Source of the DNA: a virus
Length of the DNA stretch: 64,000 bases
Reading direction: 5' to 3' (one strand)
IMG/VR virus record: IMGVR_UViG_3300049218_000083
Span: 62,001 to 126,000 of that record
Numbering within the stretch: the first letter of the stretch is position 1; each line of letters starts with the position of its first letter. This document shows positions 1 to 64,000 of this stretch, in pieces. Under the pieces are notes generated by a model, which did no database searches, had not been told where the DNA came from, and worked only from the letters and a program-made list of their open reading frames with translations. Position numbers and translations under genes: made by a program.

Positions 1-1132
1 TTGGAGACGTAACAACGACTGGCGTCTGTGCAGTCGTGCTGGTAGGCGCAATAGAACCAACAGCAGCGAAGATAGCTGTCGCACGCATCGTTGCGTCTGG
101 GTCCTGATATGACACACCGTCGTTGATAGTGAACAGACGGTTGCCGGCTGAGAAGTTGACATTCTGATCTTCAGGGATGTTGAAGATACCGGAAACATGG
201 CCGACATCATCGACGACAGGAGAACCGATTGCGTAACCTGCCTGAAGCCTGTTGGTTCCAGTTCCATAGATTGGATATGTCAATGCAGTGTTCAATGACA
301 GCACGTTGTTTGCTACGCTGATGATTTTTGCGCTCTGGCCAACACCGTCACCAGATACGATAGACACAATACTGTTGACAACAGAAGATGGTGGCGTACC
401 ATTGATGATCAAGTTAGAAGTGTTTGACTGCGCAACCGTGATCAAACCACTCAATGAGCTGTATGCGTTGGCAAGGAAGAAGTTGTTTACATTCGCGACG
501 TTAGTTACACGTGCGTTCAACGGGAACTTTGAACCAAACACATGGTTGACAACGTTAGCGATACCGCCATTTGCGGTTATTGCCTTGCCAACCTTGTAGA
601 TGATATCGTTGCCTACAGTATTTGCGATCAAACCATTGTTTGGCTGGATGACCAATGCTTGGTCTTTGTAATTCCAGAACACGACGGTTCCGAGGAAGGT
701 ATTTGCTTGACTGTTCTGGCTGTTGTTAGCCTGATAGACGATGTCACCAGGAGAGTACCAATCGCTGTAGAACGTGTTTGAGTTTGCTGGACCGAATGGT
801 GTTACATTGACAGTCAGGAAGTTCTCATTGACGTAGATCAGGTTGGCTTGGCTCGTGTCGATGACTTCGACGTAAGCGTGTGTTGTATTGCAGTAAAGTC
901 CGGTCCCGTCAGCGAACGCATTGCTTGATGTTCCGATGTTCGTTGAAAGCACAGAAGCTGGCTGAACGAATGGATTAACGAATACATCGTCAAAGTAGCA
1001 ATTCGCTGAAACATAAGGTTTTAAGTCATGTGCAGAGAACTCAACTTGGATATTACGAATAGATGGAACGATGCTATGATCGATCTGCGATTGACCAGCG
1101 ATTACGATGATTGGGTTAGTCAAAGTGGACAT
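1..1132 (-). CDS. Structural protein, partial (continues DUF4815-type module)
   Basis: I translated this by hand: an ATG at 1132-1130 opens a frame that stays open to the window edge (about 377 codons). The start overlaps the stop of the upstream gene as TAATG, so the two are translationally coupled. The protein is Asn/Thr/Val rich like its neighbours and ends near a segment reading SAGNRLFTINDGVSYQDP and then MRATAIFAAVG, a pattern I associate with cyanophage-type DUF4815 tail proteins. It is probably a further baseplate or tail-fibre-attachment protein. Exact role is unknown, and the C-terminus is missing. Confidence 0.75.
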   Translation of the reverse strand, partial: MSTLTNPIIVIAGQSQIDHSIVPSIRNIQVEFSAHDLKPYVSANCYFDDVFVNPFVQPASVLSTNIGTSSNAFADGTGLYCNTTHAYVEVIDTSQANLIYVNENFLTVNVTPFGPANSNTFYSDWYSPGDIVYQANNSQNSQANTFLGTVVFWNYKDQALVIQPNNGLIANTVGNDIIYKVGKAITANGGIANVVNHVFGSKFPLNARVTNVANVNNFFLANAYSSLSGLITVAQSNTSNLIINGTPPSSVVNSIVSIVSGDGVGQSAKIISVANNVLSLNTALTYPIYGTGTNRLQAGYAIGSPVVDDVGHVSGIFNIPEDQNVNFSAGNRLFTINDGVSYQDPDATMRATAIFAAVGSIAPTSTTAQTPVVVTSP

Positions 1133-4100
1133 TACAGAACCTTCACGGATGTTGGAGAGATCGTTGTAGAGTTCTTCACAGTGGCCCCAGATGCCAACTG
1201 GATTGAACTACCCAACTGAGCATTATTTAGTGGAGCAACTGAAGCAGCTGCAACTGAAGCAACAGGTACACCATACCAATTAGTGATTGGGCTGATGACA
1301 CCGTATGAACCTGCGCTGACTCTGACCTGGACATAATGGTATCCGCGATAGCCATTGTACCAGTAGTCGAATGGATAATGCCAGAAGTCGAGAACATCGA
1401 TGTACGTAGAAACAACAACTGGTGCGCTTGGTGGAGCAACGTTTGCTGCTGGCTTCAATGCTGGAGCCGTGACTGGCTTTGGCAATGGTGGCAATGCTGG
1501 AGACGCAGTTGGTGGTTGAATAATCTGTGGTGTCAAAGTTGGGCTGAACCAGTAGTCGGTTTCTGGCGTCAACTTCATGGTTCCTGTGAACTGAGCGAAC
1601 AAGAATGGCTGTACAGAGATAGCCGTGGTTGCTGCATTCTGAACGACAGCTGGCACTTCAGTGTATGGCAATGAGTAAGTCTTGTCACCTTCGTTGATTG
1701 CCGCAGTATTTGAAATTAGGTTCAATCCCAATGGAGTCTGAATCTTGAATGGAGACATGGTTCCTTGCTGCAAGTAGCAGGTAAGATCCGTGCTCAAATT
1801 GTCGACATAACTGAAGTCACCGAAGTCATCTGCGATGATTCCATACTGTGGTTTTGGAGTTACACCGTCCTGATATGTCAATGTTTCTGCAGCCGCCTGT
1901 GACTCAAGCTGGCTCAATGCGCTGTAGTATTCAAGCTGGCTGATACGTGAGTCAAGGCTAGCGATATCCTTCATCGTGTATCGCTTGTTCTCAACATACT
2001 GTAGACCGATCTGTTCAACGTTTGCAGTGTAAGCTGGAACAGATACGATATACAAGGTCATAGCATCAGAAGAGTCAGCTGGCGCTGCTGGGAACTGGCT
2101 TGGTACACCTTCGACAACAACGAACTGACCATTCTTATTCAACATCAGCTTGTCTACACGTGGTAGATAGAACTGGTATGAAAGGACCATGGTGTTGTCT
2201 GGCTGTGGCAACTCTAGACCGAATAGGGATAGAGAAGCAACGCTGGTTGACAATGCGTTCGCACGTGTTGGACGGAAGTCAATAGAGTCACGAAGAGAGA
2301 AAGTTCCCTTGCTTGGTGAGTTGTAGTAAGGAATCAAACCAGCACTGTATACACTTGAGCTATATGAGTCAACGTCGAAGAAACCGTTTGCTGTAGCGTG
2401 CTGGAAGTATTGCAACATAACGACTGTCTGACCTGTTGGACCAGAGCATCCAGCTTTCAAGGTCAAAGACGCGAAGTCGTAGTAGTTGTCATTCTGTCCG
2501 CTGTTCAGATAGTAATTGCTGGTGATGTCAATTGCGTTGGTTGCGTTTGGCGCATAGTTGACGTTACCGGAATCGTAAACCTTGATGATGTTGAACACGT
2601 CAGGAAGGTACAGAGACTGGCTGGCACCTGGAGTCTTAGCAACAGCAGCCTTTGCCGTATCGACATACCAAACATAGCCGTTGGCAATATCGATGTACAC
2701 GTTGTTAGTGTTGGAGCCTGTCAAACCAACAACAAAGTTGCCGTTGAGATATGAGTCGGTAGAAGCAAGAACGACGTTGCTTGAGTTACCACAAAGTGTC
2801 TTGGAACGAACCACGCTGGTTGCGTTGTTCTGCTTGTTGGTGTAGTAGATGTCTGCTACGAATGCGCTTGAAGCAGAAGAGTAGATAACAACTTCGGTTG
2901 GAGATACCTGGTAAACACCGTTTCCTGATGTACCACCATGGAAGTTACGATCCATGACAAGGATTTCACCGTTGCTCAAGTTGCTTGACAGAGAGTTGGT
3001 GACTTGAACAATGAAGTTTGCGTTGGCGCCAATGTCAGTCAAGAACTGGCTTGAGAAGCCGAATGGGAATATCTGGCTGCCGGTCAATGACAACGTGAAG
3101 TTGCTGTTTGAGAAAGACGCGCCATAGTAACTTGAACGAGTAGTGAACGTCGCGTTAGCGATTGTTCCCTGTGCAATTGGAGACTGTGGCAACTGGAACA
3201 ACAGAGTGTTGAAATTAGTGTCGACCAACTGAGTGTTTCCAGTTGCGTCCTTACCAGCAAGCGCGATATCCATACATGCATTGTATGGGGTGGTGCCTGT
3301 ACCCTGGGTTGCGTAAGTGTTGCCTGTGGTGCTTGGGCTGACAACCAAGGTCTCAAGGTCTTTGATTCCGTATTGCAAACTGATCACAGAAGTGCTGTTT
3401 GCTGCGGTAGACAACTGGTTGTTGAACGTAGCCACGCCAGTTGCACTGTTGTAAGATACGATTACACGGTTGTCGATAAATGGGCCAGTCGTGATGGTTG
3501 CCAATACATTCGCGTATGCGTTCGCAGCAATACCGATGTATGGCGCACCAAGGTTTGCGCTGATAGTTGTACCAGACACCGCAGTCAGGGTGTTTGGTGT
3601 GATGTTCATGTTTAGGACGTATGCGTAGTAATCACCAAGTCCTAGATATTCGATATCACGAATCTGACCTGTACCGATTTTGGTTGCAGCGTATGCAGCA
3701 CCGGTTGCGTTGTTGATTGTGCCAGAACTTACAAGATGAAGATCAACGTTCTGGAACGCAGCGATGTTGAATGATCCAGTTGTGTTACCTGGGTGCAGGT
3801 TGGTGACGGTCAGAATGTTACCGAACTCGGTTGAGAAGCTGTAGTCAGTAATCGTGTTGGTTGACAATGCCTTGTCAGATGGAAGACGAGTCGTTCCAAC
3901 TGTGTTGTATTCGTAACCCTTGACGAAAGCCTCACCAGGAGAAATCACCAATGTGTACTGGTTTGCGTTTGCAGAGTTGATGTCAGCGGTTGCAATGAAT
4001 GGACGCACCGTGAAGTCGCCATTCGTATCGTAGGTGCGCTGTGCCAATGTTGCGTTGATTGTACCAAGGACCGGATAATCGATCTGGCTGACGATCAAAC

Positions 4101-4896
4101 CGTTGTCGATGGTGACAAGGTTGTAGAACTGACTGGTGTCTGTAGAGCTGAAGTCGCGGTAAGCCAATACAAGGTCGTATTGGTAGCGGTCGGCACCTGG
4201 CGCTTGGTAATTGAAAGATCCCTGTGCAGGGTCTAGCAAGGTCGTGTCACTCGTTGCGCTTACGATAGACTGCTGGATCTGCAAACCAACATAGCAGCTT
4301 GGAGTTGCCGTGTTTGAAGAAATCAGAATAGTCTGTGGTTCGATCGTTACGAAGTAACCACCACTGTAGAAGATTCCATAGTTGATGGAAGCAACGGATG
4401 CTGGGCTTGATGCACCAGACGCGATCAACTGAGCCTGAGACTGAACACCTGTAGCAACCTGTATGGTTGAACCGTCAGCGAATGTTGTGCCAGTCAGATA
4501 CTTGACAATGATGACTGGATTGACTTGCGTGTTGTCAATAGCGACAACATATGCCTTGACGGTTGTTGCGCCAGAAGCATTGATAATCAACGTGTTTTCG
4601 CCGTTGACGAAGAAGTCGGAAAGGTTGATGTCAGTGTTTGAGAACTGCTGCTGTAGCTGAATTGCTTGAACAGTGCCGTCGAATGAAATGTGGCCGCCAG
4701 TTACCGGAGACCCATCTGCCAATACGAACTCACCGACCTGAGAAACCTGATTCTGCAGAATAGACTGAAGGATTGACAATTCACGTGCTTGGACTGCATA
4801 TCCTGGCTTGAACAACACCTGCATGTAATTGTTATCAATTTCATACGTGTCATCAATGTAATATGGAGCAACGTTCAGTGCAATTTTATTGGACAT
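1132..4896 (-). CDS. Large baseplate/tail structural protein (DUF4815-like)
   Basis: A 1254-residue structural protein that follows the gp6-gp7-gp8 series, the place of gp9/gp10-type wedge components in T4. The N-terminus (YYIDDTYEIDNNYMQVLFKPG, then ARELSILQSILQNQVSQVG) matches the start of DUF4815 phage proteins as I know them. The body is rich in Asn, Thr, Ser and Gly, as expected for beta-structured tail proteins. A proline-rich linker lies near residues 1145-1185. It probably sits at the outer baseplate and links fibres. Assignment to the family is from memory of the N-terminal pattern. Confidence 0.8.
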   Translation of the reverse strand: MSNKIALNVAPYYIDDTYEIDNNYMQVLFKPGYAVQARELSILQSILQNQVSQVGEFVLADGSPVTGGHISFDGTVQAIQLQQQFSNTDINLSDFFVNGENTLIINASGATTVKAYVVAIDNTQVNPVIIVKYLTGTTFADGSTIQVATGVQSQAQLIASGASSPASVASINYGIFYSGGYFVTIEPQTILISSNTATPSCYVGLQIQQSIVSATSDTTLLDPAQGSFNYQAPGADRYQYDLVLAYRDFSSTDTSQFYNLVTIDNGLIVSQIDYPVLGTINATLAQRTYDTNGDFTVRPFIATADINSANANQYTLVISPGEAFVKGYEYNTVGTTRLPSDKALSTNTITDYSFSTEFGNILTVTNLHPGNTTGSFNIAAFQNVDLHLVSSGTINNATGAAYAATKIGTGQIRDIEYLGLGDYYAYVLNMNITPNTLTAVSGTTISANLGAPYIGIAANAYANVLATITTGPFIDNRVIVSYNSATGVATFNNQLSTAANSTSVISLQYGIKDLETLVVSPSTTGNTYATQGTGTTPYNACMDIALAGKDATGNTQLVDTNFNTLLFQLPQSPIAQGTIANATFTTRSSYYGASFSNSNFTLSLTGSQIFPFGFSSQFLTDIGANANFIVQVTNSLSSNLSNGEILVMDRNFHGGTSGNGVYQVSPTEVVIYSSASSAFVADIYYTNKQNNATSVVRSKTLCGNSSNVVLASTDSYLNGNFVVGLTGSNTNNVYIDIANGYVWYVDTAKAAVAKTPGASQSLYLPDVFNIIKVYDSGNVNYAPNATNAIDITSNYYLNSGQNDNYYDFASLTLKAGCSGPTGQTVVMLQYFQHATANGFFDVDSYSSSVYSAGLIPYYNSPSKGTFSLRDSIDFRPTRANALSTSVASLSLFGLELPQPDNTMVLSYQFYLPRVDKLMLNKNGQFVVVEGVPSQFPAAPADSSDAMTLYIVSVPAYTANVEQIGLQYVENKRYTMKDIASLDSRISQLEYYSALSQLESQAAAETLTYQDGVTPKPQYGIIADDFGDFSYVDNLSTDLTCYLQQGTMSPFKIQTPLGLNLISNTAAINEGDKTYSLPYTEVPAVVQNAATTAISVQPFLFAQFTGTMKLTPETDYWFSPTLTPQIIQPPTASPALPPLPKPVTAPALKPAANVAPPSAPVVVSTYIDVLDFWHYPFDYWYNGYRGYHYVQVRVSAGSYGVISPITNWYGVPVASVAAASVAPLNNAQLGSSIQLASGATVKNSTTISPTSVKVL

Positions 4897-5482
4897 TTAT
4901 CAGTTCTCTACAGTTGTCAAAGTGCCAGCGTTTCATATTTCTAGCAGGTCCGATCTTATTACATTGTGGACACGTGAGCTTTGGAGTTGTATATCCACGC
5001 CAGTAACCGACTGGTGGACTTAATGTCTCCAGTTGATAAACATTATTTAGTCCGTCAGTGTAATACACACAAAATGATTTGCCTGTACGCCATTCACTTT
5101 GCTTCTTTCTTGTTTCTGCAGTATAAGAATGAGGACGTTTTCCTTTCTTATTAATGCTTATTTTCTTTCTAGTTTCTTCCGATGGAACCCAACCCAACAT
5201 TGATAGTGGAATACATCCACCAGGTGTCAAATTGTAATTCCAATCATGTTTAATGAATTCTTCTGTTACGATCTCAGCTTCTTTTGCATATGCTTGTTCA
5301 ATATACCAATATGCAAACAACGTCTCACGTTTGAAAGATTCTGTACCATATTTCTTTATGGCTCGAGAAATATGTTTTCCTGAACCCAAATAACCATCAA
5401 ATTCGTATGGATTTTCCTGTTAATGTACACCTATGTAGATTTGATTTGTGACCAAATTTGTTATGATATAGACGATGAACAT
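4886..5482 (-). pseudogene. GIY-YIG homing endonuclease broken by an in-frame TAA
   Basis: From the ATG at 5482 (TGATG overlap with the gp8-like stop) the frame reads MFIVYIITNLVTNQIYIGVH, then TAA at 5422-5420, then QENPYEFDGYLGSGKH and on to the end at 4886. The intact relative at 12861-13358 reads YIGVHEQEQPYEFDGY, with GAA at the site of the TAA, so a single G-to-T change explains the stop. The remainder keeps the IKKYG block, the EAEIV glutamate, a NUMOD3-like segment and a C-terminal zinc module (CPQC...HFDNC). A 167-residue product could restart at 5389 but would lack the catalytic tyrosines. Confidence 0.85.
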
Positions 5483-7155
5483 CAGAATGAAAAAATTAAG
5501 CGCACTTCTTCCACTTGAAGAGGGAATCGCTGGATTGGTGCAACATTCTCAACATACAAATCCACTCCACTAAAAGTTTGAACCTCTGGTTCAGTTAACG
5601 TGAATGCTGTAGTTGTTATGTATGGTGTTGTGTTAGTAGGTGCACCAAACGATGTTCCACTGATTGGTGATTGTGGAATAAACGACGCACTCCCACCGAT
5701 GTTATTCAGGTGTAATTCTTGGGTTGTGGCGTTGTACCATACAACAGTGCCGTAGAAGGCTGCGTTGGCCAAGATACCTGTCTGAGGATTCTGGTAAGCG
5801 ATGTCACCCATCTGGAAGATGTTAGCTGACACATTGCCGGCAACCTGTATGACTGTGGTCATATCGAAGTTGGTGTTGGTTGCGACGTTTCCAGAACCTT
5901 CGAGAAGAGGATTAAGAATCAATGACAGCTGGCGATACTTGAAGAACTCACCGGCTGCGTCTTCTGTTGGGATCGTACCGTTCTCTGTATCAGAAAGAGT
6001 GGTGCTGATCATCAAGGTTGTGGCACCGAGCTCGAGAGCAGCATTTGAACCCCAACCACCACGTGGGCCAATCTTAATTGCGAACACAGCACCGGAACCG
6101 TTTGCTCCAGTGTTTGCTGTCAAGGTTGCAGCAGTGTATTCTTCACCGCCACTCAGGACGTTGATAGCAGTAATGGTTCCGTTTGCGTCGACCTGGGCAG
6201 AAACGTTAGCACCTGAACCATCGCCTGTTAGTACAAGGATTGGAGCGTTACATGCGGCAACGTTTGCGTTGTATCCACGACCACCTGCAAGAATATCAAT
6301 TACATCAAGGCGACCATCGGTTGCTGATGCTGTAACCAACGCGTCGGTTCCGACTGGCATCCAGGTTGGTGTAAGGAACAGCTTCTTCTGACCTGCTGAC
6401 ATCGTGTACAGGTACTTCCATTTGTAGCCATCGTCCGTGATTACATATGGATTGGATGGAATAGATCCACCGACAGAAATCAAAGGCATGGAGTTAGAAA
6501 CAGTGCCGTTGTTGTTATCCAAGCACACGAAAACCTGATCATACACATTACGAACATAGAAGTTCTTTGCGTAGTTTGGAAACGTGTTTGCCCAATTCTC
6601 TATGCTGCTGTTCACGTACGTGCCGCTGACATTGGAGTTGACAGTCATGTAACGTGAGTTAGCAATGCTGATGACTTCTTTCTGTACTGGGTATGTGTAG
6701 ATTCCATCACCAGTGATGTTGATAATGTCACCGATCTGGTAATCTTCGTTGAAAGTGGTGAGATTCGTTCCAAGGATGATGTTTGAATTTTGAACATTCA
6801 CGGTGCCGTTTGCTGAGCTCACCTGGACGTAAGTGTACATGTTGTTGCCGTTAGCGAAGGCATCGTAAACATACGTGTTATTCGCCCAATCAGAACGCTG
6901 AACGACCAATGATGCGCTGGCAACAGAAAGCTTCTTCAAAGCAACCAAGTCACGATGAACCTGGTTAAGATAGTCGATAGTTTCCTGTGGCTGAGGAATG
7001 ACCTGGTCATTGTTGGCCCAGATGTAGCCGTGGCCGATACCCAAGTAGACGCTATCACCAGTTGCACCACCAAGCTGGTTGATTGTGTCCTGCGCCATCT
7101 TGACGCGACCTTCAACGGTTTGGAGGATCAATGGTTGGTTAAGTGGAGTTGGCAT
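5482..7155 (-). CDS. 8: Baseplate wedge protein, gp8-like
   Basis: A 557-residue protein between the gp7-like and DUF4815-like genes, the T4 position of gene 8. Residues about 195-260 read NFYVRNVYDQVFVCLDNN and DDGYKWKYLYTM, the hallmark block of T4-type gp8 (present in cyanophage homologues). T4 gp8 is 334 residues, so this copy is longer, with an extra repeat-like GGRGYNANV/GSGANVSAQVDANGTI segment that also occurs in the gp6-like and gp7-like neighbours. gp8 dimers build the baseplate wedge with gp6, gp7 and gp10. A CTAAATA promoter-like motif lies about 20 bases upstream. Confidence 0.85.
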   Translation of the reverse strand: MPTPLNQPLILQTVEGRVKMAQDTINQLGGATGDSVYLGIGHGYIWANNDQVIPQPQETIDYLNQVHRDLVALKKLSVASASLVVQRSDWANNTYVYDAFANGNNMYTYVQVSSANGTVNVQNSNIILGTNLTTFNEDYQIGDIINITGDGIYTYPVQKEVISIANSRYMTVNSNVSGTYVNSSIENWANTFPNYAKNFYVRNVYDQVFVCLDNNNGTVSNSMPLISVGGSIPSNPYVITDDGYKWKYLYTMSAGQKKLFLTPTWMPVGTDALVTASATDGRLDVIDILAGGRGYNANVAACNAPILVLTGDGSGANVSAQVDANGTITAINVLSGGEEYTAATLTANTGANGSGAVFAIKIGPRGGWGSNAALELGATTLMISTTLSDTENGTIPTEDAAGEFFKYRQLSLILNPLLEGSGNVATNTNFDMTTVIQVAGNVSANIFQMGDIAYQNPQTGILANAAFYGTVVWYNATTQELHLNNIGGSASFIPQSPISGTSFGAPTNTTPYITTTAFTLTEPEVQTFSGVDLYVENVAPIQRFPLQVEEVRLIFSF

Positions 7156-7178
7156 TACAGATTCCTATTGTCCAATAT

Positions 7179-9893
7179 TTAGCGACGTGCACCGGACACG
7201 ATTTGGTAGCTTGCAGCCACGATGTCTGGCTGTACACCCATTACCATGTTGGCACAGTTATGAGCAAACACAGTGTTCACAGTAAGGTTGTTAGATCCTA
7301 CACCGAGAACAAGAGAATATGTCAGAGTGTTTGCTACATTCAAAAGCACAACGTCATTGACGGCAATGTTACCAATGAAGTCAGTTCCAACAGACACGAT
7401 GACGTTGGAAGTGTTGGTAACACTAACCAAGTTGTCATAAGTGAACATGGTGTTTGATTCCAGATTCAATGACGTGTTGCTTCCGACTGCTGTGATGAGC
7501 TTGCTCTGAAGACGGCGAGTTGTGTCAGAAGTGTTGAAAATGATCATGTCACCAACATTTACACCTTCAGACAAGAACGTGGTTCCGGATGCTGTAAGGT
7601 TGGCTGTGTAAACGTTTGGTGTAACAGTTCCAGTCAATGGGCTGATGTATGACACATTGCTTGACGGTGCTGGGTATGCTGACGCGACGGCTGGAACAAC
7701 ATAGATACCAAGCATAGACATACCAGCTGGATGAGCGATCTTCATCAACACACTCTTGTAATCTGCTAGAGCCTTCTCGACGATGATCTGGTAGCTGTAA
7801 TTGTGATATGTGTTTGCGTCCTGCAAGTACTGATCTGCACTTAGGAAGCCATCCGTGTTCAGGTAGAATCCTGGGTATTGGATCAAACCGTTCAAGAATA
7901 TAGCATTTGCCTTTGCCAAACCGTTTCCATACGTGATAACATTGTTTGACACAGCTGTATTAATCGTAGCATTGATGACCTGATTATCAGACAATGTCAT
8001 GACAAGGTTGGCGAACACATTAATGCCGCCACGGTAGTTGTACAGACGCAATACGTTAGTGGTGCTGTTCAGGCTGTCCACGTATGCTGTGTACGTTGCA
8101 GAGTTAGCACTGGTTCCCTGATAGATGATGACGTCGTTGGCTGGAACCTGGTTCAGAGCCAATGGGTTGATAGTGACGTCCTGAATACGCAAGCTGACAT
8201 TTGGTGCAGCGATGTAGTCAAATCCACGGTTGACAAGGTTGAAATCAAGGATCTGACCAATTTGACTTACACCAAGAGTGACGTTAGCACCCTGGCCGAA
8301 ACCATATGGCTTCAAGTTTGCTCCAGAGCCTGCTGACACATTGTGGCTGTTGGTGCTGTTAGCGATGTACAAGCCAACATTTGGCAAGCCGATGTAACCA
8401 GCGCCACGGTTGGTGACGATGACTTGCGTGATGACCCCACCGACTGTGATGAAGTTGAACGCAGCACCATAGCCGATAGCTGTGTTTGTGTAGATCTTGT
8501 CAGTGGTATTTGAATATCCATTTCCGCCGTTCAGAACCTGAACAGCAGCAAACATGCCCAAGTCATCGATGTTCTGGAATGTTTGGTTGGCAGTTGGGTC
8601 ATCAGCCTCAATCAAAGCATTGGTCAAATCTGTGTAATATACGACTTCGGTTTGGATGCTTGGAACCTTACCATATCCGCCACCACCCTGAATAACATTC
8701 ATGGTCTTTATAGGCGCGAACTGAAGGTTGGCATATGTCAATGCCTGGCCAATCTGTGTGTTAGCGTTTGTGTATGAGCAGTTCGTGAATCCCCACTGAT
8801 TAGCTGCACCAGGAGAGCCAATTACGACGTTGGCGTGAAACTCAATACAGTCCGTGTTGACGTTGACGAAGATTTCGTTGGCTGTGTCCAAAGATGAAAC
8901 GATAGCCTGTGCACCAACACCGTTGTCACCAGGTGCGGCAACAAAGGTTACGATGGTGTTTGGGTTTTGGCGGTAGTCGTAACCGCCGAATACAACATTG
9001 ATAGATGTCACAGAACCAGTCGTGACGTTTCCAACATAGGCGATAGCCTTCTGTGCGGATGGATCGTTTGGCTCAAGACCGTTGGTCAATACGACTGGGT
9101 CACCAGTGACGTACAGCAAACCTTGGTTGTGTGGATCAATGATGATGTTAGACAGCGCAGCAATAATCTTTTCTTCAAAGATCAAAGCGTTGCCGGTAGC
9201 ATCCGTGCCATAGTTGATGATCAAATTTTCAAGGTCATCGAATGGCTGTGTAACCTGGGAGACGTAAACTTCAACAATCTCAAATCCAAGGTTTGGATCC
9301 ACGACCTTGTTGACAGATTCGATGACACACTGTGCACCAGAGTTTGAACCAACACCAATACGCTGCACAAGCTCCTGTACAGGGAAGTTCAAGTTTTGGG
9401 TATCAAGTAGCAGACGCAATGCTTGTGGCTGCGTCCACTTACCGTCAGACAGCTTGAGGATGTTGTTCTTTGGGAAGTAGATATCAGCTTGCTTGCCGTA
9501 CAGAACCTGGAACAGAAACTGGATAGACTGCGGAGTTCCTTTCTGGATGTAGAACTGGCGCGCGATCTTTATCAGCTTACGTTCGTCGAGGACTACGTCG
9601 TTTGGGAAGTAAGGCAAGAAATCATTGATGAAATACTGAATGAAACTGTCGAGAGTGGTGTCGACGTCTTTGTAGTTCAAAAGGTTTTTGGCATTGTAGA
9701 CTACGCTGCTGCCGTTTGGAGTTGGCAGAACCTGCTGTTCAAGGAACTCGTAGTATGCTTGCAAGAACGCAACGAATGCTGGTGATCCTTCGCGTACAAA
9801 CTCAGGGAACTGTGTTGAGATGAATGTGCTAACAATTGGTGCTATGACATTCGCGTCAAACGTGTTTTGGAATGGTGGAACCACTGTGCTCAT
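7179..9893 (-). CDS. 7: Baseplate wedge protein, gp7-like
   Basis: 904 residues, between gp6-like and gp8-like genes, the T4 location of gene 7. The first 160 residues carry a block common in T4-like phages of marine and soil hosts: FPEFVREGSPAFVAFLQAYY, then a DERKLIKIARQFYIQKGT helix pair and LYGKQADIYFPK. The rest is Asn/Val/Thr-rich with repeated GGxGY motifs (VIQGGGGYGKVP, VLNGGNGYSN, VTNRGAGYIG). In T4, gp7 is the central wedge organiser. The gp7 name rests on synteny more than sequence. Its ATG overlaps the stop of the gp6-like gene. Confidence 0.75.
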   Translation of the reverse strand: MSTVVPPFQNTFDANVIAPIVSTFISTQFPEFVREGSPAFVAFLQAYYEFLEQQVLPTPNGSSVVYNAKNLLNYKDVDTTLDSFIQYFINDFLPYFPNDVVLDERKLIKIARQFYIQKGTPQSIQFLFQVLYGKQADIYFPKNNILKLSDGKWTQPQALRLLLDTQNLNFPVQELVQRIGVGSNSGAQCVIESVNKVVDPNLGFEIVEVYVSQVTQPFDDLENLIINYGTDATGNALIFEEKIIAALSNIIIDPHNQGLLYVTGDPVVLTNGLEPNDPSAQKAIAYVGNVTTGSVTSINVVFGGYDYRQNPNTIVTFVAAPGDNGVGAQAIVSSLDTANEIFVNVNTDCIEFHANVVIGSPGAANQWGFTNCSYTNANTQIGQALTYANLQFAPIKTMNVIQGGGGYGKVPSIQTEVVYYTDLTNALIEADDPTANQTFQNIDDLGMFAAVQVLNGGNGYSNTTDKIYTNTAIGYGAAFNFITVGGVITQVIVTNRGAGYIGLPNVGLYIANSTNSHNVSAGSGANLKPYGFGQGANVTLGVSQIGQILDFNLVNRGFDYIAAPNVSLRIQDVTINPLALNQVPANDVIIYQGTSANSATYTAYVDSLNSTTNVLRLYNYRGGINVFANLVMTLSDNQVINATINTAVSNNVITYGNGLAKANAIFLNGLIQYPGFYLNTDGFLSADQYLQDANTYHNYSYQIIVEKALADYKSVLMKIAHPAGMSMLGIYVVPAVASAYPAPSSNVSYISPLTGTVTPNVYTANLTASGTTFLSEGVNVGDMIIFNTSDTTRRLQSKLITAVGSNTSLNLESNTMFTYDNLVSVTNTSNVIVSVGTDFIGNIAVNDVVLLNVANTLTYSLVLGVGSNNLTVNTVFAHNCANMVMGVQPDIVAASYQIVSGARR

Positions 9894-11962
9894 TAGTAAC
9901 TGTTCTCATCGTTCAAGCTGACGGTCACTGCGTTCACGTCAGTTGGATCAAGAGTCAAGATGATCTCGTTGTTGGAACCGAAGGTCAAATTCTGTGGTGG
10001 AACGAAGAAGCTGATCACGCCCAACTGATCGTTAACAGCGATTGGGGTGAAGTTGTTCAGAGTGATTACACCGTTAAGATAGTCGATCGTTCCTGCGTTT
10101 GGATTGATGATCGTTTTGTTGTTGTTCTGGTCGAAGTAGTAAGATCGTAGCACACCATACTGGCCTTGTAGGACAGCGGTGAATTCAGCACCGATACCAC
10201 CGCCACCATTAGCAGTCACGGTTGCTGTAGTGTATTCAGAACCTGCATTGTCAATGGTTACAGAGTTGACAACACCATTCACAATCGTCGCGATAGCGTT
10301 TGCGCCTTGTCCATCACCTTCGATAATCAGTGCTGGAGCAGAAGTGTATCCAGAACCTGGAATCGTGATGAGAATATCATCCAAGCCAGAGTAGCTGTTT
10401 GGAGTTTCTTCGATGTATGTTGAACGCGCAGTTCCGCCGGCATCAAGGATGGTGAAGGTTGGAGATGTGTACAAGTGACGGTTTGCGGTTCCTGGCTGAA
10501 TCTGACAACCAGTGTTCATGACATATGTCTGTGGTGCATTCAAAGCTGGAATCAACTTCTTCTGCAAGAACACATTGACGGTAGATGACAGGACTGAATT
10601 TTCAGAATCATCGACAGCACGTAACAAACGAGACTGACGGAATTCGCTGTTGAACGTGTTGAAGTTCAGAGCCGCATACTGCTGGACAGCATTGACAATG
10701 GTTGTAGTCAGCTGAGATGAAGTCAAAGTGGTTTGGGTTGAATCGTAGTCGACATCGAATGACAAGTAGAGATAGTTGTAGTCGGCGTTGACAAATTCTG
10801 GAGTGACAGTCAAAATGCTGATTGGGCTGATGACATCCTGAATCAAAGCCTGTTGCTGTTGAACGGTTACACCGAAACCATTCTTTGGCTTGGCACTGAT
10901 GTAAACCTTTCCGTAGACTGGTGGGTTTAGAGTTTCACCACCCCATACGGTAACAGCATCAAAATACGGATAGTTCTTGTTGATCAAAGCGATGTAGTCA
11001 TTTACGGTGACAGCACGGTTTTGAGCAATGTAACTCTTTGGTGCTGAGAACTTGATGGAAGCAACGTCTTCAATTGGTGTACCACCGAAACTTGACTGAA
11101 CAGTTGTCACGCTAGAAACAGATCCGGAAAGCAACTGGCTCTGCAAGGCAAAACCTTCAAGACCATTGGCCGCATCTGCACTGGTTGTGATGTATGAGAT
11201 TACAACGATGTTACCATCCTGAAGAGTAGCACCGATAACCCCATCACCAAAATAGATGTTGTAAGAAGCATTCGCACCTTCTTCAACGAAGTAGACGTTT
11301 GCGTTAGCATCGATTGTGGTCAAATCTGTAGCAAGCGTGTATGTTTGCTTGCTTGTGTTAGTCTGAGATGTCTGTACGATAACCTCGAATGACTGCGTGT
11401 CAACGTTTGCATCTGCAATGTTGAACGTAGATGTTGGATTCGTAGAGCTATCCATGATGAAAGTCTTGACGACTGGTGATCCTTCAAGAATTTCTACGTT
11501 GTTGAAATTGAATGTGTTTCCAGCCACTGAAACGGTTGTATCGTCAATCGTTACGAAATTGTATGAAGAGCCGTCGAGAGCAGAAGATGAGAACTGGCTG
11601 AAACGTGGAAGAGTCAAGATTGACGTGTTGTCACTGTTGGCCCTTGTGATAGCAACATTCACTGTTGCCTGTGAGGCGACTGCTGATCGTGGCGTGTAGC
11701 CCAATGCCTTAGCATGTGAAACAACGGTGCTACGAAGAACAGCTGTGTCAAGGAACATTTCATTAGCGACAAGATTAAGATAAATCGCGTTATAATGCGT
11801 ATTATAGGCCAACAAATCAATCAAAACATTGAACGCACTTCCAGTGAAATCATAATCTTGAAACTGTTCTTGACTTTGTAGGAATGTAATGAGATTCTGC
11901 TTGATTGTGTCAAAGTCCAACGAAGTCAACATTAATTTAGATGTGTTAGCAGTGGTTCCCAT
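9893..11962 (-). CDS. 6: Baseplate wedge protein gp6 (baseplate J-like)
   Basis: 689 residues. The N-terminus (LTSLDFDTIKQNLITFLQSQ, FTGSAFNVLIDLLAYNTHYN, NLVANEMFLDTAVLR) is the diagnostic start of T4 gp6. gp6 forms the inner baseplate ring that holds the wedges together and triggers sheath contraction. T4 gp6 is 660 residues, so the length fits. A GSGYTSAPALIIEGDGQGAN segment (about residues 535-560) is shared with the gp7/gp8-like neighbours. It lies directly downstream of an inserted HNH gene (stop at 11962). Confidence 0.93.
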   Translation of the reverse strand: MGTTANTSKLMLTSLDFDTIKQNLITFLQSQEQFQDYDFTGSAFNVLIDLLAYNTHYNAIYLNLVANEMFLDTAVLRSTVVSHAKALGYTPRSAVASQATVNVAITRANSDNTSILTLPRFSQFSSSALDGSSYNFVTIDDTTVSVAGNTFNFNNVEILEGSPVVKTFIMDSSTNPTSTFNIADANVDTQSFEVIVQTSQTNTSKQTYTLATDLTTIDANANVYFVEEGANASYNIYFGDGVIGATLQDGNIVVISYITTSADAANGLEGFALQSQLLSGSVSSVTTVQSSFGGTPIEDVASIKFSAPKSYIAQNRAVTVNDYIALINKNYPYFDAVTVWGGETLNPPVYGKVYISAKPKNGFGVTVQQQQALIQDVISPISILTVTPEFVNADYNYLYLSFDVDYDSTQTTLTSSQLTTTIVNAVQQYAALNFNTFNSEFRQSRLLRAVDDSENSVLSSTVNVFLQKKLIPALNAPQTYVMNTGCQIQPGTANRHLYTSPTFTILDAGGTARSTYIEETPNSYSGLDDILITIPGSGYTSAPALIIEGDGQGANAIATIVNGVVNSVTIDNAGSEYTTATVTANGGGGIGAEFTAVLQGQYGVLRSYYFDQNNNKTIINPNAGTIDYLNGVITLNNFTPIAVNDQLGVISFFVPPQNLTFGSNNEIILTLDPTDVNAVTVSLNDENSY

Positions 11963-12450
11963 TATTCTTTACTCTTACAATTATCGAAGTGGTATCTCTT
12001 CATCACTGGACCTTTCCCTTGTTTGTCACAGTGTGGACAGCTTACCAAAGGATGTGGATGGTAATTTCCTCTGTTGCCTACACCATACTGATTTCCTTGA
12101 TGGGATCGGCTAATCTTTTCATTTGCTTCCTTGGTTCTTGTCCAAGGACCTTTCTTGTTAACGTATGGTCGACCTTTCAATTTAGCAGACATCTTTGCTC
12201 GGTATTCAGGAGTCTTCACATATGACATATCTCGATTCTTAATTCCCTCACGCAAAGCTATCAGTCTTCCTTCTTCACCAGTAACTCGACCAGATAACAT
12301 CTCCCAAGCCAATTCATCTTGCCATCTACCATGCTGCTCGAACAGCACACGATGAGCCTCAGCGTGTTGCTCTATAGTCAATTCCACAAGGTTAGATGGA
12401 TCGTCGGATCCACCAGCATGCCTTGGGTTTATGTGATGTAAATGGTTCAA
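11962..12450 (-). CDS. HNH homing endonuclease
   Basis: 162 residues between gp25 and gp6. The HNH core is at the N-terminus: HHINPRHAGGSDDPSNLVEL followed by EQHAEAHRVLFEQHG, an H-N-H type seen in phage homing enzymes. A NUMOD3-like middle (YRAKMSAKLKGR) and a C-terminal zinc module (CPHC, then KRYHFDNC) follow. The start appears to be TTG at 12450-12448, overlapping the gp25 TGA as TTGA, so there is no ATG and translation probably relies on coupling. Free-standing intron-less homing enzymes like this cut the homologous site in phages that lack them. Confidence 0.85.
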   Translation of the reverse strand: MNHLHHINPRHAGGSDDPSNLVELTIEQHAEAHRVLFEQHGRWQDELAWEMLSGRVTGEEGRLIALREGIKNRDMSYVKTPEYRAKMSAKLKGRPYVNKKGPWTRTKEANEKISRSHQGNQYGVGNRGNYHPHPLVSCPHCDKQGKGPVMKRYHFDNCKSKE

Positions 12451-12860
12451 CGAAGCCTCTCAAGGAACACTTGTATCTGAATTGGAGTTTGTATGCCACC
12501 AGCTACAGAAAACACGATTGTCACCTGGTATCCGTCCAATTGCGTGGATGCCTGTACGATGATGTTCAGGACTTCCGCGCGAGGTTCAAAGTTTTGAAGC
12601 ACGTCACCGATTTCCTTGGACAACAAATTAGCTGTAACACCATCGACAAGTTCAAACAACAGCTTGCGAACGTTGCCACCGATTTCTGGGTGGAATGGTC
12701 GTTCGTAGTGATTCGTGGACACCAGGTTAACGATGGACTGAACCACGCTGTTAACACCAGTCACTTTCAGCAAATCACCAGTGATTGGGTGTGCTTGAAA
12801 ATCAATGTCAAAATCTGAATAAGTGCGTGTTTGTAGAGGTGTTGATAAATTATTTGCCAT
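12447..12860 (-). CDS. 25: Baseplate wedge protein gp25
   Basis: 137 residues, matching the usual size of the GPW/gp25 family (T4 gp25 is 132). Recognisable signs are the SDFDIDF start, DLLKVTGVNSVVQSIVNLV, and the conserved ERPFHPEIGG motif at about residues 53-62 that corresponds to the R-P-x-x-P-x-x-G core of gp25. gp25 sits at the wedge-hub interface and nucleates sheath assembly. Upstream are a CTAAATA motif at about 12891-12897 and a GGGAGG ribosome-binding site. Confidence 0.93.
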   Translation of the reverse strand: MANNLSTPLQTRTYSDFDIDFQAHPITGDLLKVTGVNSVVQSIVNLVSTNHYERPFHPEIGGNVRKLLFELVDGVTANLLSKEIGDVLQNFEPRAEVLNIIVQASTQLDGYQVTIVFSVAGGIQTPIQIQVFLERLR

Positions 12861-13358
12861 TTAGCAGAACCTCCCATTGTTGTCTTTGTTACTATTTAGA
12901 CCTTTTGTTCTACCGAAATTCCAACCAGTTGGTAGTTGGCCATTCTTTTTCATGGTTTTATCTGTTACACCATCAGTAATCCATCTGAATCCACCATGGT
13001 TATGATGAGCTGAACCACTCAATGGTTTTGGTGGATTGACATGAGTCCCAAGTTGTTTTCTTGTCTCGTATGCCTTTCTACCTGATTCTAATGTTGTCTT
13101 TGGTGGAATTTTCCCACCAACAGTCATGTTGTAGTTCCAAGGATGCTTTATGAATTCTTCCGTGACAATTTCAGCTTCCTTGGCATATGCCTCTTCAGCT
13201 GTTATGAAAGCTGTTATTCCATATTTCTTAACAGCTCTCTTTAGGTGTTTTCCGGAGCCAAAATATCCATCAAATTCGTATGGTTGTTCTTGTTCATGTA
13301 CTCCGATGTACACTTTTCCTGTGGCAATATGAGTGGTGATGTAAACTATGTGGGGCAT
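12861..13358 (-). CDS. GIY-YIG homing endonuclease with a probable internal deletion
   Basis: I start it at ATG 13358 (MPHIVYITTHIATGKVYIGVH), 11 bases after the gp5 stop. The frame stays open further upstream but that part lies inside gp5. GIY-YIG tyrosines (IVYI, VYIGVH) and the YFGSGKHLKRAVKKYG block are present. Compared with the relative at 4886-5482, about nine residues are missing between KKYGITAF and EAYAKEAEIV. The junction is flanked by a direct repeat ATAACAGCT (twice in 21 bases), which suggests a slippage deletion near the active-site helix. The C-terminal zinc module is absent too. Confidence 0.75.
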   Translation of the reverse strand: MPHIVYITTHIATGKVYIGVHEQEQPYEFDGYFGSGKHLKRAVKKYGITAFITAEEAYAKEAEIVTEEFIKHPWNYNMTVGGKIPPKTTLESGRKAYETRKQLGTHVNPPKPLSGSAHHNHGGFRWITDGVTDKTMKKNGQLPTGWNFGRTKGLNSNKDNNGRFC

Positions 13359-13369
13359 TTCGTATTTTA

Positions 13370-15382
13370 TCAAGTTAGGAACAGAGCGCGCTCGTTGTTG
13401 CGACGAGTCGTAAGTCCTGGAAGCACCTCTCCGCCACCCTTGTTCCAAAGCAAGAATGCGTTGCCAGCCTTACACCACTGCTGCTGGTTGATGAACTTAA
13501 GAACGGAGCTCTTCTTCCAGTTGTTAGGACCGATGTTGTAGATCAGGCTCAAGCATGCGTCGATCATGTTCTGTGTCAATCCGACTGTTACAGTCTGTTG
13601 TAGGATTGGTAGGAACTCATTGTTCACTGCGTCGGTCAAGTATTCCTGTGCGGTTTCGCGACTGATCAATTCACCGAGCGTGACTGGCTTGCCAATAGCG
13701 ACGGCTGTAGTTCCATAGCCGATTGTAAGAGGCTCACCACCCGTTGCTGGGTCTGGGTAAGCAGTGACCATATTAGGAGACACAACCTTTGCAAAGCCTT
13801 CTGCTGACTGTATAAGTGCCAGACCATTTTGCGTGATAGCGAACTGAGACTGATTCGTAATGAATGTCTTGGTAGACGCATCGTATGTGCAGTTGCTCGT
13901 ATTGACGTTGGCCGTGTTGGCGTCTGGTGTGATAAGGTTGTTGTTCGCAACAGTGTTGTTAGCGCCAGGCACCAAGAACTGACGCTGAACGTATGCGACG
14001 CCAGTGACTGGGTCCAATTGAACCTCGGTGATGTCGAATGGAATTGGGACTTCTTCTGGTGGAGCCACGCCAGTGTTCTTCGTAAGCGCAGCCATGCCAC
14101 CTGGGATACCAGCAGCTGCACCTGCCTGAGGTGAACCAGCACCACTGGCGGTTGGAGCACCCTGATTAACACTGATCAATTCAGCGATTTGAACGGCACC
14201 ACTGATTCCAACGGTTGCACCCGTCAACGCTGCCTGACCTGACGCAAGCAAGTTTACATCAGAACCTTGCGCGTTGAAATCACCACCAGCATTCATATTC
14301 AAATCACCACCAGAGCCGATGGTTGTTACACCAGAAGAAACATCAATGCTGTTCTGGCCAGTCACGAACACTTGATCACCGATCAACGTCGCGTCTTCAT
14401 CTGCTGACAAATTGACGCTCTTGGCTTGAACATTGAACGAGCCACCAACAGAGAAATCAACGTCACCAGCAACGTTGGCGGTCATCTTTCCACCACTCTC
14501 AAGGATTACGTCACCTTTGACCCTGATGTAAGCATCGGAGTCAACTGTGATAGCAACTCGGCCCATAACGTGGATGTTGTCATCACCCATGACGATCGTG
14601 TAACGACTTCGTGTGATCTTTTCAACTTTGGTTCCTGTGGGATACCATTCCATGAAAGATCCGCTTCTGTGAGCAATATGGATACGTTCTGATCCAGGGG
14701 TATCATCATACTCAATGACGTGCCCTGATTCTGTGACTGTAGCGTTGTCATATGGATACTCCGGATTGTATGCAGGGTACGGTTCGGACCATCGATAATT
14801 ATTTGCTGAGACCACATTCTTATCTAGATTGTTCTTACGAGCGGCAATCACAGTGTTCGCAAGATTTTGGTATCTTGCGACACCAGAAACGGTTGGTTGG
14901 TTGAGCTCGTCTGCGTTTGGATGACGCAAAGACTCAAGGACTGCTGGATCAGCAGTGTTAGCTTCGTTGATGACTATGCCAGAGCCATCAGTGTTGTATA
15001 CTCTGGAGACTGGAACCTTTGGCGCGAGCGCAATAACTGACTCTGGACGAAGATCATGGAAACCTGATCCAACGTTTGGTGGGTTGCTTTCGATACCTGG
15101 AAGCACGCCGATAACCAAAGGCATTTGCTTGGACCCATCTAGCCATACACCGAAAACAACTTCGGACTCTTTTGGTGTTGAGAAACTCTTGCCGTTCTCA
15201 CCCTGGATTATCGGAGCCCACGGTAAGTCCGATGAAGGAATTTCAGCCAACGACGGATTATGTACGCCATAGATACGCACCTGTACGCGACCCAACTCTA
15301 GAGGGTCTTGACGTGATTCTACGACTCCAGTAAAGAAACCCTGGAAGTCTTCACCTGAGAACCACTTATTGATTGTTGCCAT
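13370..15382 (-). CDS. 5: Baseplate central spike gp5 with C-terminal lysozyme domain
   Basis: 670 residues. Residues 1-120 form the gp5/VgrG-type OB-fold (GVVESRQDPLELGRVQVRIYG). Residues about 200-390 carry the repeating V-x-G-D/I-x-V pattern of the spike beta-helix. Residues about 505-670 are a GH24 lysozyme domain: SAEGF with the catalytic-type Glu, AYPDP, LTIGYGTT, then the SLIYNIG and TRRNNERALF C-terminal signatures. T4 gp5 has the lysozyme in the middle, between OB and helix; here it is at the C-terminus. The enzyme would open peptidoglycan during tube penetration. Confidence 0.92.
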   Translation of the reverse strand: MATINKWFSGEDFQGFFTGVVESRQDPLELGRVQVRIYGVHNPSLAEIPSSDLPWAPIIQGENGKSFSTPKESEVVFGVWLDGSKQMPLVIGVLPGIESNPPNVGSGFHDLRPESVIALAPKVPVSRVYNTDGSGIVINEANTADPAVLESLRHPNADELNQPTVSGVARYQNLANTVIAARKNNLDKNVVSANNYRWSEPYPAYNPEYPYDNATVTESGHVIEYDDTPGSERIHIAHRSGSFMEWYPTGTKVEKITRSRYTIVMGDDNIHVMGRVAITVDSDAYIRVKGDVILESGGKMTANVAGDVDFSVGGSFNVQAKSVNLSADEDATLIGDQVFVTGQNSIDVSSGVTTIGSGGDLNMNAGGDFNAQGSDVNLLASGQAALTGATVGISGAVQIAELISVNQGAPTASGAGSPQAGAAAGIPGGMAALTKNTGVAPPEEVPIPFDITEVQLDPVTGVAYVQRQFLVPGANNTVANNNLITPDANTANVNTSNCTYDASTKTFITNQSQFAITQNGLALIQSAEGFAKVVSPNMVTAYPDPATGGEPLTIGYGTTAVAIGKPVTLGELISRETAQEYLTDAVNNEFLPILQQTVTVGLTQNMIDACLSLIYNIGPNNWKKSSVLKFINQQQWCKAGNAFLLWNKGGGEVLPGLTTRRNNERALFLT

Positions 15383-16683
15383 TATGATTTAACCACGGAT
15401 TGCAAAGATGGAGAACTGCTTGCTGGTTGGTTGAACGCAGTTGACACGCTATCAGACAACAACTCAACGATCGTTGTACTGATGTCAAGAATGAACTTGT
15501 GATGAACGCTACTGACCAAATAGTAACCAGTTCGCACTGGGTCATTGGCTGTTGTCTTGTTCTGAATCTGCATGACTGGAACATTCAAACCGACAACCAT
15601 TCCAGCCTTCAGCTGAATGTCACCCGGAATTGATCCAACAACCTTGAAGGTATTTAACTGACCCAAACGAGAGGCAGTTTGTGGCAACCACTTCTGAACA
15701 TTTGCTGGGTTGAATGTTGGATCTGAATCCGCCGACAACGTGAATTTCAACATGTTGCCTTCGGTTTGGTATACAGACTGTCCAAGCCTGTTTTGCAGTT
15801 CATTGGATGGCAGATACTGATTCAGGATAGCATTGTTGGCCAATTGCTTGACGTTGAAATTGACGGCAGTGTATTTGCGGTTGACAATATCGAAAGTCGC
15901 AAGGGTAGATGAGAACGCACCTGACCTGATTGCCTTCAGCATGTCGAAATCCTGAGTAATGTTCAGGACAACGAACGTGTTACTGTTCTTGACCGGATCC
16001 TGTTCCAACGTAATGTTGTAGCTGTAAACCTGATAAACAGGTTGATTCAGCAATGACTCGTAAGACACAAAATTGTATCCGTCACGGTTTTCGAAGAACA
16101 AGAACAAATTCTTGTTGACTCCGTAGCCGCGAGGTGTCAACCATGAGATAGCTTCAAACGGAGCCATACGTGGAATGATCATGTCGAAGTTGCCAGATGT
16201 CTGTTCAACCTGATGAATCTTCTGAGAAGGAACTTTGAGTTTGTTTTTAAGAAGATCAGTAATCATCTGATCGATACGCAATCCTTTGTAAGACTTGCTG
16301 ACCAGGTTTTGCGCTGACACCAGCAATTCTTCAGAACAAAAGTAAAGAGTGTAATTCTGCAATCCGTTAGAGCCAAGAGAGCGATCGCTGCACTTGTAGA
16401 TTCGGAATGTCTTGATGATAGGGTTGTTCAGAGATGGCTTATCGATGTTGATTTGCAGGAATTCATTGCCGTGCAATTTCAGGTTTGAAATCAAGTCCAA
16501 CGCATCACCCATAACCAAACTACCTGTCATCACTGCCGTGAAAATGTCTTCGTAGAGGTTCAATTCAACCATCAAACCTCGAATGTCTGTGACTACACCG
16601 TCGCTGGTTACAAGCTGAAGAGTGTTCAACTTGTAGTCGGACGATGCTATCAAACCAGTGGTATCAGATGCTGTATTTGCCAT
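15382..16683 (-). CDS. 27: Baseplate hub protein, gp27-like
   Basis: 433 residues, placed between gp53-like and gp5 genes. The order of features (N-terminal LQLVTSDGVVTDIRGLMVELNLYEDIF, FRIYKCSDR, a GYGVNKNLFLFFENRDGYNFVS block, C-terminal TGYYLVSSVHHKF) is the pattern of gp27/gpD-type hub proteins of T4-like phages. gp27 forms the torus that attaches gp5 to the tail tube. The stop and the gp5 start overlap by one base (TAATG), consistent with coupled synthesis of two partners. Confidence 0.85.
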   Translation of the reverse strand: MANTASDTTGLIASSDYKLNTLQLVTSDGVVTDIRGLMVELNLYEDIFTAVMTGSLVMGDALDLISNLKLHGNEFLQINIDKPSLNNPIIKTFRIYKCSDRSLGSNGLQNYTLYFCSEELLVSAQNLVSKSYKGLRIDQMITDLLKNKLKVPSQKIHQVEQTSGNFDMIIPRMAPFEAISWLTPRGYGVNKNLFLFFENRDGYNFVSYESLLNQPVYQVYSYNITLEQDPVKNSNTFVVLNITQDFDMLKAIRSGAFSSTLATFDIVNRKYTAVNFNVKQLANNAILNQYLPSNELQNRLGQSVYQTEGNMLKFTLSADSDPTFNPANVQKWLPQTASRLGQLNTFKVVGSIPGDIQLKAGMVVGLNVPVMQIQNKTTANDPVRTGYYLVSSVHHKFILDISTTIVELLSDSVSTAFNQPASSSPSLQSVVKS

Positions 16684-16697
16684 GACGAAGGTTTATT

Positions 16698-17372
16698 TTA
16701 AGAGCCTAGAAGTGACTGGAATTGCGCCTCAATCTGCGGAGCATATGCTGTGTCAATCAAGATGATCTCACGCTTTGCCTCGTTAATCGCCACCTGATTA
16801 TCGTAGGCAGTGACTGCTGTCAAAGTCGTCACGGTTGTGACCAGCGCACCATCTGGAGTGATGACGCTGTTATTAGACACGATGACGACTGGATTGTCGA
16901 TTGTTGGTAGCGTTCTTGGGACCAGCTGATTGGTTGCGAAATTGTAAGTGTATGGTTCTGGAGTTACCGTTGCGCTGTAAGTTTTGGTATTTGCCACACC
17001 ATTGATCACCGTTGTAACGGTTTCAGTTTGTTGGTAGACAGCGATCTGAGATTGAGCGTTTGCTTCGCTTCCGTACGCAGCGATGATGTTGTTAGAGAAC
17101 GCGTCGTTGTTCAAAACAAAATCAAAGTATGGGTCGATTGCCATGTTCGCAAAAATGACCATCCAGTGACGGAGCGGATCACCATAATACTTGAACGCGA
17201 TACTCTCGATGGTATCTCCATCCTGCATAGCATATTTGTAATACACCAATGAGTTCTGCAGAACTGAACTGAGAACGTTGACACGCGTGAAGATGTTCGT
17301 GAGCGTGTAGAATTCCTGGTTGTCGGGATCGAACGTGTAGTAGAGCGTTGGGAATTGTTCGAAGTACAGCAT
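16698..17372 (-). CDS. 53: Baseplate wedge protein gp53
   Basis: 224 residues (T4 gp53 is 196). The block YAMQDGDTIESIAFKYYGDP followed by RHWMVIFANMAIDPYFDFVL resembles a LysM-like motif and is the conserved core of gp53. gp53 joins neighbouring wedges in the baseplate. Immediately upstream is an HNH gene whose stop touches this start. Confidence 0.85.
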   Translation of the reverse strand: MLYFEQFPTLYYTFDPDNQEFYTLTNIFTRVNVLSSVLQNSLVYYKYAMQDGDTIESIAFKYYGDPLRHWMVIFANMAIDPYFDFVLNNDAFSNNIIAAYGSEANAQSQIAVYQQTETVTTVINGVANTKTYSATVTPEPYTYNFATNQLVPRTLPTIDNPVVIVSNNSVITPDGALVTTVTTLTAVTAYDNQVAINEAKREIILIDTAYAPQIEAQFQSLLGS

Positions 17373-17677
17373 TATGCTACTTTCCTATTGCGATTACCTT
17401 TCATAGCTAGTGATTGCTTTCGTTTTTGTTCTTCAGTTACGACTTTACCTTTGTTGGCTCGACTTTGCGTCAAACGAATTGCCTCTTCGTGACTTATCAT
17501 TCTAGCCAACCCTTTCCAGGCAATCTCATCTTGCCACAATCCATGTTGTTCAAATAATACACGGTGCGCTTCTGCATGCTCTTCGACAGTAAATTCGATG
17601 AGATTAGATGGATCATCTGTTCCGCCCATGTGTTCAGGGATGATATGATGCATATGCTTAGTAGCCATATTTGTCAA
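17372..17677 (-). CDS. HNH homing endonuclease, short form
   Basis: 101 residues. The HNH core HHIIPEHMGGTDDPSNLIEF plus EEHAEAHRVLFEQHG is closely similar to the enzyme at 11962-12450, so the two are paralogues that spread between tail genes. The NUMOD3-like tail (EEQKRKQSLAMKGNRNRK) is present, but the protein ends before the C-terminal zinc module, suggesting truncation. The ATG overlaps the end of the gp48-like gene. Whether it is still active is unclear. Confidence 0.8.
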   Translation of the reverse strand: MTNMATKHMHHIIPEHMGGTDDPSNLIEFTVEEHAEAHRVLFEQHGLWQDEIAWKGLARMISHEEAIRLTQSRANKGKVVTEEQKRKQSLAMKGNRNRKVA

Positions 17678-18818
17678 TTAACTCCCGAGTTATTACAGCC
17701 ATTTCCTGGAATGTCAACTGCACATCGATGCGCAATGGAGATCCGTCGTTGAATGTTGTCCAAGAACCAGCGCCAGCATAGTTCACGTTGATGTTCGTCA
17801 AAGCGCAAGTGGAAATACGAGCGATGCTCTGGTTCTCAGCCTGCATGAAGTAGAATGAGATGTCGAACTGCGCTGGTGGAATGAAGTAACGACCACCTGC
17901 TTCACTGCTGACTTCTGGAGCCGCAAATGACTTGAAAGTCTTGATGATGTTAGCGATTGCAACAGACTCTTGCTGGGATCGAGGAATGAAATGGAAGTCA
18001 AACTGGAACTGACGATTCTCGGTTTGCTTGAACAACATTTCAACGTGAGGGTTGACAGCTGCACCGATTGACTTCAATGTCAAATCAGTGAAACCTGGAC
18101 CAACACCACCGGAAGCTGACAACAGATCCGCGCCAAGTTCACCAGACTGCGCTGCGTTGAAGCTCTTGTTTGGGTTATGCGTGAAAAGGTTGTTGCTCAG
18201 AGTAGATGCCAAATCCTTTGCGATCTTTTTGTCATCATCGAAGCTGCCGCCGATTTGCGCATACTTACCGATGTTTCCGCCGGCATCCGTTGCGCTTACT
18301 CCACCCCATGTATGCGTGTACTGTGTAGCAATCGTATCAGGCATGTAGATGGCGATGGACTGTTTGATTCGTACAAGCTTCGGCTTGAGATTCAAGGTAG
18401 TCAACAGCGTGCCACCGAGCGCACCGCCAGCTGCTGCAACGGCTGCTGCCTTGCCTCCTGACTGGATTGCTGTTACACCGCTAGTCAAGAGAATAGCACC
18501 ACCGAGATTTTGTCCAGTCGTAACTGGTGCGTAGACTCCACCCTGAGACTGAAGCGTGTTGTAATTCTGAACAGACGCGATGTTAGCATTTGCCACAGCC
18601 TGGTTGCTGTTCTTGAGATACTTGGATGACTCAGGAAGGTTAATGTTGAAGACTACATAATGAGGAACATCGTTTGTTCCAATGCCTTCAAGCGGATAAC
18701 GAAGCTGCTGTAGAGAGTATGGATCCTTTGACAATGCGGCTGTTGGTCCCACACCTGTTTGCTGAGAACCATCGGTTGGTGGTGAGACTGCTGTTACTGA
18801 ATAGGGATTCTGTGGCAT
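17658..18818 (-). CDS. 48: Baseplate tail-tube cap protein, gp48-like
   Basis: 386 residues (T4 gp48 is 364). The C-terminal half has NPHVEMLFKQTENRQFQFDF, HFIPRSQQESVAIANIIKTF and PAQFDISFYF, the conserved pattern of the gp48/gp54 tail-tube-related proteins. N-terminal YVVFNINLPESSKY fits too. A Gly/Ala-rich segment (about residues 115-140) may be a flexible or hydrophobic insertion. A CTAAATA motif at 18846-18852 lies about 30 bases upstream and could serve as its late promoter. Confidence 0.85.
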   Translation of the reverse strand: MPQNPYSVTAVSPPTDGSQQTGVGPTAALSKDPYSLQQLRYPLEGIGTNDVPHYVVFNINLPESSKYLKNSNQAVANANIASVQNYNTLQSQGGVYAPVTTGQNLGGAILLTSGVTAIQSGGKAAAVAAAGGALGGTLLTTLNLKPKLVRIKQSIAIYMPDTIATQYTHTWGGVSATDAGGNIGKYAQIGGSFDDDKKIAKDLASTLSNNLFTHNPNKSFNAAQSGELGADLLSASGGVGPGFTDLTLKSIGAAVNPHVEMLFKQTENRQFQFDFHFIPRSQQESVAIANIIKTFKSFAAPEVSSEAGGRYFIPPAQFDISFYFMQAENQSIARISTCALTNINVNYAGAGSWTTFNDGSPLRIDVQLTFQEMAVITRELIDKYGY

Positions 18819-18845
18819 GGATACATACAGGATAGTGTAATAGGG

Positions 18846-18852
18846 AATATTT
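18846..18852 (-). promoter_or_regulatory. Late-promoter-like CTAAATA motif upstream of gp48
   Basis: Reads GACTAAATATTCCC on the minus strand, about 30 bases before the gp48-like ATG. It matches the T4 late promoter core (TATAAATA) in its last six bases. The same heptamer recurs before many genes here; other clear copies are listed in the findings. Confidence 0.5.
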
Positions 18853-18857
18853 AGTCC

Positions 18858-19706
18858 ATGTCTGAAGCCTTACATTCATTGTTCGTATCACCCAAGAATC
18901 CTTGTAATTTTGACCATGTATTGAAACGTGGGCAATATCAGAACATAAAGAAATTAGATGTCGACACTCTCGAATTGGCTGGATTGATTTCAACAGAATT
19001 GAAAACAACCACTTCGTTGGCCTTAACAGTTATTCGTAACAACCGATGCCAACGATGTTTGACTTGTAACAAATTGTTCGTTGATATAACAAAGTCGACA
19101 TGTAGCAATCGATGCAGCGTAATCAAACAACGAAAAGAATTGAAAGCTGATCCAATAAGGCTAAAGATCTTTAGCAACAATCTTCATGAAATCGTGACAA
19201 ATCATTGGGCATCGTTAGATGATGAACAATTCAAGAAAAGAGCAAAGATGGGTGGATATGTGAAAACATTAAAAGGATTCTACGAACCAAAAAATCCAAG
19301 CAAGTATCGCGGTGATGTTAAATCTATCGTGTATAGAAGCAGTTGGGAGCGTCGCTTCATGGTTGTTTGTGATGAAACACCTGAAATCGTTGGCTGGTCA
19401 TCTGAAGAACTCATCATTCCATATCGCGATCCATCAAAAGATAACACGATTCATCGCTACTTCCCCGACTTCGTCATTCATGTAAAGCAACCAAACGGCA
19501 TCGAGAAACGAGTCGTCGAGATCAAGCCATACAAAGAAACCCAGATGCCTGTAAAGAAGAAGCGAGTCACCAAGGCATACATGGAGTCAGTCTACACCTA
19601 TGTAAGGAACCAAGCCAAGTGGGAGGCTGCGCGAGCTTACTGCGCGTCTCAGGGAATGAAGTTCGTGGTGCTAACCGAAAATGAGTTGTTTCCAAAACCG
19701 CGATAA
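18858..19706 (+). CDS. 4: Head completion protein gp4 with a 130-residue N-terminal extension
   Basis: Residues 131-282 are a clear gp4: FYEPKNPSKYRGDVKSIVYR, SSWERRF, EELIIPY, HRYFPDFVIHV. T4 gp4 is 150 residues, so this domain alone is full length. Residues 1-130 have no counterpart in gp4. They contain two CxxC-like pairs (CLTC at 67-70, TCSNRCS at 81-87) and use more A+T-rich codons than the gp4 part. They look like a homing-endonuclease or zinc-finger remnant. Met131 (at 19248) could be the original start. First gene of the plus-strand block. Confidence 0.85.
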   Translation: MSEALHSLFVSPKNPCNFDHVLKRGQYQNIKKLDVDTLELAGLISTELKTTTSLALTVIRNNRCQRCLTCNKLFVDITKSTCSNRCSVIKQRKELKADPIRLKIFSNNLHEIVTNHWASLDDEQFKKRAKMGGYVKTLKGFYEPKNPSKYRGDVKSIVYRSSWERRFMVVCDETPEIVGWSSEELIIPYRDPSKDNTIHRYFPDFVIHVKQPNGIEKRVVEIKPYKETQMPVKKKRVTKAYMESVYTYVRNQAKWEAARAYCASQGMKFVVLTENELFPKPR

Positions 19707-19713
19707 ATAGTGG

Positions 19714-20235
19714 ATGGCAACCTCTAAGAAGAAACCCTCCGTCAATAATGCTCGCGAATCAGTTCGTTGGTACACGCGCATTATCAAGAACCTGAATATG
19801 AAAGAGATCCGCAAGGAAGGCATTGGTGATGTCGTCAGCGGTCCTCATATGGGTAAGATGTGCTGTTTCTATTACGACCCGAAACTGAAGCGTGAACTTC
19901 CTTACTACGATCGTTTCCCATTGGTCATCCCTCTTGATCCAAAGCCTGATGGTTTCCTTGGATTGAACCTGCATTATCTTCCACCGGCTGCACGTCAAGT
20001 ATTGTTTGAACAGCTGTTCGCAGTTCGTGCTCGTAGGGACTTGACCCAAGAGAACCAAATTCTTATGACGTATGCTGTGCTTAAGCATACCACCAAATTC
20101 CCAGGCTGGAAGGATTGCATCAAGCGATACCTTGCCAACCACTATCGTTCCAAGATTATCGAGATCGACCCAATGTCATGGAAACTTTGCGTCGCTCTAC
20201 CAACAAGTCAATTCCAGAAAGGTTCACCATACTAA
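19714..20235 (+). CDS. gp2-like DNA end protector / head protein
   Basis: 173 residues, next to gp4 as in T4 (2-4-53). The central block MCCFYYDPKLKRELPYYDRF, PLVIPL, GFLGLNLHYLPP is widely conserved in T4-like phages, where I recall it being annotated as gp2 DNA end protector or as an uncharacterised structural protein. The lysine-rich N-terminus fits nucleic-acid contact. The name is tentative. A GATAAATAG sequence just upstream could be a promoter. Confidence 0.6.
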   Translation: MATSKKKPSVNNARESVRWYTRIIKNLNMKEIRKEGIGDVVSGPHMGKMCCFYYDPKLKRELPYYDRFPLVIPLDPKPDGFLGLNLHYLPPAARQVLFEQLFAVRARRDLTQENQILMTYAVLKHTTKFPGWKDCIKRYLANHYRSKIIEIDPMSWKLCVALPTSQFQKGSPY

Positions 20236-20237
20236 TC

Positions 20238-21098
20238 ATGGCATTCCTGTTCAAAGCCTTCGGCGCAAATATCGACCTTGAAAACAACGGGAATGCTTCT
20301 ATTAAGATTCCTGGGTTGCCAGGCATCACCTTGTTGAGTGGCAATGGTCCAAGTGTAAACAAGTCATTCAGTATCAACAACTTCACGCAAAATCTTAACA
20401 GACACAACGAAACAGCACGTACAGACAAGTTTGACGTGTCCATGATTCCTCCAGCGTCTGTTGCCTCTTACATCGGTATGTCACCAGCTGATATGATGAA
20501 AGGATTGTCACTTCAGTGCGAAGTGTCTGAATTGCCTTCTCGTGATATTCAGATGACCGAGTACATGACCCACGCATTCATCCGTCGTGTTCCTCATCAG
20601 AACCAATATGGCACAGCGAACTTCACGTTCATCTGCACTGGTGACTTGTGGGAAAAGAGAATGTTCGATGCTTGGTTGGATTTGATGGTTCCGGTTCAGA
20701 CTGGTCTTGTCAACTATCCGGTCGACGCTAACGGACAGCGCATGTACGAAACCGACATCATCTGTAACCAGTATGATTCCATGGGCACGTTGATTTACGC
20801 AGCAACATTGATAGACGCTGTACCAACCAACATGGGCCCATTGAACCAGTCCTGGGACAATGATTCCATCCACCGTCTAAGCATGACTTTCATGTTCCGT
20901 AAGTGGACAACGATCGACACGTCATTCGCTACATCTACAACGTTTGCTGGTTCAAACCCAGGCATCCTACCTTCAGCTGTCAGCGGTATCGTAAGCACGG
21001 TTGCTCAGGCTGCTACACAGGTGCAGGATGCTCGTGCTATCATTTCTGGCGGAGTGCCAATTAACAGTGCGTTGAATGCTATCAAGAACAACATATAA
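20238..21098 (+). CDS. 54: Baseplate tail-tube initiator, gp54-like
   Basis: 286 residues. I use the ATG at 20238 (MAFLFKAFGANIDL), two bases after the preceding stop, because the upstream in-frame ATG lies inside that gene. Residues about 70-200 have the tube-like pattern PPASVASYIGMSPADMM, LQCEVSELPSRDIQ, TANFTFICTGDLWEKRMFD, seen in gp54/gp19-type proteins that initiate tube polymerisation on the baseplate. T4 gp54 is 320 residues. It precedes gp26/51 and the tape measure in a plausible hub-tube operon. Confidence 0.75.
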   Translation: MAFLFKAFGANIDLENNGNASIKIPGLPGITLLSGNGPSVNKSFSINNFTQNLNRHNETARTDKFDVSMIPPASVASYIGMSPADMMKGLSLQCEVSELPSRDIQMTEYMTHAFIRRVPHQNQYGTANFTFICTGDLWEKRMFDAWLDLMVPVQTGLVNYPVDANGQRMYETDIICNQYDSMGTLIYAATLIDAVPTNMGPLNQSWDNDSIHRLSMTFMFRKWTTIDTSFATSTTFAGSNPGILPSAVSGIVSTVAQAATQVQDARAIISGGVPINSALNAIKNNI

Positions 21099-21113
21099 GC
21101 AAGGTGAATAATT

Positions 21114-21869
21114 ATGAAACTGCCTCAAATCTCACTTCCCACTTACGAAGTGAAGCTCCTATCTAAGAAGGATCCAGTAAAGATCCGTCCGTTCACGGTT
21201 CGTGAAGAGAAGCTCATGCTCATGGCTGTCGAAGCCAAGGATCTAGAGTCAACGGTTAATGCTCTCAAGCAAATCATCAGCAACTGCGTGATCGGTGAGT
21301 TTGACGTTGAAGAAATGCCAATGATCGACATGGAAATCATGTTCCTCAACCTTCGAGCTCGTTCTGTTGGTGAAATCGGCACCCAATTCTACAAGTGCAA
21401 AAACGAAGTAACAATCAATCCTCCACCAAACCCAGACAAGACAACCACGAAAGAGTGCGGCATGTTGTTGGAAATTCCAATCAACTTCCTTGAAGTGCCT
21501 ATCGTAAACAAGGACACAGAGACGAACATCAAGTTCACGGATGAGATCGGCGTCAAACTCAAGTTCCCATCCTTCTCTCTGATCCGCAAGCTTACCAAGG
21601 CCAACCCAGAAAAGGATGACATGGAATTGATCATTGCGACTAACTGCCTCGATATGATCTATGACAAGGATACAGTCTACCATGCAAAGGATTGTACGCA
21701 AGTCGAACTGGAAGAATTCATCCTTGGTCTTCGAACAGAAGACTATGACAAGATCAAGGAATTCTGCAACAAGGTCCCAAAGACCCAACTGATCTCCAAG
21801 AAGCAGTGTAAGAAGTGTGGATATGAACACACCTTCACGCTGGAGGGTATCGAAGATTTTTTCGTGTAG
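21114..21869 (+). CDS. 26: Baseplate hub / tail assembly protein gp26-like
   Basis: 251 residues (T4 gp26 is 208). The start LPQISLPTYEVKLLS, IRPFTVREEKLMLMA and a C-terminal CKKCGYEHTFTLEGIEDFF fit the T4_baseplate (gp26) family. The frame ends at TAG 21867-21869, just after a T-rich heptamer that can shift ribosomes into the following gp51-like frame. The Cys pairs (CK..., CGM, CKKCG) suggest a zinc site. It lies directly before the tape-measure gene, like G/T tail chaperones in other phages. Confidence 0.8.
   Translation: MKLPQISLPTYEVKLLSKKDPVKIRPFTVREEKLMLMAVEAKDLESTVNALKQIISNCVIGEFDVEEMPMIDMEIMFLNLRARSVGEIGTQFYKCKNEVTINPPPNPDKTTTKECGMLLEIPINFLEVPIVNKDTETNIKFTDEIGVKLKFPSFSLIRKLTKANPEKDDMELIIATNCLDMIYDKDTVYHAKDCTQVELEEFILGLRTEDYDKIKEFCNKVPKTQLISKKQCKKCGYEHTFTLEGIEDFFV
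21857..21863 (+). promoter_or_regulatory. Probable -1 ribosomal frameshift site (T TTT TTC)
   Basis: In the gp26-like frame the codons are GAT TTT TTC GTG TAG. The heptamer T-TTT-TTC fits the X-XXY-YYZ slippery rule. A -1 shift continues as CGT GTA GGA and stays open for 72 codons to TAA 22079-22081. There is no ATG or GTG before the conserved part of that frame. Confidence 0.7.
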
Positions 21870-22081
21870 GATTTTGTCATGATTCGCTAGAGGCTCAGTT
21901 TCGACTGAACCATAGCTTGCTGTATCATCAGAAAATTGATTTCCGAATGTTTGATGATATGATTCCTTGGGAGCGTGATGTTCATATCGCTATGATCATC
22001 AAGAACGTCGAAGAGGACAATGAGAAAGAGAAGCTGAAGCAACAAGAACGAAGAGCGCGTAGGGCAGCTGGTAGACGATAA
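21863..22081 (+). CDS. 51: gp51-like extension made by -1 frameshift
   Basis: This frame is open from inside the end of gp26 to TAA 22079-22081 and reads CHDSLEAQFRLNHSLLYHQK, DFRMFDDMIPWERDVHIAMI, then a charged coiled-coil tail EEDNEKEKLKQQERRARRAA. The MIPWERD block is what I know from gp51-type hub assembly proteins. No ATG precedes the conserved region; the only ones are internal (RMFDDM). I infer it is made as a gp26-51 fusion. The TAA overlaps the ATG of the tape-measure gene (TAATG). Confidence 0.7.
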   Translation, partial: RVGFCHDSLEAQFRLNHSLLYHQKIDFRMFDDMIPWERDVHIAMIIKNVEEDNEKEKLKQQERRARRAAGRR

Positions 22082-23931
22082 TGGCAATTAAAAAACCAAC
22101 AGTAATGACACAACAATCTGGACCTTCTAATCCAGACGCGAAGTTGACAACACCATCTGGTATGTCAATCAACGAAATCGCATTGCTGTTGAAAAGTCAG
22201 GACCCAACCATCAAGTTTTCTGACGCCAAGAAGAAAGCGCAAGAACTCAAGGATGCTGAAAGCACTGCCAAGTATGGACGAGGTTGTGAGCTCGGTAACA
22301 AAATCATCGGCGGTGTAATCGGTAAGAAGCTGGCAGCCAAAGTCACCAAAGCATTCACACCGAAAGACAAGATCAAAGAAGCCAAGTCAACGTTGAAGGA
22401 TTTCAGCGAAAAGCAAATGGCTGAGCAGATGAAACCACAGCTTGAGATGCAGAAAATCAAAGTGGATCTTCAAACCATCCTTGGTAAGCTTGACACTCTC
22501 AGCAGCGAAATCAAAGAACTCAAGACCAGTTCCGAGAAGGTTGCTGCCGCACCTGTAACAGCACCAACAGCCAGCCCAGCATACGCAGCCAAGGTTGTGC
22601 CAATGAAGGCTGAAAAGAGCGATGACGAACTTGACCTTGAGAAGATCATCAAGAAACAGTTCCCTGACTTCAAGAAGGCTGATATTGACAAGTTGGTTGC
22701 GTCAACCAAGCATCTCGAGACGTTGGAAGCCAAGGCATTGGCTGTTCTTCAGGCTCGTGGTCGTGCTGAAAAGATTCCTAAACCTCAAGTCGCGCCGCAG
22801 GTAGCCAAAGTCCAGGCTGATATGAAGCAGGAGAATGAGGATCGTCGAACTGCTGAAATGAAAAAGCAGAACGAACAGAACAAAACGACTGAGAAGCCAA
22901 CGGTTGAACAGGTCAAGCCTGCACCAGCTACTCCGCCACCTCCTCCAAAGGTTGAAGAAGTTAAGCCACCAACACCGGCTGTTGCTGCTAAGTCAGCTGA
23001 CACGGATGAAGATCAGAAAGAAGCTCGTGAGATCCTCAACGCTCAGAAAGAAGAGAAGGCTCGCAAGGAGCAAGAGAAGCGTGAAGAGGCTATCGAAAAG
23101 ACTCTGGAAGATATCAAGAAAAAGCTGGCCGACAACGGTATCGCTGACTTGATTGCTATGGCTTTGGGTGCTTTGGGATCCAAGCTGTTCAAGCTGATTG
23201 GCAAAGGCATGTGGACATTGGTCAAACTGGCTGGTAAGGCTGCTTGGGAGTCAGTCAAGCTTGCTTGGAAGGGTGCTAAAGCATTGTTCAGCAGCCTCAA
23301 GAATCTCTTGAAGGGTGGAGAGAAAGCCGGAGCCAAGGCTGGTGAAAAGGCTGCTGAGAAAGCTGCCGTCAAGGGTGGTGAGAAGGCTCTCGAGAAAGCT
23401 GGTGAGAAAGTTGGTGCTGAAGAAGCAGCTAAACTCGGCGGCAAAACCTTGGCGAAGTCATTCCTGAAGAAGATTCCTTTGATTGGTGCGGTTGCTGGTT
23501 TGGCATTCGCTGCTTCCGATTTGCTTGAAGGCGACACGGTTGGTGCCGGTTTGGATGCCGCATCCGGACTTGTGTCTATCATCCCTGGCGTCGGTACAGC
23601 TGCATCCATTGCGTTGGACGCAACCAAGGCTGCACGTGACTTTGGTGTAATCGGTGACAAGGCTGGAACCATGTCGGCGAAGTCTGACAAGGCTGACGCT
23701 CTCGCGAAGGCTAATGAAGACAAGGATGAGATTCCAGACATGGACGATGATAGTGATGGTCCAAGTCAGCCTGTAGTTGTACACCAAGACAACCGCAAAA
23801 CGATTGTAGCAGGCGGTGGTGATTCAGGCTCTACCATAATCAAGGTGCGCAACGATGAGCCTTCAGTCGCTGGCTTGACCGCATCCCTGTTTGACCATCC
23901 TGTGTCATACGGTGCCGTCTATCGTATGTAA
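22081..23931 (+). CDS. 29: Baseplate hub / tape-measure protein, gp29-like
   Basis: 616 residues, close to T4 gp29 (590). Residues 1-360 are charged and coiled-coil-prone with a Pro-rich linker (PAPATPPPPPKVEEVKPP). Residues 340-500 are Lys/Ala/Gly helices, including AGAKAGEKAAEKAAVKGGEK. Residues about 465-530 are hydrophobic with glycine zippers (PLIGAVAGLAFAASDLLEG, GLVSIIPGVGTAASIA), as in tape measures that insert in the membrane during DNA entry. The position after the frameshifted chaperone-like gene supports the call, which is by synteny and composition, not motif. Confidence 0.65.
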   Translation: MAIKKPTVMTQQSGPSNPDAKLTTPSGMSINEIALLLKSQDPTIKFSDAKKKAQELKDAESTAKYGRGCELGNKIIGGVIGKKLAAKVTKAFTPKDKIKEAKSTLKDFSEKQMAEQMKPQLEMQKIKVDLQTILGKLDTLSSEIKELKTSSEKVAAAPVTAPTASPAYAAKVVPMKAEKSDDELDLEKIIKKQFPDFKKADIDKLVASTKHLETLEAKALAVLQARGRAEKIPKPQVAPQVAKVQADMKQENEDRRTAEMKKQNEQNKTTEKPTVEQVKPAPATPPPPPKVEEVKPPTPAVAAKSADTDEDQKEAREILNAQKEEKARKEQEKREEAIEKTLEDIKKKLADNGIADLIAMALGALGSKLFKLIGKGMWTLVKLAGKAAWESVKLAWKGAKALFSSLKNLLKGGEKAGAKAGEKAAEKAAVKGGEKALEKAGEKVGAEEAAKLGGKTLAKSFLKKIPLIGAVAGLAFAASDLLEGDTVGAGLDAASGLVSIIPGVGTAASIALDATKAARDFGVIGDKAGTMSAKSDKADALAKANEDKDEIPDMDDDSDGPSQPVVVHQDNRKTIVAGGGDSGSTIIKVRNDEPSVAGLTASLFDHPVSYGAVYRM

Positions 23932-23933
23932 AT

Positions 23934-23955
23934 GAAGACCCTCACAAGGAGGGTC
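23934..23955. terminator. Hairpin between convergent gp29-like and gp32 genes
   Basis: AGACCCT CACAAGG AGGGTCT is a perfect 7-bp stem right after the plus-strand tape-measure stop and facing the minus-strand gp32 gene about 95 bases away. There is no clear U-tract on either side, so it may be a bidirectional or RNA-stability element. Confidence 0.5.
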
Positions 23956-24050
23956 TCACTTGCCAGCGTTAGGTGGATTTTACTTTCCGCGCAGTTCGCA
24001 ACCACCGTGTCGCATCCAATTGCAAGGCCAGCTGGCGCTCCCGGATACGA

Positions 24051-25001
24051 TTACTCGTCGTCGTCGGCAAGACCATTGAACATGTTCAACATCTTGTCGT
24101 CATCGTCCTCATCACCACCGGCAGCGACTGGAGTCTCTTCCCAAGGAGGAGTCTGCTCAGCCTCGACTGGCTTTGCCTTCACCGGACCAGAGTTGACTGG
24201 CTTGCTGCCGTCCAACCCGATGACCTTGTGGAACTTCGCTTCCAACTCTTCATAGCTCTTGAACTGGTCAGGAGCCTTCAGAGCCTTCAACGAATAGGCT
24301 GAACGCCAGATCTTTTCGATCTTCTCATCGCTGTCCGCAATCGGCGTTCCCTTCGCTGGGTTTTCAGCCGTCGCCAAACCTTCGAAAGAAGAGGTATCGT
24401 AGTTGCGATATCCCTCGACCTTACGAATACGAAGACGGAAGTTGTGTCCCTTCCAGAAATCGAACACTGGAACCTTCACCAGCGTGATATCTTCCAAAGC
24501 TGCTGCCTTGATTTCTTCTTCGGTTGGCTTGATGCAAACACGAATCTTGTCGAAAATCTTCTTGCCATAACTGTACAGGAAGATCTTGCCTTCGTTGTCT
24601 GGATTGCCTGGGTCCTTAATAACCAGAATGTTTGACGTGTAACTCAAACGACGCTTCTGCTTACGAACAATCTTCTTGTTCTCTTCGACGCCAGTCTTCC
24701 AAAGCTTGCTGTTGTACTCAGCGACTGGGTCCTTCAAACCCAAAGTCGTCAAGCTGTTTTCGATGTACCAGCCGCCAGGACCTTCAAATCCATGGCTGAA
24801 AAGCTGTACCCATGGTAGACCATCTTCACCGTCTACTTCTGGGGTGTCCAAGAAACGAATGACTGCAGAACCGTTGCCAGCCTTATCGACAGTTGGCTTC
24901 CAGTATCGGTCATCGCCCTTGTTTTGTTTGTTGGTTTGCTCGAGAGCTTTGGTTAGCTTGTCGAGGGAAGAGTTCTTCTTCAATGCTGCGAAACTTGACA
25001 T
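24051..25001 (-). CDS. 32: Single-stranded DNA-binding protein gp32
   Basis: 316 residues (T4 gp32 is 301). The DNA-binding core fits: GDDRYWKPTVDKAGNGSAVI, RFLDTPEVDGEDGLPWVQLF, GWYIENSLTTLG, then KRRLSYTSNILVIKDP and GKIFLYSYGKKIF. The C-terminal tail is strongly acidic (GGDEDDDDKMLNMF, ADDDE), the protein-interaction tail that recruits gp59, polymerase and helicase. The zinc Cys/His set of T4 gp32 is not evident. A CTAAATA motif at about 25073-25079 and a GGAG site precede it. Confidence 0.93.
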   Translation of the reverse strand: MSSFAALKKNSSLDKLTKALEQTNKQNKGDDRYWKPTVDKAGNGSAVIRFLDTPEVDGEDGLPWVQLFSHGFEGPGGWYIENSLTTLGLKDPVAEYNSKLWKTGVEENKKIVRKQKRRLSYTSNILVIKDPGNPDNEGKIFLYSYGKKIFDKIRVCIKPTEEEIKAAALEDITLVKVPVFDFWKGHNFRLRIRKVEGYRNYDTSSFEGLATAENPAKGTPIADSDEKIEKIWRSAYSLKALKAPDQFKSYEELEAKFHKVIGLDGSKPVNSGPVKAKPVEAEQTPPWEETPVAAGGDEDDDDKMLNMFNGLADDDE

Positions 25002-25071
25002 GTATTTCTCCGTGTAAGTGTATGATTTTGTTAGTGTATTGCAGTTTTGTCCACTTAGCGCATAATGTATT

Positions 25072-25377
25072 CTATTTAGAAAATTCCCTGCGAGAATCCG
25101 ACCAAACCGGCAACAATTTTACCGTGTAATTGAGTTCTTTCGCTACCACTGTTCGGCGCTGTGAACGACGAAAAATAGCACGAGAACGCTCAAGATTTCG
25201 CTCTCTCCAACGACGCTGACGTTCTGCCAGCACCAATCGGTACTCAGGATTCTCCCGCAGCTTCTTCGTGAGCCATTCTTTTCTCTTGATGGCTGCTGGA
25301 GATGGCGGACGAACCTCACCTATGCGAGGTCGTCCACGTTGATACCCTGTGTTCCAGATCTGGAGTTTCTTACTCAT
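25072..25377 (-). CDS. Small basic protein of unknown function
   Basis: 101 residues from ATG 25377, which overlaps the AAA ATPase stop by eight bases. It is very Arg-rich (RQRRWRERNLERSRAIFRRS), so nucleic-acid binding is likely. No family recognised. Placed between gp32 and an ATPase. Confidence 0.6.
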   Translation of the reverse strand: MSKKLQIWNTGYQRGRPRIGEVRPPSPAAIKRKEWLTKKLRENPEYRLVLAERQRRWRERNLERSRAIFRRSQRRTVVAKELNYTVKLLPVWSDSRREFSK

Positions 25378-26362
25378 CGCTCTCACTTCCTGTGAATCCA
25401 AACGTTCCACCACTCTGGTCCGAAGAGACCTTTGAGGTGTTCATCTTCTGCATGCGCTTCAGCGTGCTCTCGAGGCTGTTTCCCAAGCACTCGACAGAGA
25501 TAATGATCTCACGGATATGTGCGATAGACATACCACGCGAACCTTCGACCCAAGCCTGCAGTTCTTCACCGATCACCAGCTGCGGGTCGACCAAGCCAAC
25601 CTTCTCAGCCAAGCCACGAGGCTGAGACGCCAAACGAGGCACCTTCGCAGCGATGTACTGGGCGCGAGCCGCATCGGTTGGCATACCGATCTTGATGATT
25701 TCGTCAAACCGCGAAGGGCGATTCACGAGACGCTTATCCAGACGCTCCGGATAGTTGGTAGTGGCAACGAAAACCACGTTGTCGATCTGCAACTCGCCGT
25801 CAAGCAACGCGAGCATCTGGGATTCACCCTTACGCTCAACGATGGCATCGATATCTTCGATCATGACAACGACCGGACGCTTCGGCTCGATCAAACGCAG
25901 CACGCGCAAGCCTTCCGCTGTGAACGCTGGGTCGGTCAAGTAGACCGAGATGCCACCTTGGTCAACGATCTGTTGACTGAGCTGTTGGCACAGGACCGTC
26001 TTACCAGAACCTGGAGGACCCCACAGCATGATACCACGCTTCCACAGAAAGCCATGCTCGCGGAACTTGGGCTCGCAGGTCCAGAAGTGTCCGATGGACG
26101 CCAGAACCTTCTCAGCCTTGGAATCGGGAAGAACCATCAGCTTGTCCAGGTTGATTTCTTTCTTCGTGAAGAAAATACCCTTGATGTCACTGTAGTTCAC
26201 AATGTACTGCCCAGGAGGCAGTGACTTCTCGGTGGTCGAACATGGAATGTAGGAATCGCCACCACTCACAGCCCACATTTGAGAGCCGTCGTACAACGAA
26301 TTGAATTTCTTCTCTTCTTCGTCGTCAACAGCTTCGGGTCGTGCTTTCAAGGAATTAGGCAT
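25370..26362 (-). CDS. AAA+ ATPase
   Basis: 330 residues. Walker A GPPGSGKT at about 115-122, Walker B VVVMIEDIDA at about 163-172, sensor-1 VFVATTNYPERLD, and the RPSRFDE arginine-finger region are all present, so it should hydrolyse ATP as an oligomer. It sits in the T4 33-59-32 locus, between gp59 and gp32, suggesting a role in replication or late gene expression. Many large phages encode this kind of ATPase, but the substrate is not known to me. Confidence 0.85.
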   Translation of the reverse strand: MPNSLKARPEAVDDEEEKKFNSLYDGSQMWAVSGGDSYIPCSTTEKSLPPGQYIVNYSDIKGIFFTKKEINLDKLMVLPDSKAEKVLASIGHFWTCEPKFREHGFLWKRGIMLWGPPGSGKTVLCQQLSQQIVDQGGISVYLTDPAFTAEGLRVLRLIEPKRPVVVMIEDIDAIVERKGESQMLALLDGELQIDNVVFVATTNYPERLDKRLVNRPSRFDEIIKIGMPTDAARAQYIAAKVPRLASQPRGLAEKVGLVDPQLVIGEELQAWVEGSRGMSIAHIREIIISVECLGNSLESTLKRMQKMNTSKVSSDQSGGTFGFTGSESDE

Positions 26363-26940
26363 TGTAAGTTCTCCGGTATGAATTGCTTGAAGGAATCATC
26401 TACTGGTTCATGTTGAAAATAAAATGGAAGGAACTTGATCAGCTTCTTGTATTTCTGATCCCAGAGAAAGTTCCCGGTCAAATTCGTATTTATTACATCA
26501 ATGATATTTGTAAATCGGTCGAGGATAAACAGTGATGCGTAATGTAAATCGCCTTGGTTCAGTTTCTCGAAGATCTTTGGTTCTTCAAATGTCCGGATCT
26601 TCACCATGTCGAGCCTGAAATTCAATTCGCGCTGCTTGCCGTAGTTGCGCCACTCGTATGGCCACTGGCCAGCTTCTGTTTCATACGTCTTGGAGTTGAC
26701 CCACTTCTCTTGTCTGTAAAACAACCAAGATGTGAGATATGCGAACTCATTAGGATTCCACGAAGCATATTCACGGGCAAGCTTGTGATAGGAATACTTA
26801 TCACGTCGCCTATCAAACGCTTCCTCAGTGTAGCTAGTTCCTCCGGAGTACTTTTGGAAGTCATACGAAGTCGTGTAGTGAAGGAAGACGGCATGATAAA
26901 TTTGGAAGATTGCAAACGGTTTCATTTCTGTGGTGATCAT
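26347..26940 (-). CDS. 59: Helicase loader gp59-like
   Basis: 197 residues (T4 gp59 is 217). FQIYHAVFLHYTTSYDFQKY and FDRRRDKYSYHKLAREY resemble the N-terminal HMG-like half of gp59, which binds fork DNA. Position directly after gp33 and close to gp32 reproduces the T4 gene order 33-59-32, which strengthens the call. It would load the replicative helicase onto gp32-covered DNA. Its stop overlaps the start of the AAA ATPase. Confidence 0.75.
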   Translation of the reverse strand: MITTEMKPFAIFQIYHAVFLHYTTSYDFQKYSGGTSYTEEAFDRRRDKYSYHKLAREYASWNPNEFAYLTSWLFYRQEKWVNSKTYETEAGQWPYEWRNYGKQRELNFRLDMVKIRTFEEPKIFEKLNQGDLHYASLFILDRFTNIIDVINTNLTGNFLWDQKYKKLIKFLPFYFQHEPVDDSFKQFIPENLQCLIP

Positions 26941-27158
26941 ACTGGCAGAGTGGACTCTTTGGTTAGATAGCGAAGTTCGCGTGCTTCAAATTCAATCTTC
27001 GCTTTCAATGTTGGGGCAATCAATGTTCCAGCAATTTCAACTTCGAGTCCAGTCCTGGAACAATGCTCTGTGATTGCTTCGATATGACTGATGCCCATGG
27101 CGATAGCCATTTCTTCTATGAGCAATGAAAAACTGTTTTTTTCTTCCTTAGTTGGCAT
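26937..27158 (-). CDS. 33: Late transcription coactivator gp33-like
   Basis: 73 residues. EMAIAMGISHIEAITEHCSR, TGLEVEIAGTLIAPTLKAKI and EAREL follow the short gp33 pattern of T4-like phages, where gp33 links RNA polymerase to the sliding clamp at late promoters. Order 33-59-32 as in T4. The recurrent CTAAATA motifs in this window are likely the targets of this system; gp55 itself is not in the window. Confidence 0.75.
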   Translation of the reverse strand: MPTKEEKNSFSLLIEEMAIAMGISHIEAITEHCSRTGLEVEIAGTLIAPTLKAKIEFEARELRYLTKESTLPV

Positions 27159-27402
27159 GGCGTATACTCTTACAATTATTAAAGTGGTATCGGGTCATAT
27201 TACTCGACACACCAAACGCACTGCAGTGCGGACAGGTCGTAATCTTTCTTACTACTGGCATTCCTGTTCTTGTACATGACATCTTTCGTTTTGTTTCTTC
27301 AGACATTGGACCACGAGGACGCTCTAAGCATGGTTCAGTGAATACAAGGTGACGTTGCCTTTCATCTTTGCTCAGCTTCATGTATTCTTCAATTTGAATC
27401 AT
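27148..27402 (-). CDS. Homing endonuclease remnant (NUMOD3 plus zinc module)
   Basis: 84 residues. The N-terminus (YMKLSKDERQRHLVFTEPCL ERP) matches the start of a phage HNH family whose HLxLxEPCIERGG motif normally leads into the HNH core. Here the core is missing and the sequence jumps to a NUMOD3 motif (MSEETKRKMSCTRTG) and the shared C-terminal zinc module (CPHC...RYHFNNC). I read it as an endonuclease that lost its catalytic centre. It lies between guaC and gp33. Confidence 0.65.
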   Translation of the reverse strand: MIQIEEYMKLSKDERQRHLVFTEPCLERPRGPMSEETKRKMSCTRTGMPVVRKITTCPHCSAFGVSSNMTRYHFNNCKSIRHAN

Positions 27403-28457
27403 GATCCAAATACGTTATTGAGTTGATTGTTTACACGAATGAATTTCGGCTCAATAGCCAAATCTGTGAGTTTACTGACACCCTGATACGCACATGAAGA
27501 ACGCAAGCCACCCAGTATTTCGTAGATGGTGTTTCGTACAGGACCACGGTATGGAACCAGCACTTCTTTGCCTTCGCTGGCTCGATACTCTGCGACTCCA
27601 CCGTTGTGTTTCTCTTGAGCGATCTTTGATGCCATGCCGTAGAACTTTCGATACTCTGGTCCGCCAAGCTTCATGGATGTACCAGCGACCTCGCCACCAC
27701 CCTCATCATGGCCTGCAAGCATACCACCAAGCATCACATAGTCAGCTCCGGCAGCAAATGCTTTTGCTACGTCACCAGGAGTCGTACAGCCTCCGTCAGC
27801 AACTATCTTCGGAGAGCGTAAACCTTTGGGGTTGCGGGTGCCGTAGTGCCCGAAGAGTTTGGCTGCGCTGACGCATTCCAACACTGCGCTGAACTGTGGA
27901 TAACCAACACCAGTTAGTTTGCGCGTTGTGCAGACTGAACCAGGACCGATTCCAACCTTGACAATATCCGCTCCAGCGTTGGCCAGGTGAAACACGCCAT
28001 CTTCAGTGACAACGTTCCCAGCCATAACCCAAACACCATGCTTCTTGACTTCGCTTATGAAGTCAGCTGCTTGCTTGGTGTAACCATTTGCTACATCAAC
28101 ACAAAACATTGGAAGGTTGCCTTCGTAGGCAGTTATGAACTTAAGGAACTTTGCGTAATCTGCATCGTTGGCACCCATCGAGTAGATGGCGTGAGAATTC
28201 ATCATCGGCAAACTGAAGAAGTCGAGCAACTGTTCGAGGGTGTAATGCTTGTGCACGGCTGTCAGCATTCCAAGCTTCGCGAGCTCAATAGCCATCTCGA
28301 AGGTCCCGACTCCATCCATGTTAGCTGCGATAATTGGAAGGATGCCTTCCTGATTGCGTAGAATGACTTCGCCGCGTGAATTTGGACCTTCAGAATTACA
28401 CTGGGGCAACATCATCACGTCCCCATAGTCCAACTTCACATCTTTTTCGATATGCAT
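27399..28457 (-). CDS. guaC: GMP reductase
   Basis: 352 residues, the normal length. IIAANMDGVGTFEMA, the catalytic-loop Cys176 in GPGSVCTTRKLTGVGYPQ, VADGGCTTPGDVAKAFAAGA, MLGGMLAGH and the C-terminal PYRGPVRNTIYEILGGLRS, ...FIRVNNQLNNVF are GMP reductase signatures; the CBS domain of IMP dehydrogenase is absent. It converts GMP to IMP with NADPH, and would rebalance purine pools during phage DNA synthesis alongside the MazG and ribonucleotide reductase genes. Confidence 0.93.
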   Translation of the reverse strand: MHIEKDVKLDYGDVMMLPQCNSEGPNSRGEVILRNQEGILPIIAANMDGVGTFEMAIELAKLGMLTAVHKHYTLEQLLDFFSLPMMNSHAIYSMGANDADYAKFLKFITAYEGNLPMFCVDVANGYTKQAADFISEVKKHGVWVMAGNVVTEDGVFHLANAGADIVKVGIGPGSVCTTRKLTGVGYPQFSAVLECVSAAKLFGHYGTRNPKGLRSPKIVADGGCTTPGDVAKAFAAGADYVMLGGMLAGHDEGGGEVAGTSMKLGGPEYRKFYGMASKIAQEKHNGGVAEYRASEGKEVLVPYRGPVRNTIYEILGGLRSSCAYQGVSKLTDLAIEPKFIRVNNQLNNVFGS

Positions 28458-28711
28458 TGCATCGCTTCCCGAATCTCGGAATATTCCACTTCGCCAATCA
28501 ATTCTACGTCGTTATCGGTCTCGATCCATAGCCTAGCACCGCAGGGAAGCGGATTGTCTGGGCTGTATACCATCTTGCTGGGACCGCTGAAGTGAACTTC
28601 GCGGCAGTATCGAGACTTACTTCCTTCCTGTACCCTGCACGGTGCTAGAGTCGTGCCGTGCTTCTTGTTGAACCGAATCAGATTGACGTTCACGTGGACC
28701 AGTCGTTTCAT
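28436..28711 (-). CDS. Hypothetical protein
   Basis: 91 residues, no family recognised. It ends inside the start of guaC (22-base overlap) and begins inside the reading frame of the preceding zinc protein, so the three are tightly packed. Three Cys are present (APCRVQ, YCREV, LPCGA). Confidence 0.6.
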   Translation of the reverse strand: MKRLVHVNVNLIRFNKKHGTTLAPCRVQEGSKSRYCREVHFSGPSKMVYSPDNPLPCGARLWIETDNDVELIGEVEYSEIREAMQCISKKM

Positions 28712-28901
28712 CTAGCTTGCCCCAAACTGAGTCTAAGAACTCAATTCTACTTCGTAAGCAAGATGAACAGGGTCTGCACTCGCAGTATGGAGCCGAAAGG
28801 CTCTTTGCCTTATGTTCTTTGTGCAGTTTCTTACACGGTTCCGAATGAATCGGACCATACGACGGCAGACCCTGCGCGCCGCATTCTGGACACTGGATCA
28901 C
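28617..28901 (-). CDS. Small zinc-ribbon-like protein
   Basis: 94 residues from GTG 28901, which overlaps the hydrolase stop as GTGA. The N-terminus has CPECGAQG and SEPC, then CECRPCSSC, a likely zinc-binding cluster. The C-terminal third overlaps the next gene by 95 bases in another frame. The only coding candidate for 28712-28897. Confidence 0.5.
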   Translation of the reverse strand: MIQCPECGAQGLPSYGPIHSEPCKKLHKEHKAKSLSAPYCECRPCSSCLRSRIEFLDSVWGKLDETTGPRERQSDSVQQEARHDSSTVQGTGRK

Positions 28902-29605
28902 GGTTCGCGATAAAAAGCGTGCTGGCCGATAGTAGCAACCAGATTCTCAGGCGTCGCCCAGTTGGGAGCCTTAATGTACACAGCGTGATACAGGAGCGCG
29001 TCAGCAACTTCATCACTCCGTTCATGCTTGTAGTAAACAGCTTTCGCCATGTCCATGATTCGGTGATACAAGGAAACTGCGGCGGCATGCCTGGGCTTAC
29101 AGGTCCAGGAGAACATACAGACTATCTTGTTGCTTGCCTTAGCGACATGCCGTTCGTAAACAACTCCGCAGACTGTTTTCGGATAGTCTCGGTTGTAGAC
29201 ACGATTCATCGTGACGGTAGCAACCGCCAGCTTCCCATCGTCAGGCTCGAACGCTGCCTCGTTGTAGATGTTGTCAGCCAGACACTTGACTTCGTTCTGG
29301 ATAAAATTGATCTTGGCTTGCCTGTCAGCCTTCTTCTTGGCTTCTTCGGCTTCCTTCTTCAGAACCTCGGCGCGCTGCGCATCGATCCGGTCCTCATACT
29401 GCTTGAGCGACTCAGTCAATGCGGCAATCGTTGCGCGATCCTCGGTCTCTACCTTTAGGAGCTGCGCCTGGAGATCGACATTCTTTTTATCAGTCTGCTC
29501 GGAGTTGACGAAGAACGCCAACGCGAGGACTGCGAAGATCCATGCCCAGTTGAAACGCTTCGGCTCACGTTCCAGGTCAAAAAGCTTGTCGGATTGTAAT
29601 CCCAT
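28898..29605 (-). CDS. Membrane-anchored cell wall hydrolase, SleB-type
   Basis: 235 residues. N-terminal membrane segment (WAWIFAVLALAFFV, about residues 20-33), a coiled coil (about 40-100), then a Hydrolase_2/SleB-like domain: CLADNIYNEAAFEPDDGKLA, VATVTMNRVYNRDYP, VCGVVYE, CMFSWTC. SleB-type enzymes are lytic transglycosylases. The anchor without cleavage site suggests a signal-anchor-release endolysin or a periplasmic lytic enzyme. Confidence 0.85.
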   Translation of the reverse strand: MGLQSDKLFDLEREPKRFNWAWIFAVLALAFFVNSEQTDKKNVDLQAQLLKVETEDRATIAALTESLKQYEDRIDAQRAEVLKKEAEEAKKKADRQAKINFIQNEVKCLADNIYNEAAFEPDDGKLAVATVTMNRVYNRDYPKTVCGVVYERHVAKASNKIVCMFSWTCKPRHAAAVSLYHRIMDMAKAVYYKHERSDEVADALLYHAVYIKAPNWATPENLVATIGQHAFYREP

Positions 29606-29676
29606 AAGTCACCTCGTTCATGATAAAGCGATAACCAACGCTCGTAATTATGGGTGAGACTAAGCTAGAACGAAAG

Positions 29677-30384
29677 TCATTCGTGCAGTTCTTCGTAGCG
29701 AATTCGCGCTATTATGTAAGCTTTCACCAGTGGTCCACGCACAATATCGTCGACACCCATCTGGATGAAGTCAAACTGAGGCACCTGTTCGAGAATCGCT
29801 TTGAACTTGACGAAACCTGTCGTATCGTTCTTTTTTACAGTCAAGTCGTTCTGATAGAAATCGCCGCAGAAAACTACTCGGCAGTTGTTGCCTATGCGGG
29901 TGATGATCGTGTTTAGTTCTTCGAACTTCATGTTCTGGAACTCATCGATAATTACGATACAATTCTGGAATGTGTTACCACGCAAAAACGAAGTCGTGAC
30001 GAACTCTACGATCCCTTCTTCCTTCAGCTTGTCATACGCATCAGCGCGTCCAAACAACTCTGTGAAGATGGCTGCATATGGTGGCTCGTAGATTGCTGCC
30101 TTCTCTTCAGCAGAACCTGGAAGGAAGCCGACGTCTCTAGATGGAACGGCTGATCGGACGATCAGAATTTTCTTGTATGGTGATGTCACAGGAAGCATCT
30201 CCCTGAGACCAAGGAACAGACTCAGGAATGACTTACCAGTTCCTGGACAACCGTGCAAGAAGATGTATTTTCCATTGGCATATGACTCGAACAGCTTGTG
30301 TTGATTTGGTGTGAGCGGTTTGATCTCTTTTAGCGTAAGTCCCAACCTGCTGAATGCTGATTGCTGCCTTTGCTTCTTAGCCAT
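29677..30384 (-). CDS. phoH: PhoH-family P-loop protein
   Basis: 235 residues. Walker A HGCPGTGKSFLSLFLG at about 44-59, LIVRSAVPSRDVGFLPGS, Walker B CIVIIDEFQN, and VVFCGDFYQND match the PhoH family, common in T4-like phages. PhoH proteins are ATPases linked to RNA metabolism (helicase/RNase partners). Lies next to the tmRNA region. Confidence 0.9.
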   Translation of the reverse strand: MAKKQRQQSAFSRLGLTLKEIKPLTPNQHKLFESYANGKYIFLHGCPGTGKSFLSLFLGLREMLPVTSPYKKILIVRSAVPSRDVGFLPGSAEEKAAIYEPPYAAIFTELFGRADAYDKLKEEGIVEFVTTSFLRGNTFQNCIVIIDEFQNMKFEELNTIITRIGNNCRVVFCGDFYQNDLTVKKNDTTGFVKFKAILEQVPQFDFIQMGVDDIVRGPLVKAYIIARIRYEELHE

Positions 30385-30417
30385 TGAAAGTCTTCCTTTG
30401 TTGTTGCTGTGTTCACG

Positions 30418-30876
30418 TTAGTTCAATGTTCTTTTTGGAGACAAGTCATCTTCGGTGTATTGAGCCTTCGCATCGTCGCAGTCATCTTCGACTAATGAGA
30501 GCTCGTCAGCCTCGAATGCGTTTATGTCTTCATCATGACCATCATACAAACCGATGTACGCTTCTGGATCTTCTTCGCCAGTAACGGTGTTGATACCAGT
30601 GTACAAAACAGAGAATGGGTGGACCTTAGCTTGGCAGTCTTCACAAAGGAATTCTTCGATGAGGTTGTCGTATCCGTCATCGATAAGGATGCAGATACCT
30701 TCGTGGCCGGCATGAACGGCACACATTTTGGTTTTGTCGCGGGGATCAGGAATGAGAAGTGCTTTGGAACGGTTTTCCTGAGGCATCCATTCCAGTACTT
30801 GATTGAGAGCAGTGGTAAGGATAGTGACAACATCATCATGACTAAGGGAAGTCTTCTTGTCGTCGTCACTCACCAT
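30418..30876 (-). CDS. Acidic hypothetical protein
   Basis: 152 residues, strongly acidic C-terminus (DDCDDAKAQYTEDDLS). A CAVHAGHEG...CEDC arrangement could bind zinc. No family recognised. First protein gene downstream of the tmRNA. Confidence 0.65.
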   Translation of the reverse strand: MVSDDDKKTSLSHDDVVTILTTALNQVLEWMPQENRSKALLIPDPRDKTKMCAVHAGHEGICILIDDGYDNLIEEFLCEDCQAKVHPFSVLYTGINTVTGEEDPEAYIGLYDGHDEDINAFEADELSLVEDDCDDAKAQYTEDDLSPKRTLN

Positions 30877-30894
30877 CGCTCTCCTGTTAGAAAA

Positions 30895-31165
30895 GAGTGG
30901 CAGCTTATGAGGAACCCGGAAAGCTGCCGAAACCTGGTGAGAAATTACGCTGCTAGGCGGAATTCCTCAGATGCATTTTCAGTTGCATTTATACTGTTTT
31001 GCTTCATTTAGATGGTCGAACCACCAAGACGATAGCTTGTCTGTTGCCTTTACTTTTATCTCTTCCCGTCGAAAACTATTTCGCCCCCGAAGGTCGCCTA
31101 GCAGGGCGATAGTGGTGGAGGCGTCGGTTTCGCAACCGAGTCCGCAAAGCATTATAGCAAAGGAA
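30895..31165 (-). ncRNA. ssrA: Circularly permuted (two-piece) tmRNA
   Basis: Acceptor piece first: P2 strand CTTTGC (about 31147-31142), T-arm-like TCGG...CCGA, then CGCCTCC-A-CCA ending at 31113. A 24-base spacer follows with a TCGCC/GGCGA hairpin (31112-31089). The coding piece starts at 31088 with GGGGGCG, pairing 7 bp (one G-U) with CGCCTCC, then the tmRNA hallmark TTTTCGACGGG. GTAAAGG can pair with CCTTTGC as P2. The tag frame at 30986-30945 reads ATENASEEFRLAA then TAA, a ClpXP-type LAA end. A stem GGCAGCTT/AAGCTGCC near 30903-30932 closes the 3' region. CTAAATA at 31186-31192 could be its promoter. Confidence 0.9.
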
Positions 31166-31768
31166 TTACAACATTCTGTTCATTTTATTTAGAGATTCAT
31201 ATTCGGTTCTATAGAACTCTCTTCTTTCAATTTTATTTAGCCCCTCATCAAGATTTGTCAAAAGTCCACCATGAGCAACCAACCCAAATATGTCAATTAA
31301 CTTTGATTCATAGGATAATGCGTCAAGTTCGGAAATGTCAGTTATAAGTTTTACAACTTTTACTTCTTCACCAAAAGCCTCAATTTTTAATTTTATTTTT
31401 CTATGGGTCTCATTTCTATTTAATTCGTAACATCTATTACCCATACCCTTTCCAATGTAAAATGGCATATGTGTCATACCAAGAGTTGCGCCAAATGTAG
31501 TTTGCCCAGCTCTACCAATAGCAATTTTTTTAGTTGTATCTAAATGAGCATAAACATAATATTCTTTATTCGGATCTAATTCCAAATTCGAATACACAGA
31601 TTTTATATCTGTATCATAAATTTTTCTACAATTATCAATTATTTGTCTAACCTTTTCGTTTTTTGATGGTTTATTTGATATTTGGGCAAGTCGACCCTTG
31701 ACCTTACCGTAGTGTTCAAGTAACTTGACTGGGTCATCCCAGTCAAGTATAAATGTCTTTTCGTTCAT
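31166..31768 (-). CDS. GIY-YIG endonuclease (LEM3-like), AT-rich
   Basis: 200 residues. A GIY-YIG-type core reads YYVYAHLDT, a spacer, MPFYIGKGMGNRCYEL, NETHRKIKLKIE, then ALSYESKLI with the conserved Glu. Codon use is visibly more A+T-rich than the neighbours, which points to recent arrival. It sits between the tmRNA and a PTH2-like gene, as a free-standing homing enzyme would. Only four bases separate the start from the preceding stop. Confidence 0.75.
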   Translation of the reverse strand: MNEKTFILDWDDPVKLLEHYGKVKGRLAQISNKPSKNEKVRQIIDNCRKIYDTDIKSVYSNLELDPNKEYYVYAHLDTTKKIAIGRAGQTTFGATLGMTHMPFYIGKGMGNRCYELNRNETHRKIKLKIEAFGEEVKVVKLITDISELDALSYESKLIDIFGLVAHGGLLTNLDEGLNKIERREFYRTEYESLNKMNRML

Positions 31769-32415
31769 TTGAACCTCAACTTTTTGTATGAAAGAAGACG
31801 TTTTCTCTTGCCCGCAGGGATCGGAGCAGTTGCAAACGCTGTCATCACATTGCCAATGTCCGGTTCATAAAACGGATAGGTCGTAACACCAAGTTCCTTA
31901 CAGTCATTGAGAGCTACAGCCATCTCACTTAAATCATGAACTCCTATCACTGCGAAGTAAAGCTCATCAAAGAATGATTGACTGAGAGCACCACTACGAT
32001 GACCCATCTTCGCAGCAGCATGTGATGCCTGAACCAGCTGATACTCAGGTGAGATATCCTGGCGAACGAAAATGTAAATGTAATGGCGGTCAGTTGGTGC
32101 TGGCTCGTATGACTTATACAGTTCCTTGAGAACTTCATGGAAACGCTTGCGCTCTTCCTCTGTCTCGCAGAATGTTTCAGTCGCCCACTGGGCTTCTCTG
32201 AGTGCAACCGCAACGGTGTCATATGGCAAACGACCGTTGTCAAGTTTCTTCTTTCTGGTGATTGGACTGAATCCGGAACGGATGATTTGGTTGGCGACCT
32301 TTACTGCGTCGTCACCATACTCCATACCGATGCAGATAGCACGTTGAACAACATGCCATCGTTCGAGTTGCTTGGTCTTAGCCAAGTCTTTGAAAATTGC
32401 TCTAAAGTTCTTCAT
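31765..32415 (-). CDS. PTH2-like (peptidyl-tRNA hydrolase 2 fold) protein
   Basis: 216 residues from ATG 32415, chosen because GGAGA precedes it at the right distance. The N-terminal half (1-105) is helical and unrecognised. The C-terminal half, DRHYIYIFVRQDISPEYQLV, QASHAAAKMG, HDLSEMAVALNDCKELGVTT, YPFYEPDIGNVMTAFATAPI, follows the PTH2/Bit1 layout (strand, QxxHA helix, DE-L-x-ELG segment, D-x-G...T). PTH2 releases peptides from peptidyl-tRNA. Its location beside tmRNA and suppressor tRNA suggests ribosome or tRNA rescue. The assignment is by pattern only. Confidence 0.6.
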   Translation of the reverse strand: MKNFRAIFKDLAKTKQLERWHVVQRAICIGMEYGDDAVKVANQIIRSGFSPITRKKKLDNGRLPYDTVAVALREAQWATETFCETEEERKRFHEVLKELYKSYEPAPTDRHYIYIFVRQDISPEYQLVQASHAAAKMGHRSGALSQSFFDELYFAVIGVHDLSEMAVALNDCKELGVTTYPFYEPDIGNVMTAFATAPIPAGKRKRLLSYKKLRFK

Positions 32416-32537
32416 TGAAATTCTCCATCTATTGATACTGAATGATAATCGTCTCAAGCAGTAGCAACGAGGAGGACCTCGCGCATAACAAAAGTTCTAC
32501 GTGTCAGGAACCTAGATTTCGAATTCTTGTTTCATAA

Positions 32538-32633
32538 TTATGTCCTTGGTGGAATATCGCCCCAACCAGTGGATGCATTTCCACCTGGAAGGATAGCGAC
32601 CCAGCCGTCTTTTTCGAACCAAGTCTTGACCAT
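32538..32633 (-). CDS. Small coupled protein
   Basis: 31 residues (MVKTWFEKDGWVAILPGG... ending DIPPRT). The ATG lies one base after the stop of the upstream gene (TAACATG). No family known. Too short to be certain, but the tight spacing favours it being real. The 120 bases between its stop and the PTH2 gene hold no gene I can see. Confidence 0.4.
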   Translation of the reverse strand: MVKTWFEKDGWVAILPGGNASTGWGDIPPRT

Positions 32634-32634
32634 G

Positions 32635-32988
32635 TTAGCTCTTCTTGTGGAACAAGCCAGAAATCTTGTTTTCGGTTTCATGAAGAAGCGCAAGAGCGTC
32701 AGCTTCAAGCTTCTTAGCTTCGTCTTCGACCTTGTCTACAAAGCTCTCAGCAGTGTTTGCAGCGGTCTTCTCGTCAGCCTTTACGGTTGATACGACGGTG
32801 TTGGCTTCAGCCTTCACATCGGTTTCAACTTTCGGCCAGTCCTTTTCGAACAGGGAGAAAATTGCGCGACCTTCTTCATCGACCTTGCCAGTTGCCTTAG
32901 CAGCTGCTGGAAGCAAGTTGCCTTCGATTACAACGACGGCAGAACGATCGACCTTGTCAAGCTTTTGGATCAGTGTTACAAGACTCAT
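32635..32988 (-). CDS. Ala/Lys-rich helical protein
   Basis: 117 residues. Residues 40-117 are an amphipathic Ala/Lys/Glu helix (KVETDVKAEANTVVSTVKAD), like apolipoprotein or LEA-type repeats. No family recognised. Directly downstream of the suppressor tRNA. Confidence 0.65.
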   Translation of the reverse strand: MSLVTLIQKLDKVDRSAVVVIEGNLLPAAAKATGKVDEEGRAIFSLFEKDWPKVETDVKAEANTVVSTVKADEKTAANTAESFVDKVEDEAKKLEADALALLHETENKISGLFHKKS

Positions 32989-33004
32989 ATTTCTCTCCAG
33001 GAAG

Positions 33005-33081
33005 TGGCGCGCGAGGCGGGCATCGAACCCGCAACCTTCAGTTTTAGAGACTGCGCTCTAGCCAAGTTGAGCTACACGCGC
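33005..33081 (-). tRNA. tRNA-Sup(CTA), amber suppressor
   Basis: Class I tRNA with encoded CCA, D-arm AGCTC...GAGC, T-loop TTCGATG. Anticodon arm CAGT-CTCTAAA-ACTG: loop positions give U33 and anticodon CUA, which reads UAG. Acceptor has one T-T mismatch (GCGCGTG/CTCGCGC), and 27-43 is G-A. Separate from the main cluster; a CTAAATA motif (33092-33098) lies upstream. Confidence 0.8.
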
Positions 33082-33096
33082 ATCGTTACTTCCTAT

Positions 33097-33594
33097 TTAG
33101 CCTTGCGGACCCTTCGGTGGAAGCTGACGGTGAGGAGCACCATGCTGTTCCATCGCACAAACACCCATTCCTGCAACCTTCCGCATGATGTCCAGAGCCT
33201 TCGGCTTCGCAGTGTTGCTTGCTTCACGACTCAGGATATGCTTCGCTTCGTTGATGTAGTCTTCCATGTAAGTGAACCACTCTTCCAACGAATGCTTACC
33301 TTCCGTTTCGTATGCACGTTCGCTATCTAGCGCCGCATACACCTGGGCTCGGCTTGCTGTCATCACTGCGTTTCCACGCTTGCTGAATTGTGCTTCAGCC
33401 TGTGCCAACACTCCGGAATTGATCGAACCATAGTTCGAGAACCAGCTACCGACCACCAGTCCTTCATGACTGACTCGTACAGAAATCGTTCCGTTGTCGA
33501 GATTCTCTACCTTGACATCGGCACCAAGTCTGCCAACCTTTGCTGCGTCAAGCATGAAAGCCTTGACATCTGTATACTGTTTTGCGTTTGACAT
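33097..33594 (-). CDS. Hypothetical protein
   Basis: 165 residues with a plausible alpha/beta N-terminus (NLDNGTISVRVSHEGLVVGS) and a helical C-terminus. No family recognised. Located upstream of the suppressor tRNA. Confidence 0.7.
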   Translation of the reverse strand: MSNAKQYTDVKAFMLDAAKVGRLGADVKVENLDNGTISVRVSHEGLVVGSWFSNYGSINSGVLAQAEAQFSKRGNAVMTASRAQVYAALDSERAYETEGKHSLEEWFTYMEDYINEAKHILSREASNTAKPKALDIMRKVAGMGVCAMEQHGAPHRQLPPKGPQG

Positions 33595-33595
33595 G

Positions 33596-33919
33596 TTACA
33601 TTAACCCCAATCGTTGTTTCTCTTGTATCTCAGCTATCTTCGCCTGGATGTCAGCTTGACGTTTCCGCTCAGCAATCACATGCTCCAATTTCTGAAACGC
33701 TTGTTCCTGAACTATTGCGGCCAGCAACGTGCTTTGGTCAACCAACGCAGTATGCCAAACCCCAACTCCTCCACCGACCTCGTCCGAAATGTATTCTCGA
33801 CAGCCTGTGGCTTCATCAACTTTCCAATAAAGAGTACAGCCATTGGGCAATCTTACTTCGCCTGTTGTGGGTGGCGGTGGAAAAGTATCACCCAATGGCT
33901 TGTACAAGTCTTCGATCAT
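33596..33919 (-). CDS. Hypothetical protein
   Basis: 107 residues from ATG 33919, which overlaps the previous stop as ATGA. It begins MIEDLYKPLGDTFPPPP and ends in a helical Gln/Lys-rich tail. No family recognised. Confidence 0.6.
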   Translation of the reverse strand: MIEDLYKPLGDTFPPPPTTGEVRLPNGCTLYWKVDEATGCREYISDEVGGGVGVWHTALVDQSTLLAAIVQEQAFQKLEHVIAERKRQADIQAKIAEIQEKQRLGLM

Positions 33920-34068
33920 TCTATCGGATCCTTGCTGTTCCAAAACACATTTTCCTGAACGATCACACCTTCGTATCGACAATCAGCTCTATGTGATGCA
34001 ATTTTCGTCCAAACGTACACATCACGTTTGAACGTGTCACCAATTGCTAGATCGCCGAATGTCTTCAT
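33916..34068 (-). CDS. Small protein, MKTFGDLAIGDTF type
   Basis: 50 residues: MKTFGDLAIGDTFKRDVYVW, then a compact beta-like remainder. The xFxDLxIGDTF start is common among tiny phage proteins of unknown role. Coupled at both ends: its ATG overlaps the nuclease TGA and its TGA overlaps the next ATG. Confidence 0.7.
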   Translation of the reverse strand: MKTFGDLAIGDTFKRDVYVWTKIASHRADCRYEGVIVQENVFWNSKDPIE

Positions 34069-34787
34069 TTCTTCTTTTCAGCCTTCTTTTTGGCTTCCTT
34101 CTCAGCGTTCAGTCGTTCCTGGAACGCAAGAGGGTCATCCATAAATTCCTGGAGACGCTGTTGGCCTTTGTATGACGGTTCAATGAACACGGCAGGCATT
34201 GGCGTTTCTTCAACAGCCATTATTATAACTGATTGCTGTGGCATTTCTCCAAATCTTTCCTGGTACATGCGAGAATAAATCGCAGTCTGTATCCAGTAAG
34301 TCGTAATCCATTCTTCCTGCTTCTCACGCGTGGACGTCTTCAAGTCAACCGTCGAAAAGATCCGATCATAGTCAGCCATGATATCAGGCGTGCCAGCAAG
34401 TTTCAGTTCATCGCTGTAGATAGCCTTTTCCATCATACGGATGTTGTTCAGTTTCTCGAGCTCCGGCTTGATCTTCAGGAATAGAGCCTTGTTGAACAAA
34501 TCTTCATTGAGCATCTTACGATAGCCGAGCTCATCGTTCATCAGATACTTCTCAGTCATCTTGTGAACATACGAGCCACGATCTGTAGCATGACGCGACT
34601 GACTAGCAGCTTTTGCTTCACCAATGCGCTTCTTCCACTTGACGAGGAAGGACTTGTCCCAGTGTCGACCGATGTACGTTGTTACGGACTCATACCGAGC
34701 ACCCTCGGGAGTCAAATAGTGACGTACACCGTCTTCCGCCGTGTGAACTGACATCACAGGCGGAGTTACAAAACAATGATTAAACAT
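34065..34787 (-). CDS. PD-(D/E)XK nuclease superfamily protein
   Basis: 240 residues. The active-site pattern is visible: a Glu in HKMTEKY, then LAGTPDIMADYDRIFSTVDL K T S, i.e. G-x-PD followed by D-x-K, and a TTYWIQTAIYSRMY helix, as in RecB/Cas4/YqaJ-like exonucleases. It probably processes DNA ends in recombination or host DNA degradation. The C-terminus is Lys/Glu-rich. Confidence 0.8.
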   Translation of the reverse strand: MFNHCFVTPPVMSVHTAEDGVRHYLTPEGARYESVTTYIGRHWDKSFLVKWKKRIGEAKAASQSRHATDRGSYVHKMTEKYLMNDELGYRKMLNEDLFNKALFLKIKPELEKLNNIRMMEKAIYSDELKLAGTPDIMADYDRIFSTVDLKTSTREKQEEWITTYWIQTAIYSRMYQERFGEMPQQSVIIMAVEETPMPAVFIEPSYKGQQRLQEFMDDPLAFQERLNAEKEAKKKAEKKK

Positions 34788-35032
34788 TAGAACAGTGGCT
34801 TCTTACAGGTTTCGATCAACGCGAGATGCGCAGGCTTGCCGATAATAGCAAGGATTTCTTTCTCAGACTTGTCGCGCAGAACCACGGTTCTTCCATCGTT
34901 GTACGTGATGAAAGCTTCGGTGACGATGCCACATTCAACAGTCACTCTGGCACTGACCACTTCAGGTGTCGATTCAGCGGCAAATGTTGCGGTGGCGAGC
35001 AGCGCTGCGGCTGCAATCAATAGCTTCTTCAT
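34787..35032 (-). CDS. Small exported protein
   Basis: 81 residues with a typical signal peptide (KKLLIAAAALLATATFAAES, cleavage near AFA-A-ES). The mature part is about 62 residues with two Cys (VECG, ETCK) that may form a disulfide. Function unknown; periplasmic location inferred. Confidence 0.7.
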   Translation of the reverse strand: MKKLLIAAAALLATATFAAESTPEVVSARVTVECGIVTEAFITYNDGRTVVLRDKSEKEILAIIGKPAHLALIETCKKPLF

Positions 35033-35040
35033 GGTGCCTC

Positions 35041-35202
35041 CTAGCGGATCTTCATTCTCTGTGCACCACGACCAGTGTTTTTGATTCGGCGTGGTTGCAC
35101 TTTGGTTGCTGACTGTTGCTTCAGCATGTCGATGGTGATCTGGGTCTTCTTCTGACCCTTGACCATTGCTCTTTGTCTGTTGAACTGTTTGACGTTTGGC
35201 AT
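35041..35202 (-). CDS. Small basic protein
   Basis: 53 residues (starts MPNVKQFNRQRAMVKGQKKT). Ends at TAG 35043-35041, one of few amber stops seen here. The start overlaps the upstream stop as TAATG. Highly positively charged, possibly RNA- or DNA-binding. Confidence 0.6.
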   Translation of the reverse strand: MPNVKQFNRQRAMVKGQKKTQITIDMLKQQSATKVQPRRIKNTGRGAQRMKIR

Positions 35203-35600
35203 TAGCGTGCGAACTTCGTTTTCTTCATGTCACGAATCTTTTCAGCTGCCTTTCGGCCAGCCTTACGATGCTTGTCGACGACCTCGCGTGTGCGAATTTC
35301 CTTGATCGTCTTGTTCTTTCTGTAACGAGCCGCAAGAGGCGAAGAAGGATGAGCCTCGCCTATCTTAGCCAGCACTTCTTTGAACGTGTCTGGCTGGCGC
35401 GTCTCAACACCGCTGCCGAAGGTTTTGCCTTCGTAGGTCACAGCTGGCGCAGTGCCGATGTACCGTTCAAGCTGCGGATAGGCGGCAGCGAACTCATCGT
35501 ACTCCGACATCTTAATGTTGACTTCGATGATGGTTCCAATCTCAAGAACGTTTCCATCCTTGTCCTTGAGATTACCGATGACCTTGAAATCGTACAGCAT
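35202..35600 (-). CDS. Hypothetical protein, FmdB-tail-like
   Basis: 132 residues from ATG 35600 (TAATG overlap). The middle (MSEYDEFAAAYPQLERYIGT, DTFKEVLAKIGEAHPSSPLA) resembles the tail half of phage FmdB-type zinc-ribbon proteins, but the zinc ribbon itself is missing. The similarity is from memory and tentative. Basic C-terminus. Confidence 0.6.
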   Translation of the reverse strand: MLYDFKVIGNLKDKDGNVLEIGTIIEVNIKMSEYDEFAAAYPQLERYIGTAPAVTYEGKTFGSGVETRQPDTFKEVLAKIGEAHPSSPLAARYRKNKTIKEIRTREVVDKHRKAGRKAAEKIRDMKKTKFAR

Positions 35601-35791
35601 TATTCGTCTCTCCAGATCGCGGTTTTGATCAGTCCGATTTGGAAGAACTGATTGTATTCCGCTTGTTGTTGTGGGTTGAGGCGATCCAGATACCAATTGT
35701 CACACAGGAACTGGTATGCCTCAACCTTGTCTTCGACTTTTGCTCCGGAGTTGATTTCAACAACTCGGAGAGCCGTTTCGAGAAGAATCAT
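35600..35791 (-). CDS. Hypothetical protein
   Basis: 63 residues, helical (ALRVVEINSGAKVEDKVEAY). No family recognised. Coupled to the next gene through TAATG. Confidence 0.6.
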   Translation of the reverse strand: MILLETALRVVEINSGAKVEDKVEAYQFLCDNWYLDRLNPQQQAEYNQFFQIGLIKTAIWRDE

Positions 35792-35793
35792 GC

Positions 35794-36204
35794 TTATTCC
35801 TCGTAGCGAGTGCTTCCGCCACCGAAACCGCTGAGCGAAGAAATCGTGTCAGCCAGTTCGCGCTCAGAAACGACGTCAGTCTTGGCTACGTCCAAGTCGT
35901 CGGCGATCGTAGAAATTGCGGCGACGACATCCTTCTTCTTTTCAGTCTTAGGAGTAGAACTCTTCGATCCCTTGCGAAATTCCGGGACGGTGATCTCGGA
36001 CGCATTCACCAGCTTGTACGCGGTGACATTATTGCCGTCCTTGACCGACTCGAACTTGGCTTTGAACTTCTTGGTCAACTTGTGAATGTACACAGCGACC
36101 GAGGAAGTGCTAATATTCATCGCCGAAGCGATAGTGCCGACTTCAACAGCCGTGCCACTCTTCAGCAACTGGAACAACCGAAAATGACGTGTTTGCTTAA
36201 CCAT
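35794..36204 (-). CDS. Winged-helix DNA-binding protein
   Basis: 136 residues. Residues 1-70 form a helix-turn-helix/winged-helix: RLFQLLKSG, VGTIASAMNISTSSVAVYIH, KLTKKFKAKFESVK. It resembles small phage regulators that bind DNA through an N-terminal HTH. The remainder is a linker plus a short acidic helix. Likely transcriptional regulator. Confidence 0.7.
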   Translation of the reverse strand: MVKQTRHFRLFQLLKSGTAVEVGTIASAMNISTSSVAVYIHKLTKKFKAKFESVKDGNNVTAYKLVNASEITVPEFRKGSKSSTPKTEKKKDVVAAISTIADDLDVAKTDVVSERELADTISSLSGFGGGSTRYEE

Positions 36205-36242
36205 AAATGTACCTCTGTTTCAATAATACCTGTTTCAAATTG

Positions 36243-36758
36243 CTATCGCTGACTTTTGTCGATGCAGAATCTCGATGGCTTTTGCGCGTCTGCATCGGTC
36301 AGACCATTCATATGGTTAGTCTGCACGAAATTCTCTTTCTGGTCTGGACGCATATCTGAGTCATCGTCAAGAATAACATAACTCTTAATCTCGTCACCGA
36401 GTAGATCCATCCAACGCTTGATCTCATCGCCGCGTATGGACGACATCTCGAAACCATCGACCATCTTACCTCGGGGAGTTTTGTCGATGACCTTGCTGGA
36501 AGCTAACTCGCCACCTGCAGTTTTGATGTAGCCACGAATCTCAGCCAAAGGATGCAGAATTCTCCAGGTGGAACTGATCACGATCTCGACGTCAGGGTGA
36601 GCGACCATGATCTTCTCGAGATGGGCGACTGCTTCTGGATCGAATTCGGCTTCATCGCGCCACATGAAAGTCTTACCTTCTTCTTTCAGCTTCTGACGCT
36701 TCATGTACCACTTGGTACTATTCAGCACGCCATCGATGTCGAGGAACAAAACCTTCAT
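36243..36758 (-). CDS. HAD-family phosphatase
   Basis: 171 residues. HAD motif I FLDIDGVLN (residues 4-12), motif II IVISSTWR, a Lys in the middle, and a motif III-like ILDDDSDM are present. The DxDGVLN...STWR pattern is that of the HAD domain found in Swiss Army Knife RNA repair proteins. It may remove phosphates from nucleic acid ends or nucleotides. A metallophosphoesterase, ligase and P-loop kinase lie nearby. Confidence 0.8.
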   Translation of the reverse strand: MKVLFLDIDGVLNSTKWYMKRQKLKEEGKTFMWRDEAEFDPEAVAHLEKIMVAHPDVEIVISSTWRILHPLAEIRGYIKTAGGELASSKVIDKTPRGKMVDGFEMSSIRGDEIKRWMDLLGDEIKSYVILDDDSDMRPDQKENFVQTNHMNGLTDADAQKPSRFCIDKSQR

Positions 36759-36952
36759 GGGTACTTCCTCCGAATGTACTCTGCGACTTCTTCCTTCCCC
36801 ATTGGCAACTCATTTGGTTGGATCCATTCGGCGAAGTCGTCGACGATCTGCCAACCAGCCAGGAAGTATCTCATCGCGCATGCCCAGAGCATTCCGAGCA
36901 GCATGAACGGCACGAAAATGATGTACAGAACGATAGCCAGAAAGTTCTTCAT
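36755..36952 (-). CDS. Small membrane protein
   Basis: 65 residues with one long hydrophobic segment (FLAIVLYIIFVPFMLLGMLW) at the N-terminus and a soluble acidic tail. No family recognised. Overlaps the HAD gene start by four bases. Confidence 0.65.
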   Translation of the reverse strand: MKNFLAIVLYIIFVPFMLLGMLWACAMRYFLAGWQIVDDFAEWIQPNELPMGKEEVAEYIRRKYP

Positions 36953-37545
36953 GCGTCCACCTTTAGATTGTTGGCAAGCAACATCATGATGTCATAGGCG
37001 CAGTCATGTACTGGATCGTGCTTCTGAACGATGAACCGATTGAAGTTCGGGACATCACAGTATCCGCCTGAAGAGCCATCAACGATCAGGTCAACCGCTG
37101 TTCGAACGTCACGCCAGTTGGAGAAGGGAATGAGGATCTCCTGACCTGCGGAACGGCAAAGGCTGTCGAGCACGATACCATCGAGAGCACCACGTGCCCA
37201 GAACACGACGTCATCGTTCTTGCGTGTCTCTGGCTTCAGCTGGCAGTAAGTTCGCAGGGCATTCAGGCCATCCACAGCCGAAACATCTGTAGGATAGACA
37301 GTCAAAGACTTGTCCTTGATGATCTGAGGACGCTTGCGCCACCATTCCATCGTTTCGGCGTCAACATGACGCTTGTAGACTTTGATCTGCTCTTCGACCT
37401 TGAACTTCACGAACACTGCGCGCTCGAGAAGATCCTGATAGTTTGGCTTTTCGTCGAGTTTGAACTCGATGGCAGCAACCGAAAGAACAACAGCGTTGCT
37501 CTCGATAGATGCGCACTCGATATCGACCATGTATTGACGTGTCAT
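36949..37545 (-). CDS. dexA: Exonuclease DexA-like (3'-5', RNase H fold)
   Basis: 198 residues. DEDD-type pattern: MVDIECAS with Asp8/Glu10, FWARGALDGIVLDSLC, and a final VHDCAYDI. The ETMEWWRKR segment is typical of T4 DexA and Rv2179c-like exonucleases. It likely degrades host DNA or RNA from 3' ends. Overlaps its neighbours by four bases on each side. Confidence 0.8.
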   Translation of the reverse strand: MTRQYMVDIECASIESNAVVLSVAAIEFKLDEKPNYQDLLERAVFVKFKVEEQIKVYKRHVDAETMEWWRKRPQIIKDKSLTVYPTDVSAVDGLNALRTYCQLKPETRKNDDVVFWARGALDGIVLDSLCRSAGQEILIPFSNWRDVRTAVDLIVDGSSGGYCDVPNFNRFIVQKHDPVHDCAYDIMMLLANNLKVDA

Positions 37546-38111
37546 TCTTCGTCCTTGCTGTGGTGTTGTCGGATCTCGAGTCGGTCCAAGTGACGCTTGA
37601 TTTCATCCATCGGATACAGCCGATAGTCGCCATAACTAAAAGTCGGCGAGTCAACGCAGACATTGGCGATGCGACCCTCGACGCCAGACAGCTTCTCATG
37701 GATGTGACCATGGAGATGATACGCACCACGAGCCATCTTGTTCCATTCCTGGATGGGATAGTGGAACAGAATCCAGTTGCCACCGGGAACCGTCAGTTCC
37801 TTGTATTCCTGAATCGTCGTGAACTTGTTGCGCAGCTTCTCGTCCTGACGAATCTCGCGGTCATGGTTGCCGTAGATCAAGTGCTTTTTGCCTGGCAGCT
37901 GATCCATGATCCGTTTGGCTTTGTCAGCCTTGCAGAAAAACCCATCACCCAGGATGAAGACGTCATCTTCTGGAGTGACCTGTTCCTGCCACTTTTCAAT
38001 CATCTTTCGGTCCATGACTTCGATGTTGGCATCGGGCCGAGTCGCAGGACAGAACCTGTGGATGTTGGTGTGGGAGAAATGATTGTCGGAAGTGAAGAAG
38101 ATTTGACTCAT
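37542..38111 (-). CDS. Calcineurin-like metallophosphoesterase
   Basis: 189 residues. Metal-binding motifs in order: FFTSDNHFSH, FILGDGFF, LIYGNHD, ILFHYP, and LHGHIHEK. These match small phage/bacterial phosphoesterases. Possible substrates are nucleotides or nucleic acid ends; the sequence does not settle it. Confidence 0.85.
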   Translation of the reverse strand: MSQIFFTSDNHFSHTNIHRFCPATRPDANIEVMDRKMIEKWQEQVTPEDDVFILGDGFFCKADKAKRIMDQLPGKKHLIYGNHDREIRQDEKLRNKFTTIQEYKELTVPGGNWILFHYPIQEWNKMARGAYHLHGHIHEKLSGVEGRIANVCVDSPTFSYGDYRLYPMDEIKRHLDRLEIRQHHSKDEE

Positions 38112-38155
38112 AGGCTCATAATATAAAATGTACCACGCAAAATGTAAAGGCTATC

Positions 38156-38338
38156 TTAAACCTCTTCTATCGTGATCTTGTGTCCAGCCCAAACGTAGAC
38201 ATCGGTGCTTTCTCCAGGAAGGAGTGATGCCAATGCCACACTCTCGATGTTGTTTGCGTCAGCACGCTTGACAATCACATTATGGTTGTCAGATGCAGTG
38301 TTGCTGGATTCATTGATAATCTTAACCTTGGTGGTCAT
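38156..38338 (-). CDS. Small hypothetical protein
   Basis: 60 residues, beta-rich (VKIINESSN..HNVIVKRADA, ESTDVYVWAGHKITIEE). No family recognised. Coupled to the glycosyltransferase stop. Confidence 0.6.
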   Translation of the reverse strand: MTTKVKIINESSNTASDNHNVIVKRADANNIESVALASLLPGESTDVYVWAGHKITIEEV

Positions 38339-39345
38339 AGCGAGTTGATATCCTCATTTCTAGAACGCAAGTATACGTCAAACTCGCGCTTCAATTCTGG
38401 TTTGTGTGAAGCAAATTCAAGAACGCCAAAGCTGTTTTTGTGAAGATCAGTGTATGGATCAAACTGGTGCTTCAGGAACATATCCCAACGACCGACATAC
38501 TGACGATCAGCCTTTCGACCATGCCAAAAGTGCTCGATGGTTCCTTGCATAAATCCAATTTCGTAATTGATAAACTTGACTGCACGATCTTTCCATGACT
38601 GGAGAGCGTGAAGGTAGTTAGGATGCGTTCCGCCTGGGTGAGAATACTCAACCTTGTTCACCATAGCCAACGCCATGTGATGATCGCCAGATCCCATTCC
38701 ACCCAACTCGAACAACCCACCGATCTTGTCTAGCGCACTTCTACGATACGCCCAGGCATAACCAGTGTGAGGATATGTGTGAGGACCGCCATCGAACTTC
38801 CAGAACTTCTTTCCGTTTGGAACGACTGGGTGTCCATGAAGGAATTGCTTTGCGAATGAGCTATGGACATCCAAGTGCTCATCGTTTGGACCAAGATCAT
38901 ACGCAGTATCCCAAGGTTGGATGACTGGGTAAAGCTGAAGAGCATTCAACACGTCTTGAGCCCAGGTTGGCTTACGAAACGTCACATCCGCATCAGCGGT
39001 CATGATGTATTTTGCGTCATGTGGGAGACGTGAAATACCAATGTTCATCAGGTTTTCTTTGTTCCAAGCAAGTGTTTCAGCTTTTACACCGATGTGTGTT
39101 ACACCAGGAGTTCCGGTACACTGGAATGGGCGATCACCGTTGACGCACTCGACTACAGTCAGATTGACACCCGCAGCGACCATGGCTGCTTCGAATGCTC
39201 TGTAGGTTGCGATACGACTTGCCCACAGAAGTGGGTTGTAGATGACTGTCACTACATGTAACAGTTTTGGGTCCATTAGACCACTGCCACTGAATGAAAT
39301 CGTACCGGGCACAGATTTCTTGACGCTGCCAGTATCGTATGACAT
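38335..39345 (-). CDS. Glycosyltransferase-like protein (GT-A fold)
   Basis: 336 residues. LHVVTVIYNPLLWASRIATY at the start of the fold, IMTADADVTFRKP as the DxD-type metal motif, and HTGYAWAYRRSALDKIGGLF followed by GSGDHHMALA as acceptor/GGxGxxD-like region fit family-2-like glycosyltransferases. The substrate (phage DNA base, capsid or host surface) is unknown. A CTAAATA motif lies about 30 bases upstream. Confidence 0.8.
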   Translation of the reverse strand: MSYDTGSVKKSVPGTISFSGSGLMDPKLLHVVTVIYNPLLWASRIATYRAFEAAMVAAGVNLTVVECVNGDRPFQCTGTPGVTHIGVKAETLAWNKENLMNIGISRLPHDAKYIMTADADVTFRKPTWAQDVLNALQLYPVIQPWDTAYDLGPNDEHLDVHSSFAKQFLHGHPVVPNGKKFWKFDGGPHTYPHTGYAWAYRRSALDKIGGLFELGGMGSGDHHMALAMVNKVEYSHPGGTHPNYLHALQSWKDRAVKFINYEIGFMQGTIEHFWHGRKADRQYVGRWDMFLKHQFDPYTDLHKNSFGVLEFASHKPELKREFDVYLRSRNEDINSL

Positions 39346-39398
39346 TATGAACTCCGAGGGATTATTTGCTTTCCTTCTATTTAGTTCATGTCAACGCG

Positions 39399-39416
39399 AT
39401 GCTGTATTTACAGCAT
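39399..39416. terminator. Perfect hairpin between NAMPT-like and glycosyltransferase genes
   Basis: ATGCTGTA-TT-TACAGCAT, an 8-bp stem with a two-base loop, lies 20 bases after the NAMPT-like stop. No U-tract is visible; it may be a weak terminator or a regulatory stem. Confidence 0.45.
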
Positions 39417-39435
39417 TATTTCTAAGAACGACGTT

Positions 39436-40935
39436 TCACCTACGAATGTTGGCACGAACCTCGCCAACCGTCCACTTCTTGTGGAACATACCATTACGCC
39501 AGACCACGGCAAGGTTGTCATGCTTGCTGAGAGCCGCCTGTCCAGCCTTGTCCAACTGGTCCTTGGCATGGAACGGTTCGATGTTACCGTCACCCAGAAC
39601 CACGATGCGACCCTTGGCACTCTTCTTCACGCCACTGTCGGTCTTCGGATCCTTGAACAGCATATGCTCTTTCCCACCCACGACGGCTGCTGTAGCCTTC
39701 ATTGCGAAACCATACGTGTCACGAGTGTTGTACTCGTAGAAGTATGAGCCGAGTCCCAACACCACGTTGGTGCTGGCGAATCCTTTCGCTTCCAATCGCT
39801 GGAAGATTTCCTGGGCTCGCTCGTAGGTGATGGAGTCACCGTAGATCGCACCGATATGGCTGTCGAGCACCTTGAAACCCTTCTCATTGACAGTTCCACC
39901 GAAGATGTCCCACAGAGCCTCGACAACACCCTTTTGGATCAAGGAGTCACGCAGTGGCAATTCGTTCAGGTCCGGACGCGTGTATCGATGGTCACCACAA
40001 AGGATGTCGACCGGATCTCCACTGTCTGGGCGGATGACAGTCTTACCGTCACGCGCAAGGATTTGGTCCTTCAGTCTGGGTAGGATGTGCCCGATGACGT
40101 GCCACAGGTCCCAGGTGTCGCTTACAATCGACACGATGCCTTGTGGGTACAGGCTGAGCAACCGCGAGTAAGTCTCTTCCTCATCGGTCTCACCACCAGC
40201 GCACATGACCGAATGCTCAGTCGCTGGAACAGACATGCCGAGTAGTGGCTCATTGCCACCATAGTAATACTTCTCGAGCAACTCGAGAGCCGGTAGAGTG
40301 TCGGTGCCGGTGAATGACAACAGGTGACCTGCTCCACTCATGGCCGCATCCTCAATGCCGCTCATGCCGCGGAATGAGAAGTCATGACCTTGCCAGTCGA
40401 CAAAAGCCGGATCTCCAGTCACTCGGGCGAAGCGATCGAACATGGCACGCATACGATGAGCATGAGTCGCGCTGGTGCAACCTTTCCAGATCAGGTTGGA
40501 AAGCATGCTCTCGAAGTAGTTCGTGACCCAGGCGAAATCGCTATGGGTAGACTCGATGGTGAACATCGGAACACGAAGCGGAACACGCGTGCCTTCTGGC
40601 ACAGCGCGGAACTCGAGAGGAACATAACCCAAATCATGCAGAGCAGCGATGTGGTCGACACCAATGCTGTTCGGGCCGAAGTAGCCGTTCAAACGCTTCT
40701 GATACTTCTCGAGCACAGTCTGCTTGTGAGCATCGAAGAATGTCTCATTGGCCAACTCGATGAAGTATGCCTGAAGAACATACTGCAGAATGAAGAACAC
40801 GACGCTGTCAACACCCTGGATGCGCGAGTTGCGTGCGGTCCAGTTGGAATAGACGTTCTGTGTCTTGTTTGGATACTGTCGACGATGATCCAGCTTGTAG
40901 CCATCGGCCAGAGTGATGAAATCAAACTTGTGCAT
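39436..40935 (-). CDS. nadV: Nicotinamide phosphoribosyltransferase-like (NadV/NAMPT family)
   Basis: 499 residues, full length for NAMPT. The N-terminus LADGYKLDHRRQYP and NWTARNSRI, the DFSFRGMSGIEDAAMSGAGH block, and VIRPDSGDPVDILCGD, VLGLGSYFYEYNTRDTYGFA are diagnostic. NAMPT makes NMN from nicotinamide and PRPP. Adjacent to a PRPP-synthetase-like gene with a three-base gap, it may be Namat of the NARP1 NAD-rebuilding pathway, which uses ADP-ribose pyrophosphate. The donor cannot be told from sequence. Confidence 0.93.
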   Translation of the reverse strand: MHKFDFITLADGYKLDHRRQYPNKTQNVYSNWTARNSRIQGVDSVVFFILQYVLQAYFIELANETFFDAHKQTVLEKYQKRLNGYFGPNSIGVDHIAALHDLGYVPLEFRAVPEGTRVPLRVPMFTIESTHSDFAWVTNYFESMLSNLIWKGCTSATHAHRMRAMFDRFARVTGDPAFVDWQGHDFSFRGMSGIEDAAMSGAGHLLSFTGTDTLPALELLEKYYYGGNEPLLGMSVPATEHSVMCAGGETDEEETYSRLLSLYPQGIVSIVSDTWDLWHVIGHILPRLKDQILARDGKTVIRPDSGDPVDILCGDHRYTRPDLNELPLRDSLIQKGVVEALWDIFGGTVNEKGFKVLDSHIGAIYGDSITYERAQEIFQRLEAKGFASTNVVLGLGSYFYEYNTRDTYGFAMKATAAVVGGKEHMLFKDPKTDSGVKKSAKGRIVVLGDGNIEPFHAKDQLDKAGQAALSKHDNLAVVWRNGMFHKKWTVGEVRANIRR

Positions 40936-40938
40936 GAT

Positions 40939-41778
40939 TTAGAAATCCTCGGTAATGATCTTGTTGATGATCTGGTAAAGCGGAATCACTTGCAACCGTG
41001 GGTCATGGTACGGATTGGCTGGCAAGTGAGCGAAACTGTCTGTCGTATAGATAGAACTGATCGTTTTGCTGATAGCATCTACACCTTTCGAGAAAATTCC
41101 GTGCGACACCCATAGCCATAGGTTGCTACTTCTGGCTGCGGGATCTTTCTCGAATTCCTGTGCCAAGAGATTAAAAGTCCCACCGCCATCACAAATATCG
41201 TCCACGATCAAATAGTTTCCTGGGCCAGGCAAAGCCGGCATGGAGAAACCAGTGAACTTTCCGGTGGCGAAGTCACGCTGTTTGTCGCACTGAATGACTT
41301 CCTTTATTGAACTCTTGGCCTCTGCGAAATTCCTTGCTCTTTCAACTGCACCATGATCAGGAGCGATCACGGTGAACTCTTTCTCAAAATTGAAACTCAT
41401 GTCACTCGGCATGAAATTGTAGTCAACCAGACCCGAAGTCACTGGAGAGTGTGCATCGAATGTGTAAATCTGGTCAGCCACCTGGTCAAACAACTCCATC
41501 ATGATGTTAGCCGTGATTGGAGTCTGACCATCGCTGCGATCCTGACGAGCAGCTGGAAAATATGGCACGAATAAAGAGGCGCGACCTTGTCGACGAACAG
41601 CATCGAGGACACAGATCGCAAGACCAATATCATTCCAGGTCCGTGGTTTCAGGAACAACAGTGCATTACCAAAGTCCTTTGGGATACGCGCATGCGGTTC
41701 ACCGCCAGGGAAAAAGAAGGTCTCAATCCCAGTCGCCTTGTAGTTGTCACTGTCAATTACTGTCACGGAGCCTTTCAT
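40939..41778 (-). CDS. prs: Ribose-phosphate pyrophosphokinase-like (Prs/Adps)
   Basis: 279 residues, shorter than cellular Prs (about 315). Motifs: FPGGEPHARIP, YFPAARQDRSDG, TFDAHSPVTSGLVD, and the PRPP loop YLIVDDICDGGGTFNLL. It should transfer pyrophosphate from ATP to a ribose phosphate. Next to the NAMPT-like gene it either supplies PRPP or, as in NARP1, turns ADP-ribose into ADP-ribose pyrophosphate. Confidence 0.9.
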   Translation of the reverse strand: MKGSVTVIDSDNYKATGIETFFFPGGEPHARIPKDFGNALLFLKPRTWNDIGLAICVLDAVRRQGRASLFVPYFPAARQDRSDGQTPITANIMMELFDQVADQIYTFDAHSPVTSGLVDYNFMPSDMSFNFEKEFTVIAPDHGAVERARNFAEAKSSIKEVIQCDKQRDFATGKFTGFSMPALPGPGNYLIVDDICDGGGTFNLLAQEFEKDPAARSSNLWLWVSHGIFSKGVDAISKTISSIYTTDSFAHLPANPYHDPRLQVIPLYQIINKIITEDF

Positions 41779-41809
41779 AATCTATCCTCAGTTACGTGCC
41801 AATATCTTA

Positions 41810-42394
41810 CTATGGTTTCTTCGTAATAACCCGATCGATCAAACCATACTGCTGAGCCTCGAGACTGGTCATGAAATTGTCCCGATCGCTGTCCTTCTCA
41901 ACCTGTTCCGCTGGCTTGCCGGTATGGCTGCCCAGAATTTCATTCAGGCGAACCTTGGTCTTCTCAACATCGCGAGCATGGATCAGGATGTCCGATGCCT
42001 GACCATAGAACCCAGCGCTCGGCTGGTGAATCATGATCTTGGAGTTGGGAAGAGCGAACCGTTTGCCCTTGGCACCTGCCGCAAGCAACACTGCACCCAT
42101 GGACGCAGCAACGCCAAGGCAGATAGTTGAGATCGGCGACCTGATGAACTGCATCGTGTCGTAGATGGCCATCCCGGAACTCACAGAGCCACCTGGTGAG
42201 TTGATGTAGAGGCAAATATCCTTGTCGTCGTTCTCATTCTCGAGATACAACAACTGGGCGACGATGGAGTTGGCCACCATGTCATCGATGCCACCAGTCA
42301 GAAACACAACGCGCTCTTTCATCAGGCGCGAGTAAATGTCATAGCCACGTTCACCACGTGGACCAGACTCAACAACCATTGGGACAAGATTCAT
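41810..42394 (-). CDS. clpP: ClpP protease
   Basis: 194 residues, the standard ClpP size. Catalytic triad visible: Ser98 in [11 protein letters not shown], His123 in IMIHQPSAG, Asp172 in [28 protein letters not shown] is the oligomerisation block. A phage ClpP would need the host ClpX or ClpA. With a tmRNA whose tag ends in LAA encoded 11 kb away, clearance of tagged peptides is one possible job. It could also remove host proteins or act in capsid maturation. Confidence 0.92.
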
Positions 42395-42588
42395 ATTGCT
42401 TCCTCAGTAAGTGATGATTTGTATTGTACCTGACCAACAACCACTTGCGTTACAACAAGTGGTGCTGGCCTCGGGAGAACTGTGCAGGTGACGGTAAACT
42501 GAGCATGCGCTGTTTTGGCATGCGCGCAACCAATCAGAACGAGGCAGTTGATTGCGATGGAGCCGATGATGCAGAGAATCCACTTCAT
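42391..42588 (-). CDS. Small lipoprotein or exported protein
   Basis: 65 residues. Hydrophobic N-terminus with a lipobox-like LIGC (Cys21): [17 protein letters not shown]. The mature part is about 45 residues. Possibly an Rz1-like spanin or an envelope lipoprotein; there is no proline-rich signature strong enough to decide. Confidence 0.55.
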
Positions 42589-42746
42589 CGCGAAAAGATC
42601 TTCGGCTTGGTCATGAAGATGAGCAATATGACCCAGAAAGTGTCAAAGATCAATCCCCACCAGTTGTGCTTGAAGAAGTCGTCAGCCATGAAGCCGATAC
42701 AAATCCCAATCAGGATCAGTTGGATATCTCTATGCATGCTGTTCAT
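42585..42746 (-). CDS. Small two-segment membrane protein
   Basis: 53 residues from ATG 42746. Two hydrophobic stretches (LILIGICIGFMADDF; WGLIFDTFWVILLIFM). Its TGA overlaps the next ATG, and its ATG overlaps the stop of the frame before it. Could be holin-like, but size alone suggests this. Confidence 0.6.
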   Translation of the reverse strand: MNSMHRDIQLILIGICIGFMADDFFKHNWWGLIFDTFWVILLIFMTKPKIFSR

Positions 42747-42889
42747 TGTCTGTTCTGCCATTCACACTCAACGCGGCACCAAGAACCCTGCCAGTCAGCG
42801 CGACGACCATACTTTCGGTGCAGGATCTTCATGTCATCGAGGTTGTCAGCGGTGATGTACGTCCAGATATCATGCCAGACGACTCCATA
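42743..42889 (-). CDS. Open frame continuing after the stop of the zinc protein
   Basis: Directly after the TGA at 42892-42890, and in the same frame, 48 sense codons read YGVVWHDIWTYITADNLDDM, then KILHRKYGRRADWQGSWCRV and ECEWQNRQ, ending at TGA that overlaps the next ATG. It looks coding, yet the only ATG is at residue 20. Either it is a 29-residue product from that ATG, or a readthrough/lost-start extension. Confidence 0.4.
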   Translation of the reverse strand, partial: YGVVWHDIWTYITADNLDDMKILHRKYGRRADWQGSWCRVECEWQNRQ

Positions 42890-43579
42890 TCATTGATTTG
42901 CCCTCTTCATGTTCTTCATGGCGGTGAAGTCCGCCAGCGCAGCCTCGGCTATCTTCTCATCAAACACCGGCAGGTCGTCGAACTTATCCTTGCCCCACGG
43001 GAGTCCGTAGTGTTCAGCGCAGTCAGGACCATAACCCATGGCCTTGGATTCCGGCGTCGACAACTGGCGGGAGCAGAAGCAGCACTTGCTGAGCAGCTTG
43101 CCGTGCTCTGCAGCCATCTTGGCCGGATCCTCGTTGAACTTGGTGAGGAGGGTCAGCAGTTCCTGCTTCACTTCGACACCACGCTTGATGACAGTCACCG
43201 AACTGTCGAGGTTGATTCGGCCCATATAGCCACGGTTGTCAGTCACGAGGCTCAACGCACCGGGATGCTTGGCGCGATCACTGGCGACGCTCATCTTGAT
43301 CTCTTCGTTACCGAATTTGAGCAGCACCTTGGGAGCCTGGAGACCAGCCTTCTTAGCACGACCCATGAGCGCGAAGATTTTGTCAAAGACAACCTTGGTC
43401 ACGGTAGTGGTGCTGGGGATGCCCAGCGTCTGCTGAAGAAGCTTGGTGACCCACTCGGCTTGCTTGGCAGACGGCGGATTCGCGTAAGCGATACGACGAG
43501 CGAACTGAGCATCACAAGCGGCAACCAGCTCACTTTCTACGAGAGACTGGAGTTGGATTTGTTCATCACTGTAAGCCAT
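42890..43579 (-). CDS. Zinc-motif protein of unknown function
   Basis: 229 residues. The C-terminal third has CCFCSRQLSTPESKAMGYGP DC, a C-x2-C...G-x-GP-x-C element found in small phage zinc proteins (DUF6011-like, from memory). The N-terminus is helical. Function unknown. Confidence 0.7.
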   Translation of the reverse strand: MAYSDEQIQLQSLVESELVAACDAQFARRIAYANPPSAKQAEWVTKLLQQTLGIPSTTTVTKVVFDKIFALMGRAKKAGLQAPKVLLKFGNEEIKMSVASDRAKHPGALSLVTDNRGYMGRINLDSSVTVIKRGVEVKQELLTLLTKFNEDPAKMAAEHGKLLSKCCFCSRQLSTPESKAMGYGPDCAEHYGLPWGKDKFDDLPVFDEKIAEAALADFTAMKNMKRANQ

Positions 43580-43678
43580 TTTCTATCCTCGTTTCTTACT
43601 AACCACGCACCCATTGTACCGGCGCATGTTACGAAAAGAAAGACCACTCGTAGAGTTCTTGACCGAACTGTTAACTGG

Positions 43679-43882
43679 TTATCGCTTTTTCACCCTCGCT
43701 CCGTTGCGCCATACATATTCAGGCTTTGAATCCTCTTTCTTGACCTGTGGCTCGTCAAATTCAGTCGCCATCTCGATGAAAATCTCTTCGTCTTTCATCG
43801 AACCTAGCTGCGCCATGGCGAGCGCTCTGTCCATCATGGATCGAATCTTGGCCGCCAGCTCCTTTGCCTTTTCTTCCAACAT
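43679..43882 (-). CDS. Small charged protein
   Basis: 67 residues: helical N-terminus (EEKAKELAAKIRSMMDRALA), acidic middle, basic end (NGARVKKR). Its start overlaps the ligase stop by one base. No family recognised. The 100 bases downstream to 43580 hold no gene I can see. Confidence 0.6.
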   Translation of the reverse strand: MLEEKAKELAAKIRSMMDRALAMAQLGSMKDEEIFIEMATEFDEPQVKKEDSKPEYVWRNGARVKKR

Positions 43883-44778
43883 TACATGTCACTCCTGTCG
43901 CGGAAGCCCAAGTAGATGGGGAAACGCGGCGCATCCTTGTTTCCACCGTCGAAGAACTTGTACTTCACGATCTTACCAATCAGGTTCTTGCGGTCAGCCC
44001 ACAGAGCCTTCCGGGTCGCGATGTCGAACCCAGAGCCGATATTGAACACGGCACCACCCTCGCAGTTCTTCACGATCAGCGCGCCGAGCATGTCCTGCGG
44101 GATCATGCCTTCTTTGTGTGACGAGCGCTCGGTATGGCCGAAAGCATCGGTGGTGGCCTGGTTGCCGTTTTTCAGCAACTCCTCGAAGCCAGTGATCTCA
44201 GCCTCGGCATCGCTGAAACGCTTCAGCTTGATCATCCCACCCTCGCTGGTCGTCGATCGACCATGCTTGTAGGCACCGTTGACCGAGCGGCAAATCAAAC
44301 CCTCGAACCCTTGACCCAGGCATTGGCGCTCATAGGTGTCCAGTTCGTTCTGGGTCGAGATCATGGTCTGTTCGACCAACACGCCAGGATACGGAAGAGC
44401 ACCGTCGCTCTGCAACTTGATGAGCGAAGCGACGCGCTGCTTGAAGCCAAGCGTCTTCTGGTTCAGGTTGTCGAAAATCCAGTACTGGAAGTCCGGCTCG
44501 CCGTCCTCGGACATGACCGCCGACATCGTCACGCGGTAGAAGTCCGGCGCTCCCGGATCACCAACACCCAACTCACCGTCGAAGCCATCGAACTTCCCAG
44601 TGCCAAGCAGCTTCTGCACATGGCGATTCGGAATCGGTTTCCAGTTGCGGCTCATCGCGATACCACCAACGACGATACAGCGGATTCCGTCCAGCTTCGG
44701 TGAAGCGATCAGCGGGAACTTGAAGGTATCCGGTGCCTTGGCGGCCAGCATCGGTTTGATTGCAGCAGGAAGGCTCAT
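43882..44778 (-). CDS. ATP-dependent DNA ligase
   Basis: 298 residues from ATG 44778, which overlaps the upstream stop (ATGA). The adenylated Lys28 is in SPKLDGIRC (motif I), with FDGFDGEL (motif III), YWIFDNL (IIIa), EGLICRS (IV) and GGMIKLKRF (V). A C-terminal OB domain follows. It resembles the compact T7-like phage ligases. It would seal nicks in replication and repair. Confidence 0.9.
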   Translation of the reverse strand: MSLPAAIKPMLAAKAPDTFKFPLIASPKLDGIRCIVVGGIAMSRNWKPIPNRHVQKLLGTGKFDGFDGELGVGDPGAPDFYRVTMSAVMSEDGEPDFQYWIFDNLNQKTLGFKQRVASLIKLQSDGALPYPGVLVEQTMISTQNELDTYERQCLGQGFEGLICRSVNGAYKHGRSTTSEGGMIKLKRFSDAEAEITGFEELLKNGNQATTDAFGHTERSSHKEGMIPQDMLGALIVKNCEGGAVFNIGSGFDIATRKALWADRKNLIGKIVKYKFFDGGNKDAPRFPIYLGFRDRSDM

Positions 44779-44948
44779 TTCATCTCCTTGGCTTCGCCAC
44801 CATGGCGAGTTGCGTAATCTTTGGCGCGCTGCTCGGTAATGCCGAACATACGCTGGGACATGTGGGGTCCGATCCACTGCCAGTTTGTCGGAGCCGACTG
44901 CATCGAGGCGGCAATCTGGCGGAATCCATCAAGAGTCACTTCATTCAT
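44775..44948 (-). CDS. Hypothetical protein
   Basis: 57 residues from ATG 44948, preceded by CAGGAG. Begins MNEVTLDGFRQIAASMQSAP. Coupled to the ligase. No family recognised. Confidence 0.55.
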   Translation of the reverse strand: MNEVTLDGFRQIAASMQSAPTNWQWIGPHMSQRMFGITEQRAKDYATRHGGEAKEMK

Positions 44949-44977
44949 CACGAATCTCCTGTTACCTGAGACCAACT

Positions 44978-45433
44978 CTACGCGGACTCGGCGACTAAAG
45001 AAAGAGGCGCAGTTATCGTTTCAGGGATCGGCCAAATGTATGGCAAATCTGGCGACTCAGTCCAGCCGAATGTGGAGTAATGCTCGGGAAACTTCCGTAG
45101 AAGATTGCTACGATGAGATGCGTGGAAAGCCTCGTCACCGATCCAGCTTGGGAGCCGGTATTCGACCGGCAACGCGATGTTCTCGAAGATCGGCAGTTGG
45201 GTGTCCTTGTAGCCGCGACGAATCCACTCGCGACACATGACCATCCCATACTCACACAGTGCGCGAGAGTGGCCACGCCACATCTTTGCTGCAGGGTGCT
45301 GGGACCATCCGTTAGAAGTGCCGAGCGTCACGCGCAGCAGTTGCATGGTCTCGATGCGTTGCTTCCCAAGTCGCCGGTAGTCGAGACACTCGGCTGACTT
45401 TTGGAAGTCAGAATACGGAAGGAACGTCTGCAT
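44978..45433 (-). CDS. MSMEG_6728-like / pyrimidine-dimer glycosylase-like protein
   Basis: 151 residues from ATG 45433. MQTFLPYSDFQKSAECLDYR, RLGKQRIETMQLLR, HPAAKMWRGH and YGMVMCREWIRRGYKD are the pattern of a bacterial/phage family often annotated as MSMEG_6728-like or pyrimidine dimer DNA glycosylase. A DNA-repair role is by annotation habit, not proven. Adjacent to the ligase locus. Confidence 0.7.
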   Translation of the reverse strand: MQTFLPYSDFQKSAECLDYRRLGKQRIETMQLLRVTLGTSNGWSQHPAAKMWRGHSRALCEYGMVMCREWIRRGYKDTQLPIFENIALPVEYRLPSWIGDEAFHASHRSNLLRKFPEHYSTFGWTESPDLPYIWPIPETITAPLSLVAESA

Positions 45434-45635
45434 CTTCGCCGTCCGAACCATCCAGTTCATCCTCGAAGCGCACGTCGCACTTCTCACCCCAGATTTGGCC
45501 GAAGGCTCGCTTCAGCTGCTCTGTTATGACGGCGCGATCATTGGTGTCCATTTCGCTGACATCCATGTCAACCACCGCGTCCTGGCCAGGAATTCCGACC
45601 GACCAGTCACCTGTCGTTTGGACGTAGATTTTCAT
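45408..45635 (-). CDS. Acidic hypothetical protein
   Basis: 75 residues, with a DVSEMDTNDRAVITEQLKRA helix and an acidic tail (DELDGSDGEDAD). No family recognised. Confidence 0.6.
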   Translation of the reverse strand: MKIYVQTTGDWSVGIPGQDAVVDMDVSEMDTNDRAVITEQLKRAFGQIWGEKCDVRFEDELDGSDGEDADVPSVF

Positions 45636-46060
45636 GAGCGATCCGCCGGAGTCAGGAACGCGTCGAGGATGTTACCACCGACAGGCTTCTCACCGAAGTA
45701 CTGGGCGACCTGGTCGGCATTCATGCGAAACATCTTGCCGTTACCGTCTTTCACCGCGCACTTGGAGCGACCAGTGAAACCCTCGAAGGTGAAATTGCCG
45801 TGGCGAGGAGTGCTGAAGGTTTTGCCGAGATGAGCCTCGGTCAAACCGAACTTCCAACCGTTCCGCTTCAGATTGAAGAGAAGCTTCGGATCGACACCTC
45901 CAGTTTCGGCAGAGTCACCGAACTGCGCCGATAGCTTAAAGGTCGTCGGGTTGTAGCGGATAGAAGTCGGACTGAGCGTCAAACCGTGAGCCTTCGCTAT
46001 AAGCTGAAGAGCCTCGGTGATGTCCTTGTGGATCGCTTTAACTTTCGCTTCGGTCAACAT
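45632..46060 (-). CDS. Hypothetical protein
   Basis: 142 residues. A helical N-terminus, then a beta-rich body (KTFSTPRHGNFTFEGFTGRS) and a basic patch. No family recognised; DNA/RNA contact is possible. Confidence 0.65.
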   Translation of the reverse strand: MLTEAKVKAIHKDITEALQLIAKAHGLTLSPTSIRYNPTTFKLSAQFGDSAETGGVDPKLLFNLKRNGWKFGLTEAHLGKTFSTPRHGNFTFEGFTGRSKCAVKDGNGKMFRMNADQVAQYFGEKPVGGNILDAFLTPADRS

Positions 46061-46204
46061 TTAGATCTCCAGTTTGAGTTGACGCTTCAGCTTGGCGCGC
46101 ACGAGTTTGGTAATGGTACGCTTCAAACCCTTCTTGACCTTGGAGTGGGTATTGCCCTTCCGGGTCAGAGTGGTATTCAGCTTCTTGTGAGATATCTTGT
46201 CCAT
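46061..46204 (-). CDS. Small highly basic protein
   Basis: 47 residues, starting MDKISHKKLNTTLTRKGNTH and then almost all Lys/Arg/Leu. The stop touches the next ATG. Possibly nucleic-acid binding. Confidence 0.5.
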   Translation of the reverse strand: MDKISHKKLNTTLTRKGNTHSKVKKGLKRTITKLVRAKLKRQLKLEI

Positions 46205-46258
46205 ACCAGCAACTCTACGCGAAGTCGCCGACTAACGAAAGAGGAACAGTTATCGTTT

Positions 46259-46627
46259 CTACCAGGCAATCTGGAATGAATCGAGATTCAGGTCGGGAAG
46301 ATTGGACTTGCCGTGGAAATGACGAACGACTTCTTCACGGTGTTCCTTGTGTACTCGATTCAGCATGTGGTCCTCGGATTTGAACCAGAACGAGTCTCCA
46401 TTGTAAGTGGCCCAAACATCGATGCCATATCGATGGACGTATGGACAAAGTGACATTTCACCAATTGCTGCTTTACCGTTCTTCTCATTGATGAACACAA
46501 CGATGTTGAATCTGAATCCGGACTGGAAAACTTTGATCTCACGTTTTTTGAGGACCGTAGCAATTCTCTTGGCATCCTCTAGACTCACATGACCCAAACC
46601 ACCGGGACCATTATATGGTTGAACCAT
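46259..46627 (-). CDS. Hypothetical protein
   Basis: 122 residues from ATG 46627 (TGATG overlap with the kinase). Begins MVQPYNGPGGLGHVSLEDAK. No family recognised. Beta-rich middle and a His-rich end (HKEHREEVVRHFHGK). Confidence 0.6.
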   Translation of the reverse strand: MVQPYNGPGGLGHVSLEDAKRIATVLKKREIKVFQSGFRFNIVVFINEKNGKAAIGEMSLCPYVHRYGIDVWATYNGDSFWFKSEDHMLNRVHKEHREEVVRHFHGKSNLPDLNLDSFQIAW

Positions 46628-47115
46628 CAGCTGACCGTCCTTGGACACTGCCAAATATCTCGATAAATGATACCCTTCATCTGAGGGAACCCAGCGTTTG
46701 GTACAAAGTTGATTTTCAGCTTTGCCAACTTGCCAGCTGGAATACCATGAACAGATTCGAACTCGTTTGTGCAATGAACGATTTCAACCTGGAAACCCTC
46801 ATGTTGTGCAGCCTCGACATAGTCTCGGATCGACGCCCAACGCGCCAGCACACCAATGAGCACGACAGAGTTGCCGTTTGATAGTTCGGTGTAGATGCCG
46901 TCTTCAACCTTCTGAATTGCTTTCAGCCAACGTTCCTCAGTCCAGATGTAAGTGCCATCCGGCTCGGTCATGAACATATCGGTCTCGAAATACTTGATCC
47001 CAAGGTCCGTGGCAAGCTCACTCCCATACGTGGTCTTGCCAGATCCTGGAAGTCCGCGCACGATGTAAAACACCTTGGGTTTTGGGAACAAGATTTTGGA
47101 AAGCCACTTGAACAT
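46627..47115 (-). CDS. P-loop kinase (AAA_33 / N4BP2-like)
   Basis: 162 residues. Walker A VRGLPGSGKTTYG at about 19-31, then FETDMFM (Asp after the second strand), a WTEERWLKAIQKVE helix, VVLIGVLARW and the EIVHCTNEF strand. This matches zeta-toxin/polynucleotide-kinase-like P-loop kinases common in phages. Substrate may be RNA/DNA 5' ends or a nucleotide. Confidence 0.8.
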   Translation of the reverse strand: MFKWLSKILFPKPKVFYIVRGLPGSGKTTYGSELATDLGIKYFETDMFMTEPDGTYIWTEERWLKAIQKVEDGIYTELSNGNSVVLIGVLARWASIRDYVEAAQHEGFQVEIVHCTNEFESVHGIPAGKLAKLKINFVPNAGFPQMKGIIYRDIWQCPRTVS

Positions 47116-47442
47116 TTACTTCACCTGGACGTTCATCGCTGACGTTTTGTTCTGGGTCACAAATCCGACATTGCCTTTGGTCACATGAATGACTGTGGCT
47201 GTCTTCCAATGAAGTTTGGTCACGTTGGAGCTGCTACCATTCAACGGAACTCCAAATACCAACTCAACTCGATCGTTCTTTTTGAGTCCCAGGCTTTCGT
47301 CAAGGTGAATCAAGCAGCCACCAATGCTGACGTTGACAACCTTACCGACCTGGCGTTTCTCACCAATTTTGCACAGGACAAAAATCCGTCCAACAGGTAG
47401 AAACCGTTGGTTGAGTCTTTTCTCTTCGCCCGAATAAGTCAT
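47116..47442 (-). CDS. PilZ-domain protein
   Basis: 108 residues from ATG 47442, whose ATG overlaps the CCA end of tRNA-Thr. EEKRLNQRFLPVGRI carries an RxxxR-like motif and VVNVSIGGCLIHLDE the N/DxSxxG motif of c-di-GMP-binding PilZ domains. A phage PilZ could read or buffer host c-di-GMP. Binding must be shown; the motif is RLNQR, which fits RxxxR exactly. Confidence 0.75.
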   Translation of the reverse strand: MTYSGEEKRLNQRFLPVGRIFVLCKIGEKRQVGKVVNVSIGGCLIHLDESLGLKKNDRVELVFGVPLNGSSSNVTKLHWKTATVIHVTKGNVGFVTQNKTSAMNVQVK

Positions 47443-47516
47443 GGAGCTCCCTTGCGGAATCGAACCGCATTCTCTCGTGTACGAAACGAGTACATCGCCA
47501 GCAATGCTTAGGGAGC
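47442..47516 (-). tRNA. tRNA-Thr(CGT)
   Basis: Acceptor GCTCCCT/AGGGAGC, anticodon arm CTCGT-TTCGTAC-ACGAG, encoded CCA. Closely similar to tRNA-Thr(TGT) at 55651. Its 5' end overlaps the stop region of the upstream protein gene and its CCA overlaps the PilZ ATG. Confidence 0.9.
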
Positions 47517-48050
47517 GTTGCTCAATTGAACCTTCAATGTCAAAGGGTAGATCTTGTTGAGCTGAAGGCTGGTCTTTCGAGTGTAAGGAATCTTTACCCA
47601 ATGATAGTCAGACTTCAACTGTTTTTCGATCGCTTCGTATTTAGCGCACTCATCGACATAGCGAGTTTGCTCAGCTGCGTTCTTGGCATCAGCATCCGGA
47701 TCTCCAGGACCATGGGTCCGAGTGATATAATCCCAAATGCCAGTTTTGCTGTACCACTGACGCGTTGGATACTTGTGGCCCAACTTCTGCATCGTGTTGT
47801 AATCCCACTCTTTGCCAGTCACCTTGTGGACAAACACGCGGCGATACAGTTGCTGTTCAACGCAAACAGAAATTTCCTGCGGACGATCCTTGGTTGCTTC
47901 CCGGACAATACGATATCCGAGATAGATACCCTTCGCTGCGTATGCGCTGCCTGTACACTTGGTCACAGACAAGATCGGATCGCCTGGATTGATCACGTCA
48001 CCATGATCATTGGTGAACGGATTTTTCAAAATCGGTTTTAGTTTCGCCAC
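47508..48050 (-). CDS. Hypothetical protein
   Basis: 180 residues. Starts KPILKNPFTNDHGDVINPGD, then a WDYNTMQKLGHKYPTRQWYS block. Its layout resembles the shorter protein at 49097-49498 (both start basic, then TIQPGQEVIAV-like strands, then a W-containing basic stretch), so they may be paralogues. The stop is inside the tRNA-Thr acceptor stem. Function unknown. Confidence 0.65.
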   Translation of the reverse strand: MAKLKPILKNPFTNDHGDVINPGDPILSVTKCTGSAYAAKGIYLGYRIVREATKDRPQEISVCVEQQLYRRVFVHKVTGKEWDYNTMQKLGHKYPTRQWYSKTGIWDYITRTHGPGDPDADAKNAAEQTRYVDECAKYEAIEKQLKSDYHWVKIPYTRKTSLQLNKIYPLTLKVQLSNAP

Positions 48051-48069
48051 GTCATTCTCCTCTTACAAG

Positions 48070-48330
48070 TCAAAATCGGCACTATCCCTATAGCCAGGTT
48101 TCTGTCTGTGTTGAGCCTATCCCAACACTCATCCATCATTCGCCTCAGGCTTTCGCCTGGTCACCAATTGTGACTGCCGCAACCCGACCTCATAGGGTGA
48201 AGCTTCCCTCGGTCTGTTAGCGTTGCTGGCCACGTTGCTAGTGCTAACGACTTTCGTCTCCTAACAGCTTCGAGCCAGTCCTGAACTTCCTCTAGGGTTT
48301 CCGCCCCAGCGATGGATCGGGATAGTGAAA
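48070..48330 (-). ncRNA. rnpB: RNase P RNA, compact bacterial type
   Basis: P1: CACTATCCC (48327-48319) pairs perfectly with GGGATAGTG (48088-48080). P2: ATCCATC (48317-48311) with GATGGAT (48137-48131). P4: AGTTCAGG (48287-48280, within GAGGAAGTTCAGG, cf. conserved GAGGAAAGUCC) with ACCTGGCT (48099-48092), leaving the universal bulged U. P19: GTGTTG/CAACAC. The 3' core GACAGAAACCTGGCTATAGG matches CR-V (ACAGAACCCGGCUUA), and CGAATGATG matches UGAAUGA. The short form lacks some peripheral helices. It would trim 5' leaders of the phage tRNAs, which all encode CCA, a contact of RNase P. Confidence 0.9.
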
Positions 48331-48332
48331 CC

Positions 48333-48698
48333 TTAAACTTTCTTGGCCTTTTGAACTGCTTTCTTCGCAGCTTCAATTCTAGCGCGTTCTTTCTTAACCA
48401 CCTTCTCCATCTCGAGTATCTTGGCCTTTGCTTGAAGCATGATCTCGATGGCCTTGTCGATCTTCTCGAGTTTCATCTCGGAGTCGGAGTCGTATTCTTC
48501 GAAGTCCCAAGTGATCACGCGATTGCAATCACCAAGACTCATGGTGAAGTCAACGTTGATGTAATCCTTGTCTGGCGAATCAGCCTTGCTGACATAGACG
48601 TGCGCTTTGTAGCGAATGAAGCTGCCGGTGTCGAGTGGATCGATAAAGTCTCCACCAGTGACACGGATCAGGTCATCGCGATTCTTTTTCTTCGGCAT
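48333..48698 (-). CDS. Hypothetical protein
   Basis: 121 residues. N-terminal beta-like part (FIRYKAHVYVSKADS, YINVDFTMSLGD) and a Lys-rich coiled-coil tail (KVVKKERARIEAAKKAVQKA). Ends three bases before the RNase P RNA 5' end, so both may be on one transcript. Confidence 0.65.
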   Translation of the reverse strand: MPKKKNRDDLIRVTGGDFIDPLDTGSFIRYKAHVYVSKADSPDKDYINVDFTMSLGDCNRVITWDFEEYDSDSEMKLEKIDKAIEIMLQAKAKILEMEKVVKKERARIEAAKKAVQKAKKV

Positions 48699-49074
48699 CT
48701 ACTTCTCCATCTGGTAAAACTGCGTCCTTGGGAACTTCTTTCCAAAGACCATCATCTTTGACTTCCACTTTGATTTGTCGCATCTGGCGCGCAACATTGT
48801 CCTGGATCACTGCCTCGGTGCCGTTGCGTCGCATGATTTCCATCTTGTGCCACACCTTGAATTTATCAGTGTTGCACATACGTTCAAAGGCAGTGCTGCG
48901 GTTTTGGCGCTGTACTCTAGAGTCTTCTGCATACCCATGGGCACCACTGGCTCGGTGGGTACAGTGAACCGCTGAGTTCGTCTTATTCTTCTTCTGACCA
49001 CCATTGCCGGTGCCGCGAGTGTAGGACCAATCGCAGTCGGCAGCGGTAACAGAGAAGAGTAACTCGCGAGCCAT
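48673..49074 (-). CDS. RF-1 domain (GGQ) peptidyl-tRNA hydrolase-like protein
   Basis: 133 residues. SYTRGTGNGGQKKNKTNSAV carries the GGQ motif at residues 25-27 and the following H-CTHRASGAHGYAEDSR, QRQNRSTAFERM blocks of class I release factor catalytic domains. It lacks codon-recognition domains, like ArfB or truncated RF homologues, so it probably frees peptides from stalled ribosomes. Its location next to RNase P RNA and with a tmRNA elsewhere suggests a rescue function. Confidence 0.85.
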   Translation of the reverse strand: MARELLFSVTAADCDWSYTRGTGNGGQKKNKTNSAVHCTHRASGAHGYAEDSRVQRQNRSTAFERMCNTDKFKVWHKMEIMRRNGTEAVIQDNVARQMRQIKVEVKDDGLWKEVPKDAVLPDGEVDAEEKESR

Positions 49075-49096
49075 TATGGATTCAATCGATTCTGCA

Positions 49097-49498
49097 TTAA
49101 CTTGATGGCGTCAGCCGGTTGCGACGAAACAGCAATGTTATATCGTCCTTGTCAACTCGAAAGATTTTCTTGTTGACGAATGCACGATTTCCGTCGTAAC
49201 CAGTCTCAACACGCTTGCGAACAACGTCAGGAGCCGTATTCCACCAATCCTTAAGCACTTTTCCAGTCGCTGCGTCCTCGAAGTGGATCTTCTTCTTGCG
49301 AACTTGCAAACGAACTGACGTGGTCTTGTTTGTAGTTGTGTTCACAAGAATGCCAAGGAACTTACCCTTGGTGATTTTAATGCCACTCTTGGCTGAAGTT
49401 ACAGCAATCACTTCTTGACCAGGTTGAATGGTCTGATTGATTTCGTTGGTGTAAGCAACTGCGAGAAACTTGGGACGCTTGTAATTCCGCTTGCTCAT
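49097..49498 (-). CDS. Hypothetical basic protein
   Basis: 133 residues. KFLAVAYTNEINQTIQPGQE, VIAVTSAKSGIKITKGKFLG, then DWWNTAPDVVRKRVETGYDG. Possibly paralogous to 47508-48050. No family recognised. Confidence 0.65.
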   Translation of the reverse strand: MSKRNYKRPKFLAVAYTNEINQTIQPGQEVIAVTSAKSGIKITKGKFLGILVNTTTNKTTSVRLQVRKKKIHFEDAATGKVLKDWWNTAPDVVRKRVETGYDGNRAFVNKKIFRVDKDDITLLFRRNRLTPSS

Positions 49499-49506
49499 AA
49501 TGTATA

Positions 49507-49555
49507 TCCTTGACGATATCTATCGAAGTAAACGTGGTTGTCCTTGACGATATCT
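49507..49555. repeat. Two direct copies of TCCTTGACGATATCT
   Basis: The 15-mer occurs at 49507-49521 and 49541-49555, 34 bases apart, upstream of a minus-strand gene start. Could be an operator or a duplication scar. Confidence 0.5.
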
Positions 49556-49580
49556 TTGATGTCGGATGAGAGGAACAAGA

Positions 49581-49748
49581 TTAGACATCCTTCCGGTTGG
49601 CTGGACGAGGCAACGGGACACCACGGCGAGTGATGTAGTCCTGAGCAAGTTTGTCCTGCTCAGCCTTGAGCAGTCTTTCGATCGTTCGCCGCTGGATGCA
49701 CTTGTCGCACATACACTCTGGCTTGTGGATGTCTAATGCTTGACTCAT
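49581..49748 (-). CDS. Small CxC/CxxC protein
   Basis: 55 residues from ATG 49748: MSQALDIHKPECMCDKCIQR with a Cys cluster, then a helical basic part. The frame is open further upstream but that part overlaps a tRNA-Ser leader region. No family recognised. Confidence 0.5.
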   Translation of the reverse strand: MSQALDIHKPECMCDKCIQRRTIERLLKAEQDKLAQDYITRRGVPLPRPANRKDV

Positions 49749-49879
49749 TTCACGAACTCTCTTGATATACGCAGGAGGACAATTTAGAAACGCTAGATAC
49801 AAGTCTAAATTGTTTCCTCGTAAAAGAAACGTCAAATTTCGACGTTCCATCATGACAAATGACATGTGCAATTTTAATC

Positions 49880-49967
49880 TGGCGGAGAGCAGAGGAATCG
49901 AACCCCAACCCATTACTGAGTCCCTTTCTTTAGCAAAGAAGCGTGAGCCCAGCCCACGTTACTCTCC
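49880..49967 (-). tRNA. tRNA-Ser(GCT), copy 1
   Basis: Class II tRNA with a long variable arm, acceptor GGAGAGT/GCTCTCC, anticodon arm TTCT-TTGCTAA-AGAA, encoded CCA. The stop TAA of the next protein gene lies in its acceptor stem. Confidence 0.9.
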
Positions 49968-50330
49968 AGATCTCTTTCTGTTGTCTTGATTGACTTTCTT
50001 AGTGATGTCAATGAAGTCAGGATACATTTTCTTGAACGTTTTGACAGCGTCATGAATGTTACCAGCATACCACTCGGAGTTCTTTCCAGTTCCTGAACCT
50101 TTGAATGGCAACCATGCGTTGTGCATAGCCTTCTCAACTTCCTTGTGGTCTTCCATTTCTGCGACCAAAAGAACTTCGGCTGTCATGCCCGGAAACACTT
50201 TGTAGCGGTTCAGGGATTTCTTCAATTCCAACAAGTCACGGCTGGTCTTATCGACTCTGCCGAGCTTAAAGAAGGTCTTCCGTCCTGGATGTTTGATGAT
50301 GTAAATTGAACCACTGGTTTTCTTCATCAT
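49959..50330 (-). CDS. T5orf172/GIY-YIG-like domain protein
   Basis: 123 residues. SGSIYIIKHPGRKTFFKLGR, VDKTSRDLLELKKSLNRYKV, then EVEKAMHNAWLPFKGSGTGK and SEWYAG fit the T5orf172 (MUG113-like) GIY-YIG relatives. Nuclease activity is uncertain. Ends within the tRNA-Ser gene. Confidence 0.7.
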   Translation of the reverse strand: MMKKTSGSIYIIKHPGRKTFFKLGRVDKTSRDLLELKKSLNRYKVFPGMTAEVLLVAEMEDHKEVEKAMHNAWLPFKGSGTGKNSEWYAGNIHDAVKTFKKMYPDFIDITKKVNQDNRKRSGE

Positions 50331-50372
50331 CGAACCTCTTTATTCTTAGCTCGACAGAGTCTCATTTAGACT

Positions 50373-50960
50373 CTAGTGCTTATTATACGCTGGATTCTTC
50401 CAGACTCGGCTGTTCTTAGGAATCGTTGCAAGCAAGTAGTCCATTTGATCAGCCAGCACTTTCCGGTTCTTCAACAGCAACTTCTCCTGAAGAGATGGTG
50501 CGTATGGAACGTAAAGAAGATGCATTCCTGCTTCCTCTGGAGTCCTGTCAGCCTTACCATGGTTGCATGACTTACATGCAGTTACCGTGTTTGTCCAGAA
50601 GTGCCTTCCACCACGAGACTTTGGGTGCACGTGGTCGATGGTCAAGTGGTGATCCTTGAACTGGATTCCACAGTAAGCGCAAAGATGTGCGTCACGAGCG
50701 TACAGAATGTCACGCTCTGCGTACACGGTTTCACGAGTGTAGAAATCGTTGCCGAATACAGGACCAGTAACCATGATGATGCTTGACACTGTGACGACAG
50801 AAACATCGCCGTCGCCGTTCTTTCCGCCTGTATAGGTCTTGATTGGGGAACCAAGATCACACACGACTTTGTCACGAGCGTAGTAGCAACATCCAGTTTC
50901 TATGTCAGTCCAGTCACGTGGGTTGCCAGATTTGTCAACAATCAATACATCGAGAGACAT
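50373..50960 (-). CDS. HNH endonuclease
   Basis: 195 residues. Core CAYCGIQFKDHHLTIDHVHP, KSRGGRHFWTNTVTACKSCN, HGKADRTPEEAGM is the classic bacterial/phage HNH with two CxxC zinc pairs. The N-terminal 90 residues carry CCYYARDKVVCDLG and other unknown features. A CTAAATA motif (about 50991-50997) and GAGGAG site precede it. Unlike the tail-gene enzymes it lacks the HFDNC module. Confidence 0.85.
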   Translation of the reverse strand: MSLDVLIVDKSGNPRDWTDIETGCCYYARDKVVCDLGSPIKTYTGGKNGDGDVSVVTVSSIIMVTGPVFGNDFYTRETVYAERDILYARDAHLCAYCGIQFKDHHLTIDHVHPKSRGGRHFWTNTVTACKSCNHGKADRTPEEAGMHLLYVPYAPSLQEKLLLKNRKVLADQMDYLLATIPKNSRVWKNPAYNKH

Positions 50961-51005
50961 GGTAATCTCCTCTTTATCAACAACATAATGTATTTAGCAC
51001 GAAAC

Positions 51006-51080
51006 TGGAGTGGTCGACAGGATTCGAACCTGCATAGGACAGTTTTGCAGACTGCCGCGTGACCTTTCCGCCACGACCAC
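51006..51080 (-). tRNA. tRNA-Cys(GCA)
   Basis: Acceptor GTGGTCG/CGACCAC, anticodon arm CAGT-CTGCAAA-ACTG, T-loop TTCGAAT, encoded CCA. Confidence 0.93.
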
Positions 51081-51088
51081 GTTGACTC

Positions 51089-51415
51089 TTAGCGCGCCAG
51101 GATCAGATTTTGATTTGGCACATCAATCTTGCGCTTGCCAAACATACGTTCATGGTGAACGATAACCTGATCATCAGGCTTGGCAATGAATACGATCTTG
51201 TCCAGGAACAGAGGGACGGCACCGTCAACCAATGTTGCCCACGGAAGGAAACCTACACCGATTTTGACTTGACCTGTCTTAGGATCCGGTTCGCCTGGCT
51301 GCGGAACAATCATCACAGCTTCGTCAACCTCGACAATAGTCTCGCTGACATTCAGGACGCGGCAAAGAAGCTCTTCGCCAGAAACCAACTTCACAATCTT
51401 TACATCGTCACTCAT
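51089..51415 (-). CDS. Sm-like beta-barrel protein
   Basis: 108 residues. VKIVKLVSGEELLCRVLNVS, then EAVMIVPQPGEPDPKTGQVK and PLFLDKIVFIAKPDDQVIVH resemble small phage Sm/LSM-like proteins often seen in T4-like phages. Possible RNA-binding role, relevant beside the RNA genes. Family call from the pattern. Confidence 0.6.
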   Translation of the reverse strand: MSDDVKIVKLVSGEELLCRVLNVSETIVEVDEAVMIVPQPGEPDPKTGQVKIGVGFLPWATLVDGAVPLFLDKIVFIAKPDDQVIVHHERMFGKRKIDVPNQNLILAR

Positions 51416-51424
51416 GATATCCCC

Positions 51425-51586
51425 TTAAAATTTGAACCTGACCTGTAACGGCATTCGCTTGTCACAGTGAAGATGGACATTATGCTTATCATCGACCGCG
51501 CGTTCGCACAGGACAAAAACATTTTCTCTGGTGATTGCACAACCAGAGAAAATGAGCAGTATGACCAACAAAACTATGTTGCGCAT
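51425..51586 (-). CDS. Small lipoprotein
   Basis: 53 residues from ATG 51586: MRNIVLLVILLIFSGCAITR, a signal peptide with an FSGC lipobox. The mature part has two more Cys. Could be an outer-membrane spanin or superinfection factor; undecided. Confidence 0.6.
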   Translation of the reverse strand: MRNIVLLVILLIFSGCAITRENVFVLCERAVDDKHNVHLHCDKRMPLQVRFKF

Positions 51587-51621
51587 ACAATTATGATAAC
51601 CTGGAATTGACGATGGGGAAA

Positions 51622-51697
51622 TGGAGCGGATGATGGGACTCGAACCCACGACGTTTTCCTTGGCAAGGAAATGCAATTGCCGCTATGCGACATCCGC
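51622..51697 (-). tRNA. tRNA-Gly(GCC)
   Basis: Acceptor GCGGATG/CATCCGC, anticodon arm TTTCC-TTGCCAA-GGAAA, encoded CCA. Confidence 0.92.
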
Positions 51698-51703
51698 GAA
51701 AGG

Positions 51704-51852
51704 AGTGCCCGAAGTGGGATTCGAACCCACAGTAAGCGTCGTGCATCACCTTTTCGGTTGCATCGACCTATACAAAGATACATTAATGCTGACTCGGACA
51801 TTCGCACAATGCGAACCCATGTTGCGTTTTGCCTGTTTCGCCATTCGGGCAG
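51704..51852 (-). ncRNA. Enlarged tRNA-Leu-like element, about 148 nt
   Basis: The ends are tRNA-like: TGCCCGAA pairs with TTCGGGCA, a Leu-like D-arm TGGCGAAACAGGCAAAACGC and a normal T-arm GTGGG-TTCGAAT-CCCAC are present. The 3' end is CTCC, not CCA. Where the anticodon and variable arms belong there are about 95 bases with extra hairpins (TTCGCA/TGCGAA; GTCG...CGAC). No anticodon is certain. It shares AATGTCCGAGTC with the element at 54435. Confidence 0.55.
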
Positions 51853-51881
51853 AGTGGTTGCGCGAAACATCTTTGTAAACC

Positions 51882-51956
51882 TGGTGCTCTCACTGAGAAT
51901 CGAACTCAGATCCCGTCCTTACCAAAGACGTATCTTGACCATTGGACGATAAGAGC
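51882..51956 (-). tRNA. tRNA-Thr(GGT)
   Basis: Acceptor GCTCTTA/TGAGAGC, anticodon arm CGTCT-TTGGTAA-GGACG, encoded CCA. Confidence 0.9.
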
Positions 51957-51960
51957 GAAC

Positions 51961-52033
51961 TGGTGGTTCATGAAGGAATCGAACCTTCGTATTGCCATGT
52001 CAAAGCAACGTATTCCCGCTATACGAATGAACC
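51961..52033 (-). tRNA. tRNA-Val(GAC)
   Basis: Acceptor GGTTCAT/ATGAACC, anticodon arm TTGCT-TTGACAT-GGCAA, encoded CCA. Confidence 0.88.
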
Positions 52034-52040
52034 AAAATCT

Positions 52041-52223
52041 TTAGTGAATTCCTAGCGCATGTAAATATGGCAGGAACTGTATTACCAACCAAACCACTAA
52101 AGCAGCAATGGCTACGCAGTTCAGGATATCCTTGAACGTTTGCTGGATTGGCGCTTTGTTTGCTAGATATAGCAAAATTCCAGCGAAGAAAATTACTGCA
52201 AGAATTGGTAGAATCGCGATCAT
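52041..52223 (-). CDS. Small two-helix membrane protein
   Basis: 60 residues from ATG 52223. Two hydrophobic helices (ILPILAVIFFAGILLYLA; ILNCVAIAALVVWLVIQF) separated by a short polar loop, resembling the Thivi_2564-type small membrane proteins. A holin-like role is possible. The only protein gene inside this part of the tRNA array that looks intact. Confidence 0.6.
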   Translation of the reverse strand: MIAILPILAVIFFAGILLYLANKAPIQQTFKDILNCVAIAALVVWLVIQFLPYLHALGIH

Positions 52224-52257
52224 AGTTTGTGTCTCAACATTATGTTTATCGAACAAT

Positions 52258-52334
52258 TGGTACCTCAGATGGGAGTCGAACCCACAGAAACTCATTTTTG
52301 AGACGAGTATGTTTGCCAATTACATCACTGAGGC
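52258..52334 (-). tRNA. tRNA-Leu(CAA), short variable loop
   Basis: Acceptor GCCTCAG/CTGAGGT (first pair G-U), anticodon arm CTCGT-CTCAAAA-ATGAG, five-base variable loop, encoded CCA. Short variable loop is unusual for Leu. Confidence 0.82.
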
Positions 52335-52357
52335 ATAGGTCAATATGTATCCAAAGC

Positions 52358-52443
52358 TGGCGGGAAGCTGACGAATCGAACGCCAACCGTTTCCAGTCGA
52401 TCTGCTTTCTAGACAGTCTTGAGCCCAGCCCAAATAACTTCCC
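52358..52443 (-). tRNA. tRNA-Ser(AGA)
   Basis: Class II. Acceptor GGGAAGT/GCTTCCC, anticodon arm CTGT-CTAGAAA-GCAG, long variable arm, encoded CCA. A34 would be expected to be edited or read broadly. Confidence 0.82.
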
Positions 52444-52447
52444 AATA

Positions 52448-52524
52448 TGGTGCCTCGTGCGAGATTCGAACTCGCAAAATTCTGGGTTTAAGTCAGACAC
52501 GTTTGCCAATTACGTCAACAAGGC
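52448..52524 (-). tRNA. tRNA-Leu(TAA), short variable loop
   Basis: Acceptor GCCTTGT/ACGAGGC, anticodon arm TCTGA-CTTAAAC-CCAGA, variable loop ATTTT, encoded CCA. Similar to the CAA gene. Confidence 0.82.
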
Positions 52525-52531
52525 GAATCGA

Positions 52532-52627
52532 TGGTACTCCATACAGGAATTGAACCTGCCCGTTGCAGCCAGTCCGGCCACTCTCGCGTGCTTATAAAAC
52601 ACACCCGCACGACCAGTGCTATGGAGC
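52532..52627 (-). tRNA. Class II-size tRNA, anticodon probably TAT (Ile)
   Basis: Acceptor GCTCCAT/ATGGAGT, T-arm GCAGG-TTCAATT-CCTGT, encoded CCA, 96 nt. The best anticodon arm is TGTGT-TTTATAA-GCACG (two G-U pairs), giving TAT, but the long variable arm is unusual for Ile and the D-arm is odd. Isotype uncertain. Confidence 0.55.
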
Positions 52628-52644
52628 ATATTATACTCTAAACT

Positions 52645-52730
52645 TGGCGGAAAGTACAGGAATCGAACCTGAACCCTTTAGAGTCAATCTGTTTAGCAAA
52701 CAGTTGCAGACCCAGTCTACATTACTTTCC
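52645..52730 (-). tRNA. tRNA-Ser(GCT), copy 2
   Basis: Class II. Acceptor GGAAAGT/ACTTTCC, anticodon arm CTGT-TTGCTAA-ACAG, encoded CCA. Same anticodon as 49880-49967. Confidence 0.88.
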
Positions 52731-52735
52731 AAATT

Positions 52736-52786
52736 TGGCGGATGGTGAAGTATAAGGCAGTTGTTTTACCGCTAAACTATAGGACC
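52736..52786 (-). pseudogene. Truncated tRNA
   Basis: 51 nt: a tRNA 5' half (GGTCCTATAGTTTAGCGGTA, then ACTGC-CTTATAC) joined directly to a CCGCCA 3' end. The anticodon 3' strand, variable loop and T-arm are missing, so it cannot be functional. Confidence 0.6.
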
Positions 52787-52791
52787 AAAAC

Positions 52792-52877
52792 TGGCGGAAG
52801 AATGACGAATCGAACGCCACCAGTTTCCCGGCAATCCGCTTTCAAGGCGGTTCCCATCCCAGATGAGTTATTCTTCC
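52792..52877 (-). tRNA. tRNA-Ser(TGA)
   Basis: Class II. Acceptor GGAAGAA/ATTCTTCC region, anticodon arm CCGC-CTTGAAA-GCGG, encoded CCA. Confidence 0.88.
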
Positions 52878-53159
52878 AAATTCTTTGTTCTGAAATTGCG
52901 CGTCCTGGTTCTAATCATGTGACAGTTAGAACAACGTATAACACATTTTTGCAATTTCGACTTTAATCTTTTTTAGGCTGGAATACATCATGGAGCCAAC
53001 CGTCTTGACTTTGGTTGTTTCATTGACATGATCAAATTCTAGCGCATGTGCATTGGCTTTGTAACCGCAGTCAACGCATCCTTTCATTCGCTTGTACCGA
53101 CCAATGATTGCTCTGGTACGTGCGGCTCTAATTTTACTTACGCTTGGATTGGTGCCCAT
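52868..53159 (-). pseudogene. HNH endonuclease broken by a one-base insertion
   Basis: From ATG 53159 the frame reads MGTNPSVSKIRAARTRAIIG, GCVDCGYKANAHALEFDHVN, SLKKIKVEIAK and then shifts at the T5 run 52946-52950 (A5 on the coding strand). Removing one base restores CVIRCSNCHMIRTRTRNFRT and a stop at 52870-52868 inside tRNA-Ser(TGA). The restored protein has the CxxCG, EFDH, and CxNCH of a small phage HNH enzyme. A sequencing error in the A-run is the alternative. Confidence 0.75.
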
Positions 53160-53170
53160 GGGAGTATAGC

Positions 53171-53245
53171 TGGTGTTCCTAGAGGGAATCGAACCCTCGT
53201 CGAGATCTTGAGAGGATCTCATCCTGGCCGCTAGAAGATAGGAAC
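53171..53245 (-). tRNA. tRNA-Glu(CTC)
   Basis: Acceptor GTTCCTA/TAGGAAC, anticodon arm AGATC-CTCTCAA-GATCT, encoded CCA. Confidence 0.87.
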
Positions 53246-53250
53246 ATAAC

Positions 53251-53326
53251 TGGGGCGATCGACGAGATTCGAACTCGCGCTGACTCTTTCACAGAGAGTG
53301 GTGCTTACCGCTACACTACGAACGCC
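53251..53326 (-). tRNA. tRNA-His(GTG)
   Basis: Acceptor GGCGTTC/GATCGCC (one mismatch), anticodon arm ACTCT-CTGTGAA-AGAGT, encoded CCA. Confidence 0.88.
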
Positions 53327-53332
53327 ATAAAC

Positions 53333-53406
53333 TGGTTCCTCGAGATGGGGTCGAACCACCGTTAACGATTTCAGAGACCGTTGTCCTGCCATTAGACGAT
53401 CGAGGA
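53333..53406 (-). tRNA. tRNA-Gln(CTG)
   Basis: Acceptor TCCTCGA/TCGAGGA, anticodon arm ACGGT-CTCTGAA-ATCGT, encoded CCA. It would read CAG. Confidence 0.88.
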
Positions 53407-53412
53407 ATAAAC

Positions 53413-53459
53413 TGGAGCGCGCCAGAGTGTTTGGCTCTGTAAAGTCGCGAGCAGCGCGC
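53413..53459 (-). pseudogene. tRNA-like remnant
   Basis: 47 nt with complementary ends (GCGCGC at each side), a CAGAG-CCAAACA-CTCTG hairpin and a CTCCA-type 3' end, but no T-arm and no U33. Probably a deleted tRNA. Confidence 0.4.
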
Positions 53460-53464
53460 ATAAA

Positions 53465-53540
53465 TGGTCGGAGTGGTGGGATTCGAACCCACGACCTCTC
53501 AGTTCCAAGCCGAGTCGTCTGGCCACTGACTTACACTCCG
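53465..53540 (-). tRNA. tRNA-Pro(TGG), copy 1
   Basis: Acceptor CGGAGTG/CACTCCG, anticodon arm CTCGG-CTTGGAA-CTGAG, encoded CCA. Confidence 0.92.
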
Positions 53541-53548
53541 ATAAACTT

Positions 53549-53632
53549 TGGTGCCCTCGATAGGAGTCGAACCTACACGTCTTTCGACACTGGCTTCTTA
53601 GACCAGCATGGCTGCCGTTACATCACAAGGGC
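53549..53632 (-). tRNA. tRNA-Leu(AAG)
   Basis: Acceptor GCCCTTG/CGAGGGC, anticodon arm CTGGT-CTAAGAA-GCCAG, short class II variable arm GTC-GAAA-GAC, encoded CCA. Confidence 0.85.
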
Positions 53633-53637
53633 AAATC

Positions 53638-53714
53638 TGGACCCGCCAATAGGATTCGAACCTACAACCATCCGCTTCGTAGGCGGAAGCTCTATCCAGT
53701 TGAGCTATGGCGAG
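53638..53714 (-). tRNA. tRNA-Arg(ACG)
   Basis: Acceptor CTCGCCA/TGGCGGG, anticodon arm TCCGC-CTACGAA-GCGGA, encoded CCA. A34 is normally edited to inosine by host TadA. Confidence 0.92.
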
Positions 53715-53748
53715 AATATTGTGGTAATGCTAGCTTGTTTACCATAGA

Positions 53749-53824
53749 TGGCACCCTCGATAGGAGTCGAACCTACGCGATCTTCGTTCGAAGCGAAGTC
53801 CCCGAATTCCCTCGGGTCGAAGGC
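53749..53824 (-). tRNA. tRNA-Arg(TCG)
   Basis: Acceptor GCCTTCG/CGAGGGT, anticodon arm CTTCG-CTTCGAA-CGAAG, encoded CCA. Confidence 0.88.
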
Positions 53825-53829
53825 ATAAT

Positions 53830-53906
53830 TGGTAGCGAGTGGCAGGATTCGAACCTGCGTTCTTCAGCTTATGAGACTGACGAGATGGCCTCTTCTCCAC
53901 ACCGCA
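53830..53906 (-). tRNA. tRNA-Met(CAT), initiator-like
   Basis: The GTGGAGAAG...CTCGTCAGTCTCATAA stretch mirrors bacterial tRNA-fMet, and the first pair (T1-T72) is unpaired as in initiators. Anticodon arm TCAGT-CTCATAA-GCTGA, encoded CCA. The acceptor stem has two further mismatches. Confidence 0.8.
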
Positions 53907-53910
53907 TAAT

Positions 53911-54240
53911 CGTGATAGTGTTTGTGTTAGATTTTCGAGAAGTTGTCAAGCTTCTATCTTTCCCAGCACCTCTAGTTGTTCAGGTTCACTTGACTCCGCA
54001 GGATGGCCGTCCTGCCTCAACATCAAGGAGAGTCTTTCACTCTCAGCACCGTCGCCTTCTGACTTTATGTGTCTACCGACTGTGCAGCGATCCCAGGCTG
54101 TTTCCATATCTGACCTGGTACTTTCTACCCTTACTCTAAATGCCGTCTACTCAAATATTGCGTATGGACTTTCGCAACTGCCTTTCCGCCGAAGGACGCG
54201 TCTTATCAGCCACAAAAACCCAACACAAACACTACAAACA
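53911..54240 (-). ncRNA. Unidentified large structured RNA A
   Basis: About 330 bases between two Met tRNAs without any plausible ORF. The ends pair: TAGTGTTTGTGTT (54234-54222) with AACACAAACACTA (53928-53916), 13 bp with no mismatch. Inside are several strong stems on the minus strand: CCTT/AAGG, TTGCG/CGCAA, CCAGG/CCTGG, GAGAGT-GAAAG-ACTCTC, GCAGGA-CGGCCA-TCCTGC, AGAAG/CTTCT. It is not recognisable as RNase P, tmRNA, 6S or SRP RNA. Large RNAs such as GOLLD or ROOL occur near phage tRNA arrays, but I cannot match this to either. Confidence 0.7.
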
Positions 54241-54243
54241 AAC

Positions 54244-54318
54244 TGGTGGTGATACTGAGAATCGAACTCAGGTTAATGGCTTATGAGACCACTGTCTTTG
54301 CCGCTGGACGATATCACC
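54244..54318 (-). tRNA. tRNA-Met(CAT), elongator or Ile2
   Basis: Acceptor GGTGATA/TATCACC, anticodon arm GTGGT-CTCATAA-GCCAT, encoded CCA. CAT could be Met or lysidine-modified Ile. Confidence 0.85.
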
Positions 54319-54323
54319 GAAAT

Positions 54324-54399
54324 TGGTCGAACTGGTTGGAGTCGAACCAACTCATCTGGGGTTTCAAGCCAGCGCTAAATCCACATCAGCTACAGTTCC
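54324..54399 (-). tRNA. tRNA-Phe(GAA)
   Basis: Anticodon arm CTGGC-TTGAAAC-CCCAG (C31-C39 mismatch), acceptor GGAACTG/CAGTTCG, D-arm AGCT..., T-loop TTCGACT, encoded CCA. Confidence 0.82.
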
Positions 54400-54405
54400 A
54401 AAATC

Positions 54406-54427
54406 GCTGGTTTTGAAATTGTTCCAG
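54406..54427 (-). terminator. Hairpin in tRNA array
   Basis: GCTGG-(12 bases)-CCAGC between the tRNA-like element at 54435 and tRNA-Phe. Possible processing or terminator stem. Confidence 0.35.
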
Positions 54428-54434
54428 CAAACAA

Positions 54435-54552
54435 GCATGTCAGGGTAGACTCGGACATTAACCCTTTTTCTTACGCATCTTTCCGGATTCAAAGTCCGGC
54501 GATAACGATCAGCATTCCCGCTCTCCACGAGCAGGCGCATGAGGACATGACA
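54435..54552 (-). ncRNA. tRNA-like element with Gln-type anticodon hairpin
   Basis: Ends CATGTC/GACATG pair, and a perfect anticodon-like arm CCGGA-CTTTGAA-TCCGG (TTG) lies in the middle. The D-side holds a GCTC-GTGGA-GAGC hairpin. At the T-arm position is AGGGT-(14 nt)-ACCCT whose loop contains AATGTCCGAGTC, also found in the element at 51704. No CCA end. Not a standard tRNA. Confidence 0.5.
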
Positions 54553-54557
54553 TAATA

Positions 54558-54634
54558 TGGTACTCGTGACAGGAGTTGAACCTGCAACATTCTGGTTCTA
54601 AGCCAGACGCGTCTGCCAATTGCGCCACACGAGC
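54558..54634 (-). tRNA. tRNA-Leu(TAG), short variable loop
   Basis: Acceptor GCTCGTG/CACGAGT, Leu-type D-arm GTGGCGCAATTGGCAGACGC, anticodon arm TCTGG-CTTAGAA-CCAGA, five-base variable loop, encoded CCA. Confidence 0.85.
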
Positions 54635-54648
54635 ATAAGAGAAAAGAA

Positions 54649-54716
54649 GGACGCCGATGTCACGATTTGCGCGGACTAGGAGGTTATGAAGCTCCGTACT
54701 GCTAAAGACGACGTCC
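54649..54716 (-). pseudogene. Degenerate tRNA-like element, CAT-type
   Basis: 68 nt: GGACGTC pairs with GGCGTCC, and GGAGC-TTCATAA-CCTCC resembles an anticodon arm, but the T-arm is not canonical and CCA is missing. Between it and 54812 is a possible 24-residue ORF (54727-54801), which I do not trust. Confidence 0.35.
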
Positions 54717-54811
54717 TCTGCTATAGTCAACCGGAGTTGCTGTAGCCTACCATCTCAGCCAAGGCACTTGTCAAAGCGATCAAATCATCAACATCAATCA
54801 TACTTGTAATT

Positions 54812-54887
54812 TGGAACACCGAGTAGGCATCGAACCTACATTCTCCTAGTTCAAAGCCAGGCGTCCTACCAATTAGACGATCAGTGT
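54812..54887 (-). tRNA. tRNA-Gln(TTG)
   Basis: Acceptor ACACTGA/TCGGTGT, anticodon arm CCTGG-CTTTGAA-CTAGG, encoded CCA. Confidence 0.9.
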
Positions 54888-54893
54888 ATAATC

Positions 54894-54970
54894 TGGCGCA
54901 ACCGACGGGATTCGAACCCGCACCGTCTCCCGTGACAGGGGAGAGACCTAGCCAGTTGGTCTACGGTTGC
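54894..54970 (-). tRNA. tRNA-Asp(GTC)
   Basis: Acceptor GCAACCG/CGGTTGC, anticodon arm CTCCC-CTGTCAC-GGGAG, encoded CCA. Confidence 0.93.
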
Positions 54971-54977
54971 ATAAATT

Positions 54978-55055
54978 TGGTGGGCCGCCAGGGATTCGAA
55001 CCCTGAGTCTCGGTGCTTAAAAGGCAGGTGATTTTTCCAGTTAATCTAGCAGCCC
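54978..55055 (-). tRNA. tRNA-Lys(TTT)
   Basis: Acceptor GGGCTGC/GCGGCCC, loop CTTTTAA giving TTT; the anticodon stem is weak (three pairs). T-arm normal, encoded CCA. Confidence 0.8.
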
Positions 55056-55061
55056 AAATTT

Positions 55062-55136
55062 TGGTAGGTCTAGAAGGATTCGAACCCTCGTTTTCCGCTA
55101 ATCAGGCAGACGTCCTTGCCTCTGGACGATAGACCC
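55062..55136 (-). tRNA. tRNA-Ile(GAT)
   Basis: Acceptor GGGTCTA/TAGACCT, anticodon arm TCTGC-CTGATTA-GCGGA, encoded CCA. Confidence 0.92.
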
Positions 55137-55143
55137 ATAATCT

Positions 55144-55302
55144 TTACTTGGTGGACAACGCTGTAATCAGCGCCAACAAGTTTTCGTATCTTCTACCAGC
55201 GCTGTCAAGATAGTAGGTGACCATCTTGCCATTGACTTTCTGTCTGCAGCGCGTGATATTGTGACCATCGACAACGATTTGTTTCTTCTGCACAAATTCC
55301 AT
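55144..55302 (-). CDS. Small protein within the tRNA array
   Basis: 52 residues from ATG 55302, preceded by GGAGA at good spacing. Begins MEFVQKKQIVVDGHNITRCR and continues VNGKMVTYYLDSAGRRYENL. No family recognised. Beta-strand pattern and charge look like a real protein. Confidence 0.6.
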   Translation of the reverse strand: MEFVQKKQIVVDGHNITRCRQKVNGKMVTYYLDSAGRRYENLLALITALSTK

Positions 55303-55361
55303 AATGGTCTCCGATTCTTTTTGGCTACAGTCTTTCTACTTGACAATGCTTGCATTTCATA

Positions 55362-55437
55362 TGGTGGGTCCGCAGGGATTCGAACCCTGATCTCGCTGGT
55401 TAAGAGCCAGATATAATAGCCGTTATACGACGAACCC
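55362..55437 (-). tRNA. tRNA-Lys(CTT)
   Basis: Acceptor GGGTTCG/CGGACCC, anticodon arm CTGG-CTCTTAA-CCAG, encoded CCA. Confidence 0.9.
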
Positions 55438-55443
55438 GAAACT

Positions 55444-55519
55444 TGGTGCCCTTGACAGGAGTCGAACCTGCAACCTGCGGGATAGGAATCCGCTGCTCTT
55501 TCCATTGAGCTACAAAGGC
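55444..55519 (-). tRNA. tRNA-Arg(CCT)
   Basis: Acceptor GCCTTTG/CAAGGGC, anticodon arm GCGGA-TTCCTAT-CCCGC (31-39 mismatch), encoded CCA. Confidence 0.85.
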
Positions 55520-55562
55520 ATGGAGTGCAAGGAGGAATACACCTCACGATGCACATAGAAAT

Positions 55563-55639
55563 TGGTACAGCCGACCGGAGTCGAACCGGCATTGCACAGG
55601 GTGAAAACCTGGGTTCCTAAGCCATTAGAAGACGGCTGC
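55563..55639 (-). tRNA. tRNA-Glu(TTC)
   Basis: Acceptor GCAGCCG/CGGCTGT, anticodon arm CAGG-TTTTCAC-CCTG, encoded CCA. Confidence 0.87.
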
Positions 55640-55650
55640 ATAGACGAAAT

Positions 55651-55725
55651 TGGAGCTCCCACTCAGAATCGAACTGAGTTCTCAGGATTACAAAACCAGC
55701 GCATCGCCACGTATGCTTTGGGAGC
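55651..55725 (-). tRNA. tRNA-Thr(TGT)
   Basis: Acceptor GCTCCCA/TGGGAGC, loop TTTGTAA giving TGT, anticodon stem with two T-T mismatches, encoded CCA. Related to tRNA-Thr(CGT). Confidence 0.82.
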
Positions 55726-55731
55726 AGAAAT

Positions 55732-55807
55732 TGGAGCGGACGACCAGACTCGAACTGGCATGACTCTGATTTGGAAGACCAGGGCACAACCTTTATACCA
55801 CATCCGC
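55732..55807 (-). tRNA. tRNA-Gly(TCC)
   Basis: Acceptor GCGGATG/CGTCCGC, anticodon arm CTGGT-CTTCCAA-ATCAG, encoded CCA. Confidence 0.9.
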
Positions 55808-55820
55808 GAAAACAAGTGAA

Positions 55821-55841
55821 ATGCGTGCGATCGCACGCAGT
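55821..55841. terminator. Perfect palindrome TGCGTGCGATCGCACGCA
   Basis: An 18-base palindrome immediately after the small ORF stop (minus strand). It can form an 8-bp stem or be a protein-binding site. No long U-run follows. Confidence 0.45.
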
Positions 55842-55842
55842 C

Positions 55843-55968
55843 TTAGACCTTCTCGGTGCTACCGATCAGGTCATCGGTGCCTTTATCTTGGCGACCGAAT
55901 GTAGGAGAAATAGACAGTGATATCGTTTGTTCAAAATGCTTACTATCGCATTGAGTAACGATACCCAT
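55843..55968 (-). CDS. Small protein within the tRNA array
   Basis: 41 residues from ATG 55968, preceded by a strong TAGGAG site six bases away. Starts MGIVTQCDSKHFEQTISLSI. No family recognised. The good ribosome-binding site supports it. Confidence 0.55.
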   Translation of the reverse strand: MGIVTQCDSKHFEQTISLSISPTFGRQDKGTDDLIGSTEKV

Positions 55969-56001
55969 GATTGTCTCCTAAGTTAATGAAGTGAAAGAAA
56001 T

Positions 56002-56079
56002 TGGTCGGGGTTAAGGGATTCGAACTCTTGACCTTCTGCGCCCAAGGCAGACGCTCTAACCAGACTGAGCTAAACCCCG
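56002..56079 (-). tRNA. tRNA-Pro(TGG), copy 2
   Basis: Acceptor CGGGGTT/AACCCCG, anticodon arm TCTGC-CTTGGGC-GCAGA, one T-stem mismatch, encoded CCA. Same anticodon as 53465 but a different body. Confidence 0.87.
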
Positions 56080-56086
56080 AAGAAAC

Positions 56087-56173
56087 TGGTGCATTGTGAT
56101 GGATTCGAACCACCGTTGCCCATAGGACGGCTGATTTACAGTCAGCTTGTTTAAACCACTCACACAACAATGC
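56087..56173 (-). tRNA. tRNA-Tyr(GTA)
   Basis: Class II. Acceptor GCATTGT/ACAATGC, anticodon arm GCTGA-CTGTAAA-TCAGC, encoded CCA. Confidence 0.93.
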
Positions 56174-56181
56174 AGAAACTT

Positions 56182-56257
56182 TGGTGCCCTTGGTAGGAAT
56201 CGAACCCACACCGAATCGGGTAGAAGCCGAACGCATTATCCGTTTTGCTACAAGGGC
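56182..56257 (-). tRNA. tRNA-Arg(TCT)
   Basis: Acceptor GCCCTTG/CAAGGGC, anticodon arm TCGG-CTTCTAC-CCGA, encoded CCA. Confidence 0.9.
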
Positions 56258-56270
56258 AGGGAAATTAAAT

Positions 56271-56379
56271 CGGTTCCATAGACAGGGATCAAACCTGCAA
56301 ATTCTTCAGCAGGACACTTGGCTGCAATACACAAGTGGAAGTCCTCTGCCCAAGACACCGTACCGTTTGTTACCATGAA
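56271..56379 (-). ncRNA. Enlarged tRNA-like element ending CCG
   Basis: Ends pair as TTCATGG/CTATGGA, the T-arm GCAGG-TTTGATC-CCTGT is near normal, but the 3' end is ACCG, not CCA. The centre is a long hairpin CACTTG-(11 nt)-CAAGTG extended by GGA/TCC, with no clear anticodon loop. 109 nt in all. Confidence 0.45.
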
Positions 56380-56398
56380 ATACATAACCAAATTTAAC

Positions 56399-56473
56399 TG
56401 GCGGGATGCGAGGGATTCGAACCCCCATAACTAGTTTTGGAGTCTAGAGTCCTAGCCATTGGACGAGCAACCC
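56399..56473 (-). tRNA. tRNA-Trp(CCA)
   Basis: Acceptor GGGTTGC/GCATCCC (one mismatch), anticodon arm CTAGA-CTCCAAA-ACTAG, encoded CCA. The upstream HNH gene ends inside it, using a TAG in its D-arm. Confidence 0.88.
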
Positions 56474-56802
56474 AATTTTGCTTTACCTCTTTTCTTCAGA
56501 TGAACATGGCCTTTCTGAAAGAGGTTGACTTTACGAGCAGCGCGAAGGTTGCAACGCAAATGTGAAAATGATATGTTGTTCATATCCCAGAACAACTCCG
56601 TCGGTGTCGCAGTATCTTGCCAAGCAATTTTATGCTCTAAGCTCAACTGACCGAACTTGATTTTCTCACCACAATGAAAGCACACATCGAAACCTGCTTT
56701 CTGCGCGAGATCGAATATAACCATGTTCCATAACTTTCTAGAAGCTGCATGAAAGCTCATACCGAGCTGCGCAGATTTCTTCTTGAAAGTGCTGGTTCCC
56801 AT
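56452..56802 (-). CDS. HNH endonuclease in the tRNA array
   Basis: 116 residues. CFHCGEKIKFGQLSLEHKIA followed by LFWDMNNISFSHLRCN is an HNH core (EH, N, H). N-terminal SAQLGMSFHAASRKLWNMVI is shared with the relic at 57687-57990. The C-terminal residues and TAG stop lie within tRNA-Trp, so insertion was precise or the end has been captured from the tRNA. Confidence 0.8.
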   Translation of the reverse strand: MGTSTFKKKSAQLGMSFHAASRKLWNMVIFDLAQKAGFDVCFHCGEKIKFGQLSLEHKIAWQDTATPTELFWDMNNISFSHLRCNLRAARKVNLFQKGHVHLKKRGKAKLGCSSNG

Positions 56803-56820
56803 GATGTATCCTCTGTAAAT

Positions 56821-56893
56821 TGGTGGGATTGATGGGAGTTAAACCACGTGACCTCTCACCGTTAAGTGAGCGCTCTACACTGAGCTACAACCC
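56821..56893 (-). pseudogene. Degenerate tRNA-Val-like gene
   Basis: 73 nt with acceptor GGGGTTG/CAATCCC and CCA, but the D-loop lacks its GG, the T-loop is TTTAACT, and the anticodon loop has only six bases (CTCAC-TTAACG-GTGAG). Likely non-functional or highly unusual; AAC would be the nearest anticodon. Confidence 0.55.
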
Positions 56894-56934
56894 CGAAGCG
56901 ACGGTTCTCTGCTCTAGTACCGACAACACGTAAT

Positions 56935-57014
56935 TTGGTGGACCGCCAGGGATTCGAACCCTGCTAGTTTCCTCGGTGCAAGCGAGGTGAACACCCCAAG
57001 CATTCCCGCAGCCC
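56935..57014 (-). tRNA. tRNA-Ala(TGC)
   Basis: Anticodon arm CCTCG-CTTGCAC-CGAGG, acceptor GGGCTGC/GCGGTCC, encoded CCA; D-arm slightly enlarged. Confidence 0.87.
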
Positions 57015-57019
57015 AAAAC

Positions 57020-57094
57020 TGGTAGTCCGTGACGGGATTGAACCGCCGACCCTCTCCGTGTAAAGGAGACGCTCTCCCGCTGAGCTAACGGACC
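57020..57094 (-). tRNA. tRNA-Val(TAC)
   Basis: Acceptor GGTCCGT/ACGGACT, anticodon arm TCTCC-TTTACAC-GGAGA, encoded CCA. Confidence 0.93.
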
Positions 57095-57106
57095 ATGGGA
57101 TAGAAT

Positions 57107-57166
57107 TGGCAGAGTCGTCTGGTAATCGGCGCGACCCGATACCCTGGCTTGCAACCAGACGACTCT
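57107..57166 (-). ncRNA. D-arm-less mini tRNA-like element
   Basis: 60 nt ending in GCCA. AGAGTCGTCTGG at the 5' end pairs over 12 bases with CCAGACGACTCT. Inside are CTGG-TTGCAAG-CCAG (anticodon-like, GCA) and ATCGG-GTCGCG-CCGAT (T-arm-like). The two views of CTGG are exclusive, so it is either a long hairpin or a tRNA lacking its D-arm. Confidence 0.5.
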
Positions 57167-57174
57167 ACCATTTT

Positions 57175-57250
57175 TGGCTCCGTGTGCAGGATTCGAACCT
57201 ACGAATACTCCGTTAACAGCGGAGGCTATTACCACTCTAGTCAACACGGA
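57175..57250 (-). tRNA. tRNA-Asn(GTT)
   Basis: Acceptor TCCGTGT/ACACGGA, anticodon arm CTCCG-CTGTTAA-CGGAG, encoded CCA. First tRNA of the array in transcription order. Confidence 0.93.
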
Positions 57251-57640
57251 AGAAACTTTCCTTTCTTTTATGCTGTGTATTTTGGTTAAGAAAACGATAC
57301 AGCACTGCGTAGTGTACGCATACCAGAATCAGGTGGCGAAGGCAGCCAAGACAAGACAAAAACATTGCTGGTTTGATGGGATCCAGCGCCCAATAGCAAA
57401 TGGGTCCTGCTTGCGGCAAGACCCTTAATCTTGTTCCAGCGGTTCGTGTTTACGAGTAACCGCGTGCTGGGTCCGGTGAGAACGTCACCGAAAGTTGCGT
57501 GGGAGAATCCGGGAAGCATTCTTCCTAACAGCTAGAATTAGCTGACAGGTACTTCATGCGGTGCTTCTACCACCCCAAATCATCAGCGCGGATTTCTCCG
57601 CGAGTAGAACAATCATGAGTTAGCAAGACTGTAATTACTA
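57251..57640 (-). ncRNA. Unidentified large structured RNA B
   Basis: About 390 bases upstream of the tRNA array with no credible ORF and many perfect stems on the minus strand: CGCGGA-GAAA-TCCGCG (GNRA loop), CCTGTCAGCTA/TAGCTGTTAGG, GGTGA/TCACC, GCGGTT/AACCGC, GGGTC/GACCC, TGCGTA-CAC-TACGCA. Two CTAAATA motifs lie just upstream (57645-57651, 57672-57678), so it would be the first product of the array transcript. I cannot assign it to a known RNA class. Confidence 0.65.
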
Positions 57641-57644
57641 GAAA

Positions 57645-57678
57645 TATTTAGCTTGATGTTACCATTCAGTGTATTTAG
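57645..57678 (-). promoter_or_regulatory. Paired CTAAATA promoter-like motifs
   Basis: GCTAAATATTT (57645-57651) and CCTAAATACAC (57672-57678) on the minus strand, ahead of structured RNA B and the tRNA array. They match the motif found upstream of late genes here. Confidence 0.5.
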
Positions 57679-57686
57679 GAAATTCA

Positions 57687-57990
57687 AGTTCCTGAAATTA
57701 AACAGGATTTAGTTTCTAGGATCTTTCTACCCTTAAATGCACCAGCTTTCATGTTACACTTGAAGTGGGAGAACGCTATGTTGTTCAAAATCCCAGAACA
57801 ATTCAGGATTTCTGCGCCATGGAATCTTCTGTTCACATTGGAAACACACGTCTTTTCCAGTCTGTTTTACCAGCATGAACAGTATCATCTTTCTCAGTTT
57901 AGCCTGAGCCTTCGACATAGACATGCCAAGATAGATTTCACATTTACGTTGTGGAACGAATTGCTCAATTATCAAGAAACTCATCATCAC
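57687..57990 (-). pseudogene. HNH endonuclease relic
   Basis: Reads KCEIYLGMSMSKAQAKLRKM, VKQTGKDVCFQCEQKIPW, NPELFWDFE, parallel to the intact gene at 56452-56802 (LGMSFHAASRKLWNM, FDVCFHCGEKI, TELFWDM). About 15 residues around the catalytic LEHK are deleted, and a one-base shift near 57783 moves the NIAFSHFKCNMKAG end into another frame. Dead copy. Confidence 0.75.
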
Positions 57991-58153
57991 CCAACAGGTC
58001 TTCAACTCGATGACGATTAAACCGTTCACGCTTGTAAGGCTCTCGAGATACAACCTCACCACGCTCACGCACAGTTTTCTTCTTTCCACCGGATCGATTT
58101 TGTCGACCAGGCTTCTGATAATCGTCAGAGTTAGTGTTTCGTTGGTCCGCCAT
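57965..58153 (-). CDS. Small charged protein
   Basis: 62 residues, Arg/Lys/Asp/Glu rich (GKKKTVRERGEVVSREPYKR), probably disordered. Its end overlaps the start of the HNH relic. No family recognised. Confidence 0.6.
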   Translation of the reverse strand: MADQRNTNSDDYQKPGRQNRSGGKKKTVRERGEVVSREPYKRERFNRHRVEDLLGDDEFLDN

Positions 58154-58355
58154 TTCTCATCATTTCATCGGCTTCCGCCTGCATGAATCCAAGTAGAAAT
58201 ATTCGGAACCGCTGCTCAGACAAAGATTCAAACTGGTCAGGCTTGATCCAAGCACGCGACTCACCAACGTAGACCGCATACATCTTTGCCGCCTCGTCAA
58301 ACATGACGTAGGAGCCAACACTTTCTGCGATCTGTTTCGCAACACTCAATTCCAT
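58131..58355 (-). CDS. Hypothetical protein
   Basis: 74 residues from ATG 58355 (MELSVAKQIAESVGSYVMFD). The longer frame runs into the neighbour. No family recognised. Confidence 0.6.
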   Translation of the reverse strand: MELSVAKQIAESVGSYVMFDEAAKMYAVYVGESRAWIKPDQFESLSEQRFRIFLLGFMQAEADEMMRNGGPTKH

Positions 58356-58375
58356 GGATGTAATTATACGTGATG

Positions 58376-58888
58376 TTAGATCGTTTGCGTACCAGCTGCT
58401 GGCAACTGAGCGCAAATCATTGATTCAAGCTGGAATGCTACACTCTTTGGTGGTATCTGATTGAACTGCTTATCCGGTGAAGCAAGTACATCGATGACGC
58501 TCATATGCTCACCAATGAAGGTTTCGCTGATACCCTTGACCGTATGCTCGACACAGTTTATCTGGGTCTTGCTGACGATCATATACAGTTCCTTGTCCTT
58601 GTACATGTCACCTTCTGGCGCGATGAACACAGCAAGAAAAGTTGCTACCGGACCATCCGTGTCAACGCTGTCGACGTCGATTGCAACGGCATCACCCATT
58701 GAGTCGATACCGAAAACTTTGAGATGATCACCCGTTTGAGGAACGACTGCTTCAACTGCTGGTCTGACTGGACCAACAGGAGTATTTTGAACAGCTACAG
58801 GTTTTGGTGCTGCATGCTTGATGGCTAGAAATCCAAGGGCAAGTAAAGGAATCATCACAAGACCAATCCAGACACGAGTGCTCAACAT
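58376..58888 (-). CDS. Membrane-anchored hypothetical protein
   Basis: 170 residues with an N-terminal membrane segment (VWIGLVMIPLLALGFLAI), a Pro/Val linker, and a soluble domain with two Cys. Probably periplasmic. No family recognised. Confidence 0.65.
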   Translation of the reverse strand: MLSTRVWIGLVMIPLLALGFLAIKHAAPKPVAVQNTPVGPVRPAVEAVVPQTGDHLKVFGIDSMGDAVAIDVDSVDTDGPVATFLAVFIAPEGDMYKDKELYMIVSKTQINCVEHTVKGISETFIGEHMSVIDVLASPDKQFNQIPPKSVAFQLESMICAQLPAAGTQTI

Positions 58889-58923
58889 TTCCTACTCCAA
58901 ACTGAATGACCATTTGTATATAG

Positions 58924-59319
58924 TCATCGGCGATTCTTGTATCTGGCTGTTAGCTTCTTTACATTGGCGTCGATAACCGTCTGCGGATCAATGCCGTGGC
59001 GATCACAAATGATCATCCAATAATACAACACGTCCCCAAGTTCCTTCACAAGCTTCTTCTTATTGACCTTCGTGATATCCTTCTTGTCGCGCACAGCCTT
59101 CTTCAACAGCTCCTGCACTTCACCAACCTCACCGCTGAGTCCCATCCCCATGATGTAGTCGTCACGGTCGCCGTATGCTTTCTTCTCACCATTCCAGATG
59201 GAAGCGCACCATGCTTTGTACTGAGCCATGTTCATGCTGGCTGCGTTTTGTACAAGAGGAAGTTGCCATTCGATCAATTTCTTACGAGTGGCTATGTCTG
59301 TTTTCTTTTTGCTGCTCAT
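58924..59319 (-). CDS. mazG: MazG-like nucleotide pyrophosphohydrolase
   Basis: 131 residues. GLSGEVGEVQELLKKAVRDK and KELGDVLYYWMIICDRHGID carry the ExxE...ExxD metal motif of all-alpha NTP pyrophosphatases. Likely clears (p)ppGpp-related or damaged NTPs to sustain phage growth. Confidence 0.88.
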   Translation of the reverse strand: MSSKKKTDIATRKKLIEWQLPLVQNAASMNMAQYKAWCASIWNGEKKAYGDRDDYIMGMGLSGEVGEVQELLKKAVRDKKDITKVNKKKLVKELGDVLYYWMIICDRHGIDPQTVIDANVKKLTARYKNRR

Positions 59320-59576
59320 GATTTCTTGTGTGTCATGTAACGGTTGAGTTTCTCGATCTTTCGCTCGGCTTGCTGCATCAGTGCGTCTTCCTGGAAGAGG
59401 TCCGGATGCTCGGTGATCAACATTTTCACGACGCCCATGATGTCACCGACTTCATTCTGGAGATCGTATTCATTGTTACGGTTGTCACCGAAACGCTGAA
59501 TCTTGGTTACACACTTGATGACTTCCGAGCATTCTTCAGCAAGGCAAACCAACAGTTCTTCTTTTCGGTCTTTCAC
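59316..59576 (-). CDS. Second MazG/dUTPase-like pyrophosphohydrolase
   Basis: 86 residues. CLAEECSEVIKCVTKIQRFG and LQNEVGDIMGVVKMLI repeat the same ExxE...ExxD layout in a shorter form. It overlaps the first MazG-like gene start by four bases, so two related enzymes are co-translated and may have different nucleotide targets. Confidence 0.8.
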   Translation of the reverse strand: MKDRKEELLVCLAEECSEVIKCVTKIQRFGDNRNNEYDLQNEVGDIMGVVKMLITEHPDLFQEDALMQQAERKIEKLNRYMTHKKS

Positions 59577-60103
59577 TGGTCGTGAACCTCTACTGGGTCA
59601 AGGGGAGCACCATACGCTTTGACTGGCTTCTGAGGAACCTGCTTCTTCAGGTCTTCGTTCTCGACGCGCTGTAAAGCGATAGCATAGTTGAGCTGGTTCT
59701 GATACACTTGAGCCTGAGCCAACTGACTCTTCAGTTTGCGGTTCTCATCACGAAGCGCAACTAGCTCGTCAGCATCCTTCATCGACTGGAGAAGATCATT
59801 GTAGCCAACAACAAGGCATCGTGTATAGTATGCCTGATATGCGGCCACTGGGCTGATGTTTTCAGCATAGATTTGACGGCGAATCAACGTCACTGGAAAC
59901 GTCTGAACCGTCGGTTGGGAGATGTATTGGACCAGATCTGTCTCAGTTATGCCGGACACCTTCAGCGTCGCAATAGACCGTGCAAAGCTGGCCACCTGAT
60001 TACACTGCTGGTAGATGACTTCGTTGGTATCATCATGGATCGGTGGGGTTGCGACAGCAACCCCACCGACCAACAGCGCTGCAAGAATTAGCAGTGCTTT
60101 CAT
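59573..60103 (-). CDS. Exported coiled-coil protein
   Basis: 176 residues. Signal peptide ALLILAALLVGGVAVATPP, then two Cys (QQCNQV, TRCLVV) and a C-terminal coiled coil (LRDENRKLKSQLAQAQVYQN). Possibly a spanin-like or envelope protein. No family recognised. Confidence 0.65.
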   Translation of the reverse strand: MKALLILAALLVGGVAVATPPIHDDTNEVIYQQCNQVASFARSIATLKVSGITETDLVQYISQPTVQTFPVTLIRRQIYAENISPVAAYQAYYTRCLVVGYNDLLQSMKDADELVALRDENRKLKSQLAQAQVYQNQLNYAIALQRVENEDLKKQVPQKPVKAYGAPLDPVEVHDQ

Positions 60104-60104
60104 G

Positions 60105-61157
60105 TTACTTGCTCACGACCTTGGTAGTGATACGATCTTCCAGGAGGCGCAACTCAGCATGCGTTACAGCGTCCGGAGGAGTCGGAGCAGGAGCGACCTC
60201 GACAACTGGAGCGACCAGTGGCGGGCACTCTGCGCCAGCTTCTTTCATGGCTTCACGAATCAACGCACCTTCCTTGTCCAAGGTAGCGCGGATACACGCA
60301 GCACGCTGCTGGTTCAATTCCAACAGGAGGTGAGTCTGTTTGATCAGGTCGCAACCTTTGTCACGAACAGTCTTACCAAACGTGATACCCAGGATTTGAG
60401 TCTGACCACCAGCTGAGATCGAACCGAGGCAGGTGTCCATACCAGAAGTGAGCGACGCAGAGTATGCAGTGCTTACAGGTGCTCGGTACGTTTTCGCAGC
60501 TTCGTAGGTGACGTCAGTGGTGTTTCCGTTACCGTTGCCGGATCCGTTTCCATTGGCGGTTGCGCTGGAAGTAGAGGCTCCTGTGGAGACGTTTCCGACT
60601 GTCGCGGCACCACCAGCGACGCCACTAACAGAAGAAGTAGACCCAACAGTATTTTGAACAGCGCCACTAGCAATAGAAGCACTAGAAGTGCCGCCAGTGA
60701 CAACATTGCTATTCTGTACAGCACCCCTTGAAATCGACGCATTGCCGCCTGCTCCACCCTGACCACCCTGGCCGCCAGCACCACCTGAGACGGTGTTGTT
60801 ATTGGTCACCGCACCTTTGGCAATAGAGGCTGAAGATGTCGAGGTTTGGTTGCCCGAATTATTTATGGCTTGCCCCTGGGTGTTTGTGCTGTTATTTGTA
60901 GCACTCCCTCCAGTCGCATTGCCGCCAGTTGCTGTGGCAGTACCACCAGTCGCATTGGACGATGCACCAGCGCCAGCGGACACGCTGCCGTTGATACCAT
61001 TCACAGTGTTGTTGGTAGTGTTGTAAACATTGTTCGTGGTATTGTCAATCCACTGATTGTTTTTACACGAACAGTTCGGCGGAGGCGAACCGCTACACGC
61101 CAGTGCTGCTTGCGCAAGGAGTGCGGAAGCTGCGATAAGACCAGTCAGAAATTTCAT
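60105..61157 (-). CDS. Secreted low-complexity Asn/Gly/Thr/Ser-rich protein
   Basis: 350 residues. Signal peptide (FLTGLIAASALLAQAALACS) with several Cys just after it, then about 190 residues of Asn/Gly/Thr/Ser/Ala repeats (three AxGAVQN-type units), then a Cys-containing helical domain (about 230-350). It could be an envelope or surface protein. Lies beside another exported protein. Confidence 0.65.
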   Translation of the reverse strand: MKFLTGLIAASALLAQAALACSGSPPPNCSCKNNQWIDNTTNNVYNTTNNTVNGINGSVSAGAGASSNATGGTATATGGNATGGSATNNSTNTQGQAINNSGNQTSTSSASIAKGAVTNNNTVSGGAGGQGGQGGAGGNASISRGAVQNSNVVTGGTSSASIASGAVQNTVGSTSSVSGVAGGAATVGNVSTGASTSSATANGNGSGNGNGNTTDVTYEAAKTYRAPVSTAYSASLTSGMDTCLGSISAGGQTQILGITFGKTVRDKGCDLIKQTHLLLELNQQRAACIRATLDKEGALIREAMKEAGAECPPLVAPVVEVAPAPTPPDAVTHAELRLLEDRITTKVVSK

Positions 61158-61216
61158 AATGTCTCCATGGTAAAGTTAGAAATTCAAGTCACTCGACAAT
61201 CTTACTCGTAATCATC

Positions 61217-61537
61217 TCAGGCATAAATGGTGTATAGGACGTGCGTAGAATATATCAGGTTAAGCACCATCAAGAAATTCGCGAACGCAATCATTCGACC
61301 GGCAAAGATCGCGTCCTTCACTAGAGTTATCCTGATCATCACCAACGCTGTGAACAGGAAGAAAAACAGTTTGACGTAGAAAAGGTTGACTGGATTCTCC
61401 CCAATGAAGTATGCCATGATGGGATTCAATTCCTGTCCACCCTTGACCTTCACGATGATCCATGTAAAGAAACTATCCAGGCTGTTTACTAGGATCGCTA
61501 TCCAAAACTGGAGCCACATGAATGTTACCGACGTCAT
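61217..61537 (-). CDS. Multi-pass membrane protein, DUF5658-like
   Basis: 106 residues from ATG 61537. Three hydrophobic segments (WLQFWIAILVNSLDSFFTWI, VKLFFFLFTALVMIRIT, IAFANFLMVLNLIYSTHVLY) with a GGQELNPIMAYFI loop, the latter typical of DUF5658 proteins. Function unknown. Confidence 0.65.
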   Translation of the reverse strand: MTSVTFMWLQFWIAILVNSLDSFFTWIIVKVKGGQELNPIMAYFIGENPVNLFYVKLFFFLFTALVMIRITLVKDAIFAGRMIAFANFLMVLNLIYSTHVLYTIYA

Positions 61538-61703
61538 AACGAATTCCTTTACAGATAGGACCACAAAGAACGCCACGAGAAGTCAGTGGCTTGTCACCTG
61601 GTAGCCAGTACCTGGATGCTGGAATCCAGTGTAGGCCATACGGTTCAGAATCAACATCGGCACCGCAACCCACACATTTCCAGGTCGCGCGATTTGCTGT
61701 CAC
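61473..61703 (-). CDS. Small zinc-ribbon protein
   Basis: Reading from GTG 61703 (VTANRATWKCVGCGADVDSE) or an upstream TTG. CVGCG near the start and LCGPICKG later make a zinc ribbon. It overlaps the next membrane gene start. Start codon uncertain. Confidence 0.5.
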   Translation of the reverse strand: MTANRATWKCVGCGADVDSEPYGLHWIPASRYWLPGDKPLTSRGVLCGPICKGIRYDVGNIHVAPVLDSDPSKQPG

Positions 61704-61714
61704 AATTGGAAAGC

Positions 61715-62239
61715 TTACTTCCAAAGCGATTCAACCTTTTGGAGATACATGTAATAGAGACCTTCAGACAATCCATAGGCTTCAATTTCCCATGGAGAGT
61801 TGAAGTATTCCCAGTCCATGGTCTTGCTCGTAGGAAGTGAGTAAAGCTTGCCTTCAAAACGACTGTGAGTACCGTTGCTGTAGTCAAACAGCTGGTTGGT
61901 CAGATACTGCTTCACATGCACCATCTCGTGTGCAAGGAGCTTCAAGACGGTTTTGTAGGCAGTTAGAGTGTTCTCTGTCAACTTGTTGACAGATTTGTTA
62001 TCGATCTTCACGGTGAACAGCTTCTTGCCGTTCAATTTGCCGTCGTAAGTCATCCAGGCTCCTGCCTCAGCCATCTCTTCGCGTTCGTCCTCTGGGAGGT
62101 CGTTACGATCGATGATACGAATACGAATGTTGGCATTCGCTATGACGCTGGGCTTGACGAATCGCTCAAGAGCAAACTGGCAGAACTCGCGAATCAATTC
62201 ACGAGCATCACGAAGTGGGACTCCATACACGATTAGCAT
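61715..62239 (-). CDS. SprT-like zinc metallopeptidase
   Basis: 174 residues. LLAHEMVHVKQYL carries HExxH at about residues 108-112, with a downstream WEIEAYG that may supply the third ligand region. Phages often encode such SprT-like or HExxH proteins; target unknown. Confidence 0.7.
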   Translation of the reverse strand: MLIVYGVPLRDARELIREFCQFALERFVKPSVIANANIRIRIIDRNDLPEDEREEMAEAGAWMTYDGKLNGKKLFTVKIDNKSVNKLTENTLTAYKTVLKLLAHEMVHVKQYLTNQLFDYSNGTHSRFEGKLYSLPTSKTMDWEYFNSPWEIEAYGLSEGLYYMYLQKVESLWK

Positions 62240-62281
62240 TAGAGTTTTCCTCGGAAGGGTGGATAACTCTATTTAACCCTG

Positions 62282-62578
62282 TCATCCCAACAGCATGACT
62301 TTGCTAGGGTTATATTCGAATCCACCAATCTTAACCGATTTGATGGATTCCACGCGGAAGGAACGCCACGCGGACTTCTCGAGATCCCATACAGAGATAG
62401 TCGCCGAATCGGCTTCGATCACTGGCTGTGCACCTTTACCTTTGAATTCGCCTTCGAAGAATTCTTCCTGAAGGGTTGCGATCATCCTGCGCTCGGTGCC
62501 ATCGACCTTCGTAAACAAGATTTCGACTTTACCGTTCTGCAACAGGTTGCGGAGCTGGGCTGGGTTGATTGTAGACAT
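62282..62578 (-). CDS. DUF2693-like protein
   Basis: 98 residues. LRNLLQNGKVEILFTKVDGT, ERRMIATLQEEFF, then SVWDLEKSAWRSFRVESIKS matches a small phage family with a beta-barrel core (DUF2693-like, from memory). Function unknown. Confidence 0.65.
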   Translation of the reverse strand: MSTINPAQLRNLLQNGKVEILFTKVDGTERRMIATLQEEFFEGEFKGKGAQPVIEADSATISVWDLEKSAWRSFRVESIKSVKIGGFEYNPSKVMLLG

Positions 62579-62628
62579 GGAATCTCCGAAGTAAGAAGGA
62601 ATGTCATTGAGACTTTAAGTATGCGGTG

Positions 62629-63174
62629 TTACGTCGTAACAGTAAAGCCGAATTGTGCGATGTAATAGGAGTCGATGATATCTGAGATCGGAGATCCAAG
62701 CTTCGCTTTCTCCCACATGGTAAGCCTCAATGATACGTCCTTTTTCCAAGCTTCATACATCTGTTCTTTCTTGGCATTGCCTTTGCCAGTGGCGAACTTC
62801 TTGATGACGCTTGGTGGAATGACTGTGATGGGATGACCACGTTTCCACAGCTTGTATTTCATCAGGCCAGTATTCTCAGCGATGTGAAACACTCTACCCT
62901 TGGAACCGAATGAGTAGTCTTCAATAAAAACTGGCGTGTTGGATGGTACGTTGAGAAGGAACAACTTCTCGATGAAGAACTCCGAAATGTTTTCGTATCG
63001 CTCTTCTGGAGTTTTCCATTCCTTGTGAAATGAACCTTTGATCAGGTTATCGAAGAACGAACCTTGATCTTTCTTGGTATCGGTTAGATAGTGGAATGAT
63101 GCGTTGGCTAGTCCAGGACCAGACGCAACGCACATACAGGGACATGATAAAGAGAAGTCAAATCCGAGCAACAT
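62629..63174 (-). CDS. RuvC-like Holliday junction resolvase
   Basis: 181 residues. RNase H-fold acidic residues: GFDFS at the N-terminus, FIEDYSFGSKGR, and a late SDIIDSYYIA. PPSVIKKFATGKGNAKKEQM is a RuvC-type block. Probably resolves branched DNA before packaging, in place of T4 endonuclease VII. Confidence 0.8.
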   Translation of the reverse strand: MLLGFDFSLSCPCMCVASGPGLANASFHYLTDTKKDQGSFFDNLIKGSFHKEWKTPEERYENISEFFIEKLFLLNVPSNTPVFIEDYSFGSKGRVFHIAENTGLMKYKLWKRGHPITVIPPSVIKKFATGKGNAKKEQMYEAWKKDVSLRLTMWEKAKLGSPISDIIDSYYIAQFGFTVTT

Positions 63175-63212
63175 AATACAACCACCTTTGTTCAGTGGCT
63201 GTATATAGGTGC

Positions 63213-63416
63213 TTAGTAATTGTCTTCTCGATCCTCGTCAGCTTCCTCTTCGTCATCCTCGCGGTCATCTTCCTCGACCTCTACCGCGAATCCACAGAAT
63301 GGGCAGTACTGTGGCAATGGATTGCTGACAGCATGCTTCGCCCACTTGACGGTTGACTCTGAATCGCAAGACTCACAAATTAGCGTGAGCGTTTCTTTGC
63401 TTTCTCGTTTAGCCAT
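63213..63416 (-). CDS. Zinc-ribbon protein with acidic tail
   Basis: 67 residues. CESC...CPFCG forms the zinc ribbon, and the last 20 residues are nearly all Asp/Glu. Possibly a transcription or DNA-mimic accessory; unknown. Confidence 0.65.
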   Translation of the reverse strand: MAKRESKETLTLICESCDSESTVKWAKHAVSNPLPQYCPFCGFAVEVEEDDREDDEEEADEDREDNY

Positions 63417-63553
63417 GAATCGGTTCCTTTACTCCATTGAAGTTTGCTGATTTCAACAACAGTGTATTCCACTTCAAGAATTCTTGGTGCAGTCGTGATT
63501 CCTACTGCGTTAAGAATTCCTGTTGCGTTTATTGTTTCTCTTAGAGTTCGCAT
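63380..63553 (-). CDS. Small protein overlapping the reductase end
   Basis: 57 residues from ATG 63553 inside the reductase C-terminus to TAA 63382-63380. Begins MRTLRETINATGILNAVGIT, then RILEVEYTVVEISKLQ. It fills the gap between the reductase and the zinc protein, overlapping both, in the coupled style of this genome. Confidence 0.5.
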   Translation of the reverse strand: MRTLRETINATGILNAVGITTAPRILEVEYTVVEISKLQWSKGTDSWLNEKAKKRSR

Positions 63554-64000
63554 ACCCCGGAGCTACAAGCCAAGTTTTGGGCACCGATGGTGTTGTCGTC
63601 TTCTTCTCTGAAGGCAGTCCAGTCGATACTTCCTTTAGATGCTGCGACCAGTTCCTTGTATTTTTCTTCGGTGACTTCTTCATATGGTGCCTGACGGTAT
63701 GAACCAGTATCACGAGGCAGGAAGCTTACTCCTGACAGGCGGTCTATGTGTCTGTAAACCCAAGCACCGACTTCCATCCATTCATCGTCACCAACATACA
63801 CAGTGATAGAAGGCTTATGTTCGCACCAGTTGTCCTGGAATACCAACCAGTGTTCCAACTGATGAAGAGCGCTCACGTCCTTTACCAAACGTGAACCTTC
63901 CGGTGCTTTCATTGGGAATGAAAACACCCAATTGCTCTTGTTGTAGAAATCTTCTTCAGCCTTGTATCCTTTCTCCATCATGTAAGTCGCGAGTGGATCG
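63541..64000 (-). CDS. Class II (B12-dependent) ribonucleotide reductase, C-terminal part
   Basis: Runs in from beyond 64000. The visible 153 residues include SALHQLEHWLVFQDNWCEHK, PSITVYVGDDEWMEVGAWVY, YRQAPYEEVTEEKY and a C-terminal CSSGVCEL redox pair, as in adenosylcobalamin-dependent reductases of phages. It would make dNTPs without oxygen dependence, given host B12. Confidence 0.85.
   Translation of the reverse strand, partial: DPLATYMMEKGYKAEEDFYNKSNWVFSFPMKAPEGSRLVKDVSALHQLEHWLVFQDNWCEHKPSITVYVGDDEWMEVGAWVYRHIDRLSGVSFLPRDTGSYRQAPYEEVTEEKYKELVAASKGSIDWTAFREEDDNTIGAQNLACSSGVCEL

Follow-up and report, generated by a model that had tools for sequence, protein, structure and literature searches.

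A predicted NARP1 module (Adps and Namat) in an uncultured T4-like myovirus lineage

What do two adjacent phage genes make when one resembles a PRPP synthetase and the other a NAMPT? In plain NMN salvage, a PRPP synthetase and a NAMPT make NMN from ribose-5-phosphate, ATP and nicotinamide, and the host NMN adenylyltransferase converts it to NAD+. In NARP1, an Adps and a Namat reach NAD+ by way of ADP-ribose pyrophosphate (ADPR-PP). Such a gene pair lies in the window, by which the whole 64,000-nucleotide stretch analysed is meant (bases 62001-126000 of the 166,743-base IMG/VR virus record IMGVR_UViG_3300049218_000083, which may be a fragment). A sequence-only reading had described NAMPT-like and PRPP-synthetase-like genes separated by three bases, and both are indeed intact minus-strand ORFs:

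40939-41778, minus strand: Adps homologue (ADP-ribose pyrophosphate synthetase), first gene, 279 aa, ATG start; assigned from PHROG 619, tree, shared blocks and predicted fold
40936-40938, minus strand: three-base gap from the Adps stop to the Namat start; from ORF coordinates and junction sequence
39436-40935, minus strand: Namat homologue (nicotinamide ADP-ribose transferase), second gene, 499 aa, ATG start; assigned from phmmer, clamp and catalytic residues, tree and model

On the coding strand the junction reads ...GATTTCTAA ATC ATGCACAAG..., and sigma-70-like and terminator-like matches for the pair are no commoner than in shuffles. PHROG 448 ‘nicotinamide phosphoribosyl transferase’ aligns with the whole of the 499-aa protein (E 5e-190), which also has matches to Pfam NAPRTase and NAMPT_N. 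The PHROG family of the 279-aa protein is 619, ‘ribose-phosphate pyrophosphokinase’ (6e-54). Both PHROG matches are far beyond chance, and the generic family names that they bring, PRPP synthetase and NAMPT/NAPRTase, speak for plain NMN salvage.

Is the 499-aa protein a Namat or a NAMPT? The nicotinamide and ribose site is common to both enzymes (PMC12774641). In the Namat of SPbetaL1, the adenine of ADPR-PP is held by a loop residue, Arg40, and the helix aromatics F392 and Y396, with T398 and D400 (Lan et al., NAR 2026, PMC12774641). The changes R40A/F392G cost the SPbetaL1 enzyme much of its NAD+ synthesis but leave it able to make NMN. In the alignment, R38, Y398, Y402, T404 and D406 of the 499-aa protein occupy the places of this adenine clamp, positions 3 and 7 of the helix motif both being Tyr:

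40822-40824, minus strand: codon for Namat R38, in the clamp loop, corresponding to Arg40 of SPbetaL1, which stacks on adenine; from the alignment, in which the two residues coincide
39718-39750, minus strand: codons for GSYFYEYNTRD (Namat residues 396-406), the selectivity-clamp helix motif; from the alignment to SPbetaL1 residues 390-400

The catalytic core is conserved (D11, Y13, F186, R189, D212, H241, R302, D304), and every residue class contacting NAD+ in the SPbetaL1 Namat is kept. The active-site comparison that the sequence-only reading had proposed thus finds both the Namat clamp and the catalytic residues of SPbetaL1 retained. By contrast, none of the six NAMPT controls (five phage NAMPTs and that of Xanthomonas campestris) has the clamp. 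Their residues at the three stacking places are V/K/T, G or A, and H/M/E/A/K, with D/N/T at the site of T404, and their helix motif is GGGLLQ, GAGLLQ or GGALLQ; this NAMPT-type GGxL/GGxLL motif is absent from the aligned 499-aa protein.

Two positions of the clamp motif are off consensus, F399 (usually Thr/Ser) and E401 (usually Gln/Asn), a combination found among the loci examined only here and in the relatives L019 and L020. The NAD+ contacts given for SPbetaL1 include neither of the two. In the clade formed by L019, L020 and this phage, F399 and E401 may have shifted or broadened the accepted donor, for example towards a modified ADP-ribose that one particular host defence produces, a notion that we regard as very improbable.

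Among solved structures, the best phmmer matches of the 499-aa protein are 9W5X and 9W5W, the SPbetaL1 Namat (2e-160), and outside the Namat clade the best-placed NAMPT is that of X. campestris (2e-68). The AlphaFold2 model (pLDDT 88.9, pTM 0.88) has Namat as its best fold match (Z 46.7, 1.7 A over 477 residues); the Haemophilus ducreyi NadV scores Z 45.3 and NAMPTs about 40. With Z 46.7 against 45.3, the modelled fold alone tells Namat from NadV only weakly. The clamp stretch 401-406 is a low-confidence part of the model, and the clamp argument therefore rests on the alignment and not on the model.

A maximum-likelihood tree of 46 proteins places its seven NAMPT-type members on one side (100/100) and the 499-aa protein on the other with the Namats, in a 20-row subclade (100/100) that contains the DyoEdafos Namat, an enzyme that makes NAD+ in vitro (PMC13232231). 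L019 and L020 are the nearest rows. Does membership of the Namat clade settle the donor? The H. ducreyi NadV (9KE8, 9KEO) falls inside the clade, beside SPbetaL1 and a staphylococcal phage protein (98/97), and has been used for NMN production in E. coli (PMC6095924); membership is therefore no proof of ADPR-PP use. We found no statement in the literature on ADPR-PP use by this NadV. As a Namat-clade protein usable for NMN production it lends plain NMN salvage a second argument; Namat, too, yields NMN in vitro when supplied with PRPP (PMC12774641). NadV and the 499-aa protein are about 49% identical where they align, and have the Namat-clade backbone and the catalytic core in common. However, NadV lacks the clamp: the three places that stack on adenine hold Glu, Gln and Arg in NadV and R, Y and Y in the 499-aa protein, and NadV has Ala for Ser391. 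Since the 499-aa protein keeps what NadV is missing, the residue evidence agrees with the tree. The specificity argument is carried by the clamp residues, the clade alone being insufficient. For NadV itself, the missing clamp in a protein of the Namat clade suggests either that it went back from ADPR-PP to PRPP or that it is ancestor-like in having no clamp.

Is the partner an Adps or a PRPP synthetase (Prs)? We found no published Adps signature in the literature, and the assignment was judged by clade and shared blocks. A tree of 48 rows splits at 100/99 into nine Prs proteins (bacterial, plasmid-borne and from two phages) and a side that joins the 279-aa protein to the partners of Namats. 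Its flexible-loop block contains a Pro (PYFPAARQDR versus PYFGYARQDR in Prs), and its Adps-type blocks include HS for HA in TFDAHS, PDxGA for PDxGG, and KxRxxxTG. A further block, DDICDGGGTF, is that of the Adps set and not the typical Prs DDMIDTGGTL:

41173-41205, minus strand: codons for VDDICDGGGTF (Adps residues 192-202); the aligned Prs block is VDDMIDTGGTL or similar

A small number of divergent Prs rows have single features of this kind, and it is therefore the blocks together, not any one residue, that carry the argument. The predicted model has a PRPP-synthetase fold (pLDDT 87), which is expected for an Adps. Against the PRPP-synthetase subfamily TIGR01251 the protein reaches 94.7 bits, below the 113-bit cut-off, and this score and the separation from Prs both count against plain NMN salvage. 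Lan et al. (PMC12774641) wrote before any Adps structure had been published, and we infer ADP-ribose as the probable substrate from clade, shared blocks and partner.

Does the phage carry an NMN adenylyltransferase of its own? A NARP2-like pathway would combine a NAMPT with such an enzyme, and the NAMPT-like gene by itself fits the first half. However, PF01467, the NMN adenylyltransferase domain, has no match in the 166,743-base record, which is possibly incomplete, and the same search matches all three NARP2-type control phages and neither SPbetaL1 nor DyoEdafos. PF01467 also matches once in ICP1, and its presence alone is therefore no classifier. With the NAMPT-type GGxL motif absent as well, a NARP2-like pathway is the least probable explanation of all and extremely improbable. 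Two kinds of helper were also considered and rejected: a phage NMN adenylyltransferase, Nudix or macro-domain protein elsewhere in the record (none at E 0.001), and a third enzyme like RyDEP (a RyR domain turns up in the DyoEdafos positive control but not in the record). These absences hold for the record only.

The two genes at 40939-41778 and 39436-40935 are thus very probably a phage NARP1 module (Adps plus Namat), with reactions and a counter-defence role predicted from homologues. The NARP1 layout recognised in the sequence-only reading is borne out by R38, Y398, Y402 and T404, which set the second protein apart from the NAMPT controls, by a partner that groups with Adps and not Prs, and by a record without a recognisable NMN adenylyltransferase. 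Plain NMN salvage, which that reading had offered as the other possibility, has the clamp, both trees and the lack of a recognisable NMN adenylyltransferase in the record against it, and we consider it improbable. Of these two, NARP1 is on present comparisons the best-supported reading.

How closely does the pair resemble characterised systems? With the NARP1 of the Bacillus phage SPbetaL1 it shares gene order, adjacency, NAD+-contact residue classes, and the clamp Arg and aromatics. It differs in sequence identity (51% for Namat, only 24% for Adps), in F399/E401 for Thr/Gln of SPbetaL1, and in Ser368 for Ala362, Ser being usual in other Namats. The Mycobacterium phage DyoEdafos, both of whose enzymes have been tested biochemically (PMC13232231), shares the gene order and the larger Namat subclade (100/100). 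Unlike the pair in the window, which has no insert, its two genes are separated by RyDEP. The nrsAB genes of the Vibrio phage ICP1, which act against Nezha (PMC11559045), have the same two-gene order and the clamp motif, but identity is 45% for Namat and 29% for Adps, and Lys replaces the Arg of position 38/40.

The association of the two genes extends to relatives. A search of IMG/VR with the NAMPT-like protein gave 80 loci, and 73 of them have an Adps match in the same stretch. Of the other seven loci, five lie at a contig end and begin with the Namat gene or close to it; the remaining two (L095 and L098) are NAMPT-like by motif and also without the clamp motif. GS[F/Y] is present at the clamp in 77 of the 80. 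Compared with L019, Namat has a pN of 0.14 and Adps one of 0.23, with pS about 0.85, synonymous sites being saturated; both genes are under purifying selection.

The surroundings are kept in part. A downstream metallophosphoesterase and exonuclease are retained in L019 and L020, and the ClpP near Adps is missing there. This ClpP is of the cellular type (PF00574 9e-83; its PRK00277 score exceeds the cut-off), and its gene (41810-42394, minus strand) stops 31 bases upstream of the Adps gene. It was rejected as a third component, the two nearest relatives having no ClpP match in the fetched stretch and L019 having another gene upstream of Adps. Directly downstream of Namat lies a 336-aa ORF (38335-39345, minus strand) with no Pfam, PHROG or NCBIfam match; in its place L019 has a different ORF, glycosyltransferase-like by eye.

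Many relatives carry a gene between Adps and Namat, in the slot of RyDEP in DyoEdafos (L038:1343-1822; L047:3816-4277; L049:7510-7947; L058:7511-7945; L061:7189-7566; L066:7603-7986; L093:644-1051; L063:7504-7980; L070:6764-7081; L057:7187-7972; L069:7015-7983). The recurrent insert encodes a protein of 125-153 aa, HAD-like by eye (PHROG 1238). Others are macro-like by eye (PHROG 335 ‘phosphatase’) or nucleoside-deoxyribosyltransferase-like (PF15891), or encode a DUF1937/DUF4406 protein, a metallophosphoesterase or a zeta-toxin/NT5C-like fusion. They are candidate additional partners of NARP1 in handling ADP-ribose.

Which kind of phage carries the pair? The window contains myovirus baseplate genes, including one for a T4-type gp6-like protein. 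The best baseplate match is to Methylophilales phages, at only 39% over 69% of the query, and megablast with 36000-46000 of the window finds no near-identical cultured phage. The pair belongs to an uncultured T4-like myovirus lineage, and the structural genes of this lineage have only distant matches in cultured phages. The window also has 37 predicted tRNA genes, 36 of them in a minus-strand cluster (47442-57250) covering most amino acids. Away from that main cluster, a tRNA at 33005-33081 (minus strand; ARAGORN) with anticodon CUA, labelled Pyl, would read amber codons. A GMP reductase-like protein is encoded at 27399-28457, minus strand (PRK05096 389 bits versus a 397 cut-off; PF00478); to our knowledge, such proteins are uncommon in phages.

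What would the NARP1 pair do during infection? By analogy with the tested homologues of SPbetaL1, DyoEdafos and ICP1, Adps would transfer pyrophosphate from ATP onto ADP-ribose, giving ADPR-PP, and Namat would join ADPR-PP to nicotinamide, giving NAD+. Both products of host TIR, SIR2 or SEFIR NADases could thereby be returned to NAD+ in two steps. SPbetaL1 NARP1 acts against Kongming (PMC12774641). Alternatively, a working NARP1 pair might serve general NAD+ upkeep in infection more than counter-defence, for example by replacing NAD+ used by ADP-ribosyltransferases. Bacterial chromosomal NARP1 modules with an open role exist (PMC12774641), and no host defence is tied to this phage, both of which suit such a role; the homologous ICP1 pair, however, is needed against Nezha and costly without it (PMC11559045). 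We hold general upkeep to be rather unlikely, and a counter-defence role for this NARP1 pair would be the preferred prediction.

NARP1 has already been described, and the pair adds one further clear but ordinary case, now in an uncultured T4-like myovirus lineage. The clampless H. ducreyi NadV in the Namat clade gives a usable rule, to check clamp residues as well as clade. In many deposited records NARP1 goes unrecognised behind generic annotation as PRPP synthetase plus nicotinate/nicotinamide phosphoribosyltransferase.

Follow-up and report, generated by a model that had tools for sequence, protein, structure and literature searches.

A 389-nt structured RNA heads the tRNA array of a T4-like freshwater virus of bacteria. 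We incline to the view that it is the 5′ leader of a phage tRNA operon expressed late, and that it represents, in shortened and diverged form, a family of leader RNAs not described before. The DNA analysed here, called the window, is a 64-kb part of a 166,743-base IMG/VR virus record, whose gp32-type single-stranded-DNA-binding protein shares 47-48% identity with its counterparts in T4-like cyanophages and a Pelagibacter phage. On its minus strand, the element covers 57251-57639, from a predicted transcription start to the base before tRNA-Asn(GTT) (57175-57250), the first of about 40 tRNA genes in an array that reaches 51006 (51006-57250, minus strand). A first-pass annotation had rightly placed the element at the array head; nearly all of the extent that it gave, 57251-57640, stands, with the start moved to 57639 by the late-promoter rule.

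The element folds on the tRNA strand

In the 389-nt minus-strand RNA, the mean pair probability exceeds 0.8 for most helices. A GNRA-capped 6-bp hairpin, CGCGGA-GAAA-UCCGCG, lies at 57587-57602 (pair probability 0.91-0.99) and a perfect 9-bp hairpin, GGGUCUUGC-CGCAA-GCAGGACCC, at 57402-57424 (1.00), while the predicted fold further contains a helix CAGCUA/UAGCUG (57544-57529), a 7-8-bp hairpin (57492-57472) and a helix UGCGUA/UACGCA (57320-57306), all on the minus strand. The perfect stems noticed in the first pass, the GNRA-capped one among them, are thus borne out, and the fold goes beyond what shuffled sequences reach. The MFE z-score is -3.85; a second shuffle test gave -4.1, the lowest among 93 windows of 390 nt. 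Likewise, 103 pairs have a probability above 0.8, compared with 46 ± 20 in shuffles (maximum 92, so that 0 of 100 reach 103) and a maximum of 100 among 90 genic windows, none of which attains the element's count. On the plus strand the number is average (52 such pairs versus 50 in shuffles), and a plus-strand RNA was rejected because its well-determined pairs stay at shuffle level. Since the fold exceeds chance on the minus strand only, we assign the structure to the strand that carries the tRNAs.

Coding and family searches agree with a non-coding RNA of no known family, as had been proposed. None of the three open reading frames, previously judged spurious, has a Pfam or PHROGs family above noise, and with no conserved protein found in the stretch, the idea of a structured leader of the tRNA transcript is strengthened. 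Rfam assigns no family to the element at gathering score in a scan of the whole window, nor to 57200-57800 at a permissive E<=10. A degenerate tRNA within the element was rejected, as no tRNA model matches even at E<=10. Only chance matches came from blastn against phages, where they were short, and from searching the DNA of 18 T4-like records directly. Separately, 16 nt of the leader (57332-57347) are antisense to E. coli 16S rRNA 721-736 in 15 of 16 letters, as happens in about 2% of shuffles.

Late-type promoters set its predicted start

In Aeromonas phage Aeh1, the putative late promoter is CTAAATA, beginning at -12, and we set predicted starts by this spacing rule (PMC1524935). The two promoter-like motifs previously seen just upstream of the element are indeed both CTAAATA on the minus strand: a distal copy at 57672-57678 with a predicted +1 at 57666, and a proximal copy within GCTAAATA at 57645-57651 with a predicted +1 at 57639. 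The window holds 14 copies of CTAAATA, all on the minus strand, versus 2.9 expected (0 of 100 shuffles). For eight of these motifs, the Aeh1 rule puts the predicted start 7-66 nt ahead of a gene, namely 7 nt for tRNA-Pyl, 11 nt for tmRNA and 15-66 nt for six protein genes; from the predicted start to tRNA-Asn it is 389 nt, and the extra stretch is the element. We predict the motifs upstream of the element to be T4-type late promoters of the Aeh1 form. As this spacing puts the proximal start at 57639, the RNA would run from the promoter to tRNA-Asn, and its bounds, the promoter start and the RNase P site of the tRNA, would define an RNA of 389 nt.

The tRNA-Pyl gene (33005-33081, minus strand; ARAGORN) has a CUA anticodon and encodes a possible amber suppressor. 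Like the permuted tmRNA gene (30896-31217, minus strand), it has a separate late-type promoter.

Upstream of the leader lies a decayed HNH homing-endonuclease gene in two frames (57684-58089, minus strand), recognized by two matches to phrog_23251 (57754-58089, E-value 1.4e-08, profile positions 6-42; 57684-57836, E-value 0.0045, profile positions 68-84). An intact relative (phrog_23251) sits within the tRNA array at 56452-56802. The gap between tRNA-Asn and tRNA-Val (57104-57172, minus strand) contains a 16-bp near-perfect hairpin with one G-U pair around a smaller hairpin, which resembles an inverted duplicate of part of a tRNA. Two further gaps of the array, 51486-51615 and 55776-55970, show strong folding on either strand, with z as low as -4.6.

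Related phages carry leaders at the head of their tRNA arrays

The D arm of tRNA-Asn is unusual, and a search pattern taken from it retrieved phages of three kinds, all with tRNA arrays: L091, L090/L092 and L093, the last extended as L098. L103, a phage contig that had been binned in a MAG, came from scanning bacterial genome contigs. Two other candidates were rejected: L094, found with a 19-nt exact pattern from the element, is a chance match and lacks tRNAs, and L100, found with a pattern from the boxA region, has that pattern inside a coding gene, again by chance. Single-query searches with the neighbouring MazG and RuvC-like proteins returned no relatives. Synteny with the window is seen in L091 (51% identity in MazG over 106 aa, 42% in a secreted protein, tRNA-Asn first) and likewise in L103, whose leader also precedes tRNA-Asn at the array head.

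In all four phages a non-coding leader precedes the first tRNA, 662 nt long in L091, about 570 nt in L103, 545 nt in L098 and 434 nt in L090, and each leader begins at a sigma-70-like promoter. Folding z-scores for the L091, L098 and L090 leaders range from -3.1 to -4.6. Judged by alignment, the L091 and L103 leaders are clearly homologous (64% identity; Smith-Waterman score 347 versus a shuffle maximum of 85). RNAalifold on these two gives 108 pairs, 21 of them changed on both sides, in a structure picked from the same data. The core that they share contains strongly conserved, largely unpaired stretches such as CAUACAGACCGAAAAG. Around boxA, the L098 leader is also homologous to that of L091 (83 versus 71). 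The L103 leader has no Rfam family; in blastn against phage DNA in INPHARED the L091 and L098 leaders have no match, and in blastn the L090 leader matches by its tRNA alone.

Several of these leaders carry a boxA, whose gamma-proteobacterial consensus is GYTCTTTAANA (PMC5725501). L091 matches it perfectly with GCTCTTTAACA at 8939-8929, and TGCTCTTTAACA is identical in the E. coli rrnH leader. At the corresponding place, L098 has GCTTTTTAACA and L103 has GCTCTTTTACA, each one base off the consensus. L090 offers a weak candidate with three mismatches, and the consensus was not found in the window leader.

The window element probably belongs to the same family

Does the window element belong with these leaders? 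It occupies the same position as those of L091 and L103, at the array head before tRNA-Asn in a syntenic region. Direct comparison of the whole leader with those of the relatives was not significant, so covariance models were built for three domains of the relatives: a 101-nt core (R1), the 3′ domain (R2) and the boxA domain (R3). With filters off, the best R1 match in the whole 64-kb window falls inside the element, at 57257-57358 on the minus strand (15.4 bits, E 0.31), followed by one of 8.9 bits; the best chance scores in other sequences stay below 10. The fast search missed this match. Of the cells in the fitted alignment, 96% are paired, and changes on both sides affect 9 of the 18 pairs, which the fitting itself favours. 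A test of the two cores against the window leader by sequence only scored above 1000 of 1000 shuffles and ranked the core first among 654 windows, with a close runner-up (66 versus 64). Letters common to the window and the relatives' cores are GUCU-GG-UGCC, GGUA before hairpin 2, AUAC in hairpin 3 and AAAAG before the closing strand. We hold it quite likely that the window segment, a probable diverged copy of the multi-hairpin core, is homologous to the cores of L091 and L103. With the best R1 match in the element and compensatory changes in its pairs, we regard the element as probably belonging, in shortened and diverged form, to a new family of leader RNAs of tRNA arrays; and as part of the fold is found again at the corresponding position in related viruses, the RNA element is probably real.

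Other measures of the core are weaker. It adjoins tRNA-Asn in the window and lies 234-344 nt upstream of tRNA-Asn in L103 and L091. Folded alone, the window core is no better than shuffles (z -0.93), a junction like its own is also formed by 38 of 500 shuffles, and in the full-length fold competing long-range pairing disturbs part of it. The boxA and 3′ models reach only chance level in the window (best 6.4 bits for R3 and 7.4 for R2). Across 50 phage records, R1 matches occur in L091 and L103 only; L098 lacks a clear R1 core, though its leader is homologous to that of L091 in the boxA part. As for conservation of structure, which the first-pass annotation had named as one test of its proposal, it is found for the 3′ 100 nt, where compensatory changes separate the element from L091 and L103. 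For the 5′ 280 nt no homologue was detected, and the structure there therefore rests on thermodynamics.

Discussion

The picture that we favour is as follows. Transcription would start at the T4-type late promoter, with +1 predicted at 57639; the first 389 nt would fold into a stable multi-domain RNA, the last 100 nt being the conserved core; and RNase P would cut at tRNA-Asn and free the leader, a step in keeping with established tRNA biology. Its task would most likely lie in cis, in the expression and processing of the long untranslated tRNA transcript: with the leader in place, a transcript of several kilobases would have a 5′ end that is folded and protected, and polymerase and processing enzymes would be helped along it, the role that leaders play in rRNA operons. 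Untranslated long transcripts are exposed to Rho and ribonucleases, to which rRNA operons answer with boxA and a structured leader (PMC10250234). That the boxA of the relatives sits in a structured leader upstream of tRNAs points to a like solution there. The promoter at the leader is of the late type in the window and of the host type in the relatives. Since the window array, tmRNA and tRNA-Pyl all stand on late-type promoters, the promoter change in the window phage may have come with replacement of the early part of the leader and loss of boxA.

Could the freed RNA act in trans instead? In the style of GOLLD, ROOL, rnaC or rnaD, it would be a stable RNA for which the operon supplies promoter and RNase P release and whose target is the host or the ribosome, a reading that we consider possible, if rather unlikely. 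GOLLD and ROOL are large, ornate, structured RNAs of phages and prophages, of unknown function and often beside tRNA islands (PMC12286853), and the element, too, lies at a phage tRNA island; its pairing probabilities are unusually well defined for 389 nt. Unlike them, however, it is a leader under a T4-type late promoter, the Rfam scans found no similarity to either, and GOLLD is often over 800 nt long. The tRNA cluster of T4 likewise includes two stable RNAs, rnaC and rnaD (species 1 and 2), structured and of unknown function, but these are 139 and 119 nt long and lie at the 3′ end of the cluster. The element shows no similarity to them (Smith-Waterman scores 19 and 28, shuffle means 24.7 and 24.1, p 0.98 and 0.20), nor do they resemble the core model, and R1 gives chance scores on the T4 tRNA cluster. 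The leaders of the relatives, moreover, always lie in cis at the array head, with boxA, and this argues for a cis task.

A more specific version of the cis role can be offered only tentatively, and we doubt it somewhat. The T4-like freshwater phages would have an rRNA-operon-like leader family built on a conserved multi-hairpin core, with boxA in some. By loading the antitermination machinery of stable RNAs, or by mimicking it, these leaders would let an untranslated tRNA array of several kilobases be transcribed and processed as an rRNA operon is, and the window copy would have been rewired to a late promoter and freed of boxA. As in bacterial rRNA operons, a long structured leader precedes an untranslated stable-RNA operon, and boxA is present in L091 (exact) and in L098 and L103 (one mismatch); the window leader differs in lacking boxA, in its late phage promoter and in having tRNAs rather than 16S downstream. 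With boxA dropped, the core may act on polymerase directly. The put RNA of HK022, structured and located at the start of a phage transcript, makes polymerase resist terminators, a parallel that we draw as a mechanistic analogy only.

The leader might also be regulatory, riboswitch-like or attenuator-like, with a signal deciding transcription of the array, which seems quite improbable to us. The largely unpaired, strongly conserved core stretches of L091 and L103 would fit such a role. In the more distant phage L090, a hairpin with a T run stands between a core-like segment and the array (1371-1495, plus strand, by eye), which suggests an attenuator, but the core match there reaches just 8.3 bits and the terminator scan does not call the hairpin. 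Nor does the window have a terminator immediately before tRNA-Asn, and the sole same-strand terminator-like site in its leader (57424-57402) has a weak T run. Least credible is a non-functional remnant, in which decayed genes, tRNA or homing-endonuclease debris fold by accident: a decayed HNH gene does lie directly upstream and the exact sequence is known from one phage only, but strand-specific pairing exceeds all controls, the element fits exactly between promoter start and tRNA, and the relatives' homologous leaders show compensatory changes.

Compared with the first-pass annotation, the strand specificity, the exact promoter class with its predicted start and the homologous boxA leaders of relatives are new. 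There are few descriptions of how long untranslated tRNA arrays are transcribed and processed in phages. If a conserved leader RNA heads such arrays, joined in several relatives by an rRNA-type boxA, that would offer an answer open to testing, and the leader family would add a new family of structured RNAs beside GOLLD, ROOL and T4 rnaC and rnaD.
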